From contig NZ_FWFO01000002.1 of the NCBI RefSeq assembly GCF_900172225.1, positions 372,001-436,000 of the forward strand: a DNA stretch of 64,000 nt, read 5' to 3'. Source of the DNA: Falsiruegeria litorea R37. GTDB lineage: Bacteria > Pseudomonadota > Alphaproteobacteria > Rhodobacterales > Rhodobacteraceae. The notes below the pieces were generated by a model that saw only the letters and a program-made list of their open reading frames with translations, had not been told where the DNA came from and searched no databases. Positions 1 through 64,000 of this stretch are shown here, piece after piece (the stretch's first letter is position 1; every line of letters begins with the position of its first letter). Position numbers and translations under genes: made by a program.

Positions 1-20
1 TCCAAGAACTTGCTCTGCAT
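1..20 (-). CDS. Start of a divergent gene cut by the window edge (partial)
   Basis: Only the first six codons are inside the window, reading MQSKFL on the minus strand. The start is inferred from an ATG at 20-18 preceded, six bases upstream, by a GGAG Shine-Dalgarno core in a purine-rich stretch. It diverges from ppk2 and shares its roughly 220-bp upstream region. Too little is visible to name the product. Confidence 0.4.
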
Positions 21-132
21 CTGTCTCTCCTCTCTCGCGCCTGATTTGATCAGTCAAGCAGGCTTGGTGCGTCATGGGAATGATACTTTGTCGTGACCTT
101 TCGTCAGGGTGGCAGGCAGGTGTCAATAATAG

Positions 133-146
133 CGACATATGTGTCG
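133..146. promoter_or_regulatory. Inverted repeat CGACA-N4-TGTCG, possible operator
   Basis: The arms CGACA and TGTCG are perfectly complementary around a TATG spacer, in the intergenic region between the partial left-edge gene and ppk2. The spacing fits a dimeric regulator, but no regulator can be assigned. Confidence 0.25.
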
Positions 147-172
147 AGAAAATATGTGCCCTTTGCCCATCT

Positions 173-186
173 TTGATACGGATCAA
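173..186. promoter_or_regulatory. FNR-type box upstream of ppk2
   Basis: TTGAT-ACGG-ATCAA matches the classical FNR/FnrL consensus TTGAT-N4-ATCAA in both arms. It ends 56 bp before the ppk2 start codon, a position compatible with activation. The link to oxygen limitation is inferred from the motif only. Confidence 0.6.
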
Positions 187-242
187 GGCAGGATCACGCG
201 CGATTTGCTAGGCGAAAGGCGACATAATAAAGGGACCAAAAA

Positions 243-1196
243 ATGGCGACAGTGACTTCGATCGAGACCACAAAACCGACCCCCGAACCCGCCAAGGCCG
301 CAGCGGCCGAGCCGGTCAAGACACCGGGTAAGAAACCGGTGGAATCCGAAGCGGAAAAGATCCGCAAGGCGTTCGAAAGTGGTCACTATCCCTATGCCCG
401 TAGAATGGCACGTCGTGCTTACGAGGCTGAGAAAGCCAAGCTGCAGGCGGAATTGTTGAAGGTGCAGCACTGGGCTCTGGAAACCGGGGAACGGTTTGTC
501 ATGCTCTTCGAAGGCCGGGATGCTGCCGGCAAAGGCGGCACCATCAAACGCTTCATGGAACACCTGAACCCGCGCCACGCGCGTGTTGTTGCCCTGAACA
601 AACCCACGTGGGAAGAAAAGGGGCAATGGTATTTCCAGCGCTATGTTCAGGAACTGCCGACCACCGGTGAGATGGTGCTCTATGATCGGTCCTGGTACAA
701 CCGCGCGGGCGTTGAGCGGGTGATGGGGTTCTGCGAGCCGACCGAGTATCTGGAATTCATGCGCCAGGCGCCAGAACTGGAGCGGATGCTGGTCCGCTCG
801 GGCATTCGTCTCTACAAATACTGGTTCTCGGTCACGCAGCCCGAACAAAAGCGCCGGTTCGATTCCCGCGCAACCGACCCGCTAAAACGCTGGAAGCTCA
901 GCCCGATCGACAAGGCGTCGCTCGACAAGTGGGACGATTATACCGAGGCGAAAGAGGCGATGTTCTTTTACACTGACACCGCCGACGCGCCCTGGACCAT
1001 CATCAAATCAAACGACAAGAAACGCGCGCGTCTCAACTGTATGCGTCATTTCCTGTCGACGCTGGATTATCCAGGCAAAGATCTGGATGTCGTTGGCCAA
1101 CCCGATCCCTTGATCGTGGGTCAGGCGCACCATGTCATCCACCGATCAGATCACATCCTGGGTACCGCACTGCATCCCGACCAGCGGCAGAAGTAA
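243..1196 (+). CDS. ppk2: Polyphosphate kinase 2 (PPK2 family)
   Basis: A 317-residue PPK2-family enzyme, which transfers phosphate between polyphosphate and nucleotides in the cytosol. The Walker A motif GRDAAGKGGT lies at residues 91-100 and the PPK2 signature DRSWYNRAGVERV starts at 148. The first 35 residues are Ala/Pro/Lys-rich and probably disordered. A single catalytic domain of this length fits the one-domain PPK2 class; whether it prefers GDP or ADP cannot be read from the sequence. The ATG has an AAAGGGA ribosome site about nine bases upstream. An FNR-type box precedes it and a strong terminator follows, so it is probably transcribed alone. Confidence 0.93.
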   Translation: MATVTSIETTKPTPEPAKAAAAEPVKTPGKKPVESEAEKIRKAFESGHYPYARRMARRAYEAEKAKLQAELLKVQHWALETGERFVMLFEGRDAAGKGGTIKRFMEHLNPRHARVVALNKPTWEEKGQWYFQRYVQELPTTGEMVLYDRSWYNRAGVERVMGFCEPTEYLEFMRQAPELERMLVRSGIRLYKYWFSVTQPEQKRRFDSRATDPLKRWKLSPIDKASLDKWDDYTEAKEAMFFYTDTADAPWTIIKSNDKKRARLNCMRHFLSTLDYPGKDLDVVGQPDPLIVGQAHHVIHRSDHILGTALHPDQRQK

Positions 1197-1205
1197 CAGA
1201 TGGGG

Positions 1206-1235
1206 CAGGCGGCCCAAGGGGCCGTCTGTTTTCTT
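1206..1235 (+). terminator. Intrinsic terminator of ppk2
   Basis: A ten-pair GC-rich stem (1206-1215 with 1219-1228, one G-U pair) with an AAG loop is followed by TTTTCTT, starting nine bases after the ppk2 stop codon. Confidence 0.8.
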
Positions 1236-1247
1236 GGGGCCCTGACC

Positions 1248-1886
1248 CTAGAGCACGTTGGACAAAGCTCGGAAGAGGGGCCGCAGTTTGGCCAATGTCT
1301 CCGAGATCGCTGCAGTTGGGGCCGTAAACTGAGGCTCTGTCAGATCATTCCAGAGGGTCAGGGATTTACGCCGCAACAGATCTCCCCTTGGGTGATCCTT
1401 GTCATAGGCAGCGGGGAGGCGTTTGAGTTCGGGATCAGACAGGCGAAAACCCTCACCAGTCAATGCGTGGATGGCGTCGGACAGGTTTGCCCCCAACGGT
1501 CCATCGACCCCCGCGCGCCACCTGATCAGCGCGGTCTTGTCAAAGCCCATGATACCGCCGCCCACGCTTACATATTCCAACCCGATCCCGAAAAAGAGCG
1601 CCGGCCGTGTGCCGTCGCCCGGCATCATCCACAGCATGTGCAGATGCGTGTTATAAGGCGTCTTGTCCTTGGAAAACCGAATGTCCCGTTGCGGGCGGAA
1701 CAATTTGGTTGTGACGCCGCCACCGACCCGAGCTGCAATCTGCTCCAACAGGTGTTGTGCCGGGGTTTTCAACTGCTGCTCATACCGCGATTTATTCTCG
1801 TTGAACCACTGGCGGGTGTTGTTTTGCGCAAGTTCGGACAAAAAGGCACGAGCTTCGGGAACGAGCTGTGAAAAGGGATCAGGCAT
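1248..1886 (-). CDS. DUF2461 (TIGR02453) family protein
   Basis: A 212-residue soluble protein of the DUF2461/TIGR02453 family, whose biochemical function is not established. Family features visible are an N-terminal FLSELAQNNTRQWFNENK segment, the RDIRFSKDKTPYNTH block near residues 68-82, and a central GGGIMGFDK segment. Length is normal for the family. It is convergent with ppk2 and sits alone; the ATG is placed where the family N-terminus begins. Confidence 0.85.
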   Translation of the reverse strand: MPDPFSQLVPEARAFLSELAQNNTRQWFNENKSRYEQQLKTPAQHLLEQIAARVGGGVTTKLFRPQRDIRFSKDKTPYNTHLHMLWMMPGDGTRPALFFGIGLEYVSVGGGIMGFDKTALIRWRAGVDGPLGANLSDAIHALTGEGFRLSDPELKRLPAAYDKDHPRGDLLRRKSLTLWNDLTEPQFTAPTAAISETLAKLRPLFRALSNVL

Positions 1887-1997
1887 AAGCGACCTCCGGT
1901 TGTCGCTTTCACGGTATCACAACGATATTTTGGGGGAAGGTGCAGGCTGCCTCTTGCGTGTGCAATTTGCGGACCCTAAGCCTGTCTGGTGAGTAGA

Positions 1998-3356
1998 ATG
2001 ATGACATATGGCGGGCATGCCCGCGCGATCGCAATCCTGGGCCTGCCGTTGGTCGGCGGGCATTTGGCGCAGTTTGCAATTGGCCTGACGGATACGGTCA
2101 TGCTGGGCTGGTACGGGGTCGAGGAGCTGGCTGCTGTGACCCTCGCGGGCAGCTATTTCTTCATCCTCTTCATGCTGGGCGGTGGTCTGGCCATGGCGAT
2201 CATGCCACTGGTGGCAGCGTCCGACGCCCAGGGCGACGACACCTCGATCCGCCGTGTGACCCGCATGGGGCTGTGGCAGACAGTGATGTTTGGCGTGCTG
2301 GCCATGGGGATGCTGTGGTGGTCCGAGCCGATCTTGCTGCTGCTCGGGCAGAAGCCGGATGTTGCTTCGCTGGCTGCGGAATACCTGCGTGTCGCAGGCT
2401 GGGGGATCTTTCCGGCGCTCTGGGTCATGGTGCTCAAATCCTATCTGGCAGGGCTTGAGCGTACGCAGATCGTGCTGTGGATCACCGTTCTGGCCGCAGT
2501 CGTGAACGCCATCGGCAACTATGCTCTGATCTTTGGCAACTGGGGCGCGCCCGAGTTGGGGATCATCGGGGCCGGGATTGCCTCGGTCTTGACGCAACTG
2601 GTGTCGTTGGTCGCGGTGATCATCTATGCCCTCAAGGTTTTGCCGCAGCATGCTTTGTTCCAACGCTTTTGGCGCCCCGATTGGGAGATGTTCGGCAGGG
2701 TATTCAAAATTGGCGTGCCCATCGGCCTGACCAACCTGTCCGAAGTTTCGATGTTCGGAGCTTCGGCCATGATGATGGGTTGGCTGGGCACGGTGCCGCT
2801 GGCCGCCCATGGGATCGCGGTGCAGCTCGCCTCGGCCACCTTCATGGTGCATCTCGGCCTCAGTAATGCGGCGACAATCCGGGCGGGCAACGCATACGGT
2901 CGGCAGGACCGCCCGCATATGGCCAAGGGAACCGTGGTTGTGACCGTAATTTCGCTGGCCGTGTCCGCCATCTCGATGGTGGTGTTCCTGACCTGCGCAG
3001 AGCCACTCATCGGGTTGTTCGTGGAAAGCGACGAACCAGATTTGGCGCAGATCCTGGCCATCGGCACTGGTCTGCTGGGCATGGCGGCGCTGTTTCAGTT
3101 GGTGGACGGCGTGCAGGCCATCGCGCTTGGCGTGCTGCGCGGCGTTCAGGATACCGCAGTGCCGATGGTGATGGCAGCACTCAGCTATTGGGCGGTGGGG
3201 ATCCCGGCATCATATGTCTTTGGTTTCATGTTCGGGCTTGAAGGGATCGGTGTGTGGCTGGGGCTTGTTCTTGGGCTTGCCTGTGCCGCGGTGCTTTTGA
3301 TGGCGCGGTTCTGGGGGCGTTCGATCAAACAGGTGGGTGCGGCGTCTATGGCCTGA
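1998..3356 (+). CDS. MATE family multidrug/metabolite exporter
   Basis: A roughly 450-residue integral membrane protein with about twelve hydrophobic segments and the two-fold MatE repeat, expected in the inner membrane as a cation-coupled exporter of drugs or metabolites. The N-terminal half carries LPLVGGHLAQFAIGLTDTVM, typical of the family's first helix. An ATG at 1998 follows a GGTGAG ribosome site; a GTG at 1989 and an ATG at 2001 are alternatives in the same frame. The substrate cannot be predicted. It is an isolated gene divergent from the DUF2461 gene. Confidence 0.9.
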   Translation: MMTYGGHARAIAILGLPLVGGHLAQFAIGLTDTVMLGWYGVEELAAVTLAGSYFFILFMLGGGLAMAIMPLVAASDAQGDDTSIRRVTRMGLWQTVMFGVLAMGMLWWSEPILLLLGQKPDVASLAAEYLRVAGWGIFPALWVMVLKSYLAGLERTQIVLWITVLAAVVNAIGNYALIFGNWGAPELGIIGAGIASVLTQLVSLVAVIIYALKVLPQHALFQRFWRPDWEMFGRVFKIGVPIGLTNLSEVSMFGASAMMMGWLGTVPLAAHGIAVQLASATFMVHLGLSNAATIRAGNAYGRQDRPHMAKGTVVVTVISLAVSAISMVVFLTCAEPLIGLFVESDEPDLAQILAIGTGLLGMAALFQLVDGVQAIALGVLRGVQDTAVPMVMAALSYWAVGIPASYVFGFMFGLEGIGVWLGLVLGLACAAVLLMARFWGRSIKQVGAASMA

Positions 3357-3466
3357 TGCGGGCGGGTTCACGGCAAATCTTCCGAAAATACCGTGAAAAC
3401 ATGCCAAGTGATTTAAGCACTTAGGCGACGCGGCTTTAACATTTGAACAAGTTTTGCCTCTAGGCT

Positions 3467-3486
3467 CCCCAACAAGAATATTGGGG
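3467..3486 (+). promoter_or_regulatory. Hairpin covering the ribosome-binding site of the GGDEF gene
   Basis: CCCCAA at 3467-3472 pairs with TTGGGG at 3481-3486 across an eight-base loop. The right arm is part of the GGGGGA Shine-Dalgarno sequence of the GTG start at 3495, so the hairpin could limit translation. Confidence 0.35.
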
Positions 3487-3494
3487 GATGCCGC

Positions 3495-4997
3495 GTGGGC
3501 GAGATCAACAAACAGCTGAAAGTAGGGAAGGCCGTCGACCGGTCCCTGGCTTATGAGCCAAGCGAACAAGAGCAGATGCTGGATGTGATCAACCAGATGG
3601 AGCAGGGGATCCTGGTCTGGTCCCCTGATGGTGTGTGCGTGCTGCACAATGACCGCATCTTCGAAGTGCTTGAACTGGGCCCCCGGGACTTGCAGGTGGG
3701 AATGACCCGTGAAACGTTTCTGAGCATCACGGTGGCCCAGGGTGTCATTACCGCCGAGCGCAAGGCCGAGGTGCTTGAGTTGTTCAAGACCGGTCAACCG
3801 TTCCATTTCGACCGGGACATGCCATCGGGCAAGGTGATTTCATCCTTTGCGCGTCCCTTGCGCCATGATGGCTACGTCGTGACTTTTACTGATGTCACGC
3901 AATTCCGCCGCGACGCGGCTGATCTGGCCGATGCCAAGCAACAGGCGGAGATCGCGGAATCCAAGGCCAAGTCGATGTTGGCCAAGGAGCAGGCCTGGCG
4001 GGCCGAGGCCAAGTTGCTGGCAGATCTCGATGAATGGCTGCAAAGCTGTAAGACCTTGTCGGAACTCTTTGACGTTGTGGCCAAATTCATGACCAGCATG
4101 CTGCCGGAAACGCAGGGAGAGCTCTATATCTACTCCAATTCCCGCGATGTGCTGGATGGGGCCTGCGCCTGGGGCGGCGGCCAGGCGCACGACCACATTG
4201 CGCCGGACAGTTGCTGGGCATTGCGGCGGGGGCGCGGTTATCGGTTCGATGCGCGCGGCATCAGCTTTCGCTGTGGCCACGTAAACGACCACCCGACAAC
4301 GGGCGACGTCGAGGATGCAATGTGCATTCCGATCGTGGCCCACGGCGACACTGTGGGGTTGTTGCATGTGACCTATCCGCTGGGAACGGACGCGCAAGTT
4401 GCCAAGGATGGATATGACTTTGCCCTGCAATGCGGCGAACACATCAGCCTGGCCATCGCCAACGTCAAGCTACGGGATGAGCTGCACGACCAGAGCACAC
4501 GTGATCCGCTCACCCGGCTCTATAATCGGCGTTACTTTCTGGAAGCGATGCGCGCCGAACACGCAACAGCCGCGCGCAAGGATCAACGCTTTGCGGTGCT
4601 GTCGTTTGATGCGGACAAGTTCAAGGCGTTCAACGACAATCACGGGCACGATGCAGGCGATATGGTGCTGCGCGCCATCGGAGACCGAATGCACGAACTC
4701 TTTCAGCATGGCGAGACGCCCTGCCGTTTTGGAGGAGAAGAATTTTCCGTTCTTCTGCCGTGTGCAGACGCGGACATCGCTATGGGGGTGGCCGAGGTGC
4801 TGCGCGCAGGTATCGAAGACACCCGTATCCGCTATGGCGCAGAAGAGCTGCCGCGCGTGACAATCTCGATCGGGGTCGCTGTTTATCCGGATCACGGCAA
4901 CCTGCCGCAGGATCTGTTGAACGCCGCCGACCGCGCGCTTTATGTCGCCAAGGCGGCGGGCCGCAACTGCGTGCGGTTGGTTGGGCGGGGCGCATAG
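3495..4997 (+). CDS. PAS-GAF-GGDEF diguanylate cyclase
   Basis: A 500-residue cytosolic signalling protein. A PAS-type domain (about residues 25-135) leads through a short coiled-coil linker (about 140-175) to a GAF-like domain (about 175-325) and a C-terminal GGDEF domain. The latter has TRDPLTRLYNRRYF near 334-347 and an intact GGEEF active site, so synthesis of cyclic di-GMP from two GTP is expected. The usual RxxD inhibitory site just upstream is replaced by HGET, implying no product feedback at that site. Start is GTG with a GGGGGA ribosome site. No transmembrane segment is visible; the sensory ligand is unknown. Confidence 0.9.
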   Translation: MGEINKQLKVGKAVDRSLAYEPSEQEQMLDVINQMEQGILVWSPDGVCVLHNDRIFEVLELGPRDLQVGMTRETFLSITVAQGVITAERKAEVLELFKTGQPFHFDRDMPSGKVISSFARPLRHDGYVVTFTDVTQFRRDAADLADAKQQAEIAESKAKSMLAKEQAWRAEAKLLADLDEWLQSCKTLSELFDVVAKFMTSMLPETQGELYIYSNSRDVLDGACAWGGGQAHDHIAPDSCWALRRGRGYRFDARGISFRCGHVNDHPTTGDVEDAMCIPIVAHGDTVGLLHVTYPLGTDAQVAKDGYDFALQCGEHISLAIANVKLRDELHDQSTRDPLTRLYNRRYFLEAMRAEHATAARKDQRFAVLSFDADKFKAFNDNHGHDAGDMVLRAIGDRMHELFQHGETPCRFGGEEFSVLLPCADADIAMGVAEVLRAGIEDTRIRYGAEELPRVTISIGVAVYPDHGNLPQDLLNAADRALYVAKAAGRNCVRLVGRGA

Positions 4998-5012
4998 CAC
5001 GCCCAAACGCGC

Positions 5013-5414
5013 CTACTTCTTGAGAAGGCGATCCGCCTTTTTGCGCACCAGAACTGATCGCAGGTCATGCATCGCCAGCAACAGATCGTCGGTCACTTCT
5101 TCCAATTGCTTGTCGCTGGCCTTGGAATGCGACCAGTGCGTCACCTGGTTCAGGTAATCGACGGCCCGAAAGATGTCGTCGATATCGCGCTCTGCCAAAA
5201 GCGCGATACGATGTTCCATCCAATGCTCGATCTCGCGCATATCCGCCTTGGTCAGCTTGCGCCCGCCATGCGGTTTGATCTCGCCGTTGCGGATGTTGAC
5301 AACGGCGACCTGCTCCATCTCGATCCGGCGTTGCCGGTTTTCAGTGTCCACGCGAAAGACAAAGGCGCCGTTGTCGCGGACGCGAAAATAGTATTCGGGC
5401 AACTCGGGGGCCAT
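5013..5414 (-). CDS. Conserved hypothetical protein
   Basis: A 133-residue soluble, charged protein with no signal peptide or membrane segment. The N-terminal half looks like a small beta-rich domain (EYYFRVRDNGAFVFRV), the C-terminal half is helical with many charged residues and ends in RKKADRLLKK. I do not recognise a characterised family; similar small proteins occur in Roseobacter-type genomes. It is convergent with the diguanylate cyclase gene (15 bp apart) and starts 17 bp after the aminotransferase gene, so the two are probably cotranscribed. Confidence 0.75.
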   Translation of the reverse strand: MAPELPEYYFRVRDNGAFVFRVDTENRQRRIEMEQVAVVNIRNGEIKPHGGRKLTKADMREIEHWMEHRIALLAERDIDDIFRAVDYLNQVTHWSHSKASDKQLEEVTDDLLLAMHDLRSVLVRKKADRLLKK

Positions 5415-5431
5415 GCCTGTTCCTTTGTTTT

Positions 5432-6658
<1,227 letters not shown>

Positions 6659-6728
6659 TCAAACCTGTCATAGGGTGCGCCCGATAGACGATCAAGTGAT
6701 ATACAGATAGAGCGGCAGGAGAGCCCAA

Positions 6729-7118
6729 ATGAGCACTGACAACGATTGGTTCGGACCGGAATCGGCAACCTTTGGAGACCGCGTTGCAGGCGCCCGCGAA
6801 GCCGCAGGAATGACGCAAGCGCAGCTGGCCCGCCGCCTGGGCGTCAAAAAGGCCACCGTGTCCGGTTGGGAGCAGGATCTGTCTGAGCCGCGCGCCAACA
6901 AACTGTCGATGATGGCGGGGCTGCTCAACGTCTCGATCATGTGGCTCTTGACCGGTGAAGGCGAGGGGATGGAAGAACCCGCAGGCGAGGTCACGCCGAT
7001 CGAAGGGCTGTCTGATGTGGTGATGGAACTGCGCGCGATCCGGGCCGATATGCGAGCCAATGCAGAACGTGCCGCCCGGCTGGAAAAGCGACTGCGCCAG
7101 ATGCTGGGCCAACCCTGA
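6729..7118 (+). CDS. XRE-type helix-turn-helix regulator
   Basis: A 129-residue DNA-binding protein with a Cro/C1-type helix-turn-helix at about residues 17-72, including GMTQAQLARRLGVKKATVSGW. The C-terminal part is a short helical, probably dimerising segment (REIRADMRANAERAARLEKRL-like). The ATG follows a GGAGAG ribosome site. Its stop codon shares one base with the start codon of sdhE (TGATG), so the two genes are translationally coupled. It diverges from the aminotransferase gene, which it might regulate; the target is not known. Confidence 0.88.
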   Translation: MSTDNDWFGPESATFGDRVAGAREAAGMTQAQLARRLGVKKATVSGWEQDLSEPRANKLSMMAGLLNVSIMWLLTGEGEGMEEPAGEVTPIEGLSDVVMELRAIRADMRANAERAARLEKRLRQMLGQP

Positions 7119-7375
7119 TGGCCGAGTTGTTGGAGCATCGGCTGAAACGGTTGAAAATGCGATCAATGCGTCGGGGCATCAAAGAGATGGATATCATTCT
7201 CACAGCCTATGCGGATCGCAATCTTCAGGACATGGACGGAGCTGGCCTGGATCTGTACGAGGCGATGCTGCATGAAAATGACCAGGACCTCTATCAATGG
7301 GTTACGGGCCAAGTCCAAGCGCCTGATCCTTATGGCGCCCTGATTGCGGATATCGCGCAAACGTTTCAAAAATAA
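7118..7375 (+). CDS. sdhE: Succinate dehydrogenase assembly factor SdhE (DUF339)
   Basis: An 85-residue protein of the SdhE/Sdh5 family, which helps covalent FAD attachment to succinate dehydrogenase flavoprotein. The family signature is visible as RRGIKEMD near residues 13-20, followed by a small helical bundle with DLYEAML and a C-terminal YQWVTG motif. The length is typical. It overlaps the upstream regulator by one base; no sdh structural genes lie in this window. Confidence 0.92.
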   Translation: MAELLEHRLKRLKMRSMRRGIKEMDIILTAYADRNLQDMDGAGLDLYEAMLHENDQDLYQWVTGQVQAPDPYGALIADIAQTFQK

Positions 7376-7450
7376 CACAGTTTTCTGCTTAACTGATTAT
7401 TCGGCTTTTGAGCGCATTTTCTACTGAAGAAAAGCGAGTCGGAGAGACGG

Positions 7451-7948
7451 ATGAGTATGGAAATGCAAGTTACCCCGACCGGCACCAAAGGGTTCATGAC
7501 CAGCTATCTTGAGACGCTGGCGCTTGTGGAACGTCTGCACCGTCTGCTGCTGGACGTCATCAAGGATGAATTCGAGCGGGTCGGTGTTTTGGAAATCAAT
7601 GCGGTTCAGGCCCTGTTGCTGTTCAATATCGGCGACAATGAGGTGACGGCAGGCGAGTTGAAAAGCCGTGGCTATTACCAGGGCAGCAACGTCAGCTATA
7701 ACCTGAAAAAGCTGGTCGAGATGGGCTATATGCACCACCAGCGGTGCGAAATTGACCGCCGCTCGGTGCGGGTGCGTCTGACGGCCAAGGGGCGTGACGT
7801 GCGCGATGTTGTGACGGACCTGTTCTTGCGCCATGCCGAAGGGTTGGAAGAACGGTCGGTGATCGATGCGCAGGGCATCGAGGATATCACTCGGTCGCTG
7901 AAACGGGTTGAGCGGTATTGGACCGATCAGATCCGCTACATCTATTGA
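7451..7948 (+). CDS. ldtR: MarR-family regulator, LdtR type
   Basis: A 165-residue winged-helix regulator. The DNA-binding part at about residues 55-110 contains SRGYYQGSNVSYNLKKLVEMGY followed by the wing DRRSVRVRLTAKGRD. The whole sequence resembles the alphaproteobacterial LdtR subgroup, known in Liberibacter to control an L,D-transpeptidase and stress tolerance. The N- and C-terminal helices would form the dimer interface. Two ATG codons lie near the start; the first is preceded by GGAGAG. It stands alone, convergent with the DUF1194 gene, whose stop overlaps its 3' end by a few bases. Confidence 0.82.
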   Translation: MSMEMQVTPTGTKGFMTSYLETLALVERLHRLLLDVIKDEFERVGVLEINAVQALLLFNIGDNEVTAGELKSRGYYQGSNVSYNLKKLVEMGYMHHQRCEIDRRSVRVRLTAKGRDVRDVVTDLFLRHAEGLEERSVIDAQGIEDITRSLKRVERYWTDQIRYIY

Positions 7949-8697
7949 GCTGGTTTGCGATGGCTTGGCGGGCTTTGTGACAGCACAACAACCGCCAGCT
8001 CTCGCAGCAGTTTGCGCGTCATCGCGGCTTGAAAATCCTCGAACCCCAGTGCTGTTTCCACAAAGGCGTCAGGGCCGTGGATCACGCGGGCCTGGAAATA
8101 GGCGACCAACTCGCCGATCTGGGCCATGCGTGTATCGGTGCTGTTCTGAGAATCTGCGCCGATGACAAGCCCGTTGATGATGACCGCAGAGCCCTCAAGT
8201 TCGGCTTTGACCATGTGCGGGGATGGGCCCATGTTGTGCAAGCCGTCCCCTGACAGATCGAGGGTGTGCTTCCAACAGTCGGGCATTTGGGCCAGTTGAG
8301 AAACCCCGAATTGCACTGCGGTTCCTACAGCTGTTCCCGGTGGGGCAGGCGCGCGCTGTGTCACGGCTAGGGTCTGCGTGATCCGCGCCAGTGTTTGGGG
8401 GGAGTTTACAGGGGTCCAGTTCAACAAAACCCGCTGGAATTCAGGTGCGCTCCATTCAAAGACCATCAGATGAACCGGCAGTTCAGGTGTCGAGAGTAGG
8501 GCGCGTTTGACCTCTGGGTCTTGTAACGCACCCGCTAGCCCATCGAGCTGCAATCGGTATTCCTGACCGCTGACCGAACCTGACACATCCAGGCCCAAAG
8601 CCAAAGCTTGTCGGCAGGAGGACGCCTCGCCCATCCCTGCGATGCCGCTGCACAGCGACACCGCAAGCGTAAGGGCGAGACGTAGGTGCTTGATCAC
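7942..8697 (-). CDS. DUF1194 (von Willebrand A-like) exported protein
   Basis: A 251-residue protein of the DUF1194 family. After an N-terminal signal peptide ending around EASS, a VWA-like domain begins with the metal-site motif DVSGSVSG, and a second conserved block reads LDLSGDGLHNMG. Periplasmic location is expected; the function is not established. The start is taken as the GTG at 8697, because it overlaps the stop of the upstream VOC gene in a GTGA quartet and puts the signal peptide at the N-terminus. Longer upstream starts would read through the VOC gene in another frame. Confidence 0.82.
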   Translation of the reverse strand: MIKHLRLALTLAVSLCSGIAGMGEASSCRQALALGLDVSGSVSGQEYRLQLDGLAGALQDPEVKRALLSTPELPVHLMVFEWSAPEFQRVLLNWTPVNSPQTLARITQTLAVTQRAPAPPGTAVGTAVQFGVSQLAQMPDCWKHTLDLSGDGLHNMGPSPHMVKAELEGSAVIINGLVIGADSQNSTDTRMAQIGELVAYFQARVIHGPDAFVETALGFEDFQAAMTRKLLRELAVVVLSQSPPSHRKPAQ

Positions 8698-9122
8698 CAG
8701 TGACCAGTGCTTTCCATGCTGACCCAGGGTTCTGCCGGTGCCAGTGCTTCGCCGTTTTGCAGCAGTTCGATCGAGATGTTGTCGGGCGAGCGAACAAAGG
8801 CCATACGGCCGTCGCGCGGTGGGCGGTTGATGACCACACCGTTGTCCCGCAGCATCAGGCACATGCCGTAGATGTCATCGACGCCATAGGCCAGATGGCC
8901 AAAGTGGCGACTGTCGGCGGGCAACTCATCATCACCGTCCCAATTGTAGGTCAGCTCAAGCGGGGTTTCATCCTGACCAGGGGCCGCCAGATAGACCAGT
9001 GTGAACCGGCCCTGTTCGCTTTCATAGCGTCGGATTTCACGCAGACCCAGCAGTTCATAAAATGCCATGGATTTTTCCAGGTCTTTCACGCGCACCATCA
9101 CGTGCAGATACTTCAAGCTCAT
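8694..9122 (-). CDS. gloA: VOC-family glyoxalase I-like protein
   Basis: A 142-residue vicinal-oxygen-chelate protein with the two beta-alpha-beta-beta-beta modules expected of lactoylglutathione lyase. Candidate metal ligands are His8 in LHVMVRV, the glutamate in LELTYNWDG, His in HFGHLAYGVDD and the glutamate in SIELLQ. The family converts the methylglyoxal-glutathione hemithioacetal to S-lactoylglutathione; that activity is inferred. It is the first gene of a two-gene operon with the DUF1194 gene, overlapping it by four bases. Confidence 0.85.
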   Translation of the reverse strand: MSLKYLHVMVRVKDLEKSMAFYELLGLREIRRYESEQGRFTLVYLAAPGQDETPLELTYNWDGDDELPADSRHFGHLAYGVDDIYGMCLMLRDNGVVINRPPRDGRMAFVRSPDNISIELLQNGEALAPAEPWVSMESTGHW

Positions 9123-9196
9123 GTCACTCTCCAGTTGTCTTTGGGTCGAGACTCTAGCGGGAAGTCACGCAAGCGCCAGTGGGGCCAAGCAGGATT

Positions 9197-10633
9197 TCAG
9201 AATTTTGATTCAATTCCCAGCGAGACCGAGAACTCGCGAATGTCAAACCGGCTGACATTCGAATCCTTTTTGCCGGTTCGCACGCGGAGCATCGGGGCGA
9301 AGCCGGCATAGTCGTATTCGTCGAAGAACAGGCTGAGATCACCATATATGGATTTGTCCTGCCGTCCACCGGGCACCGTGAAAATGCTGACTGCGTAATT
9401 CGGATAGTCCGAGTACCCCAAAACCAACCCCGCACTCAGTTTGGCGGGACCGATGGCCTGTCCCAGGTCATATGCGACCCTGACGGAGGCGGAACGGTAA
9501 GTTCCCATGAACCAGCGGGCCCGTGAATCCCTGTAGGCCATGCTGATCGAGATCCGGTTCCCGCTGCCCACAGGGCGCACATATTGCGCGCCAATGCCCA
9601 GGATATTGGCGTCATTTGATCCGTAGCGCTCGGCAAATCGTGTCTCAACCAACGCGTTCAGGCGCAATTGTGCGCCGCCTGCCATGCGCCAGGTACGTTC
9701 TCCGCCAAGGCGAGCAAAATTATAGCTGCGTTCGCCTCCGAACCACGAGGTGCCGGTGGCCACATCCACAGCAGCCGAGCCGAGGTTTTCCGCAGGACCC
9801 ACAATCATCGCGTGACGAACCGAAACTTCGCCATAGGTTGAGGCAAACTGTGATCCGGTGACATTCGGCGCAAGGGCTTTGGCCTCGGACGACAATGACA
9901 CGCGCTGTACATAAAGGCGCCCGCCGACCGACGTCATACTCTCTGCCGATTGCCGCAGGCGATAGGCCGTGGTGACATCCACAATGCCAAACGCCCCCGA
10001 CAAAGCCTGCGCCGACCCGCTGAGTTGCCCAACCACTGGCACCCCGTCGATGATCTGCAGGGCGGTATCCGCACCGTTGTTGACGTTGTCTGTGGGTTTG
10101 ATCTCGGCACGAATGCGAAAGGCCCAGGGGTTGATCCGGCGAAGTTGCTTGTAGTCGGCCGCGATCAGTTTTTCCGCCTCTTCGTTGGGCGCGTGAACTG
10201 CTGTTCGCCTAAGCCAAAACTGCGCCATCGTGGGACGTCCCGCCTGCAGGGACAGGCGCGCGGCCAGTTGGGCAGACTGGAACAGAGAATCCTGATCCTT
10301 GGAATTGCGATATGCCAAGGCAGCGGCCTGCCGCCCCTCTTCGGGTTCGTTCATGCGGGCGTAAGCTTGTGCCTGAAGATAATGCAGAACCGGATCCTTG
10401 GGATTGGCTTTCAATAGCCCATGCGTAAGCGCAACCGTGACGGTGGGTTGGCCAGTTCTTAGGGCTTCGATGGCGGTCCGAAATGCCTGATCCAGCGTTA
10501 ACGTATGGGATGTCTCTTCCGCCTGGGCTTCGGAGAACGCACCAAGAGACAGTGCCGCCACGATTGCAAGGGCCCGGACCGAAACCAGTTTCAATTGGTT
10601 ACGGCTGCGGCTGGTTGCACACGGCATCGGCAT
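9197..10633 (-). CDS. Slam-type outer-membrane surface lipoprotein assembly modifier
   Basis: A roughly 478-residue outer-membrane protein of the Slam/DUF560 type, proposed to move surface lipoproteins across the outer membrane. After a signal peptide (cleavage near AQA/EE) come helical tetratricopeptide-like repeats to about residue 160, then a long beta-rich barrel ending in phenylalanine, as outer-membrane proteins do. The ATG at 10633 gives a normal signal peptide; GTG codons at 10684 (after GGAGGG) and 10696 would extend it. It overlaps the end of the upstream lipoprotein gene by 35 bp or more, which ties the two products together. Confidence 0.8.
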   Translation of the reverse strand: MPMPCATSRSRNQLKLVSVRALAIVAALSLGAFSEAQAEETSHTLTLDQAFRTAIEALRTGQPTVTVALTHGLLKANPKDPVLHYLQAQAYARMNEPEEGRQAAALAYRNSKDQDSLFQSAQLAARLSLQAGRPTMAQFWLRRTAVHAPNEEAEKLIAADYKQLRRINPWAFRIRAEIKPTDNVNNGADTALQIIDGVPVVGQLSGSAQALSGAFGIVDVTTAYRLRQSAESMTSVGGRLYVQRVSLSSEAKALAPNVTGSQFASTYGEVSVRHAMIVGPAENLGSAAVDVATGTSWFGGERSYNFARLGGERTWRMAGGAQLRLNALVETRFAERYGSNDANILGIGAQYVRPVGSGNRISISMAYRDSRARWFMGTYRSASVRVAYDLGQAIGPAKLSAGLVLGYSDYPNYAVSIFTVPGGRQDKSIYGDLSLFFDEYDYAGFAPMLRVRTGKKDSNVSRFDIREFSVSLGIESKF

Positions 10634-11507
10634 TTGCTGTTCCACATTGTGCCAGAACAAAGACGCCGTATTCGAGCGCTTCACCTGACCCTCCACTAAT
10701 GTGGTTCGAAACGTTCAGAGCACCCGCCAATGCAGAAGCATCAGTTCCGCCGAAGATACCGGCGTAGGTGCCGACGGTTTGAGTCGAACCTAGGCGCACC
10801 TCTCCATCAAATGTTCCGTTGGCAGTGATCGTTCCAGGGAACAAAGACAAATCCTCTAGCGTGGTGCCGGAATCGGCGAGGACCCTGTCATAAACAATCC
10901 CGTTGATTGAGTTGTCTGCAAAGTCGGCATTGATGAAAATCACACCGGTTATTTCTGCGATCTGGGTTGGTCGAATGTCATCAGATGTGCCGGCCGTTAC
11001 CGGTAAAAGGTCGTTTCCGTCGCCCTCGGTGTTTAGAATGCCCACGTAGTTACCTGCATAACTCACTAGCCCCAATCCATCTTGGCTCGCGTCTGGGGCA
11101 GTGTATGTCCCGTCTCGGCCAAAGCTGGCACCCATGATGACCGAGTTGAACTGTGGGCCGCCTCCGACGACGGTCGCATAAACCCCATCACGTTCCTGAG
11201 CGTAGGCGGTAAAGTGGCGGTCCAATGAACCGTCTTGCGTCGTGTAAGCCTCGTATCCGGGCACATCCAGGGCTGTGTTGCGCGTGTAGACAGCCTCAAA
11301 TGGCGTGTTGTCCAGCTGGCTGCCCGTAACGGTCAGGGTTTGGTTTGCCTGGTCATAAGATACGCTGGTGACATCACCAGCGATTGCTTCGGGAACTGTT
11401 GGAGTGGGTGCAACTGGGTTCTCGGGGGTACCCGAGTTGTTGAACGTATCGCCACCACACGCCGACACCACGGCCGCCGCCGTGATACCAAGCCAAAACC
11501 GCTTCAT
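10599..11507 (-). CDS. Surface lipoprotein with TbpB-like beta-barrel (predicted Slam substrate)
   Basis: A 302-residue lipoprotein. The signal peptide ends in the lipobox VSAC with Cys17 as the acylated residue, followed by a Pro/Thr-rich linker. The C-terminal half has the pattern of transferrin-binding-protein-like barrels: [14 protein letters not shown], then [10 protein letters not shown] and [17 protein letters not shown]. Such proteins are exported to the cell surface by Slam partners, and the Slam gene overlaps its 3' end. The ligand is unknown; transferrin is unlikely in a marine bacterium. Start: the ATG at 11507 follows GAGG; a TTG three codons upstream is less likely. Confidence 0.8.
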
Positions 11508-11699
11508 CTGCCTCAACCTCTGTTTTTTATAGGTTTTGCTGCACCGTCAGTCTTTTACGCGAAGAAGTCAATGTTTCTGCGCCTGTTGCGTGTGGACCGT
11601 GACCAATGTGTGACCTTGATATTGCGGTTCACGCCGAATGCCTACCCATATATAGTTTCATCAAACAGATTCTCTGAGACCACCAAGGAGCCCCCCCTC

Positions 11700-12611
11700 A
11701 TGCCTCTGTCGCCCGAGCAACTTGCCGAAATCGAAGAACAGCGCACCCAATCTCAGGCGACACTGCGCACTGTTGCTCCGGGGATTGAGCAGCACCTTTA
11801 TTCGGCAAAGCCGGTTCTGGACCACGGGTTTGTTCGGGTCATCGATTATATGGGGGATGATGCTGCAATTTGTCAGGCGGCGCGTGTGTCTTATGGCAAG
11901 GGCACCAAGTCGGTGCAGAACGATGAAGGGCTGATCCGCTATTTGATGCGCCACTGGCATTCGACCCCGTTCGAGATGTGCGAGTTGAAGCTGCATGTCA
12001 AATTGCCGGTCTTTGTGGCGCGTCAATGGATCCGCCATCGCACCGCAAATGTGAACGAATACTCGGCTCGCTATTCGATTCTGGATCGTGAGTTCTATAT
12101 TCCCGCACCTGATCAGATGGCTGCTCAATCGGTGATCAACAACCAGGGCCGTGGTGAGGCATTGCAAGGCGAAGAGGCCGCACGGGTTCTTGAGATGCTC
12201 AAAGGGGATTCAATGCGCGCCTATGATCACTATGAAGAGATGATCAGCCAGGACGGCCAGCAGGGTCTTGCGCGCGAGCTTGCCCGGATGAATCTGCCGG
12301 CGAACATCTATACACAGTGGTACTGGAAGGTGGACCTGCACAACCTGTTCCACTTCTTGCGGCTGCGTGCGGATTCCCATGCTCAATACGAAATCCGCGT
12401 CTACGCCGAAGCGATCTGCGACATTGTCGCGGATTGGGTCCCTGCTGCGTACAAAGCATTTGAGGACTACCGGCTGGGTTCGGTCAGCATGTCGGCTCAG
12501 ATGGTGGATTGCTTGCGCCGGATGCTCAAAGGCGAGCAGGTTGATCAGGAAAATTCAGGCATGTCCGTACGTGAATGGCGCGAATTCGAAACTGTGATCA
12601 AGCCCGAGTAA
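11700..12611 (+). CDS. thyX: Flavin-dependent thymidylate synthase ThyX
   Basis: A 303-residue ThyX that methylates dUMP to dTMP using methylenetetrahydrofolate, FAD and NADPH. The diagnostic ThyX motif is present as [14 protein letters not shown], with further conserved blocks [18 protein letters not shown] and the C-terminal helices. It is somewhat longer than the minimal family length because of an N-terminal extension of about 20 residues. The ATG at 11700 has AAGGAG nine bases upstream; the open frame extends further upstream but without a ribosome site. It diverges from the surface lipoprotein gene. Confidence 0.94.
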
Positions 12612-12744
12612 GCCGTTCGATCAAACGCAAAAAAGGTTCCGATCCCACGGCTGTCTTGGGGTCGGGGCGGTGGTGTAGTTCAAGTGTCGGACGACTGGTC
12701 AATAAGCATCATGCTGAAAATGGAACGAAACTATTGGTTCAGTC

Positions 12745-12775
12745 TACCGGCGGCCGCACACCTCAGCCGCCGGTA
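12745..12775. other. Strong hairpin between thyX and the cold-shock gene
   Basis: TACCGGCGGC at 12745-12754 pairs perfectly with 12766-12775 around an eleven-base loop. It lies between two convergent genes but lacks a clear U-tract in either direction. It may be a weak bidirectional terminator or a 3'-UTR structure of the cold-shock mRNA. Confidence 0.4.
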
Positions 12776-12821
12776 AATGCGCCGCCCCGGGGCTTGCGGG
12801 AAGGCGCGTCTTTCGAAAAAC

Positions 12822-13028
12822 TTACAATGGCTTCAAATCGGATGCCATCTGGCGTCCGTCGCGTCCATCCTGAAGCTCATAAGCAACCTTCTGGTTGTCC
12901 GCGAGGCCCGTCAGGCCCGAACGTTCCACAGCAGAAATATGGACAAAAACGTCCTTTCCGCCTTCGTCAGGTGCGATAAAGCCGTACCCTTTAGTCGTGT
13001 TAAACCATTTCACGGTGCCGGTAGGCAT
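12822..13028 (-). CDS. Cold-shock domain protein
   Basis: A 68-residue single cold-shock domain. RNP1 is KGYGFI at about residues 13-18 and RNP2 is VFVHIS at about 27-32, with the family's opening GTVKWFN. It should bind single-stranded nucleic acid and act as an RNA chaperone in the cytosol. An AAGGAG ribosome site lies nine bases before the ATG. The upstream 200 bp, shared with the divergent Spx/ArsC gene, holds its promoter and 5' leader. Confidence 0.94.
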   Translation of the reverse strand: MPTGTVKWFNTTKGYGFIAPDEGGKDVFVHISAVERSGLTGLADNQKVAYELQDGRDGRQMASDLKPL

Positions 13029-13245
13029 GTCCCGTGTCTCCTTCTACTTTCCACGTTTCCCCTAATTTCTCGGGGGTGCGAACAGCGTAACCGACCGCCA
13101 GGCGACCGGCTCATACACGTCAAGGCGGAAGTCTGATGGGCTGTTACACCGACGACAAGATCGCACGGTGCGTTCAAAAATCAAGCGCAAGGGGGTGAAA
13201 TTCTGTGGTTTGATGGATATTTGGGCACTCAAAGATGGAGTGAAA

Positions 13246-13563
13246 ATGCGACTTTTTGGGATCAAAACCTGTGACACCTGCCGTAAGGCTTTGAAAGAAA
13301 TAAACAATGTTGAATTTGTTGATGTTCGGGTCGAGGGATTGCCCAATGACGTCCGCGATGCGGCGCTGACGCAGTTTGGCGACAAACTGCTCAACACCCG
13401 CTCAACAACTTGGCGCGGGCTTGATGAGTCGGAGCGTTCGCGCCCTGCGGTCGAGTTGCTGGCAGAGCACCCGACGCTGATGAAACGACCTCTGATCGAA
13501 GCAGATGGGCAACTGCATCTTGGCTGGACGGCCGAGACGCGCGTTGCCTTGGGTTTGTCCTGA
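13246..13563 (+). CDS. Spx/ArsC-family (YffB-like) thioredoxin-fold protein
   Basis: A 105-residue arsenate-reductase-like protein. It starts MRLFGIKTCDTCRKAL, so the redox pair is CDTC at residues 9-12, and RPLIEADG carries the family arginine. YffB/Spx-type relatives are glutathione- or thioredoxin-dependent reductases; an arsenate substrate is not assured. The ATG at 13246 follows GGAG five bases upstream and matches the family N-terminus; the frame is open for another 26 codons with no good ribosome site. Confidence 0.85.
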   Translation: MRLFGIKTCDTCRKALKEINNVEFVDVRVEGLPNDVRDAALTQFGDKLLNTRSTTWRGLDESERSRPAVELLAEHPTLMKRPLIEADGQLHLGWTAETRVALGLS

Positions 13564-13587
13564 AATTTCCCGGTTGAGGAGTAACAG

Positions 13588-13956
13588 ATGCGCAATGCAG
13601 CCCTTGTTCTGGGGATCATCGCCGGCTTGATCGGCATGATCGTCGGCTTCTTCAGCTTCGGTTACATCGAGGCAATTCAGTACTATGGCGAAGTGGATGG
13701 TTATTTCGAGCAGGTGGAAAATTCCGATCTGATCCAGCTAACCTCTATCATCGCGCCCATGTTGGCGATTGCGGGGGGCGCCATGGCCCGGTCGCGGGCT
13801 TTGTGGGGTGGGGTGCTGTTGCTGATTTCGGCAGCAGGCATGTACTATGCCTTTGGGTTCAACGTTTTCACGATGTTCCCCGTGGCCTTTGCTGCGGTGG
13901 GTGGGTTGCTGGCCGTTGGCGCAGGCAAACCGGACGAGCCGAAAGCCCACTTCTGA
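13588..13956 (+). CDS. Small integral membrane protein of unknown function
   Basis: A 122-residue protein with three or four hydrophobic segments: the N-terminal LVLGIIAGLIGMIVGFFSF, a central IAPMLAIAGGAMA, and two closely spaced C-terminal helices. The loop between helix 1 and 2 is acidic. It is probably an inner-membrane protein. I do not recognise a named family, though it resembles small DUF4064-like membrane proteins. GAGGAG precedes the ATG, 24 bp after the Spx/ArsC-like gene, so both are likely one transcript. Confidence 0.75.
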   Translation: MRNAALVLGIIAGLIGMIVGFFSFGYIEAIQYYGEVDGYFEQVENSDLIQLTSIIAPMLAIAGGAMARSRALWGGVLLLISAAGMYYAFGFNVFTMFPVAFAAVGGLLAVGAGKPDEPKAHF

Positions 13957-13960
13957 TCGA

Positions 13961-13989
13961 AAAAAAACACCGCCCCCAGGGGGGCGGTG
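13961..13989 (-). terminator. Intrinsic terminator of the bufferin operon
   Basis: CACCGCCCCC and GGGGGCGGTG form a ten-pair stem with a tiny loop; on the minus strand it runs into eight T residues. It lies downstream of the DoxX gene, the last gene of the buf operon. Confidence 0.85.
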
Positions 13990-14022
13990 CATACCACTCA
14001 TTACTCAAAAGCGATGTGCAGA

Positions 14023-14559
14023 TCAGGCGATCGCAGGTTCCCCGCGCTTGCGGAACAGGGCGTCGACGGACAGAGCTCCGGCACCCTTGAAGACCAGCAC
14101 CAGCATCAGGAATGTCCACATCACGCGTTGATCTACCAACGTCAGCGTGTTGTCGAACAGACTGCCCAGCTTAACGCCGTGGCCGGTGATATCGACGACG
14201 GTCTGTACCCAGATGAAACCGATCATTCCCAATGCGGCCAGGCGGGTGAGCAACCCAACAAGGATCAGTGCGGGCAGGACAAATTCGGCCACGGTACCAA
14301 AGAAAATCACCAGACGCTGAAAGATGTTCATCTGGCTCACGTCCCACAAAACCTCTTCGGCGGCTTTGGGAAAGATCTGGCCAAACGCGCCAGCCGAGGC
14401 CGAAAAGATCGAGCCGTCAATTTTCAGCATGGCCGAGTTCCAATAGTAGAATAGCAAAACGGCGACAAACGTCAGCCGGGCCAGGGTCGGCACCATGAAA
14501 TCTGACATGCGGTCCAATGAGTTGAGCGCCGTTGTGTAGCGCGAGACAAGTGCGTGCAT
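14023..14559 (-). CDS. DoxX-family membrane protein of the bufferin operon
   Basis: A 178-residue DoxX-type protein with four predicted membrane helices, among them LARLTFVAVLLFYYW, a central FVLPALILVGLLTRL and VMWTFLMLVLVFKG. DoxX proteins commonly end operons carrying DUF2282, DUF692 and DUF2063 genes (the gig/buf operons of Caulobacter), and may act in membrane redox or copper handling; the role is inferred. The ATG at 14559 follows AAGGAT, which overlaps the bufC stop codon region, so it is cotranscribed with bufC. A longer open frame upstream lies in bufC and is not supported. Confidence 0.85.
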   Translation of the reverse strand: MHALVSRYTTALNSLDRMSDFMVPTLARLTFVAVLLFYYWNSAMLKIDGSIFSASAGAFGQIFPKAAEEVLWDVSQMNIFQRLVIFFGTVAEFVLPALILVGLLTRLAALGMIGFIWVQTVVDITGHGVKLGSLFDNTLTLVDQRVMWTFLMLVLVFKGAGALSVDALFRKRGEPAIA

Positions 14560-14563
14560 GGCC

Positions 14564-15316
14564 TTATCCTTTGGTCGTGAGTGAGATGATTGCACCGCCT
14601 TGCAACAGCAAGGCCAGCGTTGCGCCAAGGTCGAAACCGGGAGAGAGACCTTCGGCAATTTCGTGAGCCTCACCGATGGATTTGCCAGCTTTCAACGCCA
14701 GGATCCAATCAGCGCCACCGGGTGGCAAGATGTGGGGCTCGGGGTCAAACTCGACCCGGGTAATCACTACATCCTCTGCCACCGCCTGCGGCTTTGGGCT
14801 GCCGTCTTGGGTGTTGAAGGTCCAGATGCTGGCAATGGGCCAATCCGAGCGGACCACTTCCATTGCAGGTGCAAATTCTAGCGTCGAGGCCATCAGGGCC
14901 TCGGGGTCGATGGCCATCTGTTCGGGGGCAATGGGGGCGCTATCAGCCGCGTGATAGGACCGGCGCAGCGCGAGTTCCAATCGAGCGACGTCGGCAAGGT
15001 ACCCCAGATGAGACAGCTGTTGCATCCCGTTCAGAAAGTCCGGGAATGATTCGCCATAGTGCATCATCAGCGGGGACGTAGGCGGATGTTGCCTGAGGAA
15101 TATTCCCGCAAGCCCGTCCATGTTCTGCGTCCCCAGCAACTTGGTGATCACGGGGAACGCCTGATGCATCGCTTCGGTCAGCGAGACAGCGACATTGTTG
15201 CGATAGACGTTGAAGCGAGCCCCGGCAGGGCCGTCGTTGGCGTCCAGCAATCCGGTCGGAACCGGCTGAGCCGAATCCAGCAATGCAGCGCGAAATTGAT
15301 CCTGGGTCACCTTCAT
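14564..15316 (-). CDS. bufC: BufC-like DUF2063 protein, partner of the MNIO enzyme
   Basis: A 250-residue protein. The N-terminal DUF2063 domain (to about residue 120) contains RFNVYRNNVAVSLTEAM, FPVITKLLG and YGESFPDFL. In MNIO-type RiPP pathways this partner recognises the precursor peptide and presents it to the DUF692 enzyme. The C-terminal half is a smaller alpha/beta region (WTFNTQDG, GADWILALKAG). Its ATG overlaps the stop of bufB in an ATGA quartet, indicating coupled synthesis of the two partners. Confidence 0.88.
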   Translation of the reverse strand: MKVTQDQFRAALLDSAQPVPTGLLDANDGPAGARFNVYRNNVAVSLTEAMHQAFPVITKLLGTQNMDGLAGIFLRQHPPTSPLMMHYGESFPDFLNGMQQLSHLGYLADVARLELALRRSYHAADSAPIAPEQMAIDPEALMASTLEFAPAMEVVRSDWPIASIWTFNTQDGSPKPQAVAEDVVITRVEFDPEPHILPPGGADWILALKAGKSIGEAHEIAEGLSPGFDLGATLALLLQGGAIISLTTKG

Positions 15317-16170
15317 GCAAGCACCTGATCCAAGGCTTTTTGGCCGCGTTCAGCTTCGGCCCGCAGAATGGGCCATTCGGGGACATCGGTATCCCATTCG
15401 ATCAGCAGAGGTTTCGGGCCCGAGCGTTCAAGCACATAGTCCAGCAACGTCCAGACTGGATCGACCACTTCGCGCCCGTGGCTGTCGATCAGCAGGGGCT
15501 TGCCGTGATCGTCCTCATCCTCGTCATGCCCGCCCAGATGTATTTCCCCAACCAGATCCAGCGGGTAGGCGTCGATGTAACCCTGCGGGGAGAACTCCAG
15601 ATTGGTGGCCGAGACAAAGACGTTGTTCACGTCCAGCAGCAGGCCACAGCCAGTGCGCCGCGCGACCTCGTGCAGGAAATCGGGTTCGGACCAGGTGCTT
15701 TCTGCGAAGGCCAGATAGCTGGATGGGTTTTCCAGCAGCATCTGACGGCCCACGTGGGTTTGGACCTGATCAATGTGGTCGCAGATGCGCGCAAGTGAGG
15801 CGTCGGTATAGGGAAGGGGCAACAGATCGTTCAGAAACTCTGCTCCGTGAGTGGACCAAGCCAGGTGTTCCGAGAAACTTGCTGGGTTCAACCAGCCGAT
15901 CAGTTGCTTGAGCCGATCCAGATGGTCGGCATCCAGCGGCCCTTCTCCGCCGATGGACAGGCCCACACCGTGGACCGAGATCGGAAACCGATCCGCCATG
16001 TGACGCAGCTGCGCCAGCGGGCGGCCACCATCCCCCATGTAGTTTTCCGCGTGAATTTCCAGCCATCCAACAGGGTCAGGCTGTTCAAGAATGTCCGAGA
16101 AATGTTGTGGCTTGTACCCAACCCCGGGCGCCGGGGGCAAATGATGCGATTTGCGGGTATCGTCCAACAT
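15313..16170 (-). CDS. bufB: BufB-like multinuclear non-heme iron oxidase (DUF692)
   Basis: A 285-residue DUF692/MNIO enzyme with a TIM-barrel fold. Iron-ligand and active-site blocks visible are EIHAENYM near residue 40, SVHGVGLSIGG near 64, SEHLAWS near 99, LENPSSYL near 145, LLLDVNNVFVSA near 175, EIHLGGHDE near 210 and DSHGREV near 228. Relatives convert cysteines of a precursor peptide into oxidised heterocycles such as thiooxazoles or oxazolone-thioamides. Here the substrate is most probably the upstream four-cysteine BufA. Start is the ATG that gives normal family length; 95 bp separate it from bufA. Confidence 0.9.
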   Translation of the reverse strand: MLDDTRKSHHLPPAPGVGYKPQHFSDILEQPDPVGWLEIHAENYMGDGGRPLAQLRHMADRFPISVHGVGLSIGGEGPLDADHLDRLKQLIGWLNPASFSEHLAWSTHGAEFLNDLLPLPYTDASLARICDHIDQVQTHVGRQMLLENPSSYLAFAESTWSEPDFLHEVARRTGCGLLLDVNNVFVSATNLEFSPQGYIDAYPLDLVGEIHLGGHDEDEDDHGKPLLIDSHGREVVDPVWTLLDYVLERSGPKPLLIEWDTDVPEWPILRAEAERGQKALDQVLA

Positions 16171-16201
16171 GCATAAACCTCGGGTAGGAGCTTGAAAAGA
16201 T

Positions 16202-16237
16202 TAATAAAGGGGCGGGCGGCTTACACCATCCGCCCCC
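16202..16237 (-). terminator. Hairpin between bufA and bufB, probable attenuator
   Basis: On the minus strand GGGCGG (16235-16230) can pair with CCGCCC (16219-16214), extended by G-C pairs across a bulge, then TTTATTA follows. It lies in the bufA-bufB gap and would let most transcripts stop after the precursor gene. Confidence 0.5.
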
Positions 16238-16265
16238 GAATTTGCCTTAGGCTGAGCCGTGCGGC

Positions 16266-16568
16266 TTATGCCGGCAGATCACGCTCTTGCGCTTCCAGCG
16301 AGCCTTTGCGGGCCGAGCCGTCCGCCTGAGCAGGCAGGTCCATGGTTTCGCAGGTGCCGGCGTCAACCAACGTCCATGCGTTGCCCTGATAATCGACAGT
16401 CGAGGTGCCTGCGCATGTGGTGCCGGGGCCTGCGGCGCAATCGTTTTCACCTGCCAGCGACACGCCATAGCATTTCTCTTTGGCTTGAGCGCTTACAGTG
16501 GTGGTGGTGGCTGCCAGGACTGCTGCGACGGCGCCTGCAACGGCAAGGGTTTTGACGGTGTTCGACAT
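16266..16568 (-). CDS. bufA1: BufA1-like bufferin precursor (DUF2282 RiPP)
   Basis: A 100-residue precursor with an N-terminal Sec signal peptide ([18 protein letters not shown]... cleaved near VSAQA) and a periplasmic core with exactly four cysteines at residues 33, 44, 52 and 73. The family pattern is clear: [20 protein letters not shown], and AGTC. In Caulobacter, DUF2282 bufferins are modified on such cysteines and bind copper in the periplasm. The C-terminal 25 residues are charged and cysteine-free. ATG at 16568 is chosen because it starts the signal peptide; AGAGGA precedes it. Confidence 0.88.
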
Positions 16569-16647
16569 CTCGGTAAATCCTCTTGGTGATTTCGGTGTGT
16601 CTGTTGTTGACACTGACAAGGTAGCCCCTCGTCAGCCGGGTTTGAAT

Positions 16648-16670
16648 TCACGAGCCCGTGTCTCACGAGC
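16648..16670 (-). repeat. Direct repeat upstream of bufA, possible operator
   Basis: The octamer GCTCGTGA occurs twice on the minus strand (16670-16663 and 16655-16648) with a 15-base period, about 80-100 bp upstream of the bufA start. It could be a regulator or alternative sigma-factor site; I found no convincing ECF promoter. Confidence 0.3.
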
Positions 16671-16740
16671 GCGTCAGCCCATGTCATGGCAGCGCACCTG
16701 TTAATATTATGTTTTTATAGAGGATTTTTTGAAATGTTAC

Positions 16741-16768
16741 AAACCGGCCCTCAGGTGGGGGCCGGTTT
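16741..16768. terminator. Hairpin downstream of thrS
   Basis: AAACCGGCCC (16741-16750) pairs with GGGCCGGTTT (16759-16768). On the minus strand it follows the thrS stop by about 20 bases but the U-run is short; on the plus strand it is followed by TTTTTTT at 16776-16782. Probable end of the thrS transcript. Confidence 0.5.
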
Positions 16769-16790
16769 GCAGGTGTTTTTTTGCCGATTG

Positions 16791-18749
16791 TTACAGAAGA
16801 TCGGGCGGTGTTGCCTCGGTCGAAAGGGCTTTTGTTACATCTACCAGGCTTTCGACGCTGGTACGCTTGTCGCCCAGACGCCGAACCGACACGGTGCGCT
16901 CTTCAACTTCGCGGTGACCAACGGCCAGAATGACCGGCACTTTGCCGACCGAATGCTCGCGGACCTTGTAGTTGATCTTTTCGTTGCGGATGTCGGCCTC
17001 GGCCCGGACACCCGCCGCGCGCAGGGTTTCGACCACCTCGTTCACATAATCATCCGCCTCGGATGTGATCGAGGCGACAACCACCTGACGCGGGGCCAGC
17101 CAGAACGGCAGCTTGCCGGCGTGCTCTTCGATCAGGATCCCTATGAAACGCTCGAACGACCCCAGGCAGGCGCGGTGCAGCATATAGGGGCGGTGTTTTG
17201 ACCCGTCCGCACCGATGAAATTCGCATCCAAGCGTTCGGGCAGGTTGGAATCAACCTGCAGGGTGCCACACTGCCAGTTCCGGCCGATTGCGTCGGTCAG
17301 AGTGAACTCAAGCTTTGGTCCATAAAATGCGCCTTCGCCTTCGAGGATCTCATAGTCATAGCCCGCAGCCTTGCAGGCCTCACCCAGAGCTTTTTCCAGG
17401 AAGTCCCAGCTTTCGTCCGACCCGATCCGCTGTTCGGGGCGGGTGGACAGTTTGATGGTCCAGTCGTGAAAGCCCAGGTCGGCATAGACCTTGGACAGGA
17501 AGGCGATGAACTTGGCGGTTTCTGGCTCGATCTGATCCTCGGCACAGAAGATGTGGCCATCGTCCTGCGTGAACCCACGCACCCGCATGATGCCGTGCAG
17601 GGCGCCCGAGGGTTCATAGCGCGCGCAGGATCCGAACTCGGCCATGCGCAGCGGCAGGTCGCGATAGGACTTCAGGCCCTGATTAAACACTTGAACGTGG
17701 CAGGGGCAGTTCATCGGTTTCAGCGCATTGATCGCCTTTTCACGGGCATGTTCCTCGTCCACTTCGACGATGAACATGTTTTCCTGGTACTTGTCCCAGT
17801 GGCCCGAGGCCTCCCACAGTTTGCGGTCGACGACTTGCGGGGTGTTCACCTCGACATAGCCGTCACGCTCCTGCATCCGGCGCATGTAGTCCTGCAGTGT
17901 GGTGTAGATCTTCCAGCCATTGGGATGCCAGAACACCTGACCGGGGGCCTCTTCCTGCATGTGATACAGGTTCATTTCGCGGCCCAGCTTGCGGTGATCG
18001 CGTTTGGCGGCCTCTTCCAGCATGTGCAGGTGGGCTTTGAGCTTTTCCTTGCCGGTGAAGGCCACGCCATAGATGCGCTGCAACATCGCGCGATCACTGT
18101 CGCCACGCCAATAGGCGCCCGCAATGCTCATCAGCTTGAAGGCGTCGCCCGGCACTTGGCCGGTGTGTTGCAGGTGCGGCCCGCGGCACAGGTCCTGCCA
18201 GTCGCCGTGCCAGTACATGCGCAGCGGCTCGTCCCCCGGAATGGCGTCGATCAGCTCGACCTTATAGGGCTCGTTGTTCTCGGTGTAGAAATCGATCGCG
18301 CGCTGGCGGTCCCACACTTCGGTGGTCACGGCGTCACGCTTGTTGATGATTTCCTTCATCTTTTTTTCGATCTGCCCGAGGTCTTCGGGGGTGAACGGCT
18401 CGGCGCGGTCAAAGTCGTAATACCAGCCGTTATCGATCACCGGGCCGATGGTGACCTTGGTGTCGGGCCAGATTTCCTGCACCGCGCGCGCCATGATATG
18501 CGCCAGATCATGGCGGATCAGCTCGTTGGCCTGATTCTCATCCTTCATGGTGTGAATGGCGATCTGCGCGTCGGCGTCGATGGGCCATTGCAGGTCCCAA
18601 TGCTGACCGTTCACAGTGGCCGAGATGGCCTTTTTCGCCAAAGAGGTGGAGATGTCGGCAGCCACTTGTGCGGGTGTTACACCAGCATCAAAGGAACGTG
18701 CATTGCCATCCGGAAAGGTGAGAGAGACGGATTTTGAATCCAGGGCCAT
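16791..18749 (-). CDS. thrS: Threonine--tRNA ligase
   Basis: A 652-residue class II synthetase charging tRNA-Thr. Domains in order: TGS-like domain (about 1-65), the editing SAD domain (about 66-240, with [11 protein letters not shown] and CRGPHLQHT), the catalytic core (about 270-540, with [10 protein letters not shown] and [18 protein letters not shown]) and the anticodon-binding domain (WLAPRQVVV onward). The zinc-ligand cysteine is in NCPCH. Length matches the bacterial enzyme. The ATG at 18749 follows GAGGAG; a slightly earlier start has no ribosome site. Confidence 0.96.
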
Positions 18750-18850
18750 ATTGGCTCTCCTCGTCGATTTGGCGCCCACTGAACGCCCGGTTGCGGGTTA
18801 TGATGTAGCGCTCAAATGGCAAGGTCTGGTGCTTGTGTCAAGAGTGGGAG

Positions 18851-18903
18851 CGAGGGGCTCCACCCCTCGCGCTCCCCGGAGTATTTGGAAAAAGGTGAAG
18901 AAG
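18851..18903 (+). repeat. Dispersed intergenic repeat, family 2, copy a
   Basis: A CGAGGGG/CCCCTCG hairpin is followed by GCTCCCCGGAGTATTTGG and AAAGGTGAAGAAGG. The same layout (G-rich hairpin, CGCGC, CCCCGG, TATTT, AAG-GAAGA) occurs in reverse orientation at 41230-41292. Such elements are common between genes in Roseobacter-type genomes. Confidence 0.55.
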
Positions 18904-18958
18904 GAATTGCGGACATTTTGGGGGCGTGCATGATGTCGGAAGACCAAATGAGGGCACT

Positions 18959-19711
18959 ATGGCTGCAACAAATTTTCTGGACACGGCGACAGGACGAAAG
19001 CTCGCGTATCACAAAACCGACGGGCAGGGGCCGACCGTGGTGTTTCTGGGCGGACTGAAATCGGACATGGAGGGCACCAAGGCGGTGCATCTCGAGGCTT
19101 GGTGCCGCGCGCGTGGACAGGCGTTCTTGCGGTTCGATTATTCCGGGCACGGTGAAAGTTCAGGCATCTTTGACGAAGGCTGCATCGGTGATTGGCACGA
19201 GGATACATTGGCTGCGGTCGATGCGCTGACCGAGGGGCCATTGATCGTTGTGGGGTCGTCCATGGGGGGCTGGCAGGCGTTGCTATTTGCGCGCGCGCGG
19301 CCCGAGCGGATTGCGGGTATGGTGACCGTCGCCGCCGCACCTGATTTCACCGAAGACGGTTGGTGGGCAGGCTTTGACGACGCGCAGCGACGGATGCTCG
19401 AGGCCGAAGGGCAGGTGGCTTTGCCGTCGGATTACATGGAGCCCTACATTGTCACCAAACGCATGATCGAGGATGGGCGTCAGCGGTTGGTCTTGCGTTC
19501 GCCATTGGTGATGCCGTTCCCGGTGCGCTGTCTGCAAGGCACGGCGGATACGGCCGTGTCGACCGAAACCGCGCTCAAACTGCTGGAGCATGCGACCTGC
19601 GATGACATGCGGCTGTTGCTGGTCAAGGATGCTGACCATCGGTTCTCGGACGGGCCGTGTCTGGGGTTGATCGAACAGGCGGTTCAGGACGTGATGGCGG
19701 CCACGGCATGA
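18959..19711 (+). CDS. Alpha/beta hydrolase (ABHD10-like serine hydrolase)
   Basis: A 250-residue cytosolic alpha/beta hydrolase. The nucleophile elbow is GSSMGGW; preceding it FLGGLKSDMEGTKA and FDYSGHGESSG form the oxyanion region, and the acid and base are probably in LQGTADTAV and DADHRFSD. The layout resembles human ABHD10 and bacterial short serine thioesterase/esterase relatives; substrate unknown. ATG at 18959 follows GAGGG. It begins a run of five overlapping genes; its stop shares ATGA with the next start. Confidence 0.82.
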   Translation: MAATNFLDTATGRKLAYHKTDGQGPTVVFLGGLKSDMEGTKAVHLEAWCRARGQAFLRFDYSGHGESSGIFDEGCIGDWHEDTLAAVDALTEGPLIVVGSSMGGWQALLFARARPERIAGMVTVAAAPDFTEDGWWAGFDDAQRRMLEAEGQVALPSDYMEPYIVTKRMIEDGRQRLVLRSPLVMPFPVRCLQGTADTAVSTETALKLLEHATCDDMRLLLVKDADHRFSDGPCLGLIEQAVQDVMAATA

Positions 19712-20700
19712 GAGCGTTGGGAAAGCTCTTGGGGCGTCTGCTTCTGATTTTGGTGGTTGTGGGTGCGGGACTGTGGATTTTTGGTCCGCGTGAAGAGGTG
19801 AACCTGAACCCGACGTTTGAGCCGCGCAAGTTTGGCGAAGGGGTGCAGGTCTATTTCGAAAGCATCGAATCCAGCTTTGATGACATCGTGCCAGGCACCG
19901 AAAAGCGGGTGATCTGGCAAGAGGGCGCGAAAGAGCAGCGCACGCAGTATTCTGTTCTCTATATCCATGGGTTCTCTGCCTCGTCCGAGGAAATTCGTCC
20001 GGTGCCCGATAGGATTGCTGACGCCTTGGGCGCCAATCTGGTTTACACCCGCCTGCAGGGACATGGTCGCGGCAGCGACGCCATGGTGGAAGGCACAGCA
20101 GTGGGCTGGATGCAGGATACCGCCGAAGCGCTGTCTGCAGCGCGTGCCGTGGGCGACAAGGTCGTGGTGATCAGCACCTCAACCGGGGGCACTTTGGCGG
20201 CTGCGGCAGCACTTGATCCCAATCTTTCGGCGGATGTTGCCGCGATGATCTTTGTCTCACCCAACTTTGGTGTCAATGCGCCCATGGCGTGGATTCCGGG
20301 TTTGCCCGGGGCCCGCATCTGGTTGCCGCCACTGATGGGGGGAACACGCAACCCGCCCACCGGACATGAGGCTAAAGACATGTATTGGAGTACGAACTAC
20401 TCGTGGGAAGCCGTGGTGCCGCTGACCGCACTGCTACAAGAGGTTGTGGTGCAGGATTTCAGCGCAGCAAAGGTTCCGGCGCTGTTTCGATTTTCGGATG
20501 ACGACAAGGTCGTGCGATCCGACCTTTCCCGTCAGATCGCTGCTCAGTGGGGTGGTGCGGTTGAATTACAACCTGTCACAGTTGGCCCCGGCGACGATCC
20601 TTCTGCGCATGTCATCGCGGGGGACATCGAATCTCCCGGTTTGACTGACCAAACCGTGCAGGACACGCTGGCTTGGCTGAAATCGCTGGGGATCGAGTGA
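19708..20700 (+). CDS. Membrane-anchored alpha/beta hydrolase
   Basis: A 330-residue hydrolase with an N-terminal signal anchor (LGRLLLILVVVGAGLWIFG, residues about 8-26), so the catalytic domain is probably periplasmic. Motifs: LYIHGFSASSEE for the oxyanion hole, LQGHGRGSDAM, the nucleophile serine in STSTGGTLA, and a candidate Asp in FSDDDKVV and His in DDPSAHV. The serine elbow differs from the strict GxSxG pattern (S-T-S-T-G). Carboxylesterase-type activity is likely but unproven. It overlaps its neighbours by 4 bp and 1 bp. Confidence 0.82.
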   Translation: MRALGKLLGRLLLILVVVGAGLWIFGPREEVNLNPTFEPRKFGEGVQVYFESIESSFDDIVPGTEKRVIWQEGAKEQRTQYSVLYIHGFSASSEEIRPVPDRIADALGANLVYTRLQGHGRGSDAMVEGTAVGWMQDTAEALSAARAVGDKVVVISTSTGGTLAAAAALDPNLSADVAAMIFVSPNFGVNAPMAWIPGLPGARIWLPPLMGGTRNPPTGHEAKDMYWSTNYSWEAVVPLTALLQEVVVQDFSAAKVPALFRFSDDDKVVRSDLSRQIAAQWGGAVELQPVTVGPGDDPSAHVIAGDIESPGLTDQTVQDTLAWLKSLGIE

Positions 20701-21125
20701 TGGAACAGCGCGTCAGCTTGATCACTCTTGGTGTGCGCAACCCTGCCCGCGCTGCCACCTTCTATGAGACGTTGGGGTGGCAAAGGGTCGACAGCCCTGA
20801 CGGTGTCATCGCCTTTGACCTGATCGGACAGGTGCTGGGGCTCTATCCGCTAGAAGCTCTGGCAGACGAGATCGGTTTGGCCGTGGATACTCTGGGGCAG
20901 GGCGCCATCACGCTCAGCTACAATTGCCGAACCAAGAGTGACGTGGCCGAGGTTCTGATCGCAGCAGAGGGGGCGGGCGCCGAGGTCCTGAAACCGGCAC
21001 AAGATGTGTTCTGGGGCGGACATCACGGCTATTTTCGCGCGCCAGACGGGACGATTTGGGAGGTTGCACACAACCCGTTCTCAGGCCTGCGCGACGATGG
21101 GGCCTTTTGCTGGAACGGGTACTAG
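20700..21125 (+). CDS. VOC-family protein
   Basis: A 141-residue glyoxalase/bleomycin-resistance-fold protein. It opens RVSLITLGVRNPARAATFYETLGW, typical of the first beta-alpha module, and closes with YFRAPDGTIWEVAHNP, the usual end of the second. No substrate can be assigned. The usual metal-binding histidine at the start of strand 1 is not obvious, so it may not be a metal-dependent enzyme. Start codon overlaps the upstream stop (TGATG); the next gene begins 3 bp after its stop. Confidence 0.85.
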   Translation: MEQRVSLITLGVRNPARAATFYETLGWQRVDSPDGVIAFDLIGQVLGLYPLEALADEIGLAVDTLGQGAITLSYNCRTKSDVAEVLIAAEGAGAEVLKPAQDVFWGGHHGYFRAPDGTIWEVAHNPFSGLRDDGAFCWNGY

Positions 21126-21127
21126 GT

Positions 21128-22024
21128 ATGGAATGGGTCGCACCGGTCTGTGAATATGTGATCGCGCGATTACCCAAAGATGAGCGCGGTGGGGCCAACG
21201 ACTATGCCATGACGGCCTGGCAATTCGGCTGCAGGTTGCTTGAGGCCTGCGGCTATGCCCAGGAACGGCCATGGGGTGCGGCTTTGATCGCGCCGCCACA
21301 GGTGCCCGAGCGCTTGCCGATACTGGAGGACATTGCCACGGTCGTTCTGACGATCGCAAGTCAGACCAATGAACGAGGCTGGAGACAGGCAGACGGGATG
21401 CCGGTGCCTGGGCGTCCCATCCGCGCCGCGGGGGCCGAGTGGACGGTGGTTAAGCCGACCCCCACCAAGGTTCCGCCTCCCACGGTTGGTGCCGGGCGCG
21501 GCTTCGGGCCCGCCTGGTTCAGCGACGAGGTGCAAGAGATTCTCGAGCTTTTGGGAATGGTTCAAGCCGGAGCGTGGACTGAACAAGCGCACCCTGTTCT
21601 TCTACGAATACAGCCAGATGCATGGGCGATGAACATCCCCGAAACTGACGTGTTCGGGGCCGCATTTGACGCGTGTTTGGCGACAATGCCGGAGGATGTG
21701 AAACAAGCTATCGTGGCTATTTCTCACCCTGCGCCAGAGGATTGGGTTGAGGACAAGATCAAAACCCATTTTGCGGGGCACGAAGCTCGGGCGGCTGAAG
21801 CCCGCCTTCACGGTGTTGAACTTCAAGCACCTGATGCGGCAGTGATGCGCCGCAATCTGCGAGCTGGTTGGCCCAGATTGCAGACCCATGACGTCGAAAG
21901 TCTGTTCTACGCGCGCTGGCGGTTATCGCTTGGCTGGGATCCCAAGGTGGCAAAACTGTTACCGCTGTTCCACGACCGGCTCGCCAATCAGATGGTCAAG
22001 GCGGTGATCGAGGAGATGACCTGA
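21128..22024 (+). CDS. Protein of unknown function
   Basis: A 298-residue soluble protein that I do not recognise. The N-terminal part begins EWVAPVCEYVIARLPKDE; the middle (about residues 85-130) is rich in proline and glycine and probably a loop; the C-terminal part is helical with several tryptophans and ends MVKAVIEEM. No signal peptide, membrane segment or known catalytic motif is visible. It starts 3 bp after the VOC gene and overlaps the next gene by one base, so it belongs to the same operon. Confidence 0.7.
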   Translation: MEWVAPVCEYVIARLPKDERGGANDYAMTAWQFGCRLLEACGYAQERPWGAALIAPPQVPERLPILEDIATVVLTIASQTNERGWRQADGMPVPGRPIRAAGAEWTVVKPTPTKVPPPTVGAGRGFGPAWFSDEVQEILELLGMVQAGAWTEQAHPVLLRIQPDAWAMNIPETDVFGAAFDACLATMPEDVKQAIVAISHPAPEDWVEDKIKTHFAGHEARAAEARLHGVELQAPDAAVMRRNLRAGWPRLQTHDVESLFYARWRLSLGWDPKVAKLLPLFHDRLANQMVKAVIEEMT

Positions 22025-22656
22025 TGCGCAAGCCCGGCAGCATGTGGAGCCTTGAGACGCTGGGGCGCGTGCGCCTGTCGCGGCATTTCTTCATGCGGGA
22101 TTTTCTGTACTCGGAGATTGGGAGTTTCCACCAGAAACAGAATATCCCAGAAAACCCTGATCTGGCGATCGAAACGGGGCGGTTGTTTTGTGAGACGCTC
22201 ATGGACCCGTTGGAGGAGACCTTTGGCCGGATCGCTGTGCGTTCGGGGTATCGCTCTCCCTCGCTCAATCAGTTCGGCAATGACATGAAGCTCAACTGCG
22301 CGCGAAATACGCATCCGTTGGAGTGCCATATCTGGGACCGGGGCATGGGCGATGACCGCATCGCGGGGGCCTCGGTTGTGATTCCCTGGTTTGCCGATCA
22401 ATACGATCAAGGTCGGGATTGGCGTGATTTGGCGTGGTGGATGCACGATCATCTGGACTATTCCGAGATTTGGTTCTTTCCCAAACTCTGCGCTTTCAAC
22501 CTGGTGTGGCGCCCCAATCCTTTGCGTCGGATCGACAGCTACATCGCACCGCGTGGTCGCTTGTTGATTGCTGGCGAAGAGCCGGAAGAAGGGCCGTCGC
22601 AGAGAAGGGCGCGCTATGCGGATTTCCCGTCGTTCCGTGGCATCCGATATCCGTGA
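22024..22656 (+). CDS. Protein of unknown function with peptidase M15-like motif
   Basis: A 210-residue protein with no signal peptide. The segment IAVRSGYRSPSLNQFGN resembles the SGYRSP..N motif of zinc D-Ala-D-Ala (M15) peptidases, and later HIWDRG and HDHLDYSEIWFFP contain candidate metal-binding His/Asp residues, but the canonical HxxGxAxD is not present. It could be a divergent or non-catalytic member; confidence in that is low. The start codon overlaps the upstream stop (TGATG), making this the last gene of the five-gene cassette. Confidence 0.68.
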   Translation: MRKPGSMWSLETLGRVRLSRHFFMRDFLYSEIGSFHQKQNIPENPDLAIETGRLFCETLMDPLEETFGRIAVRSGYRSPSLNQFGNDMKLNCARNTHPLECHIWDRGMGDDRIAGASVVIPWFADQYDQGRDWRDLAWWMHDHLDYSEIWFFPKLCAFNLVWRPNPLRRIDSYIAPRGRLLIAGEEPEEGPSQRRARYADFPSFRGIRYP

Positions 22657-22754
22657 CGTCGCCCTTGCCCGGTGCTGCAAGGTTGGGCATTCTGCAGACA
22701 AAACAGACGGATGAGGGCAGGCAGTGAGACAGTCTAAGGTTAAGGTGGTGGGCC

Positions 22755-23456
22755 ATGGTTGAACCGCTTGTCCTGTTGCCGGGCATGATGTGTGATGCGC
22801 GGCTGTATGCCCATCAGTTGCTGACTCTGGGGCGTGATCGGGCCGTCATGGTGGCGCCGATCCATCTGGGGGAGCGGGTGGAAGAAATCGCCTCGGGCCT
22901 TTTGGATCAACTGCCGCAACGGTTCGCGCTGGCGGGATTAAGCATGGGCGGTATCATCGCGATGGAGATATATCGCCGTGCGCCCGACCGTGTCACCCGG
23001 CTGTGTTTGATGGATACGGATGTGCAGGCCGATACGCCGGTGATTGCGGCCGCGCGTGAACCAATGATTGTCGGGGCCAAGGCGGGACGGTTGGACGAGG
23101 TTCTGCGCCAAGCTATGCAGCCCGAGTATCTGGCTCCGAATGCCAACAGAATGCAGACCTTGGAACAAGTGTACGCTATGGGGCGCGATATGGGGGCTGA
23201 GGCCTTTGTGCGCCAATCACGAGCGCTGCAGCGCCGACCAGATCAACAGGGGACACTGCGCAAGATCAAGGTACCCACGTTGGTCCTGTGTGGTGCTCAT
23301 GACGCGTTGACGCCGGTCAAGCGTCACACATTTATGGCAGAGTTGATCCCCGGCGCTGAGTTGCAAGTGATTGATAATGCAGGTCACTTACCAACACTTG
23401 AGACACCCGATATTGTCACACGGGTTTTGTTGACCTGGTTGCAGCGAAGTCAGTAA
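22755..23456 (+). CDS. Alpha/beta hydrolase
   Basis: A 233-residue cytosolic hydrolase. It opens LVLLPGMMCDARLY, has the nucleophile motif GLSMGG near residue 61, the acidic residue in LCGAHDALTP and the catalytic histidine in VIDNAGHLPTLE, so the triad is complete. The group includes menaquinone-pathway-like and homoserine-transacetylase-like esterases without fixed substrates. It lies about 100 bp after the cassette and probably has its own promoter; a family 1 hairpin repeat follows at once. Confidence 0.86.
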   Translation: MVEPLVLLPGMMCDARLYAHQLLTLGRDRAVMVAPIHLGERVEEIASGLLDQLPQRFALAGLSMGGIIAMEIYRRAPDRVTRLCLMDTDVQADTPVIAAAREPMIVGAKAGRLDEVLRQAMQPEYLAPNANRMQTLEQVYAMGRDMGAEAFVRQSRALQRRPDQQGTLRKIKVPTLVLCGAHDALTPVKRHTFMAELIPGAELQVIDNAGHLPTLETPDIVTRVLLTWLQRSQ

Positions 23457-23458
23457 GT

Positions 23459-23571
23459 CGGGGGTGCTCCCGCCCGTCGTCAATGTTTCTGGCGAAACAT
23501 CTCCTCCCGTTGGGCCAGGCTCACGCGGGCTTTGCCCGCGTGAGCCTGGCCCCCTGCCGTCCGCAGGACGC
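23459..23571 (+). repeat. Dispersed hairpin repeat, family 1, copy A
   Basis: A conserved head (CTCCCGCCCGTCG ... CCTCCCGTTGGGCC) leads to a perfect 19-pair stem (23512-23530 with 23534-23552, TTT loop) and a tail GCCGTCCGCAGGACGC. Head and tail recur at 63165-63283, and the head at 28781-28868 and 48260-48440, but each copy has a different stem sequence. Confidence 0.7.
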
Positions 23572-23610
23572 AAGGCCGACAGGCCGCGCAGTGTGCAGGC
23601 TTTGATGGTG

Positions 23611-24183
23611 TCAGATGTAAAGAGCTTTGCGCTCAGCTTTGTCGATGACGCGGGGCTCTACCACAGGCGCACCACTGTCAGCATCAAAGAACGGCGTGTT
23701 TTTCCACCGTCCCGACAGGCGCGATGCCGCCATGCGCTTGATCAGAGGCCATGCGGAGCGATAGGCGGACTCGTGCTTTCGACTGCCATCTGCTGCAGGA
23801 ACGAACCCTTTTGAAACCACTGGTCCCAGACTGCCTGGATCATCAAAGCGCTGGGCGTTCATTCCGGCAAAGGGTGTTTTGGCAGATTTCAATGTGGTGC
23901 AAATCGGCGTGTTGCAGCAGTTTGCATACCAGCGAAACATGCCATTGGGGCTGAGGCGGATAGCCGCCAGATGCTCGGTCCCTTGGTCGATGACCACGGT
24001 CTCGGGGCTGAGTTGAAAGATATCGACAGGGCCGGGCGCTGGGTCGGGTTGCTGGAAAAAGCGTTCGCTGGCCCGGCAATCAGCACAGTAGCAGACCACA
24101 TGCGTACCTGCCCGTACGCCGTTGGCTGTGACGTGCCCTTTGAGCGCACCACAGCCGCACGAAAAGCCCAAAGGGGCCGTCAT
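23611..24183 (-). CDS. DUF6151 family, GFA-like zinc protein
   Basis: A 190-residue protein with the cysteine layout of glutathione-dependent formaldehyde-activating (GFA) relatives: CGCG near residues 9-12, CYCADCRAS near 31-39 and CCNTPIC near 88-94, forming two probable zinc sites. It matches the DUF6151 family in outline; no activity is established. Its ATG lies two bases beyond the phaZ stop, so it is cotranscribed with phaZ. Confidence 0.8.
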   Translation of the reverse strand: MTAPLGFSCGCGALKGHVTANGVRAGTHVVCYCADCRASERFFQQPDPAPGPVDIFQLSPETVVIDQGTEHLAAIRLSPNGMFRWYANCCNTPICTTLKSAKTPFAGMNAQRFDDPGSLGPVVSKGFVPAADGSRKHESAYRSAWPLIKRMAASRLSGRWKNTPFFDADSGAPVVEPRVIDKAERKALYI

Positions 24184-24185
24184 GA

Positions 24186-25472
24186 TCAGGCAGCCGTGTT
24201 CTTGTTGGCCGCTTTCGGAGCCGCCTTGCGCGTCGGTGTGCGCTTGGCGTTGGCGTTCATGAAATCGATGACCAGCGGACGGATGTTGTCTCGCCAGCTG
24301 CGGCCCGCAAAAATACCATAGTGACCGGCACCCGGCTCAACGTGGCTTGCTTTTTTGCTGTCCGGCAGCCCAGTGCACAAGTCCAATGCTGCAATGCACT
24401 GACCGGGGGCAGAAATGTCATCATTTGCGCCTTCGACGGTCTTCACCGCAACATTGGTGATCTTGCCCATATCGACCTTGTGGCCATTCACCACAAACTC
24501 GTTCTTGGCAATCTCGCGGTTCTTGAACACGCGCTCGACGGTCGACAGGTAGAATTCGGCAGGCATATCCATGACGGCCAGGTATTCATCATAGAAGCGG
24601 TTGTGAGCATCGTGATCCGACGCTTCCCCGCGCATGACGCGCTGGATCTGGTCCGAGAACGCTTTGGAGTGACGTTCGGCATTCATCGACATGAAGGATG
24701 TCAGCTGCAACAGGCCCGGATAGACCATGCGGCCCACGCCTTTGTACTTAAAGCCAACACGCTGGATCATCGTCTCTTCGAGCTGGCCCATGGTCACGCG
24801 ACGGCCAAAATCGGTCACTTCCGTGGGGGTTGCGTCCGGGTCAACAGGGCCGCCGATCAGGGTCAGCGACAGGGGCTGTGCATCCGGATCCTGTTCAGCA
24901 AGATAGGCGGTCGCCGCCAGTGTCAGCGGCGCTGGCTGGCATACGGCGATCACATGGGTATCGGGACCCATTTCGCGCATGAAATCAACCAGATACTGGG
25001 TATAGTCCTCGACATCGAATTTGCCGGCCGACACCGGGATGTCGCGCGCATTATGCCAATCGGTGACATATACCTCGCAATTGACGATCAGGCTTTTGAC
25101 CGTGGACCGCAGCAGGGTGGCATAGTGCCCGGACATCGGCGCCACCAGCAAGACCTTGCGGGGCTGTTCTTCGCGTCCGTTCACCTTGAAATGCACCAGA
25201 TCGCCAAAGGGGCGTTCCACCACCGATGCGATGTCGACCAGGTGGTCTTTTCCGTCTTCGCAGGTGAAGGTGCGGATACCCCAATCGGGTTTGACGACCA
25301 TGCGCTGATACGTACGTTCCGTCACTTCGCCCCAGGCTGCCATCCAGTTCAACGCAGGGTTTGGCATCATGGAAAAGACCGGGTACGATGCTAATGAGTT
25401 CGCCGATGCGCCAAGCCATTGGTTGGTGTTGCGCATGGTCTCCATGAAGTCGTAGGTCAACATATAGCGCAT
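24186..25472 (-). CDS. phaZ: Intracellular polyhydroxyalkanoate depolymerase
   Basis: A 428-residue PhaZ-type depolymerase that mobilises stored polyhydroxybutyrate on granules. As in the Ralstonia-type intracellular enzymes the nucleophile is a cysteine, in the motif VCQPA (Cys178), with an aspartate in NDDISAPGQ and histidine in PGAGHYG completing the triad. No signal peptide, agreeing with an intracellular location. The C-terminus is lysine/alanine-rich. The ATG at 25472 has GGAG nine bases upstream; a start 14 codons earlier lacks support. It diverges from phaC across a 112-bp region with a PhaR-type site. Confidence 0.93.
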   Translation of the reverse strand: MRYMLTYDFMETMRNTNQWLGASANSLASYPVFSMMPNPALNWMAAWGEVTERTYQRMVVKPDWGIRTFTCEDGKDHLVDIASVVERPFGDLVHFKVNGREEQPRKVLLVAPMSGHYATLLRSTVKSLIVNCEVYVTDWHNARDIPVSAGKFDVEDYTQYLVDFMREMGPDTHVIAVCQPAPLTLAATAYLAEQDPDAQPLSLTLIGGPVDPDATPTEVTDFGRRVTMGQLEETMIQRVGFKYKGVGRMVYPGLLQLTSFMSMNAERHSKAFSDQIQRVMRGEASDHDAHNRFYDEYLAVMDMPAEFYLSTVERVFKNREIAKNEFVVNGHKVDMGKITNVAVKTVEGANDDISAPGQCIAALDLCTGLPDSKKASHVEPGAGHYGIFAGRSWRDNIRPLVIDFMNANAKRTPTRKAAPKAANKNTAA

Positions 25473-25549
25473 AAATGGGTCTCCTAATTGATAGCACCGA
25501 ACAGTTCGGACCATTCGTCGCTTTGTCCCCGCAAACCCACGACGTTATT

Positions 25550-25560
25550 CTGCATAGCAG
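25550..25560. promoter_or_regulatory. PhaR-type operator between phaZ and phaC
   Basis: CTGC-ATA-GCAG fits the CTGC-N3-GCAG site reported for the PHA regulator PhaR in Rhodobacter and Paracoccus. It ends 24 bp before the phaC start and 78 bp before the phaZ start, so it could affect both promoters. Confidence 0.6.
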
Positions 25561-25584
25561 CGAGATTAAGAGGGTTTCCTTAAA

Positions 25585-27390
25585 ATGACAACTAGCCAAG
25601 ACACCGCACCGGAATTGACCGGCGAACATATTGATCGGCTTAAGGAAAATATGACCAAAGTCGAAGCTCTGTCGAAACGCCTTGTCGAGATCATGGCGCA
25701 GAAAACGCCGCACAACCCGGCTTTGGATGGTCCGAATCAAGAACTTTTTGCAAAAGCAGCAACGGCCTATTGGAACGACGCAATTCACAACCCTGCCAAG
25801 CTGTGGGAGCAGCAGATCGAGTTCTGGGGAAAATCTGTGCTGAACTTTGCCGAGGCGCAGAAAGCCATGGCCCAAGGCAATATCGAAGCCCACGAAGAGG
25901 CCCCCAAAGATCGTCGGTTTGCCAACCCCATGTGGGACACCAACCCTTACTTTCATTTGATTAAACAACAGTACCAAACCAACGCCGAAGCCATCTCGCA
26001 GGCCGTGGCAAACGTTCAGGACGATCTCGAGCCCAAAGATCGGCGTCGACTGGCTTATTTTTCGCAACAGATCATTGATATGATGGCGCCCACCAATTTC
26101 CTGGCGACCAACCCCGATGCCTTGGAGCGAGCGGTTGAGACCGAAGGGCAATCCCTGATCAAAGGGCTGGAGAACCTGGTTGCCGATCTTGAGGCCAACG
26201 ATGGCGAACTGGTTGTGCGCTTGGCTGACGAAAGCGCCTTTGAGTTGGGCGGCAACATTGCCACCACACCGGGCGAAGTCGTGTACCGCAATCGGATGAT
26301 CGAATTGATCCAGTACAGCCCGGCCACGGAAACCGTGCATGAGACACCAATCGTTCTGTTCCCGCCCTGGATCAACAAATTCTACATTCTCGACCTGAAA
26401 GCTCAGAACAGTCTGATCAAATGGGTGACCGATCAGGGCTATACGCTCTTTGTTGTCAGTTGGGTGAACCCGCAGGTCGAATTGTCGGATGTCGGCATGG
26501 AGGACTACATCCAAGAAGGGTTCTTGGCCGCAATCGACACAGCAAAAGAGATCTGCAAGGTCAAACAGGTCAACGCCGTGGGATATTGCATCGCGGGCAC
26601 CACGCTGAACCTGACGCTATCCCTGCTCAAACAGCGCGGTGACAAGTCGATAAAGTCAGCAACGTTTTTCACCACATTGACGGATTTTTCGGAGCAGGGG
26701 GAGTTCACGCCCTTTTTGCAGAACGATTTCATAGACGGGATCGAGGAGCAGGTGAGCAAGGATGGCATCCTGCGGTCCTGGGTGATCGGACGTACTATGT
26801 CGTTCCTGCGGTCCAACGACCTGATCTATACGCCGGCCATTCGCAGCTACATGCTGGGCGAGACACCGCCCGCGTTTGATCTGCTCTATTGGAACGGTGA
26901 CGGGGCAAACCTGCCTGCGAAGATGGCGATGCAATATTTACGCGGTCTGTGTCAGCGCAACGAATTCGTGACCGAAGGGTTCGAACTGATGGGGCACAAG
27001 CTGCATATCAGTGATGTGGACGTGCCGATGATGGCGATCACCTGTCAGACCGACCACATAGCTGCCTGGAAGGATTGCTATCGCGGCGTACAGCAAACGA
27101 GCTCGCGCTCGAAAACCTTCGTGGTTTCCGAGTCAGGTCATATCGCCGGCATCGTGAACCCGCCGAGTAAAAAGAAATACGGCCACTACCTGAACCCCGA
27201 CCTGAAGGGGGATGCCGATACCTGGATGAACGAGGCGGATTACCACGAAGGCTCGTGGTGGCCGATGTGGGAAGCCTGGCTGAAGAAGCGGTCTGGCAAG
27301 CAGGTTCCAGCGCGTGAACCCGGCGATTCGAAGCATCCGCCCCTGTCACCGGCGCCGGGAACCTATGTTGCCGTCAAGGCAAGTGGTTGA
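25585..27390 (+). CDS. phaC: Class I poly(R)-hydroxyalkanoate synthase
   Basis: A 601-residue class I PHA synthase polymerising 3-hydroxybutyryl-CoA. The lipase-like box is GYCIAG with nucleophile Cys335; the catalytic aspartate is in CQTDHIAAW and the histidine in ESGHIAGIVNPP. The PhaC N-terminal domain (about residues 90-260) includes FANPMWDTNPYFHLIKQ-type sequence. Length is typical for class I. It is the first gene of phaC-phaP-phaR, and diverges from phaZ; a PhaR-type site lies in its promoter. Confidence 0.96.
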   Translation: MTTSQDTAPELTGEHIDRLKENMTKVEALSKRLVEIMAQKTPHNPALDGPNQELFAKAATAYWNDAIHNPAKLWEQQIEFWGKSVLNFAEAQKAMAQGNIEAHEEAPKDRRFANPMWDTNPYFHLIKQQYQTNAEAISQAVANVQDDLEPKDRRRLAYFSQQIIDMMAPTNFLATNPDALERAVETEGQSLIKGLENLVADLEANDGELVVRLADESAFELGGNIATTPGEVVYRNRMIELIQYSPATETVHETPIVLFPPWINKFYILDLKAQNSLIKWVTDQGYTLFVVSWVNPQVELSDVGMEDYIQEGFLAAIDTAKEICKVKQVNAVGYCIAGTTLNLTLSLLKQRGDKSIKSATFFTTLTDFSEQGEFTPFLQNDFIDGIEEQVSKDGILRSWVIGRTMSFLRSNDLIYTPAIRSYMLGETPPAFDLLYWNGDGANLPAKMAMQYLRGLCQRNEFVTEGFELMGHKLHISDVDVPMMAITCQTDHIAAWKDCYRGVQQTSSRSKTFVVSESGHIAGIVNPPSKKKYGHYLNPDLKGDADTWMNEADYHEGSWWPMWEAWLKKRSGKQVPAREPGDSKHPPLSPAPGTYVAVKASG

Positions 27391-27412
27391 TTTTATGAGA
27401 TAAGCGAAGTTT

Positions 27413-27459
27413 TTTCTGCATCGCAGCAATAAAATTCTTGAAATGCTGCGATGCAGAAA
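27413..27459. promoter_or_regulatory. Double PhaR-type operator upstream of phaP
   Basis: Two perfect CTGC-N3-GCAG sites (27416-27426 and 27446-27456) sit exactly 30 bp apart, about three helical turns. Together they form a 16-bp inverted repeat (27413-27428 with 27444-27459). They lie 63 bp before phaP, where PhaR is known to repress phasin synthesis. Confidence 0.75.
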
Positions 27460-27521
27460 GCATATTCCTCTCAAGCTGATGAACACCGGGGTGGGCCCGG
27501 ACAGCAAAGAGGATTAAGACA

Positions 27522-27965
27522 ATGGCAAAGACCCAAGACTTTACCGCGATCATGAAAGACGTCATGGGCGCATTCCCCGTCGACACCACCGCAATGGAAG
27601 ACGCGTTCAAGTCGACCGCGACCCTGAACGAAAAACTGTCGGGCGTTGCTCTGGAAGCTGCTGAGAAATCGGCCGAGATCTCGAACAAATGGACCAAGGA
27701 CACCCTGGCCAAGCTGAACGAAGTTTCGAAAGCCAAAACCGACCCGGCCGACTATGCCAAAGCTGCAACCGACTTCGCATCCGCGTCGGCCGAAGTTGCT
27801 GCTGAAAACATGGCTGCCTTTGCCGAGATCGCGAAGAAAGTTCAGATGGACACCGTTGAGTTGTTCATGGCTGCCGGCAAAGACATCACCGAAGACGCAA
27901 CTGCTGCTGTGAAAAAGGCCACCAACGACGTGACCGCCGCAGCCAAAAAAGCAGCTGCCAAGTAA
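27522..27965 (+). CDS. phaP: Phasin (PHA granule-associated protein)
   Basis: A 147-residue helical phasin coating PHA granules. It is alanine-, lysine- and glutamate-rich with amphipathic helices (for example KWTKDTLAKLNEVSKAK and DITEDATAAVKKATNDV) and no cysteine, as in phasin family 2. AGAGGAT precedes the ATG. It has its own promoter with two PhaR-type operators and its own strong terminator, fitting high, granule-dependent expression. Confidence 0.92.
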   Translation: MAKTQDFTAIMKDVMGAFPVDTTAMEDAFKSTATLNEKLSGVALEAAEKSAEISNKWTKDTLAKLNEVSKAKTDPADYAKAATDFASASAEVAAENMAAFAEIAKKVQMDTVELFMAAGKDITEDATAAVKKATNDVTAAAKKAAAK

Positions 27966-28023
27966 GCGACAGAGCGGGTCGCACCGAACCCTCTCCTCCC
28001 ACTTTTTTGGTGCATCCCGTGCA

Positions 28024-28054
28024 GGGCAGGTCAAACGACCTGCCCTTTCTTTTT
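28024..28054 (+). terminator. Intrinsic terminator of phaP
   Basis: GGGCAGGTC (28024-28032) pairs with GACCTGCCC (28037-28045) around AAAC, followed by TTTCTTTTT. Confidence 0.85.
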
Positions 28055-28164
28055 GGTCCGGGGCCGGATCTGCTGACGCGCAAGTCAATAGCTGACCTCT
28101 TTTCTTTTGTTCTGCGCTCGCATAGGCTCTTGCTGCAATGCATCATTCCTGGGGAGGAAACTCG

Positions 28165-28722
28165 GTGGCAGAACAAGAAAAACCACTGCTGATCAAGCGC
28201 TATGCCAGCCGACGGCTCTATAATACAGAAACCAGCGATTACGTGACGCTCGAAGATATCGCGGGCTTTATCCGAGACGGGCGCGAGGTTCAGATCGTTG
28301 ACCTGAAAACCGGCGATGACCTGACACGACAATATCTGCTGCAAATCATTGCCGAACATGAAAGCCGGGGCGAGAACGTGCTGCCGGTGAATGTGCTGAA
28401 CGATCTGGTGCGCAGCTATATGGTGCCCGGCGGGGGAATGATGCCCCAGTTCCTGCAATCGTCATTCGAGATGCTGCGCGAAAGCCAGTCCAAGATGATG
28501 GAGAACATGAACGCCATGAACCCGATGGCCCAGATTCCCGGGTTCGAGGCCATGCAAGCCCAGCAAGAGGCGTTTCTGAAGGCGATGACTGGTGGTCTGT
28601 CCACCAATTGGTCGGCCCCGGATCAGTCTGAAAGCGCCAAGTCCGACGAGGGCGGCGAGGATCTGGACGAGATCAAGAAGCAACTGGCGGATTTGCAGAA
28701 CAAGCTGTCAAAGCTGAGCTGA
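28165..28722 (+). CDS. phaR: Polyhydroxyalkanoate synthesis regulator PhaR
   Basis: A 185-residue PHA-responsive repressor. The DNA-binding PHB/PHA accumulation regulator domain is N-terminal (LIKRYASRRLYNTETSDYVTLEDIA), followed by PHB_acc repeats with QILLQIIAEHE-like sequence and a C-terminal coiled region (EDLDEIKKQLADLQNKL). The start is the GTG at 28165, seven bases after GGGAGG. Two imperfect CTGC-type sites lie just upstream (about 28113-28145), so autoregulation is possible. A terminator follows. Confidence 0.93.
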   Translation: MAEQEKPLLIKRYASRRLYNTETSDYVTLEDIAGFIRDGREVQIVDLKTGDDLTRQYLLQIIAEHESRGENVLPVNVLNDLVRSYMVPGGGMMPQFLQSSFEMLRESQSKMMENMNAMNPMAQIPGFEAMQAQQEAFLKAMTGGLSTNWSAPDQSESAKSDEGGEDLDEIKKQLADLQNKLSKLS

Positions 28723-28745
28723 TTTACCGGCCTTCAAGTTCAAAG

Positions 28746-28773
28746 CCGCGCACGGAGACGAGCGCGGTTTTTT
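28746..28773 (+). terminator. Intrinsic terminator of phaR
   Basis: CCGCGC (28746-28751) pairs with GCGCGG (28762-28767), followed by TTTTTT. A family 1 repeat begins eight bases later. Confidence 0.75.
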
Positions 28774-28780
28774 GGTGTTC

Positions 28781-28868
28781 CGAGGGGCTCCCGCCCGTCG
28801 TTGGTGTTCCTGACGGAACGCCGCCTCCCGTTGGGCCGGGCGCCGCGCGGCGCGCGGCGCGGGTGGCG
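28781..28868 (+). repeat. Dispersed hairpin repeat, family 1, copy B
   Basis: It carries the shared head GGGGCTCCCGCCCGTCG, GTTCCTGACGGAAC and CCTCCCGTTGGGCC, then a GC-only palindromic block (GCGCCGCGCGGCGC) in place of the longer stem of copy A. The tail is missing. Confidence 0.65.
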
Positions 28869-28891
28869 TTTGGTGCAGACGGAGCGCGCCC

Positions 28892-30082
28892 TCAGGTGCC
28901 GTAACAGCGTACCGGACCTGCTGTTTCGGCTATCGCGGCCAGCAGGATATCGGCAATCGCATCCAGCTCGTCTCGGGACAAGGCGACTGGCAAGCGCACG
29001 TCGCAGGCGCGCATCAGCATCGCGCGGGTCTGCGGTAACTCGGGCAGATTGGGGATGAACTGCCAGTTCCAGAAGGCCCGCGCGTTGTCATCGCTGAGCC
29101 CAAAGACCTGTACCTTGACGCCTCGGGCCTCTGCCGCTTGGGCAAACTGGCGTGTTTCGGCCTCGTCCAGTCCCTGCAAGTTGAACTGGATCGAATCCGG
29201 GGCGCGACGTTCAGGGGCAAGCGGGGCGGGCACGGTGATATAGGGCGAGGTGCCGAGCCGTGCGGCTACATAGTCGTGGTTGGCCAGGCCGTCGGTTACA
29301 CGGCGCGCCAACTCGGGCAGCTGCGGTCGGATCACGGCGGCACTGAGGTTGCTCATCCGCAGGTTATACAGCGGCAGCTGGTTCTGCCATTTGGCAAAGC
29401 TGTCCTGTAGCACCGGATGTTTCTTCCAGTTGTGCTCATAAGCTCCAGACATGATGATCGCGCGCGCCACCAGATCGGCGTCATCCGTGATCAGGATGCC
29501 GCCTTCTCCTGCGTTGATCATCTTGTAGGACTGAAAACTGAAACAGCCGATCTTGCCGATGGTGCCGATGTTCCGCCCGTTCCAAGTGGTGCCAAGCGAA
29601 TGGGCTGCATCTTCGATCACGGGAATGCCGCGCGCATCACACTGGGCCATGATGGCATCCATGTCCGAGGTGTGGCCGCGCATGTGGCTGATGATCACGG
29701 CTTGCACATCGGGCAGCTTGGCTGCGAAATCGCTCAGATCGACGCGGTAACTGTCGTTCACCTCGCACAGGACCGGCACGCAGTCGGCATGCACGACCGA
29801 AGATGGCACAGCGGCAAAAGTGAAGCCGGGGATCAGGACGCGGGCATCACGCGGCAGGCCAAGCGCCTTGAGCGATAGAAAGAGAGCAGCCGAGCAGGAC
29901 GACACTGCCAGGGCGTATTTCGCCCCCAGCAGATCCGCAAACTCTTGCTCTAGCAAGGCAACCGGCGCGTCCTGTGGCGCGGTATAGCGAAACAGGTCAC
30001 CAGAGCTCAGCAAGGCGTCGATGGCGTCACGGGCCGCGGCGGGAATGGGTTCGGCCGCATGCACATTCGGGGGCAGTGTCAT
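28892..30082 (-). CDS. DegT/DnrJ/EryC1/StrS-family aminotransferase
   Basis: A 396-residue PLP enzyme of the DegT/DnrJ/EryC1/StrS group. The cofactor lysine is in SYKMINAGEGG, the cofactor-stacking block is IEDAAHSLGTTW, and PGFTFAAVPSSV matches the family's N-terminal domain. Members usually aminate nucleotide-linked keto-sugars, but some act on other cyclic ketones; the bulky insert and the absence of any sugar genes nearby leave the substrate open. It stands alone between phaR and a VOC gene. Confidence 0.85.
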   Translation of the reverse strand: MTLPPNVHAAEPIPAAARDAIDALLSSGDLFRYTAPQDAPVALLEQEFADLLGAKYALAVSSCSAALFLSLKALGLPRDARVLIPGFTFAAVPSSVVHADCVPVLCEVNDSYRVDLSDFAAKLPDVQAVIISHMRGHTSDMDAIMAQCDARGIPVIEDAAHSLGTTWNGRNIGTIGKIGCFSFQSYKMINAGEGGILITDDADLVARAIIMSGAYEHNWKKHPVLQDSFAKWQNQLPLYNLRMSNLSAAVIRPQLPELARRVTDGLANHDYVAARLGTSPYITVPAPLAPERRAPDSIQFNLQGLDEAETRQFAQAAEARGVKVQVFGLSDDNARAFWNWQFIPNLPELPQTRAMLMRACDVRLPVALSRDELDAIADILLAAIAETAGPVRCYGT

Positions 30083-30273
30083 ATTTCAAAATCCTACAGG
30101 GTCCCTTTGGGAAACCTAAAACAAACCCTGTGACCTGCCAAGCCAAAGTTCTGTGACACGATGCAAGTTTCTTGGTGAGATGACGCGATTTCCGGGTTGT
30201 ACGGCATGTGTCCGTTCCCAGGCCAGTTGTGTATCCTGACCCTGCCGTTTGAGGTTTTGAAAGGACGTGAGGA

Positions 30274-30690
30274 ATGATTGCCTATGTGACAGTCGGCGTT
30301 GACGACATCACCCGCGCAGAGAGGTTCTATTCGGCGTTCCTGCCCGCATTGGGGTTTGAGTTGGAATGGTATCATGGGGATCTGAGCTATGCCTTGCCGG
30401 TTGAACCGGGAAAGGCGCCGACTTCGCCCGACTTTTACGTCAAATCGCCGTTTGACGGGCAGGGCGCGTCGGCCGGGAATGGCACGATGGTGGCCTTTGA
30501 GGCGCGCAATCAGCAGCAAGTGCGCGAATTGCATGCTGCGGCCCTGGCCGCAGGGGGCACGGACGAGGGCGCGCCGGGGTTTCGGGCTTCATACGGGGCG
30601 AATTTTTATGTGAGCTACCTGAGAGATCCCCAAGGCAACAAGATCGCCTTGTTTTCGAGCGACCCGGATGATCTCGGGCGGGATGGGTAA
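30274..30690 (+). CDS. VOC-family protein
   Basis: A 138-residue glyoxalase-fold protein, opening AYVTVGVDDITRAERFYSAFLPALGFE and closing YVSYLRDPQGNKIALF. The conserved second-module order supports a VOC dimer, but metal-binding residues are incomplete and the substrate is unknown. AAAGGACGTGAGGA precedes the ATG. It diverges from the aminotransferase gene and converges on the first ligase gene of the amine cluster. Confidence 0.83.
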   Translation: MIAYVTVGVDDITRAERFYSAFLPALGFELEWYHGDLSYALPVEPGKAPTSPDFYVKSPFDGQGASAGNGTMVAFEARNQQQVRELHAAALAAGGTDEGAPGFRASYGANFYVSYLRDPQGNKIALFSSDPDDLGRDG

Positions 30691-30715
30691 TGCAGGCGCA
30701 TCGGCGGTCGGTGCC

Positions 30716-30752
30716 CAAAAAGAACCCGCCGCCGGAGAGATCCGGGGCGGGT
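30716..30752 (-). terminator. Intrinsic terminator of the amine-utilisation cluster
   Basis: A long GC-rich stem (30724-30736 with 30741-30752, GAGA loop on the plus strand) is followed on the minus strand by TTCTTTTT, about 30 bp after the last ligase gene. Confidence 0.75.
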
Positions 30753-30784
30753 CAGTTCGATACCTCCAGTCAAAACTACAGGGA

Positions 30785-32143
30785 TCAGACGTTCAGCAGC
30801 AAATGCTCCCGCTCCCAGGGCGAGATCACTTGCAGAAACTCTTCGTATTCAGCGCGTTTGACGATGGAATAGACGCGCGCAAACTCGGGTCCCAGCACTT
30901 TGTGCAGGGCCTTGGCACCGTCAAACATATCCAGCGCTTGGCCCAGAACCTGTGGGATGTCGCCTTCGCCCTCATAGGCATCGCCATAGAACTGACGGCG
31001 CGGACGCATCTGTTCTGTCAGACCCAGATAGCCACAGGCCAGGGACACGGCGATGCCCAGATAGGGGTTGCAGTCCATACCCGCGATCCGGTTTTCCACC
31101 CGGCGCGCCTCGGGTCCTGACAGGGGGACGCGAATGCCGGTTGTCCGGTTGTCGCGCGCCCATTCCAGATTGATGGGTGCGGCGTGGTCTTTCACATAGC
31201 GGCGGTATGAGTTCACATAAGGCGCCATGACCGCAAGGCCCGAGGGCAGGTGGTTCTGCAGCCCCGCGATGAAGTGATAAAACGCGTCCGTCTCGCCGCC
31301 CTGAGGGCCCGAGAAGATGTTTTGACCCGTTTCGATGTCGATGATCGAGTGGTGGATGTGCATCGCACTGCCAGGCTCATCCTCGATCGGTTTGGCCATG
31401 AAAGTGGCGAAACAATCGTGGCGCAGCGCGGCCTCGCGGATCAGGCGTTTGAAATAGAACACCTCATCCGCCAGCTTGACTGGATCGCCGTGCAGCAGGT
31501 TGATTTCCAACTGACCGGCGCCACCCTCTTGGGTGATGCCGTCGATTTCAAATCCTTGGTGTTCGGCAAAGTCATAGATGTCGTCGATCACCGGACCAAA
31601 CTCGTCCACGGCGGTCATCGAATAGGCCTGACGTGCCGCTGCTGGCCGACCTGAACGGCCCATCATCGGTTCGATTGCCTTGGCGGGGTCGACGTTGCGG
31701 GCAACCAGAAAGAATTCCATCTCGGGGGCCACAATCGGCTCCCAGCCTTGGTCCCGATAGAGCTGAACCACGCGTTTGAGCACATTGCGCGGCGAATAGG
31801 GGATCGGGTCGCCGTCGCGGTCATAGGCGTCGTGGATCACCTGCAGCGTCCAGTCGCCTGTCCAGGGCGCGGCCGAGGCTGTGTCCATGTCCGGTTTCAG
31901 GATCATGTCCTTTTCGATGAAACCGTCCTCGCCCGCGGCCTCACCCCAGTCGCCGGTGATGGTCTGATAGAAGATGCTGTCGGGCAGGTGAAAGTAGTCC
32001 TGTTTGGCGAACTTGCTGGCTGGCACCGCCTTGCCGCGGGCGATGCCGGGAAGGTCCGAGATCACGCATTCAACTTCATCCAAGCGCCTCCCGTCCAAAT
32101 AGGTTTGCGCTGCTTGCGGAAGATTGTCTTTCCAATCGGTCAT
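30785..32143 (-). CDS. Glutamine synthetase-like ligase (gamma-glutamylamine synthetase)
   Basis: A 452-residue member of the glutamine synthetase superfamily. Catalytic beta-grasp and GS C-domain features include EMEFFLV for the metal glutamate, AMHIHHSI, and the arginine-rich block NRTTGIRVPLSG. It is closest in outline to gamma-glutamylputrescine synthetase (PuuA) rather than nitrogen-assimilating GlnA, so it probably joins glutamate to an amine with ATP. It overlaps the amidotransferase gene by four bases (ATGA) and ends the cluster. Confidence 0.88.
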   Translation of the reverse strand: MTDWKDNLPQAAQTYLDGRRLDEVECVISDLPGIARGKAVPASKFAKQDYFHLPDSIFYQTITGDWGEAAGEDGFIEKDMILKPDMDTASAAPWTGDWTLQVIHDAYDRDGDPIPYSPRNVLKRVVQLYRDQGWEPIVAPEMEFFLVARNVDPAKAIEPMMGRSGRPAAARQAYSMTAVDEFGPVIDDIYDFAEHQGFEIDGITQEGGAGQLEINLLHGDPVKLADEVFYFKRLIREAALRHDCFATFMAKPIEDEPGSAMHIHHSIIDIETGQNIFSGPQGGETDAFYHFIAGLQNHLPSGLAVMAPYVNSYRRYVKDHAAPINLEWARDNRTTGIRVPLSGPEARRVENRIAGMDCNPYLGIAVSLACGYLGLTEQMRPRRQFYGDAYEGEGDIPQVLGQALDMFDGAKALHKVLGPEFARVYSIVKRAEYEEFLQVISPWEREHLLLNV

Positions 32144-32829
32144 GCTGCACCTGCTTTAGCAAAGAAATGGGCCATCTCTTGCCCGATCTGAGGGCTGTCG
32201 ATGGGGTTTTCCAGACGCGTCACGGCCGCGTCCAAAAGGGGATCGGGGACCAGCCCGCGCCCGCGTGCCTTGATCAGCCCGTCGACAAAGTCGTTGCTGA
32301 ATTCGGGGTGGGCTTGAACCGTCCAGATCCGATCGCCATAGGCCAGCATCGCGTGTTTGCACATCGCATTGCTGCCCAGAACCTGCGCACCTTCGGGCAG
32401 TTCGGTAACCTGATCCTGATGCCAGGCGTTGATCACGACTTGCCGGTCGCCATAGTCGTATTCGGTTGGACCAACGACCCAACCGCAGCTGAATTTCTCG
32501 ACTTTTCCCCCCAGGGCCTGGGCGATGATCTGGTGGCCAAAACAGACCCCAATCATGGGAATGCCCCGCGTGTGGATATCGCGGATCAGTTGCTCTAGCG
32601 GGGGGATCCAGTCGTGGTCCTCATAGGCGCCATGCTTTGATCCGGTCAGCAGCCAACCGTCGCAGGCGTCAGCGCCGTCCGGGAATTCATTGTCCACTAC
32701 AGCATAGGCGGCATAGTCAAAGTCATGCCCGTGTCCGTCCAACAGGCGTGCAAAGATCTTGTCATAGTTGCCCGTCTCGCCGATCAGGGCGTCCGGGGCG
32801 TGGCCGGTTATCAGAATACCGATTTTCAT
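32140..32829 (-). CDS. Class I glutamine amidotransferase (possible gamma-glutamyl hydrolase)
   Basis: A 229-residue class I amidotransferase domain with nucleophile cysteine in IGVCFGHQIIAQALGG and the His/Glu pair in VQAHPEF. Sitting between two glutamylamine-type ligases, it may hydrolyse gamma-glutamyl intermediates, the role PuuD has in putrescine breakdown; this is inference from context. The ATG has only a weak GGTGA site, and a perfect 16-bp palindrome lies eight bases further upstream, so the promoter is probably very close. Confidence 0.85.
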   Translation of the reverse strand: MKIGILITGHAPDALIGETGNYDKIFARLLDGHGHDFDYAAYAVVDNEFPDGADACDGWLLTGSKHGAYEDHDWIPPLEQLIRDIHTRGIPMIGVCFGHQIIAQALGGKVEKFSCGWVVGPTEYDYGDRQVVINAWHQDQVTELPEGAQVLGSNAMCKHAMLAYGDRIWTVQAHPEFSNDFVDGLIKARGRGLVPDPLLDAAVTRLENPIDSPQIGQEMAHFFAKAGAA

Positions 32830-32837
32830 GGGTCACC

Positions 32838-32853
32838 AAATTTGATCAAATTT
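32838..32853. promoter_or_regulatory. Palindrome AAATTTGATCAAATTT, candidate operator 1
   Basis: A perfect 16-bp palindrome just upstream of the amidotransferase gene. Fifteen of the sixteen bases recur upstream of the neighbouring ligase gene at 34265-34280. Confidence 0.6.
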
Positions 32854-32888
32854 TACGATACCCGAGCAAGGGAGCGCTCGCAAGGGTG

Positions 32889-34208
32889 TCAGACGGTTTC
32901 CAGATAGCTTAGCCAGTGACGTTCCGTCGGGCGCTGTGCAAAGAGCGCGATTTCCTGTCGCTTGGTCATGGCCATGTTGCGGATCAACCCGGGCGACAAG
33001 ATACGCGCGACAATGGCGCTGTTTTCGAACTGTTCGACGGCTGATGGCAGGGTCGGGGCAAGCTGTGGAACACCATCCAGCGCATAGGCGTTTCCAGTGA
33101 TCGGGGTCGGCGGCTCCATCGCGTCTTCGATCCCGACCATGGCAGCACCCAAGATGGCAGCCAGCATGAGGTACGGGTTGGTATCACCTCCCGCAACGCG
33201 GTGCTCGATCCGGCGCGCGGCTGCGGCACCGCCTGGAATGCGCAGTGCGGCGGTTCGGTTCTCATAGGCCCAGCACGCGCCGGTGGGGGCGTGGGCTCCG
33301 GGCACCAGCCGGGTGTATGAGTTCCCGTGAGGAGCAAAGATCAGCGTGCAATCGGGCATCGCGGTCAGACATCCAGCCACCGCATGTCGCAGCAGATCGG
33401 TGCCTTCGGGGCCGCCGTTGTCCAGGACATTGGTGCCATTTTCGTCAACAATGGAAAAATGCACATGCATCCCGTTGCCGGCATCATCAGCATAGGGTTT
33501 GGCCATGAAGGTTGCTGCAAACCCGTGTTTGCGGGCCAAACCGCGCACCAGAACCTTGAACAGCAGCGTATCATCGGCACATCGCATTGCATCCTGGTGG
33601 TTCAAGTTGACTTCGAACTGCCCGATGCCCGCCTCTGAAATTGCGGCCTGTGCGGGGATGTCCATCTGGGCGCAGCTCTCGTAAAGGTCCGAAAAGAAGC
33701 CGTCAAAGGCGTCGAGTTCCGTCATGGACAGCACGGCCTCATCTTCAAGCGCGCGGCCTGAAATGGGGTTGCGCGGTGGTTGTGGGGCCTCGCCACTGTC
33801 GTCGAGCAGTGTGAACTCCAATTCGGTCGCCGCGATGACGGTCCAGCCGCGCGCGGCGTAGCGGTCCAGCACATCGGCCAGCGCGTGGCGGGGATCGCCA
33901 TCAAAACGCGTGCCGTCATCGTGATACAGCGCCATGGGTACCAGCGCCGAAGGCCGTGTCAGCCAAGGCATCGGCACCGCCCCCCGCTCGGTCGGGCGCA
34001 AGACACCATCGGCATCACCGCTTTCGAACACCAGCGGGCTGTTTTCGATATCCGCGCCCCATAGATCCACATTCAGTGCCGAAAACGGAATGCGGACGGC
34101 GCCCTTGTCCAGCTTTCCGGCATAGGCCGCGGGAACCCGTTTGCCGCGCAACTGCCCATTCAGGTCAACGGCGGCGACGCGAAAGGTGTCGAACTGTGCA
34201 AGGTCCAT
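32889..34208 (-). CDS. Glutamine synthetase-like ligase, second paralogue
   Basis: A 439-residue glutamine synthetase-family ligase, clearly distinct from the neighbour at 30785-32143. Visible blocks are TELEFTLLDD, FEVNLNHQDAM, GMHVHFSIVDENG and ENRTAALRIPGG. Gamma-glutamylation of an amine is the probable reaction. It may be specific for a different amine or amino acid than its paralogue. GGAGCG precedes the ATG. A candidate operator palindrome lies 57 bp upstream; the permuted amine oxidase gene precedes it in the same direction. Confidence 0.87.
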   Translation of the reverse strand: MDLAQFDTFRVAAVDLNGQLRGKRVPAAYAGKLDKGAVRIPFSALNVDLWGADIENSPLVFESGDADGVLRPTERGAVPMPWLTRPSALVPMALYHDDGTRFDGDPRHALADVLDRYAARGWTVIAATELEFTLLDDSGEAPQPPRNPISGRALEDEAVLSMTELDAFDGFFSDLYESCAQMDIPAQAAISEAGIGQFEVNLNHQDAMRCADDTLLFKVLVRGLARKHGFAATFMAKPYADDAGNGMHVHFSIVDENGTNVLDNGGPEGTDLLRHAVAGCLTAMPDCTLIFAPHGNSYTRLVPGAHAPTGACWAYENRTAALRIPGGAAAARRIEHRVAGGDTNPYLMLAAILGAAMVGIEDAMEPPTPITGNAYALDGVPQLAPTLPSAVEQFENSAIVARILSPGLIRNMAMTKRQEIALFAQRPTERHWLSYLETV

Positions 34209-34264
34209 GGGACGCTCCGTTATAGTTTGTCGACAGATAACCGAGCTGGAGGGGTCTTGTCACT

Positions 34265-34280
34265 AGATTTGATCAAATTT
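34265..34280. promoter_or_regulatory. Palindrome AGATTTGATCAAATTT, candidate operator 2
   Basis: It differs from the palindrome at 32838-32853 by one base and lies in the 96-bp gap before the second ligase gene. The matching pair suggests one regulator for both promoters. Confidence 0.6.
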
Positions 34281-34304
34281 CGAAGGGCAGCAAACTGCGC
34301 CGTG

Positions 34305-35525
34305 TTAAACAGGATAGGCGCGGTTCAGGGTCTGTTGTGCCAACCGCAAAATTTTCTTGTCGGATGTTCTGGCCAGATCACGCGCGGGTCCCGCCCCGTT
34401 GAAGGCGACCAGAACGGGTTCATCAATATAGGGGGCAAGGTTGAGCCACTGATTGAATTGCCCCGGTGGCAAGCCGTTTTCGGGTGTGAGGATCCATGTG
34501 GCATCGGCATCCCAGAACACCGTGTCATAGCGCAGATAGACCTTATCCAGCAGTCCCATGCCGAGCCTCTCAATCGCTGCCCGTTTCTGTTTGGGCAAGG
34601 CAGGGACAAAGCGGATGTGATCGGTTTTCAGAACGCCCAAGGGCACGGTGACGATGACGGCATCGACCCCGGTTTCCTGACCTTGCGCGTCGCGCAATCG
34701 TACTTTGGTCGGCGTCGTCTCGATCTTGCGGATGTCCGTGTTCAGGCGAATGTCCAGGCCACGATCAAAGGCGCGCAAAATTGCATCATACCCTTTGGGG
34801 AATATCCACTCTTCCCCGTCGTAGTCATTGTCTGTTGCATATGCCAGCAAGTTCATTTGGTTCAAACTGGCCCCGGCGTCGTGCTGAACCTCGGTCACTT
34901 CGTCAAGCCAATCGGGGGCGTCGGCGTCGCGCATCAAGCGCCCGCCTTGGCCGCGCAGGACGTAGCTTTCGTCGGTGGTGCGATGAGGCATGCCTTGGGA
35001 TCTGGTCAAGCGGGTCAAAGGGTTGCCATCTGTGCCGTGCAGCCAACTGGCCCCAAGGTCAAGCGGCAGACCCAACCGCCTGTCTGTCCAAATTCGCCCG
35101 CCCGTGCGATTGCGGGCCTCAAGCACGACAACATCTGCGCCCGCCTCCGACAGATACCGCGCGGCAGCCAGGCCGCTTATGCCTGCGCCGATGATGGCAA
35201 TGCGTTTGTGCCCGATACGGGCGGCGGCCTTGCCTGCGAACTGCCCCGATTCCAAAGCCGCATGAACGGTGCCGTTGTATTCGGGATGCGCGGCCTCACC
35301 GGCAAAGAAGATCCTCTCGCCCACAGGTTCAGCCAAATCACCAGAGTGCCGGCGGCGCGATCCTTTGGCGAAGAACGAATATGAACCCAGGCTATAGGGA
35401 TCACGGCTCCAGTTGGTGCGGATATAGCCATTGGCTGAGCGGCCCTGGGTCGCCATTGCAGGCAATGGAGTGAACCCTGCCGTGGCTGTTGCACAAAGTT
35501 GCGCGAGAAAGGCACGACGCTTCAT
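34305..35525 (-). CDS. Circularly permuted flavin amine oxidase with Tat signal
   Basis: A 406-residue flavin amine oxidase whose parts are in an unusual order. Residues 1-25 look like a Tat signal (KRRAFLAQL ... AMA). Residues 33-104 are the segment that ends normal monoamine oxidases (IRTNWSRDPYSLGSYS, then FFAGEA at 73-78 and TVHAALESG). Only then comes the Rossmann FAD motif GAGISG (113-118) with Glu136 and RTGGR (140-144), the usual N-terminus. The C-terminus stops at NRAYPV, exactly where the moved segment would normally continue. It should oxidise an amine to an aldehyde, probably in the periplasm. Confidence 0.88.
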   Translation of the reverse strand: MKRRAFLAQLCATATAGFTPLPAMATQGRSANGYIRTNWSRDPYSLGSYSFFAKGSRRRHSGDLAEPVGERIFFAGEAAHPEYNGTVHAALESGQFAGKAAARIGHKRIAIIGAGISGLAAARYLSEAGADVVVLEARNRTGGRIWTDRRLGLPLDLGASWLHGTDGNPLTRLTRSQGMPHRTTDESYVLRGQGGRLMRDADAPDWLDEVTEVQHDAGASLNQMNLLAYATDNDYDGEEWIFPKGYDAILRAFDRGLDIRLNTDIRKIETTPTKVRLRDAQGQETGVDAVIVTVPLGVLKTDHIRFVPALPKQKRAAIERLGMGLLDKVYLRYDTVFWDADATWILTPENGLPPGQFNQWLNLAPYIDEPVLVAFNGAGPARDLARTSDKKILRLAQQTLNRAYPV

Positions 35526-35610
35526 TTCCTAACCTCCATTGGTCCCTTCATGGGCGTAGCATGATGGGGTGAGGCCGGGAAGCCATGCGGGCCATCTGTG
35601 GATGGCTGTT

Positions 35611-36417
35611 CTAGCGCACCAGGTTTGGCCGAAACCGCATCTTGGCCTTGCGAGCCTTGGGCAAGTGGCGGTTCAAACGCGTGTTGATCAGCCCGAAAAC
35701 ACCCACGATCACAAGCGTCAGCAGGATGAAATAGAACGCCAGGATCGGGTACGGCACAAACGGATTGAATGTCTTGTCCGCGAAATAACTGGCGTAATAG
35801 AGCGCATCGCCTTTTTGCCTCCAGGCCGGGAAGGCTGAAAAGAACACGAGCGTCGTGGCGTGGAACAGAAAGATCGCCTCGTTCGTATAGGCGGGCCAGG
35901 CCAGCCGCAGCATGGTGGGCCAGATGATGCGGCGAAACCGCGACCAGCCCGACATGCCATAGGCATCCGCCGCCTCGACGTCGCCCTTGGGGATCGAGCG
36001 CAGCGCGCCGTAGAAGATCTCACCCGAATAGGCGGCAGTGTTGAAGAACAGCACAATCAGCGCCCCCAGCCAGGCCGAGGTGAAGGCGTCGAACATTGGA
36101 TAGGCCTTCTTCAACGACAGGAAGAAGAAGTAGGCAAAGAAGAACTGGATGAAGAGCGGCGAGCCCCGGAAGATGAAGATGAACCATTCCGAAGGTTTGC
36201 GCAGCCAGATGTTGCTCGATGCCTTGCCAAGCGCCAGGGCAGTGGCAAAGAAAAACCCGGTCACCAGTGCCATGGCGCCGAAATAAACGTTCCAGATCAT
36301 GCCCGAGCCGATCAGGGTGAACTGTTCGCACAGGGTAAAGTCGGTCTTGGGCAGCAGGCGCTCGCCATAGCCAAGGGACCGCAGGCCATAGTCCTGGATG
36401 GTCTGAAAACAGCTCAT
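35611..36417 (-). CDS. ABC amino-acid/amine transporter permease (HisM-type)
   Basis: A 268-residue inner-membrane permease with about five or six hydrophobic segments. The ATPase-contact EAA loop reads EAADAYGMSGWSRFRRIIWP. It pairs with the next permease as the heterodimeric channel of a polar amino-acid (lysine/arginine/ornithine- or octopine-type) importer. The ATG at 36417 has AAGGAG upstream; that site can be folded into a small hairpin. The region 36418-36508 between the permease genes contains two hairpins. Confidence 0.88.
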   Translation of the reverse strand: MSCFQTIQDYGLRSLGYGERLLPKTDFTLCEQFTLIGSGMIWNVYFGAMALVTGFFFATALALGKASSNIWLRKPSEWFIFIFRGSPLFIQFFFAYFFFLSLKKAYPMFDAFTSAWLGALIVLFFNTAAYSGEIFYGALRSIPKGDVEAADAYGMSGWSRFRRIIWPTMLRLAWPAYTNEAIFLFHATTLVFFSAFPAWRQKGDALYYASYFADKTFNPFVPYPILAFYFILLTLVIVGVFGLINTRLNRHLPKARKAKMRFRPNLVR

Positions 36418-36421
36418 GCCC

Positions 36422-36473
36422 GGTCTCCTTGCAAAAGAGACCGCGCGCGCGAAAGCGACTGCAACGCAGTCGC
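36422..36473 (-). other. Two hairpins in the permease-permease gap
   Basis: GGTCTC/GAGACC (36422-36427 with 36437-36442) encloses part of the downstream permease's AAGGAGACC ribosome site on the minus strand, and GCGACTGC/GCAGTCGC (36455-36462 with 36466-36473) is a perfect eight-pair stem with an AAC loop. They may adjust translation of the second permease. Confidence 0.4.
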
Positions 36474-36508
36474 GTGCGGCGCCCATTGGCAATTCTTGCG
36501 AAGAGGGA

Positions 36509-37396
36509 TCATACTGTTGCCTCCTTGCGCTGTGCTTCGCCACCGGTGGTGGCCTGTCCGTGGCTGAGCTTTTGCATCAGACGCTCCAGCGCGATCTCGG
36601 ACACACGGGTGAAGGCCAGGTAGAATACCAACAGGAACAGGAAGTACCACATGCGCCAGTCGCCATGCGGATAGGCGGTGAACTTGGATGTCTTGGTGCC
36701 ACCCAGTTCGCGCGCCCAATAGACGATGTCTTCGACACCCAGCAGGAACAGCAGCGGCGTGGCCTTGATCAGCACCATCCAGAGGTTCGACAGGCCGGGC
36801 AGGGCATAGACCCACATCTGCGGCACGAGGATGCGCCAGAAGGTCTGGCGGCGGCTCATGCCATAGGCTTCAGCCGTTTCCAGCTGGGCATGGGGCACGG
36901 CACGCATGCCGCCAAAGAGAACGTTTGCGGCAAAGGCGCCAAAAACGATGGCAAAAGTGATGACGGCGAGGAAGAAGCCGTATGTTTCATGCACCCATTC
37001 GGGTGACGTGCCTAAGGGCAGTTTGGCCTGCGCGCAGACCAGGAAGTCATTGCCCTGCCGGATCGGATCGGTCCAATCGGGGCAGAGGATCTGGTGCCGC
37101 GTCCATTCGAATGCCTGATCCAATGCGATGACAAAGAACAGGAAAAACGCGATGTCCGGCACGCCACGCACGATGGCGATGTACCCTTTGCCCAGCCAGC
37201 TGACGGGCGGAATATGCGACCGGGCCGACATGGCCCCCGCAAAGCCAAAGGCCAGCGCCACGGGTGCGGTGATGGCCAGCAAGGCCAGAACCTTGATGAA
37301 GGACAGGTAGAACGACATGTGCACGCCGTTGGTCAGATAGCACGAGAACCAACGAAAGGTGCCAAGCGTGTCGGGATCGGCGCAGTAGGAAAACAT
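36509..37396 (-). CDS. ABC amino-acid/amine transporter permease (HisQ-type)
   Basis: A 295-residue permease, longer than usual because of a periplasmic insert with two cysteines (about residues 105-140: HQILCPDW ... LVCAQAK). The EAA loop is ETAEAYGMSRRQTFWRILVP. The N-terminal region is YLSFIKVLALLAITAPVALAFGF. ATG at 37396 follows AAGG; a TTG one codon earlier is less likely. An intrinsic terminator separates it from the solute-binding gene. Confidence 0.88.
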   Translation of the reverse strand: MFSYCADPDTLGTFRWFSCYLTNGVHMSFYLSFIKVLALLAITAPVALAFGFAGAMSARSHIPPVSWLGKGYIAIVRGVPDIAFFLFFVIALDQAFEWTRHQILCPDWTDPIRQGNDFLVCAQAKLPLGTSPEWVHETYGFFLAVITFAIVFGAFAANVLFGGMRAVPHAQLETAEAYGMSRRQTFWRILVPQMWVYALPGLSNLWMVLIKATPLLFLLGVEDIVYWARELGGTKTSKFTAYPHGDWRMWYFLFLLVFYLAFTRVSEIALERLMQKLSHGQATTGGEAQRKEATV

Positions 37397-37457
37397 CAAG
37401 TCAGCCTTGGGCGGGGCAGGTTTGGCGATCGGGGGTGATCAGCCACAAAAAACCGGC

Positions 37458-37494
37458 AAAAGAAACGGTCCCGCGCGTGTGACGCACGGGACCG
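37458..37494 (-). terminator. Intrinsic terminator after the solute-binding protein gene
   Basis: A 12-position stem with one mismatch (37466-37477 with 37483-37494) runs on the minus strand into TTTCTTTT, giving partial termination before the permease genes. It fits an excess of binding protein over channel. Confidence 0.75.
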
Positions 37495-37507
37495 CAAGGA
37501 TCAGAGA

Positions 37508-38230
37508 TCAGTAAGTGCGGGTGTCTTCGCCGAACCACTTGATCAGCAATTCGTTCAGCGAGCCGTCCTCTTTCATCGAGGTGATGGCCGCATCGAACTT
37601 GCCACGCAGTTCGCCGTCGGATTCACGCAGGCCCATGCCAACGCCACCACCCAGCGGAACCGGGTCGCCGACGAAGACCAGCTCGCCGTTCGATTCCTCG
37701 ACCAGCGGCGCCAGATAGTCACGGTCGGCCAGAACGGCATCCGCTTCGCCGTTGCGGACGGCTGCGATGGTTTCTTCCGGAGTTGCAAACTCGACCAGGG
37801 TTGCGCCGGATTCGGCCACGTGACCTGCCTGGATGGTCGCGGTCTGAGCGGCGACAACGCCACCGGTCACGTCAGCACCTTCGGCAGCGGCAACATAGGC
37901 CGACGCCGCGGGGGGCTGATAGTTCTGGGTGAAGTCGATGACCTCATCACGCTCGGCAGTGATCGACATGCCGGCGATGATGGTGTCGTAGTTGCCCGAG
38001 ACCAGGTTCGGAATGATCGAATCCCAGTCGTTCTTGACCCATTCGCAGGTCAGACCGGCGCGTTTGCACATCTCATCGCCCAGCTCACGCTCGAAACCGT
38101 CGATCTCGCCGGCGTCATTGATGAAGTTGTACGGAGGGTAGGCGCCCTCGGTGCCCATGCGGACGGTTTCGGCCATTGCCAAACCGGCGCTCAGTGCCAG
38201 TGCAGCTGTTGTCAGGATCAGTTTTTTCAT
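37508..38230 (-). CDS. ABC transporter periplasmic solute-binding protein (SBP family 3)
   Basis: A 240-residue periplasmic binding protein with a signal peptide (ALALSAGLAMA/E near residue 20). The family 3 signature is EGAYPPYNFINDAGEIDGFE and DWDSIIPNLVSGNYD, as in lysine/arginine/ornithine and octopine/nopaline binders. The ligand is probably a basic amino acid, opine or amine, given the catabolic genes downstream. It lies between the ATPase and permease genes. Confidence 0.9.
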   Translation of the reverse strand: MKKLILTTAALALSAGLAMAETVRMGTEGAYPPYNFINDAGEIDGFERELGDEMCKRAGLTCEWVKNDWDSIIPNLVSGNYDTIIAGMSITAERDEVIDFTQNYQPPAASAYVAAAEGADVTGGVVAAQTATIQAGHVAESGATLVEFATPEETIAAVRNGEADAVLADRDYLAPLVEESNGELVFVGDPVPLGGGVGMGLRESDGELRGKFDAAITSMKEDGSLNELLIKWFGEDTRTY

Positions 38231-38264
38231 GTTTTCACTCCCCTATTTTTGGTTTCGTTTCTAG

Positions 38265-39041
38265 TTAAGCAGCCTGCGTGGCAGACAAAAAGCCCTGCAG
38301 GCGTTCGGATTTGGGCGCGCCAAACAAGGCGTCGGGCGAGCCCTCTTCTTCGATCAGCCCCTGGTGCAGGAACACCACGTGGCTGGAAATATCAGCGGCC
38401 ATTTTCATGTCATGGGTCACGATGATCATCGTGCGCCCCTCGGCCGCCAGGTCCTTGATCACCTTGATCACTTCCTGTTCCAGCTCGGGGTCAAGCGCCG
38501 ATGTGGGCTCGTCAAAGAGCAGCGCCTCGGGCTCCATGCACAGGCCCCGCGCAATGGCGGCACGCTGTTGTTGGCCACCTGACAGCTGCGCAGGATAAAC
38601 GTCGCATTTGTCGCCAATGCCCACCTGGTGCAGGTATTTGCGTGCGCTTTCCTCGACCTCGGCCTTGTCGCGGCCCAGGACAGTGACAGGCGCCTCCATC
38701 ACGTTTTGCAGGATGGTCATATGGGCCCACAGGTTGAACTGCTGGAACACCATCGACAGGTTCGTGCGGATGCGCAGCACCTGTTTGGGGTCGGCTGGGC
38801 GACGCCCGTGGTGTTCACCCTTCCATGCGACGGGCTCGCCCTTGAACAGGATCTCGCCCTGTTGGCTGTCTTCCAGCAGGTTGCAGCACCGCAGCAATGT
38901 GGATTTTCCCGATCCCGATGATCCGATCAGCGACACCACGTCGCCCCGGTGGGCCGTGATATCAACGCCTTTGAGCACCTCGAGCTGGCCAAAGCTTTTG
39001 TGCAGGTTCTTGATCTGGATGACAGGAGGTGTGTCTGACAC
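38265..39041 (-). CDS. ABC transporter ATP-binding protein (HisP-type)
   Basis: A 258-residue ATPase of the polar amino-acid transport group. Walker A is GSSGSGKST, the signature is LSGGQQQR and Walker B is ALLFDEPTSAL, then the H-loop VTHDM. It powers the importer built from the two permeases. The start is taken as the GTG at 39041, giving the normal opening PVIQIKNLHKSFG; an in-frame start 24 codons earlier would add sequence unlike the family. It is the first gene of the transport cluster. Confidence 0.88.
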   Translation of the reverse strand: MSDTPPVIQIKNLHKSFGQLEVLKGVDITAHRGDVVSLIGSSGSGKSTLLRCCNLLEDSQQGEILFKGEPVAWKGEHHGRRPADPKQVLRIRTNLSMVFQQFNLWAHMTILQNVMEAPVTVLGRDKAEVEESARKYLHQVGIGDKCDVYPAQLSGGQQQRAAIARGLCMEPEALLFDEPTSALDPELEQEVIKVIKDLAAEGRTMIIVTHDMKMAADISSHVVFLHQGLIEEEGSPDALFGAPKSERLQGFLSATQAA

Positions 39042-39147
39042 GTGGAATCCGAAGGTTTGTACCGGTTTTGGTGGGCTAATAGGGCTGAATTTTTGTCGCA
39101 ATGCAACTTGCAAAACGAATGTTTCGCCCCGGAAAGCGCCGAATTGA

Positions 39148-39903
39148 CTATACGGAACTGTCTTTTTCGGCGGGCGAAGGCGGTGTTGGGACAGCCAAAT
39201 ATACCTCTGCGGGTATGTCGATCAGCCCCCGGATGTGCAGCAATTGCCGGGTGTCTTCGTCCATCGCAGCAATCGCAGCCCGAACGGCGGCCGCAATCGG
39301 TGCAGGGTCGTGTGACTGCGCAGTCACAAAGGGCAAGGTTGGCGTGGGCTCCGTGCGGGTCACAACGCGCAGCTTGCTTGCCAGATTCGGTTCATGTTCG
39401 GTCAGCAGAACCCAAGTCAGCGCATCCAGAGCGGCAAGGTCTGCGCGTCCCTCGGCCACCGCCTTCGCCGACAGGGCATGGCCGCCGGATTGCAGCAAAG
39501 TGTCTACTTTCAATCCCAGTGAGTGCAGATGTGTCGTTGGCGCAGCCCATCCCGATTGCGACAGCGGCTCGTTATAGGCGAATGTGCCGGTCACCAATTC
39601 GTCCAGCGGTCGGGGATCATCCGAGCGGGCCACAAAGGTTGAATAATAATAGCCGGGCGGGCAATCGGGCAGGCCATAGTCGGGCGTACCGATCAAGGTA
39701 ACCGTGCCATGCAGCTTGGTGCGATACGGCATGCCGCAGGTCTGCGAAAACACCATGCTTGGGTCGTGCCAGATGTCCCAGAAATCCCGCTCTCGATCCA
39801 ACATCTCGGGGCCGTCCCCCAAATGCGTGCGGATCGCAGCCCAGAAGGCGTCATTGGCGTCTTGCAGGGCGGGCATGTCATACATGCCGAGCATCGCGGT
39901 CAT
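39148..39903 (-). CDS. PhnD-like substrate-binding protein without signal peptide
   Basis: A 251-residue protein resembling the phosphate/phosphite/phosphonate ABC substrate-binding (PhnD/TauA-like) fold, with SQTCGMPYR, GHALSAKAVAEGRADLAALDALTW and a C-terminal helix. No signal peptide or lipobox is present, and the start is fixed by an ATGA overlap with the preceding TerB gene, so it is probably cytosolic. It might be a sensor or an enzyme rather than a transporter component. Confidence 0.75.
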   Translation of the reverse strand: MTAMLGMYDMPALQDANDAFWAAIRTHLGDGPEMLDRERDFWDIWHDPSMVFSQTCGMPYRTKLHGTVTLIGTPDYGLPDCPPGYYYSTFVARSDDPRPLDELVTGTFAYNEPLSQSGWAAPTTHLHSLGLKVDTLLQSGGHALSAKAVAEGRADLAALDALTWVLLTEHEPNLASKLRVVTRTEPTPTLPFVTAQSHDPAPIAAAVRAAIAAMDEDTRQLLHIRGLIDIPAEVYLAVPTPPSPAEKDSSV

Positions 39904-40337
39904 GAACGGGCCGCCTTTTGCCGGGCAAGCGCCGAATCGCGGTCATTCACACCCAGCAAGTTGGCCACCAGCCGCAGCAGCGCGTCTTCTTCCTCGGCCC
40001 GTTCGCCATCGGCCAGAACCACCGACCACAGCGCCTCGACCACGGCGCGGCGGTCTTCATAGGCCACCGCATCCTTGATCGCGCGGGTAAAGCGCACGGT
40101 GTCGGGGGCTTCGGCCTCCAGCCCTTCGGCCTGCGAGCGCAGACCCGCCGCTTCGAACGGGGACAGGCCATAGCGCGCCGCGGTGATGCGGTCGATGCGG
40201 GCCATCTCTTCGGGGGCGTAATCATTGTCCGATTTGGCGATGCGCACCAAAAGCGCGGTCAGCGCAAGGCGGGCGTCTTCGTCGGGCAGTTGGGCGGGGT
40301 CCGGCTGCGTCAGCCGCGTCAGGAAATCACGAAACAT
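39900..40337 (-). CDS. TerB-like tellurite-resistance family protein
   Basis: A 145-residue helical protein of the TerB family: ALTALLVRIAKSDNDYAPEE, ALWSVVLADGERAEEEDALLRLVANLLGV. TerB-like proteins bind metal through acidic residues; a tellurite phenotype is not implied. The ATG at 40337 begins a normal family N-terminus. It overlaps the PhnD-like gene by four bases and follows a second TerB gene 55 bp upstream. Confidence 0.8.
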   Translation of the reverse strand: MFRDFLTRLTQPDPAQLPDEDARLALTALLVRIAKSDNDYAPEEMARIDRITAARYGLSPFEAAGLRSQAEGLEAEAPDTVRFTRAIKDAVAYEDRRAVVEALWSVVLADGERAEEEDALLRLVANLLGVNDRDSALARQKAARS

Positions 40338-40392
40338 GTAGAAAGGTATAGGCGTGCATCTGCAGTGCGCCAAGAGGCGCCGTGCGCTGCGG

Positions 40393-40833
40393 TCAGACTT
40401 TTTCCATCGCGCGGCGGCGGGCTGCTTCGCTGTCCTTGAAGCTCAACCCCATGGCGATTCGCGCCTCTTCTACAATCTTAAGCTCGCCTTCCTGCTGTTC
40501 GCCATCGGCCAGAACGACCTCCCACAGGGCGTCCAGTGCGGCCAGACGCTCCTCAAGACCGGTCGTCTCGCGGATCAGGCGGCCAAAGGTGTCGGTCTCG
40601 GGCGCTGCCGCATGCAGCTTTTCGCAAGTCGCACGCACTTTGGCGGCCTCAATCGCGTTGTGTTGATAAAGCCGGGCCAGAATGCGGTCGATCAGGCTGA
40701 TTTCTTCGAGCTGATAATCGCGGTCGGACTGCGCCACGCGCACAAGCAGTGCCCCAAGGGCCAACTCGGCATCCGGGTCGGGCAGCGGGGCAGGGTCAGA
40801 TGGGCGAAACGCCTGGAAAAACTTCTTCAGCAT
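40393..40833 (-). CDS. TerB-like tellurite-resistance family protein, tandem paralogue
   Basis: A 146-residue paralogue of the next gene, sharing the order LALGALLVRVAQSDRDYQLEE, RLAALDALWEVVLADGEQQEGE and ARIAMGLSFKDSE. The two proteins align end to end, pointing to tandem duplication and divergence. The ATG follows a run of GAAG bases. It lies 43 bp after the DUF1330 gene in the same direction. Confidence 0.8.
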   Translation of the reverse strand: MLKKFFQAFRPSDPAPLPDPDAELALGALLVRVAQSDRDYQLEEISLIDRILARLYQHNAIEAAKVRATCEKLHAAAPETDTFGRLIRETTGLEERLAALDALWEVVLADGEQQEGELKIVEEARIAMGLSFKDSEAARRRAMEKV

Positions 40834-40875
40834 GATCTGAAATTACCCCATATTTTGCGTTTCGCCAAGGGCGAA

Positions 40876-41169
40876 CTACCCGGTATAGCCTTCGACGATA
40901 ACCAGATCCCCGGTTGAAACCGGATCGCGAATGTCCTTGGCTGCCTGATAGCCGATACTCTCATAACACTCGATCGCCTTTTCATAGCTTTCGAATTCCA
41001 GCACCACGGTACGGGCCCGCGCGTGACCTTCGCGGACTTGCTGCTCTCCGCCACGCACCAGAAACTTGGCACCATATTCCGCAAACGGCGCGGCGTTTGC
41101 CGCGACATAGTTCTTATAAGTCTCCATGTCGTCCACGTCGACATGCGCCACCCAGTACCCTTTGGCCAT
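40876..41169 (-). CDS. DUF1330 domain protein
   Basis: A 97-residue protein of the dimeric ferredoxin-like DUF1330 family. It opens KGYWVAHVDVDDMETYKNYVA and contains FLVRGG and RTVVLEFESYEKAIECYES, both typical. Family members are widespread small enzymes or binding proteins without established function. It is the first of a four-gene minus-strand series with the TerB and PhnD-like genes. Confidence 0.88.
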   Translation of the reverse strand: MAKGYWVAHVDVDDMETYKNYVAANAAPFAEYGAKFLVRGGEQQVREGHARARTVVLEFESYEKAIECYESIGYQAAKDIRDPVSTGDLVIVEGYTG

Positions 41170-41229
41170 CTGCCTCTCTCCCCTTCAGTTTGACGTAGAG
41201 TGCGGCGGGGCTATGAATAACGCAACCGA

Positions 41230-41292
41230 GCATCTTCCTCTTGCCAGAAATATCCCGGGGGAGGCGCGCAGCGACGGGGGCAGAGCCCCCAT
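41230..41292 (-). repeat. Dispersed intergenic repeat, family 2, copy b
   Basis: Read on the minus strand it shows a GGGGGCTC/GCCCCC hairpin, CGCGC, CCCCCGGGATATTT and AAGAGGAAGA, matching the layout of the plus-strand copy at 18851-18903. It lies between pyrG and the DUF1330 gene. Confidence 0.55.
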
Positions 41293-41298
41293 CCAACG

Positions 41299-42942
41299 TT
41301 ACACCAACCGCGAGGTGTCCTTGGCTGCGCGCACAAAATCAGCAAACAGGGGGTGCGGCGCAAAGGGCTTGGATTTCAGCTCGGGGTGGAACTGTACGCC
41401 GATGAACCACGGATGGTCAGCCCATTCCACGATCTCGGGCAGACGGCCGTCTGGTGACATGCCCGAGAATTTCAACCCGGCGGCTTCCAGCTTTTCGCGG
41501 TACTTGATGTCGACCTCATAGCGGTGGCGGTGACGCTCTTCGATCTGGGTCGATCCGTAAACTTCCGCCACATTCGACCCATCGGCCAGTGCCGCGTCAT
41601 AGGCCCCCAAGCGCATGGTGCCGCCCTTGTCGTCATCGGCTTTGCGCTGCACCGTGTGGTTGCCCTGAACCCATTCTTTCAGGTGATAGACCACCGGCTC
41701 GAACCGTTTCTCGCCCGCCTCGTGGTCGAATTCCTCGGACCCAGCGGTCTTGATGCCCGCCACATTACGAGCCGCTTCGATCACCGCCATCTGCATGCCC
41801 AGACAAATGCCCAGATAAGGGATCTTGCGGGTACGGGCGAACTCGGCCGCCTTGATCTTGCCTTCGGTGCCGCGCTCGCCAAAACCACCAGGCACCAGAA
41901 TGGCATGGAAGCCTTCCAGATGCGGGGCTGCGTCGCTGCGGTCGAATACCTCGGCATCAACCCAGGACACGTTCACCTTGACCCGGTTCGCCATCCCGCC
42001 ATGGGTCAGCGCCTCTTTGATCGACTTATAGGCATCTTCGAGCTGGGTGTACTTGCCGACGATGGCCACGTTCACTTCACCATCGGTGTTGTGGATGCGG
42101 TCCTTGACGTCGTTCCAGGTCGCCAGATCGGGCTTGGGCGCGGGCGAGATGTTGAAGGCATCGAGCACGGCCTGATCCAGACCCTGCTCGTGATAAGCCA
42201 GCGGTGCCTCATAGATCGAGCTCAGGTCATAAGCCGCGACTACGGCCTCTTTCCGGACGTTACAGAACAAAGCGATTTTCTCGCGTTCCTTGTCCGGGAT
42301 CGGCTGTTCCGAGCGGCAGACCAGGATGTCGGGCGCTATGCCGATGGATTGCAGCTCCTTGACCGAGTGTTGGGTCGGTTTCGTTTTCAACTCACCCGAG
42401 GCCGCCAGATAGGGCAGCAGCGTCAGGTGCATGAAAATGCACTGACCGCGGGGTTTGTCGTGGCTGAACTGACGGATGGCTTCGAAAAACGGCAGGCCTT
42501 CGATGTCGCCAACGGTGCCGCCGATCTCGCACAGCATGAAATCGACCTCATCCTCTCCGATCGAGATGAAGTCCTTGATCTCGTTGGTGACATGGGGAAC
42601 CACTTGAATGGTCTTGCCCAGGTAGTCGCCGCGGCGTTCCTTTTCCAGCACGTTTGAATAGATCCGGCCCGACGACACCGAGTCGGTTTTGCGGGCAGGC
42701 ACACCAGTGAAACGCTCGTAGTGGCCCAGGTCCAGGTCGGTTTCCGCGCCGTCATCGGTCACGAAAACCTCGCCGTGCTCAAATGGCGACATGGTGCCGG
42801 GGTCGACGTTCAGATAGGGGTCCAGCTTGCGCAGGCGGACCGAATAGCCACGTGCTTGCAGCAGCGATCCCAGGGCGGCGGACGCCAGACCCTTGCCAAG
42901 CGAAGATACAACACCGCCAGTGATGAAGATAAAACGCGCCAT
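41299..42942 (-). CDS. pyrG: CTP synthase
   Basis: A 547-residue CTP synthase that aminates UTP using glutamine and ATP. The synthetase domain begins [15 protein letters not shown] and has [19 protein letters not shown]; the C-terminal amidotransferase has nucleophile cysteine in [10 protein letters not shown] and the His/Glu pair in GVQFHPE. Length is standard. The start is the ATG at 42942. The upstream secG gene lies 170 bp away and ends with its own hairpin. Confidence 0.97.
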
Positions 42943-43061
42943 GAGTGTTCGGCTGCCCCCGTGAGTGGTCAAAATTCAGCTGCCCGGTGGCCTCGAACAC
43001 GTGCTCAAAAACCACTGCATCACGGGACTTCACGTATAAAGGATTCGCGCGCCTAACGCAA

Positions 43062-43090
43062 GAGAACCGCAAGATGCTGTTGCGGTTCTC
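43062..43090 (-). terminator. Probable terminator of secG
   Basis: A perfect eleven-pair stem (43062-43072 with 43080-43090) lies about 25 bp after the secG stop codon on the minus strand. The T-tract is short, so termination may be partial. Confidence 0.5.
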
Positions 43091-43114
43091 ATCCAGAATT
43101 CAAGGTGTAGTGGT

Positions 43115-43477
43115 TCAGTCGGCTTTGGGAACCAGCGGTGCGTTGTCGCCTTGTGTGGGCGGCAACAGGTCGGACCCTGCCGGAACGTCAGGTGTGCTCT
43201 GCTCGGATGCAGGTGCCGGAACGCCCAGACGGTCGATGACCGACGAGCCTGCGGACTTTTGCGCGGCCAGAATGGTCAGCGTGATCGAAGTCACGATAAA
43301 GGCCGCCGCCAGAATCCAGGTCAACTTGCCAAGTGCCGTGGCCGCTGCGCGACCCGAAACGGCACCGCCGCCACCGCCGCCCATGCCCAGGCCTCCACCC
43401 TCGGACCGCTGCATCAGAACGACGGCGATCAGGCCAAGAGCCAGGAGAAGGTGAATGATGAGGACGACGTTTTCCAT
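43115..43477 (-). CDS. secG: Protein translocase subunit SecG
   Basis: A 120-residue SecG with two membrane helices: VVLIIHLLLALGLIAVVLM near the N-terminus and LTWILAAAFIVTSITLTIL further on, joined by the QRSEGGGLGMGGGGGG loop typical of the family. The C-terminal tail is Pro/Ala-rich and longer than in E. coli. It forms part of the SecYEG channel. The ATG at 43477 follows GGTCTCC-like sequence; the upstream frame extension is unlikely. Confidence 0.93.
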   Translation of the reverse strand: MENVVLIIHLLLALGLIAVVLMQRSEGGGLGMGGGGGGAVSGRAAATALGKLTWILAAAFIVTSITLTILAAQKSAGSSVIDRLGVPAPASEQSTPDVPAGSDLLPPTQGDNAPLVPKAD

Positions 43478-43619
43478 GGAGACCCTGCAGAGCGTGGTAT
43501 GTACCGCGCGGTATGTAGGCAAGTTTGCGGTCAGGGGCAAGGGAGGAGTTTGCGATCACGTGGCGTGATGAGCCGCATCACGGATTTGACACTGGACTTG
43601 GGGCGATGGTGGTTCAATC

Positions 43620-44243
43620 ATGCGCCCCATGCCACATGATGACCACGACCACCCGCACGCCCTGTTGCCGCCCGAGCCCGCCTTGCGGGTCAAGGCGCTG
43701 GAAACGATTCTCACCCGCAAGGGGCTGATTGACCCTGCCGCGCTGGATGAGTTGATCGACACCTATGAGAACCGCATTGGTCCCAAGAACGGTGCGCGCG
43801 TTGTTGCGCGAGCCTGGGCGGACCCGGAGTTCAAGGCCGCGTTGCTGGCAGATGCCACACCGGTGGTGGCCGACCTGGGCTATTACGGGCGCCAGGGCGA
43901 ACATATGGTGGTGGTCGAAAATACCCCTGAGCAGCACAATATGGTCGTGTGTACCTTGTGCAGCTGCTACCCGTGGCCGTTGCTTGGCATCCCGCCGGGC
44001 TGGTACAAATCCGACGCCTACCGCGCCCGCGCTGTGCGCGAGCCGCGCAAGGTGCTGGCGGATTTCGGCGTGACCCTGCCCGAAGGCACATCCGTGCGGG
44101 TTTGGGATTCGACGGCCGAGGTGCGCTATCTGGTGCTGCCGATGCGCCCCGAAGGCACGCAAGGAATGACCAAGGACGAACTGGCCGAACTGGTGACCCG
44201 TGACAGCATGATCGGCACCGGCCTGGCGGAGGTGCCGTCATGA
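43620..44243 (+). CDS. nthA: Nitrile hydratase alpha subunit, cobalt type
   Basis: A 207-residue alpha subunit with the metal-binding motif CTLCSC at residues 111-116; the threonine in the second position marks the cobalt-type enzyme. The two later cysteines are normally oxidised to sulfinic and sulfenic acids. The enzyme hydrates nitriles to amides. The N-terminus has an unusual His/Asp-rich stretch (PHDDHDHPH). It is first in an nthA-nthB-activator operon, with four-base overlaps to the next gene. Confidence 0.94.
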
Positions 44244-44917
44244 CCCGCGTGCATGATATGGGCGGGCGATTTGGCGACGGACCCGTCGCGCCCGAGGGCG
44301 AAGACGCGCCAGTGTTTGAGAAGGACTGGCATGCACGGGCGCTGGCCGTGACGCTGGCCTCGGGCGCTTTGGGAAAATGGAACATCGACGTCTCGCGCCA
44401 TGCGCGCGAGCGGTTGTCACCCAAGGATTACACGCGGTTCAGTTACTACGAGAAATGGATCTCGGGGCTTGCGGATCTGCTTGTGGAAACCGGCGTGCTG
44501 ACGCTGGAGGACCTGAAGGGAGAGGGCGAGGATACCCCACACCCCCTGGCGCATAAGGCGATGACGGCCGAGGCGGTGCCGGGTGTCCTGGCCAAGGGCG
44601 GCCCGGCGGATCGTCCGTCGAATGTGGCTCCGGCCTTTGTCGTCGGGCAGGCGGTGCGTACGGCGCGTCCTGCCGCCAATCGGCTGGTGGACGGCGGACA
44701 CACGCGCTTGCCTGCTTATGCTCAGGGAGCTGTTGGGCGTGTGCTGCTGATGCATGGCGCCCATGTTCTGCCCGACAGCAACGCGCACGGACTGGGAGAG
44801 GCCCCTGAGCCGCTCTATGCGGTGGTGTTCCCGGCAACCGAGCTTTGGGCCGACGCGGAAAGTCCCGACGATGAGGTCGTCTTGGATCTTTGGCAAAGCT
44901 ATCTGGAGCCGGTATGA
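44240..44917 (+). CDS. nthB: Nitrile hydratase beta subunit
   Basis: A 225-residue beta subunit. It has the expected N-terminal [13 protein letters not shown], a helical middle, and a C-terminal SH3-like barrel with [23 protein letters not shown] and [11 protein letters not shown]. It pairs with NthA to form the heterotetramer. Its start shares ATGA with the nthA stop and its own stop overlaps the activator gene the same way. Confidence 0.93.
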
Positions 44918-45246
44918 GCGATTGTGTCGAATTCAGTGCGCCCGAGCCGGTTTTTGCCGAGCCCTGGCATGCGCAGGTTTTTGCGCTGACGGTGCATCTG
45001 AACGAGACCGGGCGGTTTGCCTGGCCCGACTGGGCGGAACGGTTTTCTGCCACCTTGAAACGGCATGGATTGTCGCGCGAGTTGGATGGGGGCGATGATT
45101 ACTTCCACGCCTGGCTTGAAACGCTGGAGGCGGTTCTGGACGAAGACGGCGGGGCGTCGAGGGGCGAGGTGGCCCCGATCAAGGACGCCTGGGAAGAGGC
45201 CTATCTGACCACGCCGCATGGGGCACCGGTGTCGCTGGACGGCTAG
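44914..45246 (+). CDS. Nitrile hydratase accessory/activator protein
   Basis: A 110-residue protein resembling the beta-subunit N-terminal region (EFSAPEPVFAEPWHAQVFALTVHLNETGRFAWPDW), as do P14K/NthE-type activators that insert cobalt into the alpha subunit by subunit exchange. This fits the cobalt-type motif in NthA. ATG at 44914 overlaps the nthB stop (ATGA). No amidase gene follows, so further breakdown of the amide must depend on genes elsewhere. Confidence 0.85.
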   Translation: MSDCVEFSAPEPVFAEPWHAQVFALTVHLNETGRFAWPDWAERFSATLKRHGLSRELDGGDDYFHAWLETLEAVLDEDGGASRGEVAPIKDAWEEAYLTTPHGAPVSLDG

Positions 45247-45288
45247 GCAGGCGCGCGCTGCCCGCCCCATCGAGGGGCGAACACCGCG

Positions 45289-45307
45289 GCGTGGCCAGGG
45301 GCCACGC
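45289..45307. terminator. Hairpin between the nitrile hydratase operon and hutD
   Basis: GCGTGGCC (45289-45296) pairs with GGCCACGC (45300-45307), loop AGG. It lies between two convergent genes but has no clear T-tract on either side, so it may be only a weak terminator for both. Confidence 0.4.
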
Positions 45308-45315
45308 GGGCGTGC

Positions 45316-45843
45316 TCAGAGCGTCACGCAGATAATTTCGGTTTTGTCTGGCATGTAAATGTCGCCACTCGTTATCAACGCGGTGTCCCCGGGATTAAGG
45401 GTGGTTCCGTTCAAATCGACCGTCCCGTTGAGGCAGTGAACAGCATGATCTGCTGGCGCAAGGTTCAGTGTTTGCGGCCCTTGGTGAAGCCTGACGGACG
45501 GTCTCACATGCTGCGGATCGAAGATGAGGTTGAAGTTTCGGACTGGCCCGTCGATCAGGCGCCCGGTCACTGGTAGATCCCCGGCAAAGGCCAGCGGTTG
45601 ATGAGGCTGCGCGCTCAGCGTTGCGTCATCCGTGTGCAGGGTCATCCCGTTCCCCTCTATCACTGTCAGAATCCTGGAAAGGCCCGGAAAACACGAAAAT
45701 GGACCGTCCCGATCCACATCTGCGATGCTCAGACGCCAGTGTATGTCATCGATGTTCGAGTGGCTGGCAATCTCGCGTGTGAGGCCACCACCATTTTTCC
45801 ACGGCGTCGGCACGAGATCTGCCGCCTTGATGATGCGTGTCAT
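45316..45843 (-). CDS. hutD: HutD family protein
   Basis: A 175-residue cupin-fold HutD protein. It opens TRIIKAADLVPTPWKNGGGLTREIA and has WRLSIADVDRDGPFSCFPGLSRILTVIEG. HutD is often encoded with histidine-degradation genes and may act as a regulator or binding protein of that pathway; no hut genes are in this window. Its ATG is 13 bp past the stop of the small cysteine-motif gene upstream. Confidence 0.88.
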   Translation of the reverse strand: MTRIIKAADLVPTPWKNGGGLTREIASHSNIDDIHWRLSIADVDRDGPFSCFPGLSRILTVIEGNGMTLHTDDATLSAQPHQPLAFAGDLPVTGRLIDGPVRNFNLIFDPQHVRPSVRLHQGPQTLNLAPADHAVHCLNGTVDLNGTTLNPGDTALITSGDIYMPDKTEIICVTL

Positions 45844-45852
45844 CCGCCGGGG

Positions 45853-46074
45853 TCAGTCGCGGGACCGGGGCCGCGAGGTCAGCCCTGCTTTTTGCAGGAA
45901 CCGACGCAAACCTGCGCGGGTGGGCAGGGCCAGGCGCGGCACGCGCAAGCGGGGTTTTCCGGCCAGCCGGTTGAATTCGTGCACGTCGATGATCTTTTCG
46001 GCACAGCCGCAGCCTTCGCCAAGGCCGACTTTGGTGTAGTAGAACTGTTCGAAGTTTTGTTCAGGCTTACTCAT
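45853..46074 (-). CDS. Small conserved hypothetical protein
   Basis: A 73-residue protein, MSKPEQNFEQFYYTKVGLGE at the start, with two cysteines in GCGCAEKI and a basic, arginine-rich C-terminus. No family is recognised; the CGC motif could bind metal but is isolated. The ATG at 46074 overlaps the stop of the upstream DUF6524 gene by eight bases; this supports cotranscription and this start rather than one five codons earlier. Confidence 0.65.
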   Translation of the reverse strand: MSKPEQNFEQFYYTKVGLGEGCGCAEKIIDVHEFNRLAGKPRLRVPRLALPTRAGLRRFLQKAGLTSRPRSRD

Positions 46075-46462
46075 CCACATCGTCCACATCGCTCTGCCCG
46101 GCCAGTTGGCGCCGGACGTGGCTCCAGCTTAGACCGATTCCCAGAACGATGGACAGGGCCAGGATGCCCAGCCAGACCTGCACATTCTTGTTATCCAGCT
46201 GCAGCAGGCCAAAATCATAAAGCACCCACAACAATGCGGCGACAACGGCCATGACAAGGATCATGCCAAAGCCGCCGATCGAGCGCAGGGTGGCGCGGAT
46301 GTAGATGATGTAACCGATGGTCAAGAGCAGCCCCATCAGGACCGCCACGGACAAATGCGCCTGATAATTCTCAATGCTCCAGCGGACATAGTTCCAGTCC
46401 GTCGGATTATAGGTCAGCGTCAGCAGCGCGAACGCAAACAGCCATCGCAGAAACATGCCCAT
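46067..46462 (-). CDS. DUF6524 family membrane protein
   Basis: A 131-residue inner-membrane protein with four hydrophobic segments: FLRWLFAFALLTLTYNP, AVLMGLLLTIGYIIYI, LVMAVVAALLWVLY and VWLGILALSIVLGIGLSW, ending in an acidic tail. Matches DUF6524 in outline; function unknown. It diverges from purA across about 158 bp. Either the first ATG or one two codons later could be used. Confidence 0.8.
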   Translation of the reverse strand: MGMFLRWLFAFALLTLTYNPTDWNYVRWSIENYQAHLSVAVLMGLLLTIGYIIYIRATLRSIGGFGMILVMAVVAALLWVLYDFGLLQLDNKNVQVWLGILALSIVLGIGLSWSHVRRQLAGQSDVDDVDE

Positions 46463-46620
46463 AAAAAATCACCGCCACATACTTTTTTGTCGCGCAGAAT
46501 CGCTGAAACGGACGCAGCTGTCCAGTGTTTCGACGACCCTGCGGCGAATTTGCGGTTTCACTGTTGCATGTGCCTCTGTATATGAACGCGGGTTTGATAC
46601 TTCGCAGCAAAGGACCGGAT

Positions 46621-47916
46621 ATGGCCAATGTCGTAGTAGTCGGCGCCCAGTGGGGCGACGAGGGTAAGGGCAAGATCGTGGATTGGCTCAGCGAACGCGC
46701 TGATGTGATCGCGCGATTCCAGGGCGGTCACAACGCCGGCCATACCCTTGTGATCGACAGCAAGGTCTACAAGCTGCACGCATTGCCATCCGGCGTTGTG
46801 CGCGGCGGCAAGCTGAGTGTGATCGGCAACGGTGTGGTGCTGGACCCCTGGCATCTGATCAAAGAGATCGAGACCGTGCAGGCGCAGGGTGTCGAGATCA
46901 CGCCCGAGACGCTGATGATTGCCGAGAACACGCCGCTGATTCTGCCGATCCATGGCGAGTTGGACCGTGCGCGGGAAGAAGCGTCCTCCAAAGGCACCAA
47001 GATCGGCACCACCGGTCGCGGCATCGGCCCGTGCTACGAAGACAAAGTGGGCCGTCGTGCGGTGCGCGTGGCGGACCTCGCGGATGAAGCGACGCTTGAG
47101 GCGCGCGTTGACCGTGCGCTGCAGCACCATGATCCGCTGCGCAAAGGTCTGGGCATCGAGGCCGTGGATCGCGATGCGCTGATCGCGCAACTCAAGGAAA
47201 TCGCGCCAAAAATCCTGCCGTTTGCGGCGCCGGTCTGGAAGGTGTTGAACGAGAAACGCAAAGCGGGCAAGCGGATCCTGTTTGAAGGGGCGCAAGGCGC
47301 ACTCTTGGACATCGACTTTGGCACCTATCCGTTTGTGACCTCGTCCAACGTGATTGCAGGGCAATCGGCGACCGGCGTGGGCATCGGCCCGAACTCGATC
47401 GACTTTGTTCTGGGCATCGTCAAAGCCTATACCACCCGTGTAGGTGAAGGACCGTTCCCGACCGAGCTGCACGATGACGACGGTCAGCGCCTGGGTGAGC
47501 GCGGGCATGAATTCGGAACCACCACAGGCCGCAAGCGTCGCTGTGGTTGGTTTGATGCAGCCCTGTTGCGTCAGACCTGCGCGACCAGCGGCGTCAGTGG
47601 CATCGCGCTGACCAAGCTGGACGTGCTCGACGGGTTCGAGACACTGAAAATCTGCGTGGGTTACGATTTGGACGGCGAGCGTCTGGATTATCTGCCGACC
47701 GCAGCGGATCAGCAGGCGCGCTGCACACCGATCTACGAAGAAATGCCGGGCTGGAGCGAATCCACCGAAGGCGCGCGCAGCTGGGCCGAGCTGCCGGCAA
47801 ACGCGATCAAATATGTGCGCCGCGTAGAAGAGTTGATCGACTGCCCTGTTGCGCTACTCTCTACCTCGCCCGAACGTGAGGACACCATTCTTGTCACGGA
47901 CCCCTTTGCAGACTGA
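46621..47916 (+). CDS. purA: Adenylosuccinate synthetase
   Basis: A 431-residue PurA joining IMP and aspartate with GTP, a step to AMP. It opens [21 protein letters not shown] with the nucleotide-binding loop, and includes [14 protein letters not shown] and [19 protein letters not shown]. Full length. The ATG at 46621 fits the family start; the open frame upstream is not supported. The next gene starts within its stop codon (TGATG). Confidence 0.97.
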
Positions 47917-48167
47917 TGACTGATCCAAATAAACCCGGACTAAGCTACAAGGCCCGCCGCCGGTGGGCTTTGGTCATCCTTTTGCTGGGGATGCCGATCT
48001 ACATCATCATGGTGGTGTTCATCCTGAGCTTGCTGAATCGCCCACCGATCTGGTTGGAACTGCTGGTCTACATTGGTTTGGGGATTGCCTGGGTTTTGCC
48101 ATTCAAGGCGGTGTTCCGCGGGGTTGGACAAGCTGATCCGGATGCACCGGATGATCGCAACACGTGA
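47916..48167 (+). CDS. DUF2842 family membrane protein
   Basis: An 83-residue protein with two membrane helices (ALVILLLGMPIYIIMVVFIL and LELLVYIGLGIAWVLPF), matching DUF2842. Function unknown. It overlaps purA by one base and is followed by an intrinsic terminator, so the two form an operon. Confidence 0.88.
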   Translation: MTDPNKPGLSYKARRRWALVILLLGMPIYIIMVVFILSLLNRPPIWLELLVYIGLGIAWVLPFKAVFRGVGQADPDAPDDRNT

Positions 48168-48185
48168 ATTTGGCGCGTTGATCCC

Positions 48186-48217
48186 AAAAAGGCACCGGAT
48201 GATCAGGTGCCTTTTTT
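48186..48217 (+). terminator. Intrinsic terminator of purA-DUF2842
   Basis: AAAAAGGCACC pairs with GGTGCCTTTTTT around a nine-base loop, starting 18 bp after the DUF2842 stop. Confidence 0.88.
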
Positions 48218-48259
48218 CGTTTGAAGCCGCGCGCTTACACTCTGCTGTAACACGAAGCA

Positions 48260-48440
48260 CAGGGGGCGCTCCCGCACCCGGGCGATCCTGACTACGTCAG
48301 CACCGCCAACGGCCTTGGGCCGGGCGCCTCGCTTGTCGCTCGGCGCGGTCGCGCCCAGAAGCAACCGCCGAGCGCAGCGAGGCCCGGCCCAACGGGAGGA
48401 GGTGTCCCGCAAGGGGCATCGACGACGGGCGGGAGGGCTT
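48260..48440 (-). repeat. Dispersed hairpin repeat, family 1, copy C
   Basis: On the minus strand the head CTCCCGCCCGTCGTCGATG ... CCTCCTCCCGTTGGGCC begins near 48437 and enters a longer, branched stem in which TTGGGCCGGG and CCTCGC pair with distant complements. The tail differs from copies A and D. Confidence 0.65.
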
Positions 48441-48562
48441 GCGGGCCGAAGGGGTGTGGATGCGATGGGTTCCGCGTTTTGTGGTTTTGCGGGGGATGGT
48501 GCTCAATGTGCTTGGTCGGCTTGGAGGAAAGACCGGCGTGGCATCTATGGTGGGTGGGGAAA

Positions 48563-48600
48563 TGCAAAGGGAGCCGCTCAGATGAGCGACTCCCTTTGCA
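48563..48600 (-). terminator. Terminator-like hairpin after the 746-residue protein gene
   Basis: An 18-position stem with one mismatch (48563-48580 with 48583-48600) lies 14 bp after the stop codon on the minus strand. The following ATTTCCCC is a weak T-tract. Confidence 0.6.
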
Positions 48601-48613
48601 AATTCTCGGGGCA

Positions 48614-50854
48614 TTACCCAGCGGCGCGCTTGTTTGGATGGAACCCGATGTCACCCGAGGCAACAAAGCGTCCTCCGCCTGCCTTCTCGATCTTGCCGTC
48701 GCGAAGTAGCTGACCAAATGACCGCAGGCCGTCTTCGCGGTTGAAGCTTTGATTGTCCAACTGGCGCACTTTGTTCATCAATTGCGGGCGCGAAAACTGC
48801 TCGCGACCTTCGACAAACGACATGTAAGCTGCCGCCGCCTCCAGCAGATCGGGCAGGGTCACGGCGCCGTTCTCCGCTGCATATTCGGCAAACCCTTTGC
48901 CGGTCTCTCCAGCGGTCTCGTCTGTGACCACCGAAGCCACGCGGCGCGGGCGAACGGGGCCACGGTTCTGTGTCTCGGTCGGCACGTCGATACGCTGCTC
49001 GGCCACCAGTTTCAGTGGGGCCGGGCGGTCGCCACCTGCGCGGGGACGCGGGCTGGACGCTTTGGCGGTGGGACGGCGTGGGCGTACAACACTGGCCAGA
49101 TCTTCACGATAGTCGTCGTCGCTGGTGTGGGTGCCAACGGTGCCACCTGCCGAACGCTCGGCTTGGGCTGCCGCGACGGCGGCGCGCAAATGGGTATAGG
49201 CTTCGCGCGAGGAGGAAGTGTCGGGATCGTCCAGCTTCTCATCAGCGGTTGCCATCAGGCGAGACAGGTCGTCTTCATCGGCTTCGACTTTGGGCGCCTC
49301 TGTTTGTTCATCGACTTCTGGCTCTGGGTTCAGATCTTCGGAGACATCTTCAAACTCTGCATCGATGTCATCGGCCGCGCCCGTGGCGTCAGGCTCAATC
49401 TGTGTCTTCTCCCCGTCGCCTTCCTCGGGGGTGGCATTCAACTCCGCTTCAACGGCGGCCAGTTCGCGCATCAGGTCAGCTTCGTCTTCGGGCAACAAAG
49501 AGCTGTTGCTTGCCGCATCGCTTTGCGTTTCTTCATCTGCGGGATCGTCCGTGGCGCTTTCGTCGTCCGCAGGTTGCAGATCGCCAGCGGCAATGGCCGC
49601 TTCCAGATCCCGGCGCTTGACCTTCAGAACGCGCGCCGTGGGCTGCGCGGGTTTTTCCGCCGTCTCGTCCGAGCCAAGAATGTTGTCCAGCTCGTCGGTT
49701 TCATCCTCATCCTCTTCATCCAAGTCCGAGAACAGAGCTTCGTCTTCCATAGCCGATTTTGCGTCGGCGTCATCTTCTGCATCCAGCTTTTCCAGAATGG
49801 CGGAAACATCCTCCGCTTCATCCTCAACTGTGTCTTCGTCGTCTTGCAGCGCTGTGGTCAATCCCGCCGCTGCAGCAGTGACCACATCTTCGGCGTGCTC
49901 GTCCTCGGCATAGGTCTCGGACTGAGCGGCTTGCTCATTGCGCGAGACAACGGCCCGAATGCGCTGCAGCTTAGCGGCGATGCTATCGGCGGCCGGGACG
50001 GTGTCGTCCTGTTCGACCGGCTCGGTTTCGATCACCGGAGCTTGATCCTCGGGGTCGGATACGCGCGCAGCGATGGCAGCCAAGGCCGCGTCTTCGGCGC
50101 TGACTTCGGCGACGTCGACTGCTTCTTCCGAGGTGTCCTGAGACGTTTCGGGCTCTTCCTCAGTCGCTTCGTTCAGGGCATCCACAGCCTCGGAAACTTC
50201 GGCTTCGGAAACCTCGGTTTCGGTCTCTTCCGAAGTATCCTCCAGGGTTTCTTCGGCGTCCACGATCTTAGGTGCATTGATCTCGGCGGTTTCGTCAGCG
50301 GTTTCTTCGTCAGATTCCGTGATCTCAGCTGCGTCCGAGATCTCCTCGGCAATGGTTTCGTTGGCCGGGGCTTCCTCGGCCTCTTCGACGACACTCTTGT
50401 CTTCGAGACCTACGTCCTCATCATCCGTCGCTTCTTCAACGGCGGCTTCAGCGGACGTTTCTTCGACGGTTTCAATGTCGTCCTGGGGGGCTTCGGTTTC
50501 GGGCGCTTCTTCGGCAATCGGCTCGACCGCAGGAGCTATTACAGGCGCAGGTTCGGCATCGACAACTTCTGCAGCGGCGGGTGCTACGACGGGGGCTGCT
50601 TCGGCGGCGCGCAGGACAATTCCCTTTGAATCGGTGCGGGCCTCGACCTGGCGCGAAATCTCGCGCTGGGCGATCCGCGCCAGCATGTCCGCGTCGGGCT
50701 GTGGGGGTTCTGCGCCGAAATAGCGATCGTCCGCTGCGAGATCCCTAAAGTACTCGGCAATGGCTTTCATGGTGTCGAAGGAGTCTTCAAACCCCTCCAA
50801 CGTGCAGGAAAATGTCCCGTATGAGACGGTCAATACCTTGTTGTTCTGTACCAT
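48614..50854 (-). CDS. Large acidic protein, mostly disordered, unknown function
   Basis: A 746-residue protein in three parts. Residues 1-85 form a folded N-terminal region (VLTVSYGTFSCTLEGFEDSF). Residues about 90-600 are very rich in Glu, Asp, Ala and Thr, repeating EE-T/A/S-E patterns, and are likely disordered and strongly negative. Residues about 640-740 form a compact helical C-terminal domain (TLPDLLEAAAAYMSFVEG, FSRPQLMNKVRQL, GLRSFGQLLRDGKIEK) that resembles a winged helix. No signal peptide. Function unknown; conserved ends suggest a scaffold or nucleic-acid-related role. Confidence 0.82.
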   Translation of the reverse strand: MVQNNKVLTVSYGTFSCTLEGFEDSFDTMKAIAEYFRDLAADDRYFGAEPPQPDADMLARIAQREISRQVEARTDSKGIVLRAAEAAPVVAPAAAEVVDAEPAPVIAPAVEPIAEEAPETEAPQDDIETVEETSAEAAVEEATDDEDVGLEDKSVVEEAEEAPANETIAEEISDAAEITESDEETADETAEINAPKIVDAEETLEDTSEETETEVSEAEVSEAVDALNEATEEEPETSQDTSEEAVDVAEVSAEDAALAAIAARVSDPEDQAPVIETEPVEQDDTVPAADSIAAKLQRIRAVVSRNEQAAQSETYAEDEHAEDVVTAAAAGLTTALQDDEDTVEDEAEDVSAILEKLDAEDDADAKSAMEDEALFSDLDEEDEDETDELDNILGSDETAEKPAQPTARVLKVKRRDLEAAIAAGDLQPADDESATDDPADEETQSDAASNSSLLPEDEADLMRELAAVEAELNATPEEGDGEKTQIEPDATGAADDIDAEFEDVSEDLNPEPEVDEQTEAPKVEADEDDLSRLMATADEKLDDPDTSSSREAYTHLRAAVAAAQAERSAGGTVGTHTSDDDYREDLASVVRPRRPTAKASSPRPRAGGDRPAPLKLVAEQRIDVPTETQNRGPVRPRRVASVVTDETAGETGKGFAEYAAENGAVTLPDLLEAAAAYMSFVEGREQFSRPQLMNKVRQLDNQSFNREDGLRSFGQLLRDGKIEKAGGGRFVASGDIGFHPNKRAAG

Positions 50855-50993
50855 GGGATGCTCGTCCTCTACATACTTATGGCAACCCGTTTACCATGCC
50901 CGAGGCGTCAATTTCGGCCCGAATCTGTGCAAATGAGCGTATCATTTTGTGACCAGATTGTGTCTCGTTTCCTAAATAAGGCTAAATCGACAT

Positions 50994-51686
50994 ATGAAAC
51001 CCCCTATTGTTGAGCATTCGGAACCAATCACGCTGATTGGCGGCGGGGATGTAGGTGAAAACGACCTTAACCTCGCCTCGTCGGTGGCGCCAACGCTTGT
51101 GGCAGCAGATGGAGGGGCCGACCTTGCGGTGGCGCAGGGGCACATGCCACAGGCGGTGATCGGGGATTTTGACTCTGTCTCGGATGACGTTCAGCGTCTG
51201 GTCCCACCCGAGCGGCTGTTTCCGGTACGAGAACAAGAGACCACGGATTTCGACAAGGCGTTGCGCCACATCCATGCACCGCTTGTGGTGGGTGTGGGGT
51301 TTTTGGGCGGGCGCGTCGATCATCAGTTGGCGGTGCTCAACACATTGGTACGCAGGGCCGCGACGCCTTGTGTCCTGTTGGGTGCGCATGAGGTTCTGTT
51401 TCACGCCCCCCCCCGGATTGAGCTGGCATTGGATCCAGGCAGCGTGGTGTCATTGTTTCCGTTGGCGCGCGTAAACGGGCGATCGTCGGGGCTGGAATGG
51501 CCGATTGATCAGCTGACGTTTGACCCCTCGGGGCAGATCGGCACGTCGAACCGAAGCACGGGGCCGGTGACGTTGGAAATGGATCAGCCGGGGCTGTTGG
51601 TCATGGTGCCACGTGGCGCCTTTGATCTGGTCATGCAGGCGTTTCGTTCAACTCGGCACGTGCCGTGGCCCGCTCACGCAGGATGA
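50994..51686 (+). CDS. Thiamine pyrophosphokinase
   Basis: A 230-residue thiamine diphosphokinase (TPK/ThiN family) that makes thiamine pyrophosphate from thiamine and ATP. Markers are LVAADGGADLAV, AVIGDFDSVSDD and the metal/ATP block TTDFDKAL, then GFLGGRVDHQLAVLNTL. No TPP riboswitch is visible upstream. The C-terminal 18 codons overlap the convergent DMT transporter gene by 56 bp. Confidence 0.92.
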   Translation: MKPPIVEHSEPITLIGGGDVGENDLNLASSVAPTLVAADGGADLAVAQGHMPQAVIGDFDSVSDDVQRLVPPERLFPVREQETTDFDKALRHIHAPLVVGVGFLGGRVDHQLAVLNTLVRRAATPCVLLGAHEVLFHAPPRIELALDPGSVVSLFPLARVNGRSSGLEWPIDQLTFDPSGQIGTSNRSTGPVTLEMDQPGLLVMVPRGAFDLVMQAFRSTRHVPWPAHAG

Positions 51687-52545
51687 TGTAAAGGCCGGCT
51701 GCAATCGTGATGCAGATGCCAACGCTGGCCAGACCATTGGGCAGATCGCTGAAAATCAGCCAGCCAATGACCGTGGCCACAGGAATTTCCAGATACTGCA
51801 TCGGCGCCAATGTGGCCGAGGGCGCATAGCGCAGCGACCAGGTCATCAGCAGATGCGCCAGCGTGCCCAGAAGCCCGATCGCCAGCATCAACCAACTGGT
51901 CATGACGTCGGGCATCACCAGCGTCAGCGGCTCGATACCCATGTTCTGACCGACCAGCAGAGCGGGCAGCAGCACTACCGAAGCCATCACTCCGGAAACC
52001 GCCTGCAGGCCCACAGGGTCGGTATCCTTTGCCAATTGTCGGGTCACCAGCATGAAGAGCGAGAAGACGATGGCCACCACCAGGGGCAGCAGCGCGGGCC
52101 AGCCGACCTCGACAAAGCTGGGCTGGATCACCAGAAGAGTGCCGATGAAGCCAACGATGCAAGCCCCCAGGCGGCGCGCGCCGACCTCTTCGTCCAGGAC
52201 ATATTTGCCCAGAAGCAGCATGATGAAGGGCATGACAAAGGCAATCGCTACAGCATCCGCCAGCGGCAGGTATTGCAGCGCCGTGAACATCGCGCCGATG
52301 CCCACGATATGCAGAACCGTGCGCAGGGCCGTCAGGCGCAAAAGCCGCCCGCGGATGCGCCAGGGGCGCCGCGTCACGATCACCAGCGGGATCAGGACCG
52401 CCGCCTGCACGGCAAAGCGGACCAACAACAGTTCTCCCAGCGGAATTGCACCACTCAAAAGTTTGGCCACGGCGTCGCCCATGGGGGCGACGACACAAAA
52501 TCCCAACATCAAAAGGATACCCAGAACGGGGCGATCATGCGACAT
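51631..52545 (-). CDS. DMT-superfamily (EamA) transporter
   Basis: A 304-residue inner-membrane protein with about ten hydrophobic helices in two EamA repeats. It begins ILLMLGFCVVAPMGDAVAKL; the second repeat includes MLAIGLLGTLAHLLMTW. Likely exports metabolites or amino acids; substrate unknown. Its coding region overlaps the end of the convergent thiamine pyrophosphokinase gene. Confidence 0.9.
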   Translation of the reverse strand: MSHDRPVLGILLMLGFCVVAPMGDAVAKLLSGAIPLGELLLVRFAVQAAVLIPLVIVTRRPWRIRGRLLRLTALRTVLHIVGIGAMFTALQYLPLADAVAIAFVMPFIMLLLGKYVLDEEVGARRLGACIVGFIGTLLVIQPSFVEVGWPALLPLVVAIVFSLFMLVTRQLAKDTDPVGLQAVSGVMASVVLLPALLVGQNMGIEPLTLVMPDVMTSWLMLAIGLLGTLAHLLMTWSLRYAPSATLAPMQYLEIPVATVIGWLIFSDLPNGLASVGICITIAAGLYIILRERATARAELNETPA

Positions 52546-52616
52546 GCCGCCACGCTAGGGAAGGACAGGACGGGGATCAACCCACCCTAGAGCTGACCTA
52601 GGGTCAGTGCCCGCAA

Positions 52617-53990
52617 TCAGCAGTTTGGAACGTTGACGGCCAAACCACCAAGCGAGGTTTCCTTGTACTTTTCGTGCATGTCATGGCCGGTCTGACGCAT
52701 GGTCTCGATACAGGCATCAAGCGGCACGAAATGCTGCCCGTCGCCCCGCAAGGCAAGCGAGGCGGCCGAGACCGCCTTGATTGCGGCCAGTCCGTTGCGT
52801 TCGATGCATGGGACCTGCACCAGCCCTTTGACCGGATCGCAGGTCATGCCCAGATGATGTTCCAGCGCAATCTCGGCGGCGTTTTCCACTTGCTGCGGTG
52901 TTCCGCCCATCACGGCACACAGGCCAGCCGCCGCCATCGCAGCAGCACTGCCGACCTCGGCCTGGCATCCGGCCTCGGCGCCAGAGATCGAGGCGTTGAA
53001 CTTGACCAGCCCACCGATGGCGGCAGCGGTGAGCAGGAAATCCTCGATGTGGGACTCAGACGCGCCGGGCACGTGGTCGAGGTAATAGCGGATCACAGCG
53101 GGCAGGGTGCCTGACGCGCCATTGGTGGGCGCGGTGACGACCTGACCACCGGCGGCGTTTTCCTCGTTCACCGCCATGGCGTAGACGCTCATCCAGTCGT
53201 TGATGGTGTGCGGTGCGTTCAGGTTCATGCCCCGTTCGGCCTGCAACGCATCATGGATGCCCTTGGCGCGACGGCGCACGCTCAACCCGCCGGGCAGGAT
53301 CCCGTCGGTGACCAGCCCACGCTCGATGCAGCCGTTCATGACCTCCCAGATGCGGGCGGTGCCCTTGGCGAAGCTCACGGCGCAACCGCGTGAAATCTCG
53401 TTCTCGCGTTTCATCTCGGCAATGGACTTGCCGCTGGCATTGGCCATTTCCAGCATCTCGGCGGCGGATTTGAACGGGTAGGGAACCGGATCGCCTTCGT
53501 CCGTGGCCTTGCCCTCGGCCAGTTCCTCTTCGGTCAGGACAAAGCCGCCACCGATGGAATAATAGACCTGCCGCAGGATCACGTCGCCCTGCGCGTCTGT
53601 CGCCATCAGGGCCATGCCGTTGGCGTGGCCGGGCAGGGTGTTGTCGTAGTCAAAGATCAGATCGGTCTTTGGGTCAAAGTGCAGCTCGGGCAAACCCTCG
53701 GGCGACGCCCTGTGCGTCTCGGCAATCGCGGCAAGGGCGGCTTCGGCCTTGTCGTGGTCATAGCTGTCGGGCAGGAACCCGGCGAGACCCAGAATGGTGG
53801 CGCGGTCGGTGGCGTGACCCACGCCGGTAAAGGCCAGCGAGCCGTGCAGCGAGCCGCGCAGACCGTGGAATTCAAACGGCGAGGCGCGCATCAGGTCCAG
53901 AAACCGCGCTGCGGCCACCATCGGACCCATGGTATGAGAGGATGACGGGCCAACGCCCACTTTGAACATGTCGAAGACAGAGAGAAACAT
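52617..53990 (-). CDS. sdaA: L-serine dehydratase, single-chain iron-sulfur type
   Basis: A 457-residue L-serine ammonia-lyase converting serine to pyruvate and ammonia. The beta domain opens SVFDMFKVGVGPSSSHTMGPM and the alpha domain has GAEAGCQAEVGSA and CDPVKGLVQVPCIERN, which supply cysteines for the [4Fe-4S] cluster. Single polypeptide of normal length. The ATG at 53990 lies one base past the stop of the GST gene, so the two are coupled. Confidence 0.95.
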   Translation of the reverse strand: MFLSVFDMFKVGVGPSSSHTMGPMVAAARFLDLMRASPFEFHGLRGSLHGSLAFTGVGHATDRATILGLAGFLPDSYDHDKAEAALAAIAETHRASPEGLPELHFDPKTDLIFDYDNTLPGHANGMALMATDAQGDVILRQVYYSIGGGFVLTEEELAEGKATDEGDPVPYPFKSAAEMLEMANASGKSIAEMKRENEISRGCAVSFAKGTARIWEVMNGCIERGLVTDGILPGGLSVRRRAKGIHDALQAERGMNLNAPHTINDWMSVYAMAVNEENAAGGQVVTAPTNGASGTLPAVIRYYLDHVPGASESHIEDFLLTAAAIGGLVKFNASISGAEAGCQAEVGSAAAMAAAGLCAVMGGTPQQVENAAEIALEHHLGMTCDPVKGLVQVPCIERNGLAAIKAVSAASLALRGDGQHFVPLDACIETMRQTGHDMHEKYKETSLGGLAVNVPNC

Positions 53991-53991
53991 C

Positions 53992-54687
53992 TTACTGAGC
54001 TGAGCCTTCTGGAGGATTGGCATAGGTGGGTGACGTGAACGGTGTAGCGCCCAGACCTTCGGCCTGAACGGCGGCGCGTACGGCGGGGCGGGTTTCTAGC
54101 GCTTGCAGGATCCGTTGCAAATAGGGTGTGTCGCTGATGTTGTACCAGCTGCGGTCGCTGCCCGCAGGGTAGAGCGCCATCCACCGCATCATGCAGGCAA
54201 CATAATAGGTCATCACCGACGGCGTGTCCGCGCTGAACCAGGACGGCGACTGTTGGGCGATCGCATCCAGCAGACCAAGGTGCTGCCGCAGACGCGGGCG
54301 AATGCCTGCGCGCAGGGTCTCGGCCTGGGACGCGTCGATGTATTTTTCCGCGTAGAACAGGATGCGCAAATCGGCATGCAACGTGTTCGAGGCAAAGAAC
54401 AGCCATTTGAGGAACGCGCCACGCTCTACGTCTGCGGGTTTCAGCTGCTCGTATGTTTCGACCAGCCACAACAGGATCGCGGCGGTCTCAAACAGTGGCC
54501 TCTGCGGCGTTTCCAGAACCGGGATCAACCCGTTGGGATTGAGGGCGCGATAAGCTGCGCTGTCCTGTGCGCGGGATTTGCGATCCACCAGCACGGAATC
54601 AAACGGCACACCCATCTCAAGCAACGCCAGCCGGATCACCAGCGAGGCGTTGTCAGGGGCGTAATGAAGGCGCAGGTCCTGTGTCAT
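53992..54687 (-). CDS. Glutathione S-transferase family protein
   Basis: A 231-residue GST-like protein. The N-terminal thioredoxin-type domain has LRLHYAPDNASLVIRLALLE and ALNPNGLIPVLET, with the conserved cis-proline; the C-terminal domain is helical. The usual catalytic Ser/Cys/Tyr near residue 8-14 is Tyr6 or Ser12. Function beyond glutathione binding is not clear. It is the first gene of an operon with sdaA. Confidence 0.87.
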   Translation of the reverse strand: MTQDLRLHYAPDNASLVIRLALLEMGVPFDSVLVDRKSRAQDSAAYRALNPNGLIPVLETPQRPLFETAAILLWLVETYEQLKPADVERGAFLKWLFFASNTLHADLRILFYAEKYIDASQAETLRAGIRPRLRQHLGLLDAIAQQSPSWFSADTPSVMTYYVACMMRWMALYPAGSDRSWYNISDTPYLQRILQALETRPAVRAAVQAEGLGATPFTSPTYANPPEGSAQ

Positions 54688-54834
54688 GCTATCGTCCTAC
54701 AGATCGACATGCCTTTAGGTGGGTTCGATTGCGACGTTTCCAATCGGAAACGCGCAATGTTGTGTCCAAGGCTGATGTTTACCTGACCTTAACCATGGAA
54801 TCTCTAGCATCAGTCGCGCAGATGGAGGTGCGTC

Positions 54835-55389
54835 ATGCGAAGGGTGCTTTTGGTTGTCGGGATGGTTTTGGCAACGGTTGTGCCGGTTTCGGCGCAACAG
54901 GCGTTGGTGGCGCTCGAGGATGAGTTGGCCGAGATGCTGCGCGACAAACCAGACGCGTTTTACGAGGCCGCGACCGAGTTGATCATCGGCTACGGCAGCA
55001 GCGGCCGCATTGATGCCGAAGGGATCGAGCGGATGATTGCCCTGCGCCGCGCCAGCCTGCGGGCCGGGCACATCCGGCGGCTGCTGGTGGCGGATCTCGA
55101 CAACGATGGTTCCGTGACCCGAGCTGAGGTTGGAACGGTTCTGCCGACCCTGTCGGCCACCGTGCGATCCCGCCTTGTGCACGCACACCGGGCGGCGGAT
55201 CAGAACATGGACGGCATCGTGCGCCCGGATGAACTGCGCGACACGGCGCAAGCAATGGCCCGTAAAACGGCGTCGGACCGGAGCTTTCTGAAGTACCGTT
55301 ATGTCTTGATGGCGGATCTTGATAACGACGGCTGGGTTACCCTGGATGAGGTGAGCGAGATGATGGCGCAGGTTCTGCCCGAAAGCTGA
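54835..55389 (+). CDS. Exported EF-hand calcium-binding protein
   Basis: A 184-residue protein with an N-terminal signal peptide (LLVVGMVLATVVPVSAQ, cleaved near residue 20) and three canonical EF-hand loops: residues 87-98 (DLDNDGSVTRAE), 122-133 (DQNMDGIVRPDE) and 161-172 (DLDNDGWVTLDE). A degenerate fourth hand is possible near residues 51-62. Calcium binding in the periplasm is expected; its physiological role is unknown. It is monocistronic, divergent from the GST gene. Confidence 0.87.
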   Translation: MRRVLLVVGMVLATVVPVSAQQALVALEDELAEMLRDKPDAFYEAATELIIGYGSSGRIDAEGIERMIALRRASLRAGHIRRLLVADLDNDGSVTRAEVGTVLPTLSATVRSRLVHAHRAADQNMDGIVRPDELRDTAQAMARKTASDRSFLKYRYVLMADLDNDGWVTLDEVSEMMAQVLPES

Positions 55390-55487
55390 CGCCAAGCCGT
55401 GGATCGGCGGCATTTAGCAGATTTCACTCTCGCGCGTTCCAGTTAAGTTGCTATAACCGCTGCACGACCAGCGAGGGGGAGCCTGCC

Positions 55488-56276
55488 ATGACCGGAGAAT
55501 TGTCGCCCATCGACAAGGCCAAATTCGTGGCTGCCAAACGGGCCGCCGATTTTGTCGAGGACGGGATGCGCGTGGGTTTGGGCACAGGCTCGACCGCAGC
55601 CTGGCTTGTGCGTTGCCTGGGTGAGATGGTGCGCGACGAGGGGCTCAAGATCAAAGGCGTGCCGACCTCGACCCGCACAGCGGAACTGGCGCGCGACGTT
55701 GGCATCGACGTGATCAGCCTGGACGAGGCGCGCTGGTTGGATCTGACCATTGATGGCGCGGATGAGTTCGACGGCGACCTGAACCTGATCAAGGGCGGCG
55801 GCGGCGCGCTGCTGCAGGAAAAGATCGTGGCGACCGCCTCGGATCAAATGGTTGTGATTGCCGACATCGGCAAAGAGGTCGAAACCCTGGGCAATTTCCC
55901 CCTGCCGGTCGAGGTGATCCCCTTTGGCTGGCAGACCACACAGGCGCTGATCGAAGAAACGCTGATCTCGATGGACGTGCTGGGCCGCTCGGCCACCTTG
56001 CGGATGAACGGGGATACGCCGTTCATCACGGACGAGGGCAATCACATCCTGGATCTGCACCTCAACCGGATCGGCAATGCACGCCAACTGGCGCTGGTGA
56101 TCAACCAGATGCCGGGGGTGGTGGAAAATGGTCTTTTCATCGATATCTGCGATACGGTTGTGATCGGCTATGGCGACGGCCGGGTCGAACTGCGCGACAT
56201 CAACCAGGGCACGGTGGAACACGACCGGCTGGATTTCGTTGAAAGCGACAACCTGTTCACGGACCTGGCGGATTGA
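55488..56276 (+). CDS. rpiA: Ribose-5-phosphate isomerase A
   Basis: A 262-residue RpiA interconverting ribose-5-phosphate and ribulose-5-phosphate. Conserved blocks: VGLGTGSTAAWLVRCL, LDLTIDGADEFDGDLNLIKGGGGALLQEKIVA and ITDEGNHILDLHL. Full length and cytosolic. The next gene probably begins at an overlapping TTG, and gor follows downstream. Confidence 0.96.
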   Translation: MTGELSPIDKAKFVAAKRAADFVEDGMRVGLGTGSTAAWLVRCLGEMVRDEGLKIKGVPTSTRTAELARDVGIDVISLDEARWLDLTIDGADEFDGDLNLIKGGGGALLQEKIVATASDQMVVIADIGKEVETLGNFPLPVEVIPFGWQTTQALIEETLISMDVLGRSATLRMNGDTPFITDEGNHILDLHLNRIGNARQLALVINQMPGVVENGLFIDICDTVVIGYGDGRVELRDINQGTVEHDRLDFVESDNLFTDLAD

Positions 56277-56818
56277 TAGCCCTCAACGCTGCGCCCTTTG
56301 AGGCCCGCCTAAGCAGAAGAAAGCGCATAGCAAAGGTGGTGCTTGCCTTGGGGCTTGTGTCGCCGATGGCGGCGATGGCGATCGCATACTTTGGCTTTGC
56401 GCCACCTATCGAAGGCAGCCTGGAATGGCTCTGCAACATTGCTTTCGCGTTGATCCTGATGTCCTGCATCTGGCTGCCGATCCATGTTGCGCGTCAACCC
56501 GATCTGCTTGTTCGGGTGGACCAATCAGGGTTTTCCGGTGTGTGGTGCCTGTCCTTTTGGAGCAGAGTGGTCCTGTTTTTCCCGTTGTCGGAGATGGATG
56601 CCCTGCAAAGGTCTCATCGCAAAAGATGGTTGCGCGCCCCGGAACCAGTCCTGCGTCTTTATTGTGGCAAGACGTCAACGTCGGTCTCGTTGAATCCCCT
56701 CCCACAGCTCCTATTTGAGGATTTCGAAACAGCGCTGCGCAGGTTTTGGCCGGACCTGGATGATCCTATAGAACAGCAGCAGCACAGGCGGAACGGGCTG
56801 GACAGCAGCCCCCGATAA
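56273..56818 (+). CDS. Membrane protein of unknown function
   Basis: An approximately 181-residue protein with two or three membrane helices, including VVLALGLVSPMAAMAIAYFGF and WLCNIAFALILMSCIWLPI, and a soluble basic C-terminal region (residues about 80-181). The frame begins at a TTG that overlaps the rpiA stop (TTGA); GTG codons near 56334 are alternatives, so the start is uncertain. No family is recognised. Codon use looks less biased than in rpiA and gor. Confidence 0.6.
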   Translation: MIALNAAPFEARLSRRKRIAKVVLALGLVSPMAAMAIAYFGFAPPIEGSLEWLCNIAFALILMSCIWLPIHVARQPDLLVRVDQSGFSGVWCLSFWSRVVLFFPLSEMDALQRSHRKRWLRAPEPVLRLYCGKTSTSVSLNPLPQLLFEDFETALRRFWPDLDDPIEQQQHRRNGLDSSPR

Positions 56819-56875
56819 GATACACCCCTTCTGAGCCGCGACAGCGGTGCAGGTAGACAGATGAGGCGGAAACTC

Positions 56876-58234
56876 ATGAGCTTTGACTATGATCTCTTCG
56901 TGATTGGCGGCGGTTCGGGCGGCGTGCGCGCGGCGCGTGTGGCCGCAGGTGACACCGGGGCCAAGGTGGCGCTGGCCGAAGAGGACCGCTATGGCGGCAC
57001 CTGTGTGATCCGCGGTTGCGTGCCCAAAAAGCTGATGGTCTTTGCCAGCGAGTATTCCGGCATGGTCGAAGACGCGCAAAGCTATGGCTGGGACATCCAG
57101 CCGGGCGCCTTCAACTGGGACGCGTTCAAAGGCAAGCTGCATGCCGAGCTGGACCGCCTCGAAGGGATTTATCGCAACATTCTGAAAAACAACGGCGTCG
57201 AGAGCTTTGATCAACGCGCCACCGTGGTTGATCCGCACACGGTCGAACTGGCCGATGGCACCCGCAAGACCGCCAAGCACATCCTTGTCGCGACCGGCGG
57301 CTGGCCTACGATCCCCGAATTCCCCGGCTCGGACCTGGCGATCACCTCGAACGAGATCTTTCACTTGGATGAGTTGCCCAAGAAGATGTTGATCGTCGGT
57401 GGCGGCTACATCGCTTGCGAGTTTGCGGGCATCATGAATGGCCTGGGTGTCGAGGTGACGCAATATTATCGCGGGGCGCAGATCCTGCGTGGCTTTGATG
57501 ACGAGGCGCGCGGTCTGGTCAGCGAAGAGATGTGCCAGAACGGTATTGACCTGCATCTGGGCACCAACGTGCTGGAAATGAGCAAAGAGGGCGATCAGAT
57601 CCGGGTCAAGGCGACCAATGGCGACGAAAACCTGTTCGATCAGGTGATGTATGCAACCGGCCGCAACCCGAACTCGACCGGCTTGGGGCTTGAGGCGCTG
57701 GGCGTCGAACTGGGCCGCAAGGGTGAGATCAAGGTTGATCAGTACAGCCAGACGGGCGTACCCTCGATCTATGCCATCGGCGACGTCACCGATCGGGTGA
57801 ACCTGACACCGGTGGCGATCCGCGAAGGCATGGCCTTTGTGGAAACCGTATTCAAGGGCAACCCGACCTCACCCGATCACGACTTGATCCCGACGGCGAT
57901 CTTCACCCAGCCCGAGATGGGCACCGTGGGCCTGAGCGAGGAAGAGGCTGCCGAGCAGGAGCCGATCGAGGTTTACGCAACCTCGTTCAAGCCGATGCAG
58001 CAAAGTTTCGCGGGCCGGTCGGCACGGGTGCTGATGAAGCTGATCGTGTCCAAGGCCACGCGCAAGGTGCTGGGCTGTCACATCGTGGCGCCCGGCGCGG
58101 GCGAAATGATCCAGCTGGCCGGGATCGCGGTCAAGATGGGTGCGACCAAGGAAGATTTCGACCGGACCGTGGCGGTACACCCGACCATGTCCGAAGAACT
58201 GGTCACAATGAAGCAGCCTGTGCGCAGCGCTTGA
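56876..58234 (+). CDS. gor: Glutathione-disulfide reductase
   Basis: A 452-residue flavoprotein reductase keeping glutathione reduced with NADPH. The FAD motif GGGSGG is near residue 12, the redox pair lies in GTCVIRGCVPKK, and the C-terminal active-site histidine is in VHPTMSEELV. The CVIRGC spacing resembles alphaproteobacterial and plant enzymes. ATG at 56876 fits the family start. It precedes hflK in the same direction with a 69-bp gap. Confidence 0.95.
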   Translation: MSFDYDLFVIGGGSGGVRAARVAAGDTGAKVALAEEDRYGGTCVIRGCVPKKLMVFASEYSGMVEDAQSYGWDIQPGAFNWDAFKGKLHAELDRLEGIYRNILKNNGVESFDQRATVVDPHTVELADGTRKTAKHILVATGGWPTIPEFPGSDLAITSNEIFHLDELPKKMLIVGGGYIACEFAGIMNGLGVEVTQYYRGAQILRGFDDEARGLVSEEMCQNGIDLHLGTNVLEMSKEGDQIRVKATNGDENLFDQVMYATGRNPNSTGLGLEALGVELGRKGEIKVDQYSQTGVPSIYAIGDVTDRVNLTPVAIREGMAFVETVFKGNPTSPDHDLIPTAIFTQPEMGTVGLSEEEAAEQEPIEVYATSFKPMQQSFAGRSARVLMKLIVSKATRKVLGCHIVAPGAGEMIQLAGIAVKMGATKEDFDRTVAVHPTMSEELVTMKQPVRSA

Positions 58235-58303
58235 TTTGCAAGCCGGAACACACAGGTTTAGGTTGACGCCGCAATGTGCGGTCTGACGAAGGGATAACAA
58301 CAT

Positions 58304-59452
58304 ATGGCGGGCAATAACGGTGGCCCCTGGGGGGGCGGAGGCTCTTCCGGCGGCGGCGGCAACCGGGGCAACAACGGGAACGGGCAGCGCCCGCCCGAAG
58401 GGGACAAACCCCAGATTCCCGAGATCGACGACCTGATGAAAAAGGGTCAGGAACAGCTGCGCGTGCTGATGGGTGGTCGTGGCGACAACCGCGGCGGCAG
58501 CGGCGGACCGGGCCAAGGGGGCGGCGGTGGCCCGCTGTTTACCCGTGGGACCATTGGTCTGGGCCTTGTTGCGGCTGCGGTCCTGTGGGGCTTTGCCAGC
58601 ATCTATACCGTCAAACCCGAAGAAAAGTCTGTGGAACTGTTCCTGGGTGAATTTTCGGCCATTGGCGAGCCGGGCCTGAACTTTGCGCCCTGGCCGTTTG
58701 TGACCGCTGAGGTCATCCCGGTCACCCGCGAACAGACCGAGGATATGGGCGGTGCGCGTGGGGGCAATGATGGCCTGATGCTGACGGGCGACGAAAACGT
58801 CGTCGACATCGATTATCAGGTTGTCTGGAACATCAACGACCCTGCCAAGTACCTGTTCAACCTGCGCGACCCGCGTCCGACCATCCGTGCGGTGTCGGAA
58901 TCAGCGATGCGTGAAATTATTGCTCAGTCCGACCTGGCGCCAATTCTGAACCGCGATCGTGGTATCATTGGCGACCGTTTGCAGGACCTGATCCAATCGA
59001 CTCTGGACAGCTACGATTCGGGTGTGAACATCATCCGTGTGAACTTTGACAAAGCGGACCCGCCGCCAACCGTGATCGACGCCTTCCGCGACGTTCAGGC
59101 GGCCGCGCAGGAACGCGACCGACTGCAGAACGTTGCCGATGCCTATGCCAACCGTGTGTTGGCCGAAGCGCGCGGTGAAGCGGCGCAGCTCTTGGAAGAG
59201 GCCGAAGGCTATCGCGCGCGCGTTGTGAACGAGGCTGAAGGTGAAGCCAGCCGATTCTCAGCGGTTCTGGAAGAATATTCCAAGGCGCCCGAAGTGACCC
59301 GCAAGCGTCTGTATCTGGAAACCATGGAACAGGTTCTGGGTGATGTGAACAAGGTCATCCTTGATCCCAACACCGGTGGCGAAGGTCAGGGTGTTGTTCC
59401 CTACCTGCCGCTCAATGAACTGCAGCGCAAATCCAGCGAGGGGTCGAACTGA
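58304..59452 (+). CDS. hflK: FtsH protease modulator HflK
   Basis: A 382-residue SPFH/band-7 protein. A Gly-rich cytosolic N-terminus (about residues 1-80, GGGGSSGGGGNRGNN-type) precedes one membrane helix (GLGLVAAAVLWGFASIYTV) and the periplasmic SPFH domain, with a coiled coil rich in AEARGEAAQLLEEAEG. HflK and HflC form the large ring around FtsH. Stop overlaps the hflC start (TGATG). Confidence 0.95.
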   Translation: MAGNNGGPWGGGGSSGGGGNRGNNGNGQRPPEGDKPQIPEIDDLMKKGQEQLRVLMGGRGDNRGGSGGPGQGGGGGPLFTRGTIGLGLVAAAVLWGFASIYTVKPEEKSVELFLGEFSAIGEPGLNFAPWPFVTAEVIPVTREQTEDMGGARGGNDGLMLTGDENVVDIDYQVVWNINDPAKYLFNLRDPRPTIRAVSESAMREIIAQSDLAPILNRDRGIIGDRLQDLIQSTLDSYDSGVNIIRVNFDKADPPPTVIDAFRDVQAAAQERDRLQNVADAYANRVLAEARGEAAQLLEEAEGYRARVVNEAEGEASRFSAVLEEYSKAPEVTRKRLYLETMEQVLGDVNKVILDPNTGGEGQGVVPYLPLNELQRKSSEGSN

Positions 59453-60333
59453 TGCGGAAAACAACTTTTGTTCTGCCCGTGATCGTGGTCGCCGTTGTGG
59501 TGGCCCTGTCGGCACTGTTCATCGTGGACGAGCGTGAAAAGGCGCTGGTCCTGCAATTTGGCCGTGTGATCGATGTCAAGGAAGAGCCGGGTCTGGCGTT
59601 CAAGATCCCGCTGATCCAAGAAGTCGTGCGCTATGACAGCCGCATTCTGTCGATCGACGTCCAGCCGCTCGAAGTGACGCCGCTGGATGATCGTCGTCTG
59701 GTGGTTGACGCCTTTGCCCGCTACCGGATCCGTGACGTCAAACAGTTCCGTCAGGCTGTTGGTGTTGGTGGTCTGGCCACGGCCGAGGATCGCCTGGACA
59801 GCATCTTGCGCGCTGAAACACGCGAAGTTTTGGGTTCTGTCAGCTCCAAGGATATCCTGAGCTCGGACCGTGCGGCGCTGATGCTGCGCATCCGCAACGC
59901 GGCCATTGCCGAGGCTATGGCCCTGGGTCTGGAAGTCATCGACGTGCGCTTGAAGGCCACGGACCTGCCCAGCCAGAACCTTGAAGCGACATTCGACCGG
60001 ATGCGCGCCGAGCGTGAACGTGAAGCGACCGACGAACGTGCCCGTGGTAACGAGGCGGCGCAGCGCGTGCGCGCGCAGGCCGACCGGACCGTGGTCGAGC
60101 TGGTGTCCGAGGCCAAGCGTGAGGCCGAGGTCACCCGCGGTGAGGCCGACGCCGAGCGGAACGCCATTTTTGCCGAAGCGTATGGCAAGGATGCAGAGTT
60201 CTTTGAATTCTACCGTTCGCTGACCGCCTATGCGCGTGCGCTGAAAGGGGACAACAGCTCGTTGGTGATGAGCCCGGATTCCGAGTTCTTCAACTATCTC
60301 AAGTCATCCAACGGCGCGGCGGCGTCTGAATGA
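59452..60333 (+). CDS. hflC: FtsH protease modulator HflC
   Basis: A 293-residue HflC with an N-terminal membrane anchor (VLPVIVVAVVVALSALFIVDE), a SPFH domain with VLQFGRVIDV and an extended charged coiled coil (REREATDERARGNEAAQRV). Partner of HflK. It overlaps hflK by one base and the DUF2065 gene by four bases, a compact operon typical of alphaproteobacteria. Confidence 0.95.
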   Translation: MRKTTFVLPVIVVAVVVALSALFIVDEREKALVLQFGRVIDVKEEPGLAFKIPLIQEVVRYDSRILSIDVQPLEVTPLDDRRLVVDAFARYRIRDVKQFRQAVGVGGLATAEDRLDSILRAETREVLGSVSSKDILSSDRAALMLRIRNAAIAEAMALGLEVIDVRLKATDLPSQNLEATFDRMRAEREREATDERARGNEAAQRVRAQADRTVVELVSEAKREAEVTRGEADAERNAIFAEAYGKDAEFFEFYRSLTAYARALKGDNSSLVMSPDSEFFNYLKSSNGAAASE

Positions 60334-60527
60334 TGGCAACGATCCTTCTGGCCCTTGGGCTGGTACTGATTGTCGAGGGGCTGGCGTACGCGCTGGCCCC
60401 TTCGCTTATTGAACGTATGCTCGAGGCGCTCCGCCAGATCCCTCAGGGTGCGCGGCGGCAGGTGGGACTGCTGGCGCTGGTCAGCGGGCTGATTTTGGTC
60501 TGGCTGGCCCATCAAATGGGCGTCTGA
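60330..60527 (+). CDS. DUF2065 family membrane protein
   Basis: A 65-residue protein with two hydrophobic helices, ILLALGLVLIVEGLAYALAP and VGLLALVSGLILVWLAHQ, matching DUF2065, which is regularly encoded between hflC and the DegP-type protease. Function unknown. It overlaps hflC by four bases. Confidence 0.9.
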   Translation: MMATILLALGLVLIVEGLAYALAPSLIERMLEALRQIPQGARRQVGLLALVSGLILVWLAHQMGV

Positions 60528-60653
60528 GGTCACGAGCGGTTGAATTGACTGCGATCTGACGTTGCGGGGGCGCTCTTTCTGACTACATTAGATGCAAATG
60601 CAGGCGTCCGGCCAAACGGGTGACCTGATATATTTGTTCCAAGGAGGCTTCCA

Positions 60654-62156
60654 GTGCAGTCAAGAGCACGTGCAATTTCCATCACAAAGGACCGCGACAC
60701 ATGGATGTCCCAGGCACGCCTGATGTGGCTTGTGGCCCTGTCGACGCTGTTCGTGCTGGCGCAGGCCCTTGTGGCCCAAGCCCGTCCCGAGAGCCTGGCG
60801 CCGCTGGCTGAGAAAATCAGCCCGGCGGTGGTGAACATCACCACCTCGACCTTGGTCGAGGGGCGCGCTGGCCCGCAAGGCATCGTGCCCGAAGGCTCGC
60901 CGTTCGAGGATTTCTTTCGCGAGTTTCAGGATCGCAACAACAATGGCAACGGGGATCGCCCGCGCCGCAGCTCGGCCCTGGGGTCGGGCTTTGTGATTTC
61001 CGAGGATGGGTTCATTGTCACCAACAACCATGTGATCGCCGAAGCAGACGAGATCCTGATCGAGTTCTTCCCGGGCGAGGGTCAACCCGTCAAGGAATTG
61101 GTCGCCAAGGTCATCGGTACTGATGAGAAGACGGACATCGCCCTGTTGAAGGTCGAGGCCGATGGCCCGCTGAAATTCGTCAAGTTTGGTGACAGCGACA
61201 CAGCCCGTGTGGGCGATTGGGTCATCGCCATGGGCAACCCGCTTGGGCAGGGCTTTTCGGTCAGTGCCGGCATCGTATCGGCCCGCAACCGGGCGCTCAG
61301 CGGCTCGTACGATGACTACATCCAGACCGATGCGGCCATCAACCGGGGCAACTCGGGTGGTCCTTTGTTCAACATGGACGGCCAGGTCGTCGGTGTGAAC
61401 ACCGCGATCCTGTCGCCCAATGGCGGCTCGATCGGGATCGGGTTCTCGATGGCGTCCAATGTGGTGACCAAGGTGGTCGATCAGCTCAAGGAGTTCGGCG
61501 AGACCCGCCGCGGCTGGCTGGGCGTTCGCATTCAGGACGTGACCGATGATGTCGCCGAGGCCATGGGCCTCAGCAAAGCTTCCGGCGCGTTGATTACCGA
61601 TGTGCCGGACGGTCCTGCCAAGGAGGCCGGGCTTTTGTCGGGTGACGTGATCATGACCTTCGATGGCGTTGACGTCAAAGATACCCGGGCGTTGGTGCGT
61701 CAGGTTGGCGAAACCACCGTGGGCAAGGCCGTGCGCGTGGTGGTTTATCGCGACGGCGGCACTCAGACCGTGCTGGTAACGTTGGGGCGCCGCGAGGACG
61801 CAGAGCGCGCCGAAAATGGCGTTGCGACAGAAGACGGTGACGCACCGGACAGCGTGCAGAAAGATGTGCTGGGTTTGACATTGGGGACCCTGACACCGGA
61901 TCTGCGGTCCGAGTTGGGGCTTGATGAGGACGCGACCGGATTGGTGGTCATGGACATCGACGAGACCTCGGAGGCCTTTGAAAAAGGTCTGCGTGCGGGG
62001 GATCTGATCACCGAAGCAGGTCAGCAAAAAGTCACCTCTTTGGCGGATCTTGACGACCGGATCGAAGAAGCGACCGAGGCCGGGCGCAAGTCGCTCTTGC
62101 TGCTGGTGCGCCGCGCGGGCGAGCCGCGTTTTGTGGCGCTGACACTCGAACAATAA
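60654..62156 (+). CDS. degP: DegP/Do-type periplasmic serine protease
   Basis: A 500-residue HtrA protease with two PDZ domains. The catalytic triad is His126 (TNNHVIAE), Asp161 (KTDIALL) and Ser234 (GNSGGPL). PDZ1 begins near residue 285 and PDZ2 near 405. A hydrophobic segment (LMWLVALSTLFVLAQALVAQA) is the signal peptide. Start is the GTG at 60654, seven bases after AAGGAGG; an internal ATG at residue 18 is an alternative. It acts in periplasmic protein quality control and follows hflKC. Confidence 0.94.
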   Translation: MQSRARAISITKDRDTWMSQARLMWLVALSTLFVLAQALVAQARPESLAPLAEKISPAVVNITTSTLVEGRAGPQGIVPEGSPFEDFFREFQDRNNNGNGDRPRRSSALGSGFVISEDGFIVTNNHVIAEADEILIEFFPGEGQPVKELVAKVIGTDEKTDIALLKVEADGPLKFVKFGDSDTARVGDWVIAMGNPLGQGFSVSAGIVSARNRALSGSYDDYIQTDAAINRGNSGGPLFNMDGQVVGVNTAILSPNGGSIGIGFSMASNVVTKVVDQLKEFGETRRGWLGVRIQDVTDDVAEAMGLSKASGALITDVPDGPAKEAGLLSGDVIMTFDGVDVKDTRALVRQVGETTVGKAVRVVVYRDGGTQTVLVTLGRREDAERAENGVATEDGDAPDSVQKDVLGLTLGTLTPDLRSELGLDEDATGLVVMDIDETSEAFEKGLRAGDLITEAGQQKVTSLADLDDRIEEATEAGRKSLLLLVRRAGEPRFVALTLEQ

Positions 62157-62183
62157 TCACGCGTCCCGGACGTGGGAAACAGG

Positions 62184-62220
62184 ACGGTCGCAGCGGACAA
62201 GGCTGCGGCCGTTTTTCTTT
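62184..62220 (+). terminator. Intrinsic terminator of the degP gene
   Basis: ACGGTCGCAGC pairs with GCTGCGGCCGT (one G-U pair) followed by TTTTCTTT, 28 bp after the stop codon. Confidence 0.85.
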
Positions 62221-62245
62221 GCGGGTCGAAACGCTGCGCGCAAAT

Positions 62246-62282
62246 GAAAAAGAGCCATGCAGCCCGAAGGTGCATGGCTCTT
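62246..62282 (-). terminator. Intrinsic terminator on the minus strand after the Crp-type gene
   Basis: AAGAGCCATGCA and TGCATGGCTCTT form a perfect twelve-pair stem, running into TTTTTCATTT on the minus strand. It is about 130 bp beyond the regulator's stop codon, leaving room for a long 3' UTR or a small RNA. Confidence 0.75.
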
Positions 62283-62383
62283 GGTTGTGGTGCGGTGGCG
62301 CATTGGGACAGAACACTGGGGATGTTCTTGCGCCCCCTGGTACGGTTACCAAGGTCAGGTTGACATAAGGAGACGGACGCGTC

Positions 62384-62399
62384 TGTGAACCATATCACA
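62384..62399. promoter_or_regulatory. CRP-type site TGTGA-N6-TCACA
   Basis: Both half-sites match the CRP consensus perfectly. The site lies 12 bp past the end of the Crp-type regulator gene, in the convergent intergenic region, so its target promoter is not obvious. Confidence 0.45.
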
Positions 62400-62410
62400 G
62401 GGTGCGGGTC

Positions 62411-63079
62411 TCAGATCTGATCTGGTTCGGCCAGATCGCGCAGCGCGTCGAAATCTCTGATGATCAGCGCGCCCCGTGTGGCGTCGAGTACGCCCATGCG
62501 CTTCCAGCCTGAAATGGTTTTTGAAACTGCCTCACGCGTGGCACCTACATATTCCGCCAGCTCTGTTTGCGACAGGTTGATGGTCTGCGGACAGTGGCCA
62601 CCGACCGACGCCAGGTGCAAGAGCTTGCGCGCCAAACGCGTGGGAACTGGAAGAAACACCTGTTCGTGCAATTGCTGTCCCATCCACCGCATGCGCTGAC
62701 CGGCCAGGCGGATCAGGTCGCCTGCCAGTTCGGGGTGGGCCTGGATTTGGGCCAGAACATCCGCGCTGCGCACCCGAAGCACGCGGGCAGGCTCGGCTGC
62801 TGTAACAGTTGCGGTGCGGGGGCCGGGGTCAAACAGGGCAATCTCACCAAAAATGGCACCGGGCGCCATCAGGTCCAGGGACAGCTTGCGTCCGTTTTGT
62901 GACAGGATCGAAAACTCCAGCGTGCCAAGAGTAATCGCATAGAGCGCATCGCCCTTGTCGCCTTGCTCGAACAGGACAGAGCCGCGCTCGAGACTGATTT
63001 CGGTCGCTTGCGAGGACAGCATTGCCTTTAGACGTTCTGAAGCCTGGGCCAGAAAGCCGGTCTCAGGTAGTGATGTCAT
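62411..63079 (-). CDS. Crp/Fnr-family transcriptional regulator
   Basis: A 222-residue regulator with an N-terminal cyclic-nucleotide-binding-type domain (residues about 25-140, GSVLFEQGDKGDALYAI and PGAIFGEIALFDPGPRTATV) and a C-terminal helix-turn-helix (about 170-205, LSQTELAEYVGATREAVSKTI). There are no N-terminal cysteines for an iron-sulfur cluster, so it is not an oxygen-sensing Fnr. The recognition helix has RExxxK, like CRP, compatible with TGTGA half-sites. ATG at 63079 follows a G-rich ribosome site. Confidence 0.9.
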   Translation of the reverse strand: MTSLPETGFLAQASERLKAMLSSQATEISLERGSVLFEQGDKGDALYAITLGTLEFSILSQNGRKLSLDLMAPGAIFGEIALFDPGPRTATVTAAEPARVLRVRSADVLAQIQAHPELAGDLIRLAGQRMRWMGQQLHEQVFLPVPTRLARKLLHLASVGGHCPQTINLSQTELAEYVGATREAVSKTISGWKRMGVLDATRGALIIRDFDALRDLAEPDQI

Positions 63080-63164
63080 ACAAAGCCCCCCTATTTTAGG
63101 TCTAGGGGCAGTGAATTTCCAATGCAACGGTTTAGGCGGGTGTTGATTGCACAGCCTTTGGGAT

Positions 63165-63283
63165 GCGCGTCCTGCGGACGGCGGGGGGCGTGGCACCTTG
63201 TGGGCAAAGCCCACAAGGTGCCACGCCCAACAGGAGGAGAGGTCCCGTCAGGGACCGCGACGACTGGCGGGAGCGCCCCCGGA
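63165..63283 (-). repeat. Dispersed hairpin repeat, family 1, copy D
   Basis: On the minus strand it has the head GCGCTCCCGCCAGTCGTCG ... CTCCTCCTGTTGGGC, a perfect 20-pair stem (63186-63205 with 63209-63228, AAA loop on the plus strand) and the tail GCCGTCCGCAGGACGC. Only the stem sequence differs from copy A. Confidence 0.7.
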
Positions 63284-63291
63284 GTCGTTTC

Positions 63292-63906
63292 TCAGGCGTC
63301 TTCGTCCTTATCGGGCTCGATCAGATACTGTTGCAACAGGCTGAACTGCATCATCAGGAACGCCATCAGCGCGATGGGAAAGCCAAAGGTCTCGATCTTG
63401 ACCCACAAGTCGGTCGACATGGTGCGCCAGACCAGCTCGTTGGCCACCGCGAGCAGGACAAAGGCGGCGCAGAGGCGTTTGGTCAGGATCATCCAACCTT
63501 CGTCGCGCATGGGCAGCATTTCGTTCAGGATGAACGCCAAATAACTGCGCCCCTGCAACAGGCCGATGCCCAGGATGGCCGAGAAGCAGCCATAAACCAG
63601 GGTGGTTTTCATCTTGAAGAAACGCTCGTCGTTGAACCAGGCGGTCAACCCGCCAAAAAAGATCACCATGAAGGCCGTGAAAATCTGCATCCGGCTGAGC
63701 TTGCCCGTGAGGAACCACAGCACCCCCATGGCAGCCAAAAGGATGGGAACAAAAATGATCGTGGCCACGATGAAGCCCGAGTATTCGGTCCCCGCGAACA
63801 CATAGCTGTCGTCGCGGATCCGCAGGTAGATGAGGAAGAACGCCACGGTCGGGCCGAGCTCAAGCACCTGTTTCAGGATCGGGTTGATTTCCATTTTTTC
63901 GGCCAT
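63292..63906 (-). CDS. ispZ: Septation protein A (YciB/IspZ family)
   Basis: A 204-residue inner-membrane protein of the YciB/IspZ family with about five helices. It begins INPILKQVLELGPTVAFFLIY and contains GLTAWFNDERFFKMKTTLVYG and GWMILTKRLC, all conserved. Members affect cell envelope and division. Two ATG codons lie near the start; the first fits the family. The partial gene upstream runs the same way. Confidence 0.92.
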   Translation of the reverse strand: MAEKMEINPILKQVLELGPTVAFFLIYLRIRDDSYVFAGTEYSGFIVATIIFVPILLAAMGVLWFLTGKLSRMQIFTAFMVIFFGGLTAWFNDERFFKMKTTLVYGCFSAILGIGLLQGRSYLAFILNEMLPMRDEGWMILTKRLCAAFVLLAVANELVWRTMSTDLWVKIETFGFPIALMAFLMMQFSLLQQYLIEPDKDEDA

Positions 63907-63923
63907 GCCAGACTTTCCGTTCT

Positions 63924-64000
63924 TTATCCGCCCATCTCAACTATCACGGCCCCGAGCGCAATCAACGCCATAAGTGCAATACGACGGGGGCCGACGGTTT
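63924..64000 (-). CDS. 3' end of a membrane protein gene (partial)
   Basis: The last 24 codons before a TAA at 63926-63924 read as a hydrophobic helix (RRIALMALIALGAVIVEMGG), the C-terminus of an unidentified protein cut by the window edge. It precedes septation protein A by 17 bp in the same direction and may be cotranscribed. Too short to name. Confidence 0.5.
   Translation of the reverse strand, partial: TVGPRRIALMALIALGAVIVEMGG

Follow-up and report, generated by a model that had tools for sequence, protein, structure and literature searches.

The window (the whole stretch of DNA analysed, 64,000 nucleotides from Falsiruegeria litorea R37) carries a gene for a flavin amine oxidase-like protein of 406 residues, which sits on the same strand as, and between, the genes of an ABC transporter and a set of glutamine-synthetase-like and amidotransferase genes. 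The features of the locus, in window coordinates, are as follows.

30785..32143, minus strand, second glutamine-synthetase-like gene (neighbour ORF)
32140..32829, minus strand, class I glutamine amidotransferase gene (neighbour ORF)
32889..34208, minus strand, glutamine-synthetase-like gene of the gamma-glutamyl-amine ligase type, 96 bp downstream of the oxidase gene
34305..35525, minus strand, circularly permuted flavin amine oxidase gene, 406 aa (ORF and PF01593 match)
34311..34853, minus strand, substrate-binding/catalytic segment, residues 225-405, ending at the new C-terminus (PF01593 positions 182-366)
34542..34544, minus strand, codon of Lys328, aligned with the lysine of LSD1 NLNK (K in 38/38 permuted sequences)
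34935..35207, minus strand, Rossmann segment, residues 107-197, equivalent to the canonical N-terminus (PF01593 positions 1-86 on residues 116-197)
35214..35429, minus strand, moved block, residues 33-104, equivalent to the canonical C-terminal FAD/active-site segment (PF01593 positions 374-438; canonical tails align here)
35448..35525, minus strand, Tat-type signal, residues 1 to ~26 (R3 and R4 invariant in nine sequences; pattern plus hydrophobic stretch)
35532..35537, minus strand, Shine-Dalgarno-like GGAGGT, 6 bases upstream of the ATG (read from the sequence)
35611..39113, minus strand, polar amino-acid-type ABC transporter, four genes
35611-36543 and 36509-37399, minus strand, permeases of this transporter
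37508-38230, minus strand, binding protein of this transporter
38265-39113, minus strand, ATPase of this transporter

The oxidase frame started with ATG and contained no internal stops, in keeping with the continuous reading frame reported in the preliminary description. Within the protein, KRRAFL occupies residues 2-7, FFAGEA 73-78, TVHAALESG 86-94, and GAGISG 113-118, and the chain ends in LNRAYPV. The moved block follows the motif string TxWxxDP..GSYS...FFAGEA..TVHAALESG, and the Rossmann segment, which overlaps an NAD_binding_8 match on residues 111-173, reads GAGISG ... EARNRTGGR ... GASWLHG. For the neighbouring genes, no listed NCBIfam model reached its cut-off.

By profile the protein belongs to PF01593 (Amino_oxidase, 443 positions), with an E value of 5.7e-67 for the whole chain and 227.4 bits against a curated cut-off of 19.8. 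The match was split into three pieces, all over the cut-off, in which profile positions 374-438 fell on residues 33-97 (E 1.5e-11), positions 1-86 on residues 116-197 (E 1.7e-22), and positions 182-366 on residues 225-405 (E 1.3e-30). The canonical N-to-C segment order is thus broken, and the protein is a permuted variant of the family rather than a plain member. This piece order bears out the original observation that the block normally ending monoamine oxidases (FFAGEA ... TVHAALESG, residues 33-104) precedes the FAD-binding GAGISG at residue 113, and the last piece (182-366) agrees with the accompanying statement that the chain breaks off at the point where the block would normally start. 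LSD1 chains aligned in the same manner, residues 108-213 and 217-343 of the window protein matching their body and residues 36-101 a region near their C-terminus. The cut falls between profile positions 366 and 374; the same segments are present, reordered with one joint and with no loss at the cut, as in a circular permutation. Away from the cut, profile positions 87-181 (the helical substrate-domain stretch) face just 27 residues and are largely missing. Chance is excluded because each piece is significant alone and the same order recurs in 8/8 full-length close relatives.

We compared 38 distinct permuted proteins with 38 canonical relatives. The permuted set left out a contig-end fragment (L018), two proteins identical to others (L023 and L025, the same as L009 and L016), two close to L065 (L066 and L069), and the repeats L081, L083, and L085; L028 was retained although a contig end cuts it. 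The canonical set left out L003 (tail motif not found) and L041 (frame stops before the tail), and the alignment of canonical tails, with 36 sequences, was additionally made without L104 and L049. In the permuted proteins AGE starts 37-43 residues ahead of GxGxxG (exactly 38 in 29 of the 38), and in the canonical relatives it starts 367-401 residues after it. The tails of all 36 aligned canonical relatives, except for a few trailing residues of some, lined up with approximately residues 32-105 of the window protein, their AGE falling at residue 75. Counted from the start of AGE, canonical chains run on for 28-47 residues (for 28-35 in most of the closest relatives) and permuted chains for ~33 residues before the Rossmann strand begins, which indicates that the old ends were joined with few extra residues at most.

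A scan of a one-genome-per-species collection gave 10 loci. Eight were full-length relatives with 50-64% identity to the window protein, all permuted, from records named Tropicibacter, Roseobacter, Pelagimonas, Marivita, Rhodobacteraceae, and Alphaproteobacteria; the others were the fragment L018, which starts in the permuted manner, and a canonical relative from Mycolicibacterium (L017). Genome samples drawn around the phylum of the window and Actinomycetota only were then compared with joint profiles, either A2 (128 positions across the new joint) or the wider A3, and a genome was counted as permuted only if one stop-free open frame covered approximately the whole joint. The gene was present in 15 of 394 genomes of the window's family, in 3 of 385 in the class sample (the window's own genome and two of family f16), and in 5 of 398 in the phylum sample (the genome of the window, two others from its family, and two from f194, a family outside the window's class). 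Family f16 had the gene in 4/17 genomes and f194 in 11/119, the class of the f194 genome G825 in 1/274 (G825 itself), and Actinomycetota, the phylum of Mycolicibacterium, in 4/198. The samples overlap, and the counts cannot be summed. The permuted gene is sparse but recurrent across two phyla. A search for proteins of the same order had been proposed at the outset, and it found them in two families belonging to the same class as the window, in a further family from a different class, and in Actinomycetota; of the two alternatives offered there, a family that has kept this order therefore stands and a rearrangement confined to a single lineage does not.

Half matches to the joint profile were not counted as permuted, nor were several near-misses. 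L046 (profile 18-127, two stops) corresponds to a gene, L103, that is canonical, L051 (profile 5-93, one stop) is canonical, as is the gene L096 at L092 (profile 5-129, one stop), and a Haloarcula record matching positions 25-129 showed the canonical order on translation. No full-joint match occurred in the genome or records behind L017, L019, L020, and L022. Among plasmids, 98 records resembled the window protein, and none of the 10 that matched the joint covered 80% of it. None of the eight loci found by the joint profile on viral contigs was permuted (two were truncated frames), and relatives were not found there with A1 or L017. In the PDB, no best stretch crossed the joint among the best 60 of 275 sequences. 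Related canonical polyamine-oxidase-like genes (L117, L118, L119, and L128) were seen on uncultivated viral contigs of 41-75 kb. On a 4.1-kb viral contig (L120) the amine oxidase frame breaks within the tail block and continues into ATPase-like sequence, and this contig is probably chimeric.

Such an order could in principle be an artefact in which misassembly, a frameshift, or annotation caused two adjacent amine-oxidase fragments to be read as a single gene. That reading draws on the general risk of such errors, as in the few joint-profile matches elsewhere (L046, L051, and L092) that had stops and proved canonical, and we consider it extremely improbable given the stop-free single frames in independent records, the constant offset of 37-43 residues between AGE and GxGxxG, and the selection on these genes. 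The values of dN/dS were 0.10-0.25 in six close pairs of permuted genes, with synonymous sites near saturation in the pair formed by the window gene and L009, and the permuted genes are under purifying selection. Misassembly had been named beforehand as a result that would overturn the claim; independent assemblies carry the permuted order, which rules this out. Retention of the order in dozens of relatives in two phyla likewise marks it as a real, selected enzyme family and not an assembly error.

The residues expected of a working flavoenzyme were retained throughout the permuted set. The FAD-binding residues (GxGxxG, the acidic residue after strand 2, GGR, and the AGE of the tail) were found in 38/38 sequences, and the same was true individually of G113, G115, G118, E136, G142, G143, R144, E77, Lys328, Tyr49, and Trp39. 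The position of Lys328, which we take to be equivalent to the lysine near flavin N5, was a lysine in all 38 permuted sequences compared with 31/38 canonical ones. Tyr49 and Thr86 presumably correspond to Tyr761 and Thr810 of LSD1, and Thr86 is a threonine in 30 of the 38 permuted sequences. We regard it as quite unlikely that the protein is permuted but no longer an amine oxidase, that is, a flavoprotein with a lost or other activity: the subgroup of the window is short of ~40 residues of the helical substrate domain, as such a loss would suggest, but the invariant Lys328, the complete FAD motifs, and dN/dS values well below 1 speak against it. The distance between two landmarks on either side of this region was 132-136 residues in 26 permuted sequences and 161-177 in nine (three had no usable landmark), compared with 164-198 in the 32 canonical sequences measured (six had no usable landmark). 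The deletion lies away from the cut and is lacking in those nine permuted sequences; it is found in the sequences of the window's class and the actinobacterial L086. It marks a subgroup, so that the loss came after the permutation or apart from it.

A structural model was obtained with AlphaFold2 from a 28-row alignment into which canonical proteins were entered as separate core and tail pieces. The model had a pLDDT of 90.8 and a pTM of 0.88; only residues 1-19 fell under pLDDT 50, and ten-residue means across residues 31-110 were 88-98. (A first run with a shallow nine-row alignment gave a pLDDT of 56 and a pTM of 0.55 and was not used for structural claims.) Judged from these scores, the moved block may sit at the FAD site. 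A failure of the fold to close, which the preliminary description had offered as grounds for rejection, was not what the prediction returned: it was confident apart from the signal. The top Foldseek match was LSD2 (4fwj_A, E 3.5e-24, TMq 0.67), followed by LSD1 and then maize polyamine oxidase 1b37 (TMq 0.63). Since a sequential aligner can match just the ~300-residue core of the 406 residues, the ceiling of TMq is ~0.74, and the value of 0.67 indicates that the core of the window protein is close to the LSD2 fold. The old termini of the amine oxidase fold adjoin each other in the FAD domain, and the permuted fold should therefore close as usual. The cut would correspond to the last crossing of the chain from the substrate domain to the FAD domain, in which case the permutation makes the FAD domain more contiguous.

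We built trees from 76 proteins, all set to the canonical order, to follow the origin of the permutation. The order changed four times on the best tree, and a single permuted clade was present in 0% of 200 bootstrap trees. Holding all 38 permuted proteins as one clade cost only 3.48 log-likelihood units (AU p 0.43 on the quick tree; p 0.48 without L071 and L072), so that the AU test allows a putative single old origin. The worst fit to a single clade came from L071/L072, which lay among the canonical sequences in both trees, and L088/L089, which lay there in the careful tree; the group of L086, L087, and f194 also did not join the alphaproteobacterial permuted sequences in the free tree. The order might have arisen several times independently at the same loop, the termini of the fold being side by side, and the four changes, the absence of one clade from the bootstraps, and the placement of L071/L072 and L088/L089 are what such a history would leave. 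We nevertheless hold repeated origin to be rather doubtful in view of the small cost of one clade and the identical joint length in 29 of the 38 sequences, and we infer one origin rather than several. L071 and L072 (f194) form a very divergent permuted lineage without a signal, on a branch of ~1.8 changes per column, and are possibly an independent permutation or a fast-evolving enzyme. L086 (Actinomycetota) has a ~40-residue helical deletion like that of the window's class and L087-L089 retain the segment, a possible sign of gene transfer from one phylum to the other.

Fusion of pieces from two different parents is not favoured. Similarity to canonical relatives follows the same ranking in the core and in the moved block, which is what descent of the two from a single parent would produce; the median rho was 0.56 in permuted sequences (as low as 0.19 in single ones) compared with 0.49 for properly paired canonical sequences. 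Mispaired controls gave 0.21 with a 5-95% span of -0.42 to 0.64, and the comparison has little power.

The Tat-type signal (KRRAFL) that had been noticed ahead of the moved block held up as a pattern. R3 and R4 were invariant in the window protein and eight aligned relatives, and by a rule of our own rather than SignalP (twin Arg or Lys-Arg, followed by an uncharged hydrophobic stretch) such a signal was present in 29 of the 38 permuted proteins, the nine without it being exactly the f194 sequences. A lipobox was also seen in four actinobacterial permuted proteins and, by the same loose pattern, in L036. The n-region and hydrophobic stretch of the window protein are those of a Tat substrate, and the genome encodes TatC, by which alone the Tat system was recognized. 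On these sequence features the protein is probably exported by Tat, folded with FAD, into the periplasm. The signal was also found in 24/38 canonical relatives and was thus probably not created by the permutation; the likeliest course starts from a canonical ancestor that was already exported and whose signal stayed at the N-terminus when the tail was placed after it, the f194 proteins having lost the signal or never possessed one.

The export signal bears on the electron acceptor. According to PMC12224317, members of the family are dehydrogenases when a Tat signal is combined with a cytochrome c gene next door, and most tested members that have just the Tat signal are reoxidised rapidly by O2. 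On this criterion the window enzyme, which has the signal and no adjacent cytochrome c gene, would be a periplasmic oxidase. NicA2/Pnao, as described in the same paper, resemble it in their Tat-type signal and differ in having a neighbouring cytochrome c gene. That the protein is instead a periplasmic amine dehydrogenase with cytochrome c and not O2 as its electron acceptor seems unlikely to us: of the two genetic signs on which PMC12224317 relies, the Tat signal is one, and in that paper one enzyme with the signal and without a neighbouring cytochrome gene reacted slowly with O2, but the second sign, an adjacent cytochrome c gene, was not seen here. No ORF of at least 60 residues with CxxCH was present in window positions 27001-43000 or in the flanks of nine relatives, nor was CxxCH found in ORFs of at least 100 residues in 10 further flanks, a length that small cytochromes could escape.

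The neighbouring genes hint at amine or polyamine use. Only L009, the protein of which is identical to that of a same-genus genome, shared the neighbourhood among the nine loci compared, and the context is therefore weak evidence of the substrate; 10 further flanks, whose ORF lists were read by eye without family searches, had no obvious gene in common. The two glutamine-synthetase-like genes (~33% identical across the comparison of the window and L009) flank the amidotransferase, as in an amine cluster of the gamma-glutamylation type. The roseobacter relatives L010 and L011 share two ORFs immediately upstream of the permuted gene, one of them regulator-like on inspection by eye, and this context is unlike that of the window. 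From the fold, sequence similarity, and neighbours together, the substrate is most likely a polyamine or similar amine.

LSD1/LSD2 (KDM1A/KDM1B) are the best PDB matches of the window protein by sequence and fold and share its FAD motifs and the lysine in NLNK/LLDK, but they have the canonical order and only 20-25% identity in the fold alignments listed. They are nuclear histone demethylases with extra domains (tower, SWIRM, and zinc finger). Polyamine oxidases (maize PAO 1b37, which is also similar in fold, yeast Fms1, and spermine oxidase) match in sequence and are of similar size; they too are canonical, so that the halves of the joint profile match their opposite ends. Canonical bacterial kin contain the ~40 helical substrate-domain residues that the window protein is without. 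Four Tat-bearing canonical proteins, L017 (Mycolicibacterium), L020 (Haloarcula), L059, and L095, belong to the nearest canonical relatives by core as well as by tail and have the same kind of signal but the canonical block order. Natural circular permutations are known from other families, including DNA methyltransferases, swaposins, and lectins, in which the same kind of rearrangement yields the same fold from a reordered chain. A full-text search of the open-access literature, judged on titles and the starts of abstracts, gave no permuted flavin amine oxidase among the papers listed (15 of 191 hits for one query, all hits for the others), and the word stem "permut" is absent from the available portion of PMC12224317. 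Circular permutation as such is already known; the permuted flavin amine oxidase family is a new form of it.

Taken together, we consider it probable that the gene represents a natural permutation of a flavin amine oxidoreductase that was fixed as a subfamily, and that its product is a Tat-exported periplasmic oxidase of amines, probably of the polyamine type. The canonical order of signal, Rossmann/FAD segment, substrate and catalytic part, and C-terminal FAD/active-site block would have changed such that the last block now stands behind the signal and ahead of the Rossmann strand, with few extra residues at most between them, and the old joint before TxWxxDP would have become the new C-terminus. 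The enzyme would bind FAD, oxidise its amine by passing a hydride to the flavin next to the conserved lysine, and presumably reoxidise the flavin with O2. A further proposal, that the reordering was adaptive by easing FAD loading and Tat folding control and that one old event spread across two phyla, appears improbable at present. The reordering puts both FAD-binding halves, which usually lie at opposite ends of the chain, within the first 160 residues after the signal; if the proposal were true, they would form a self-sufficient FAD module that would load its cofactor during synthesis of the remainder and help the Tat passenger through folding control.

Profile matches that come in pieces can conceal a reordered subfamily under an ordinary family name. 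The amine oxidase fold (MAO, LSD1, and polyamine oxidases) is relevant to drugs and is usually assumed to come in a single, fixed chain order. A permutation of it that arose in nature and is kept by selection is a ready experiment on how segment order affects cofactor loading, folding, and export, and it gives enzyme engineers new termini at a proven site.
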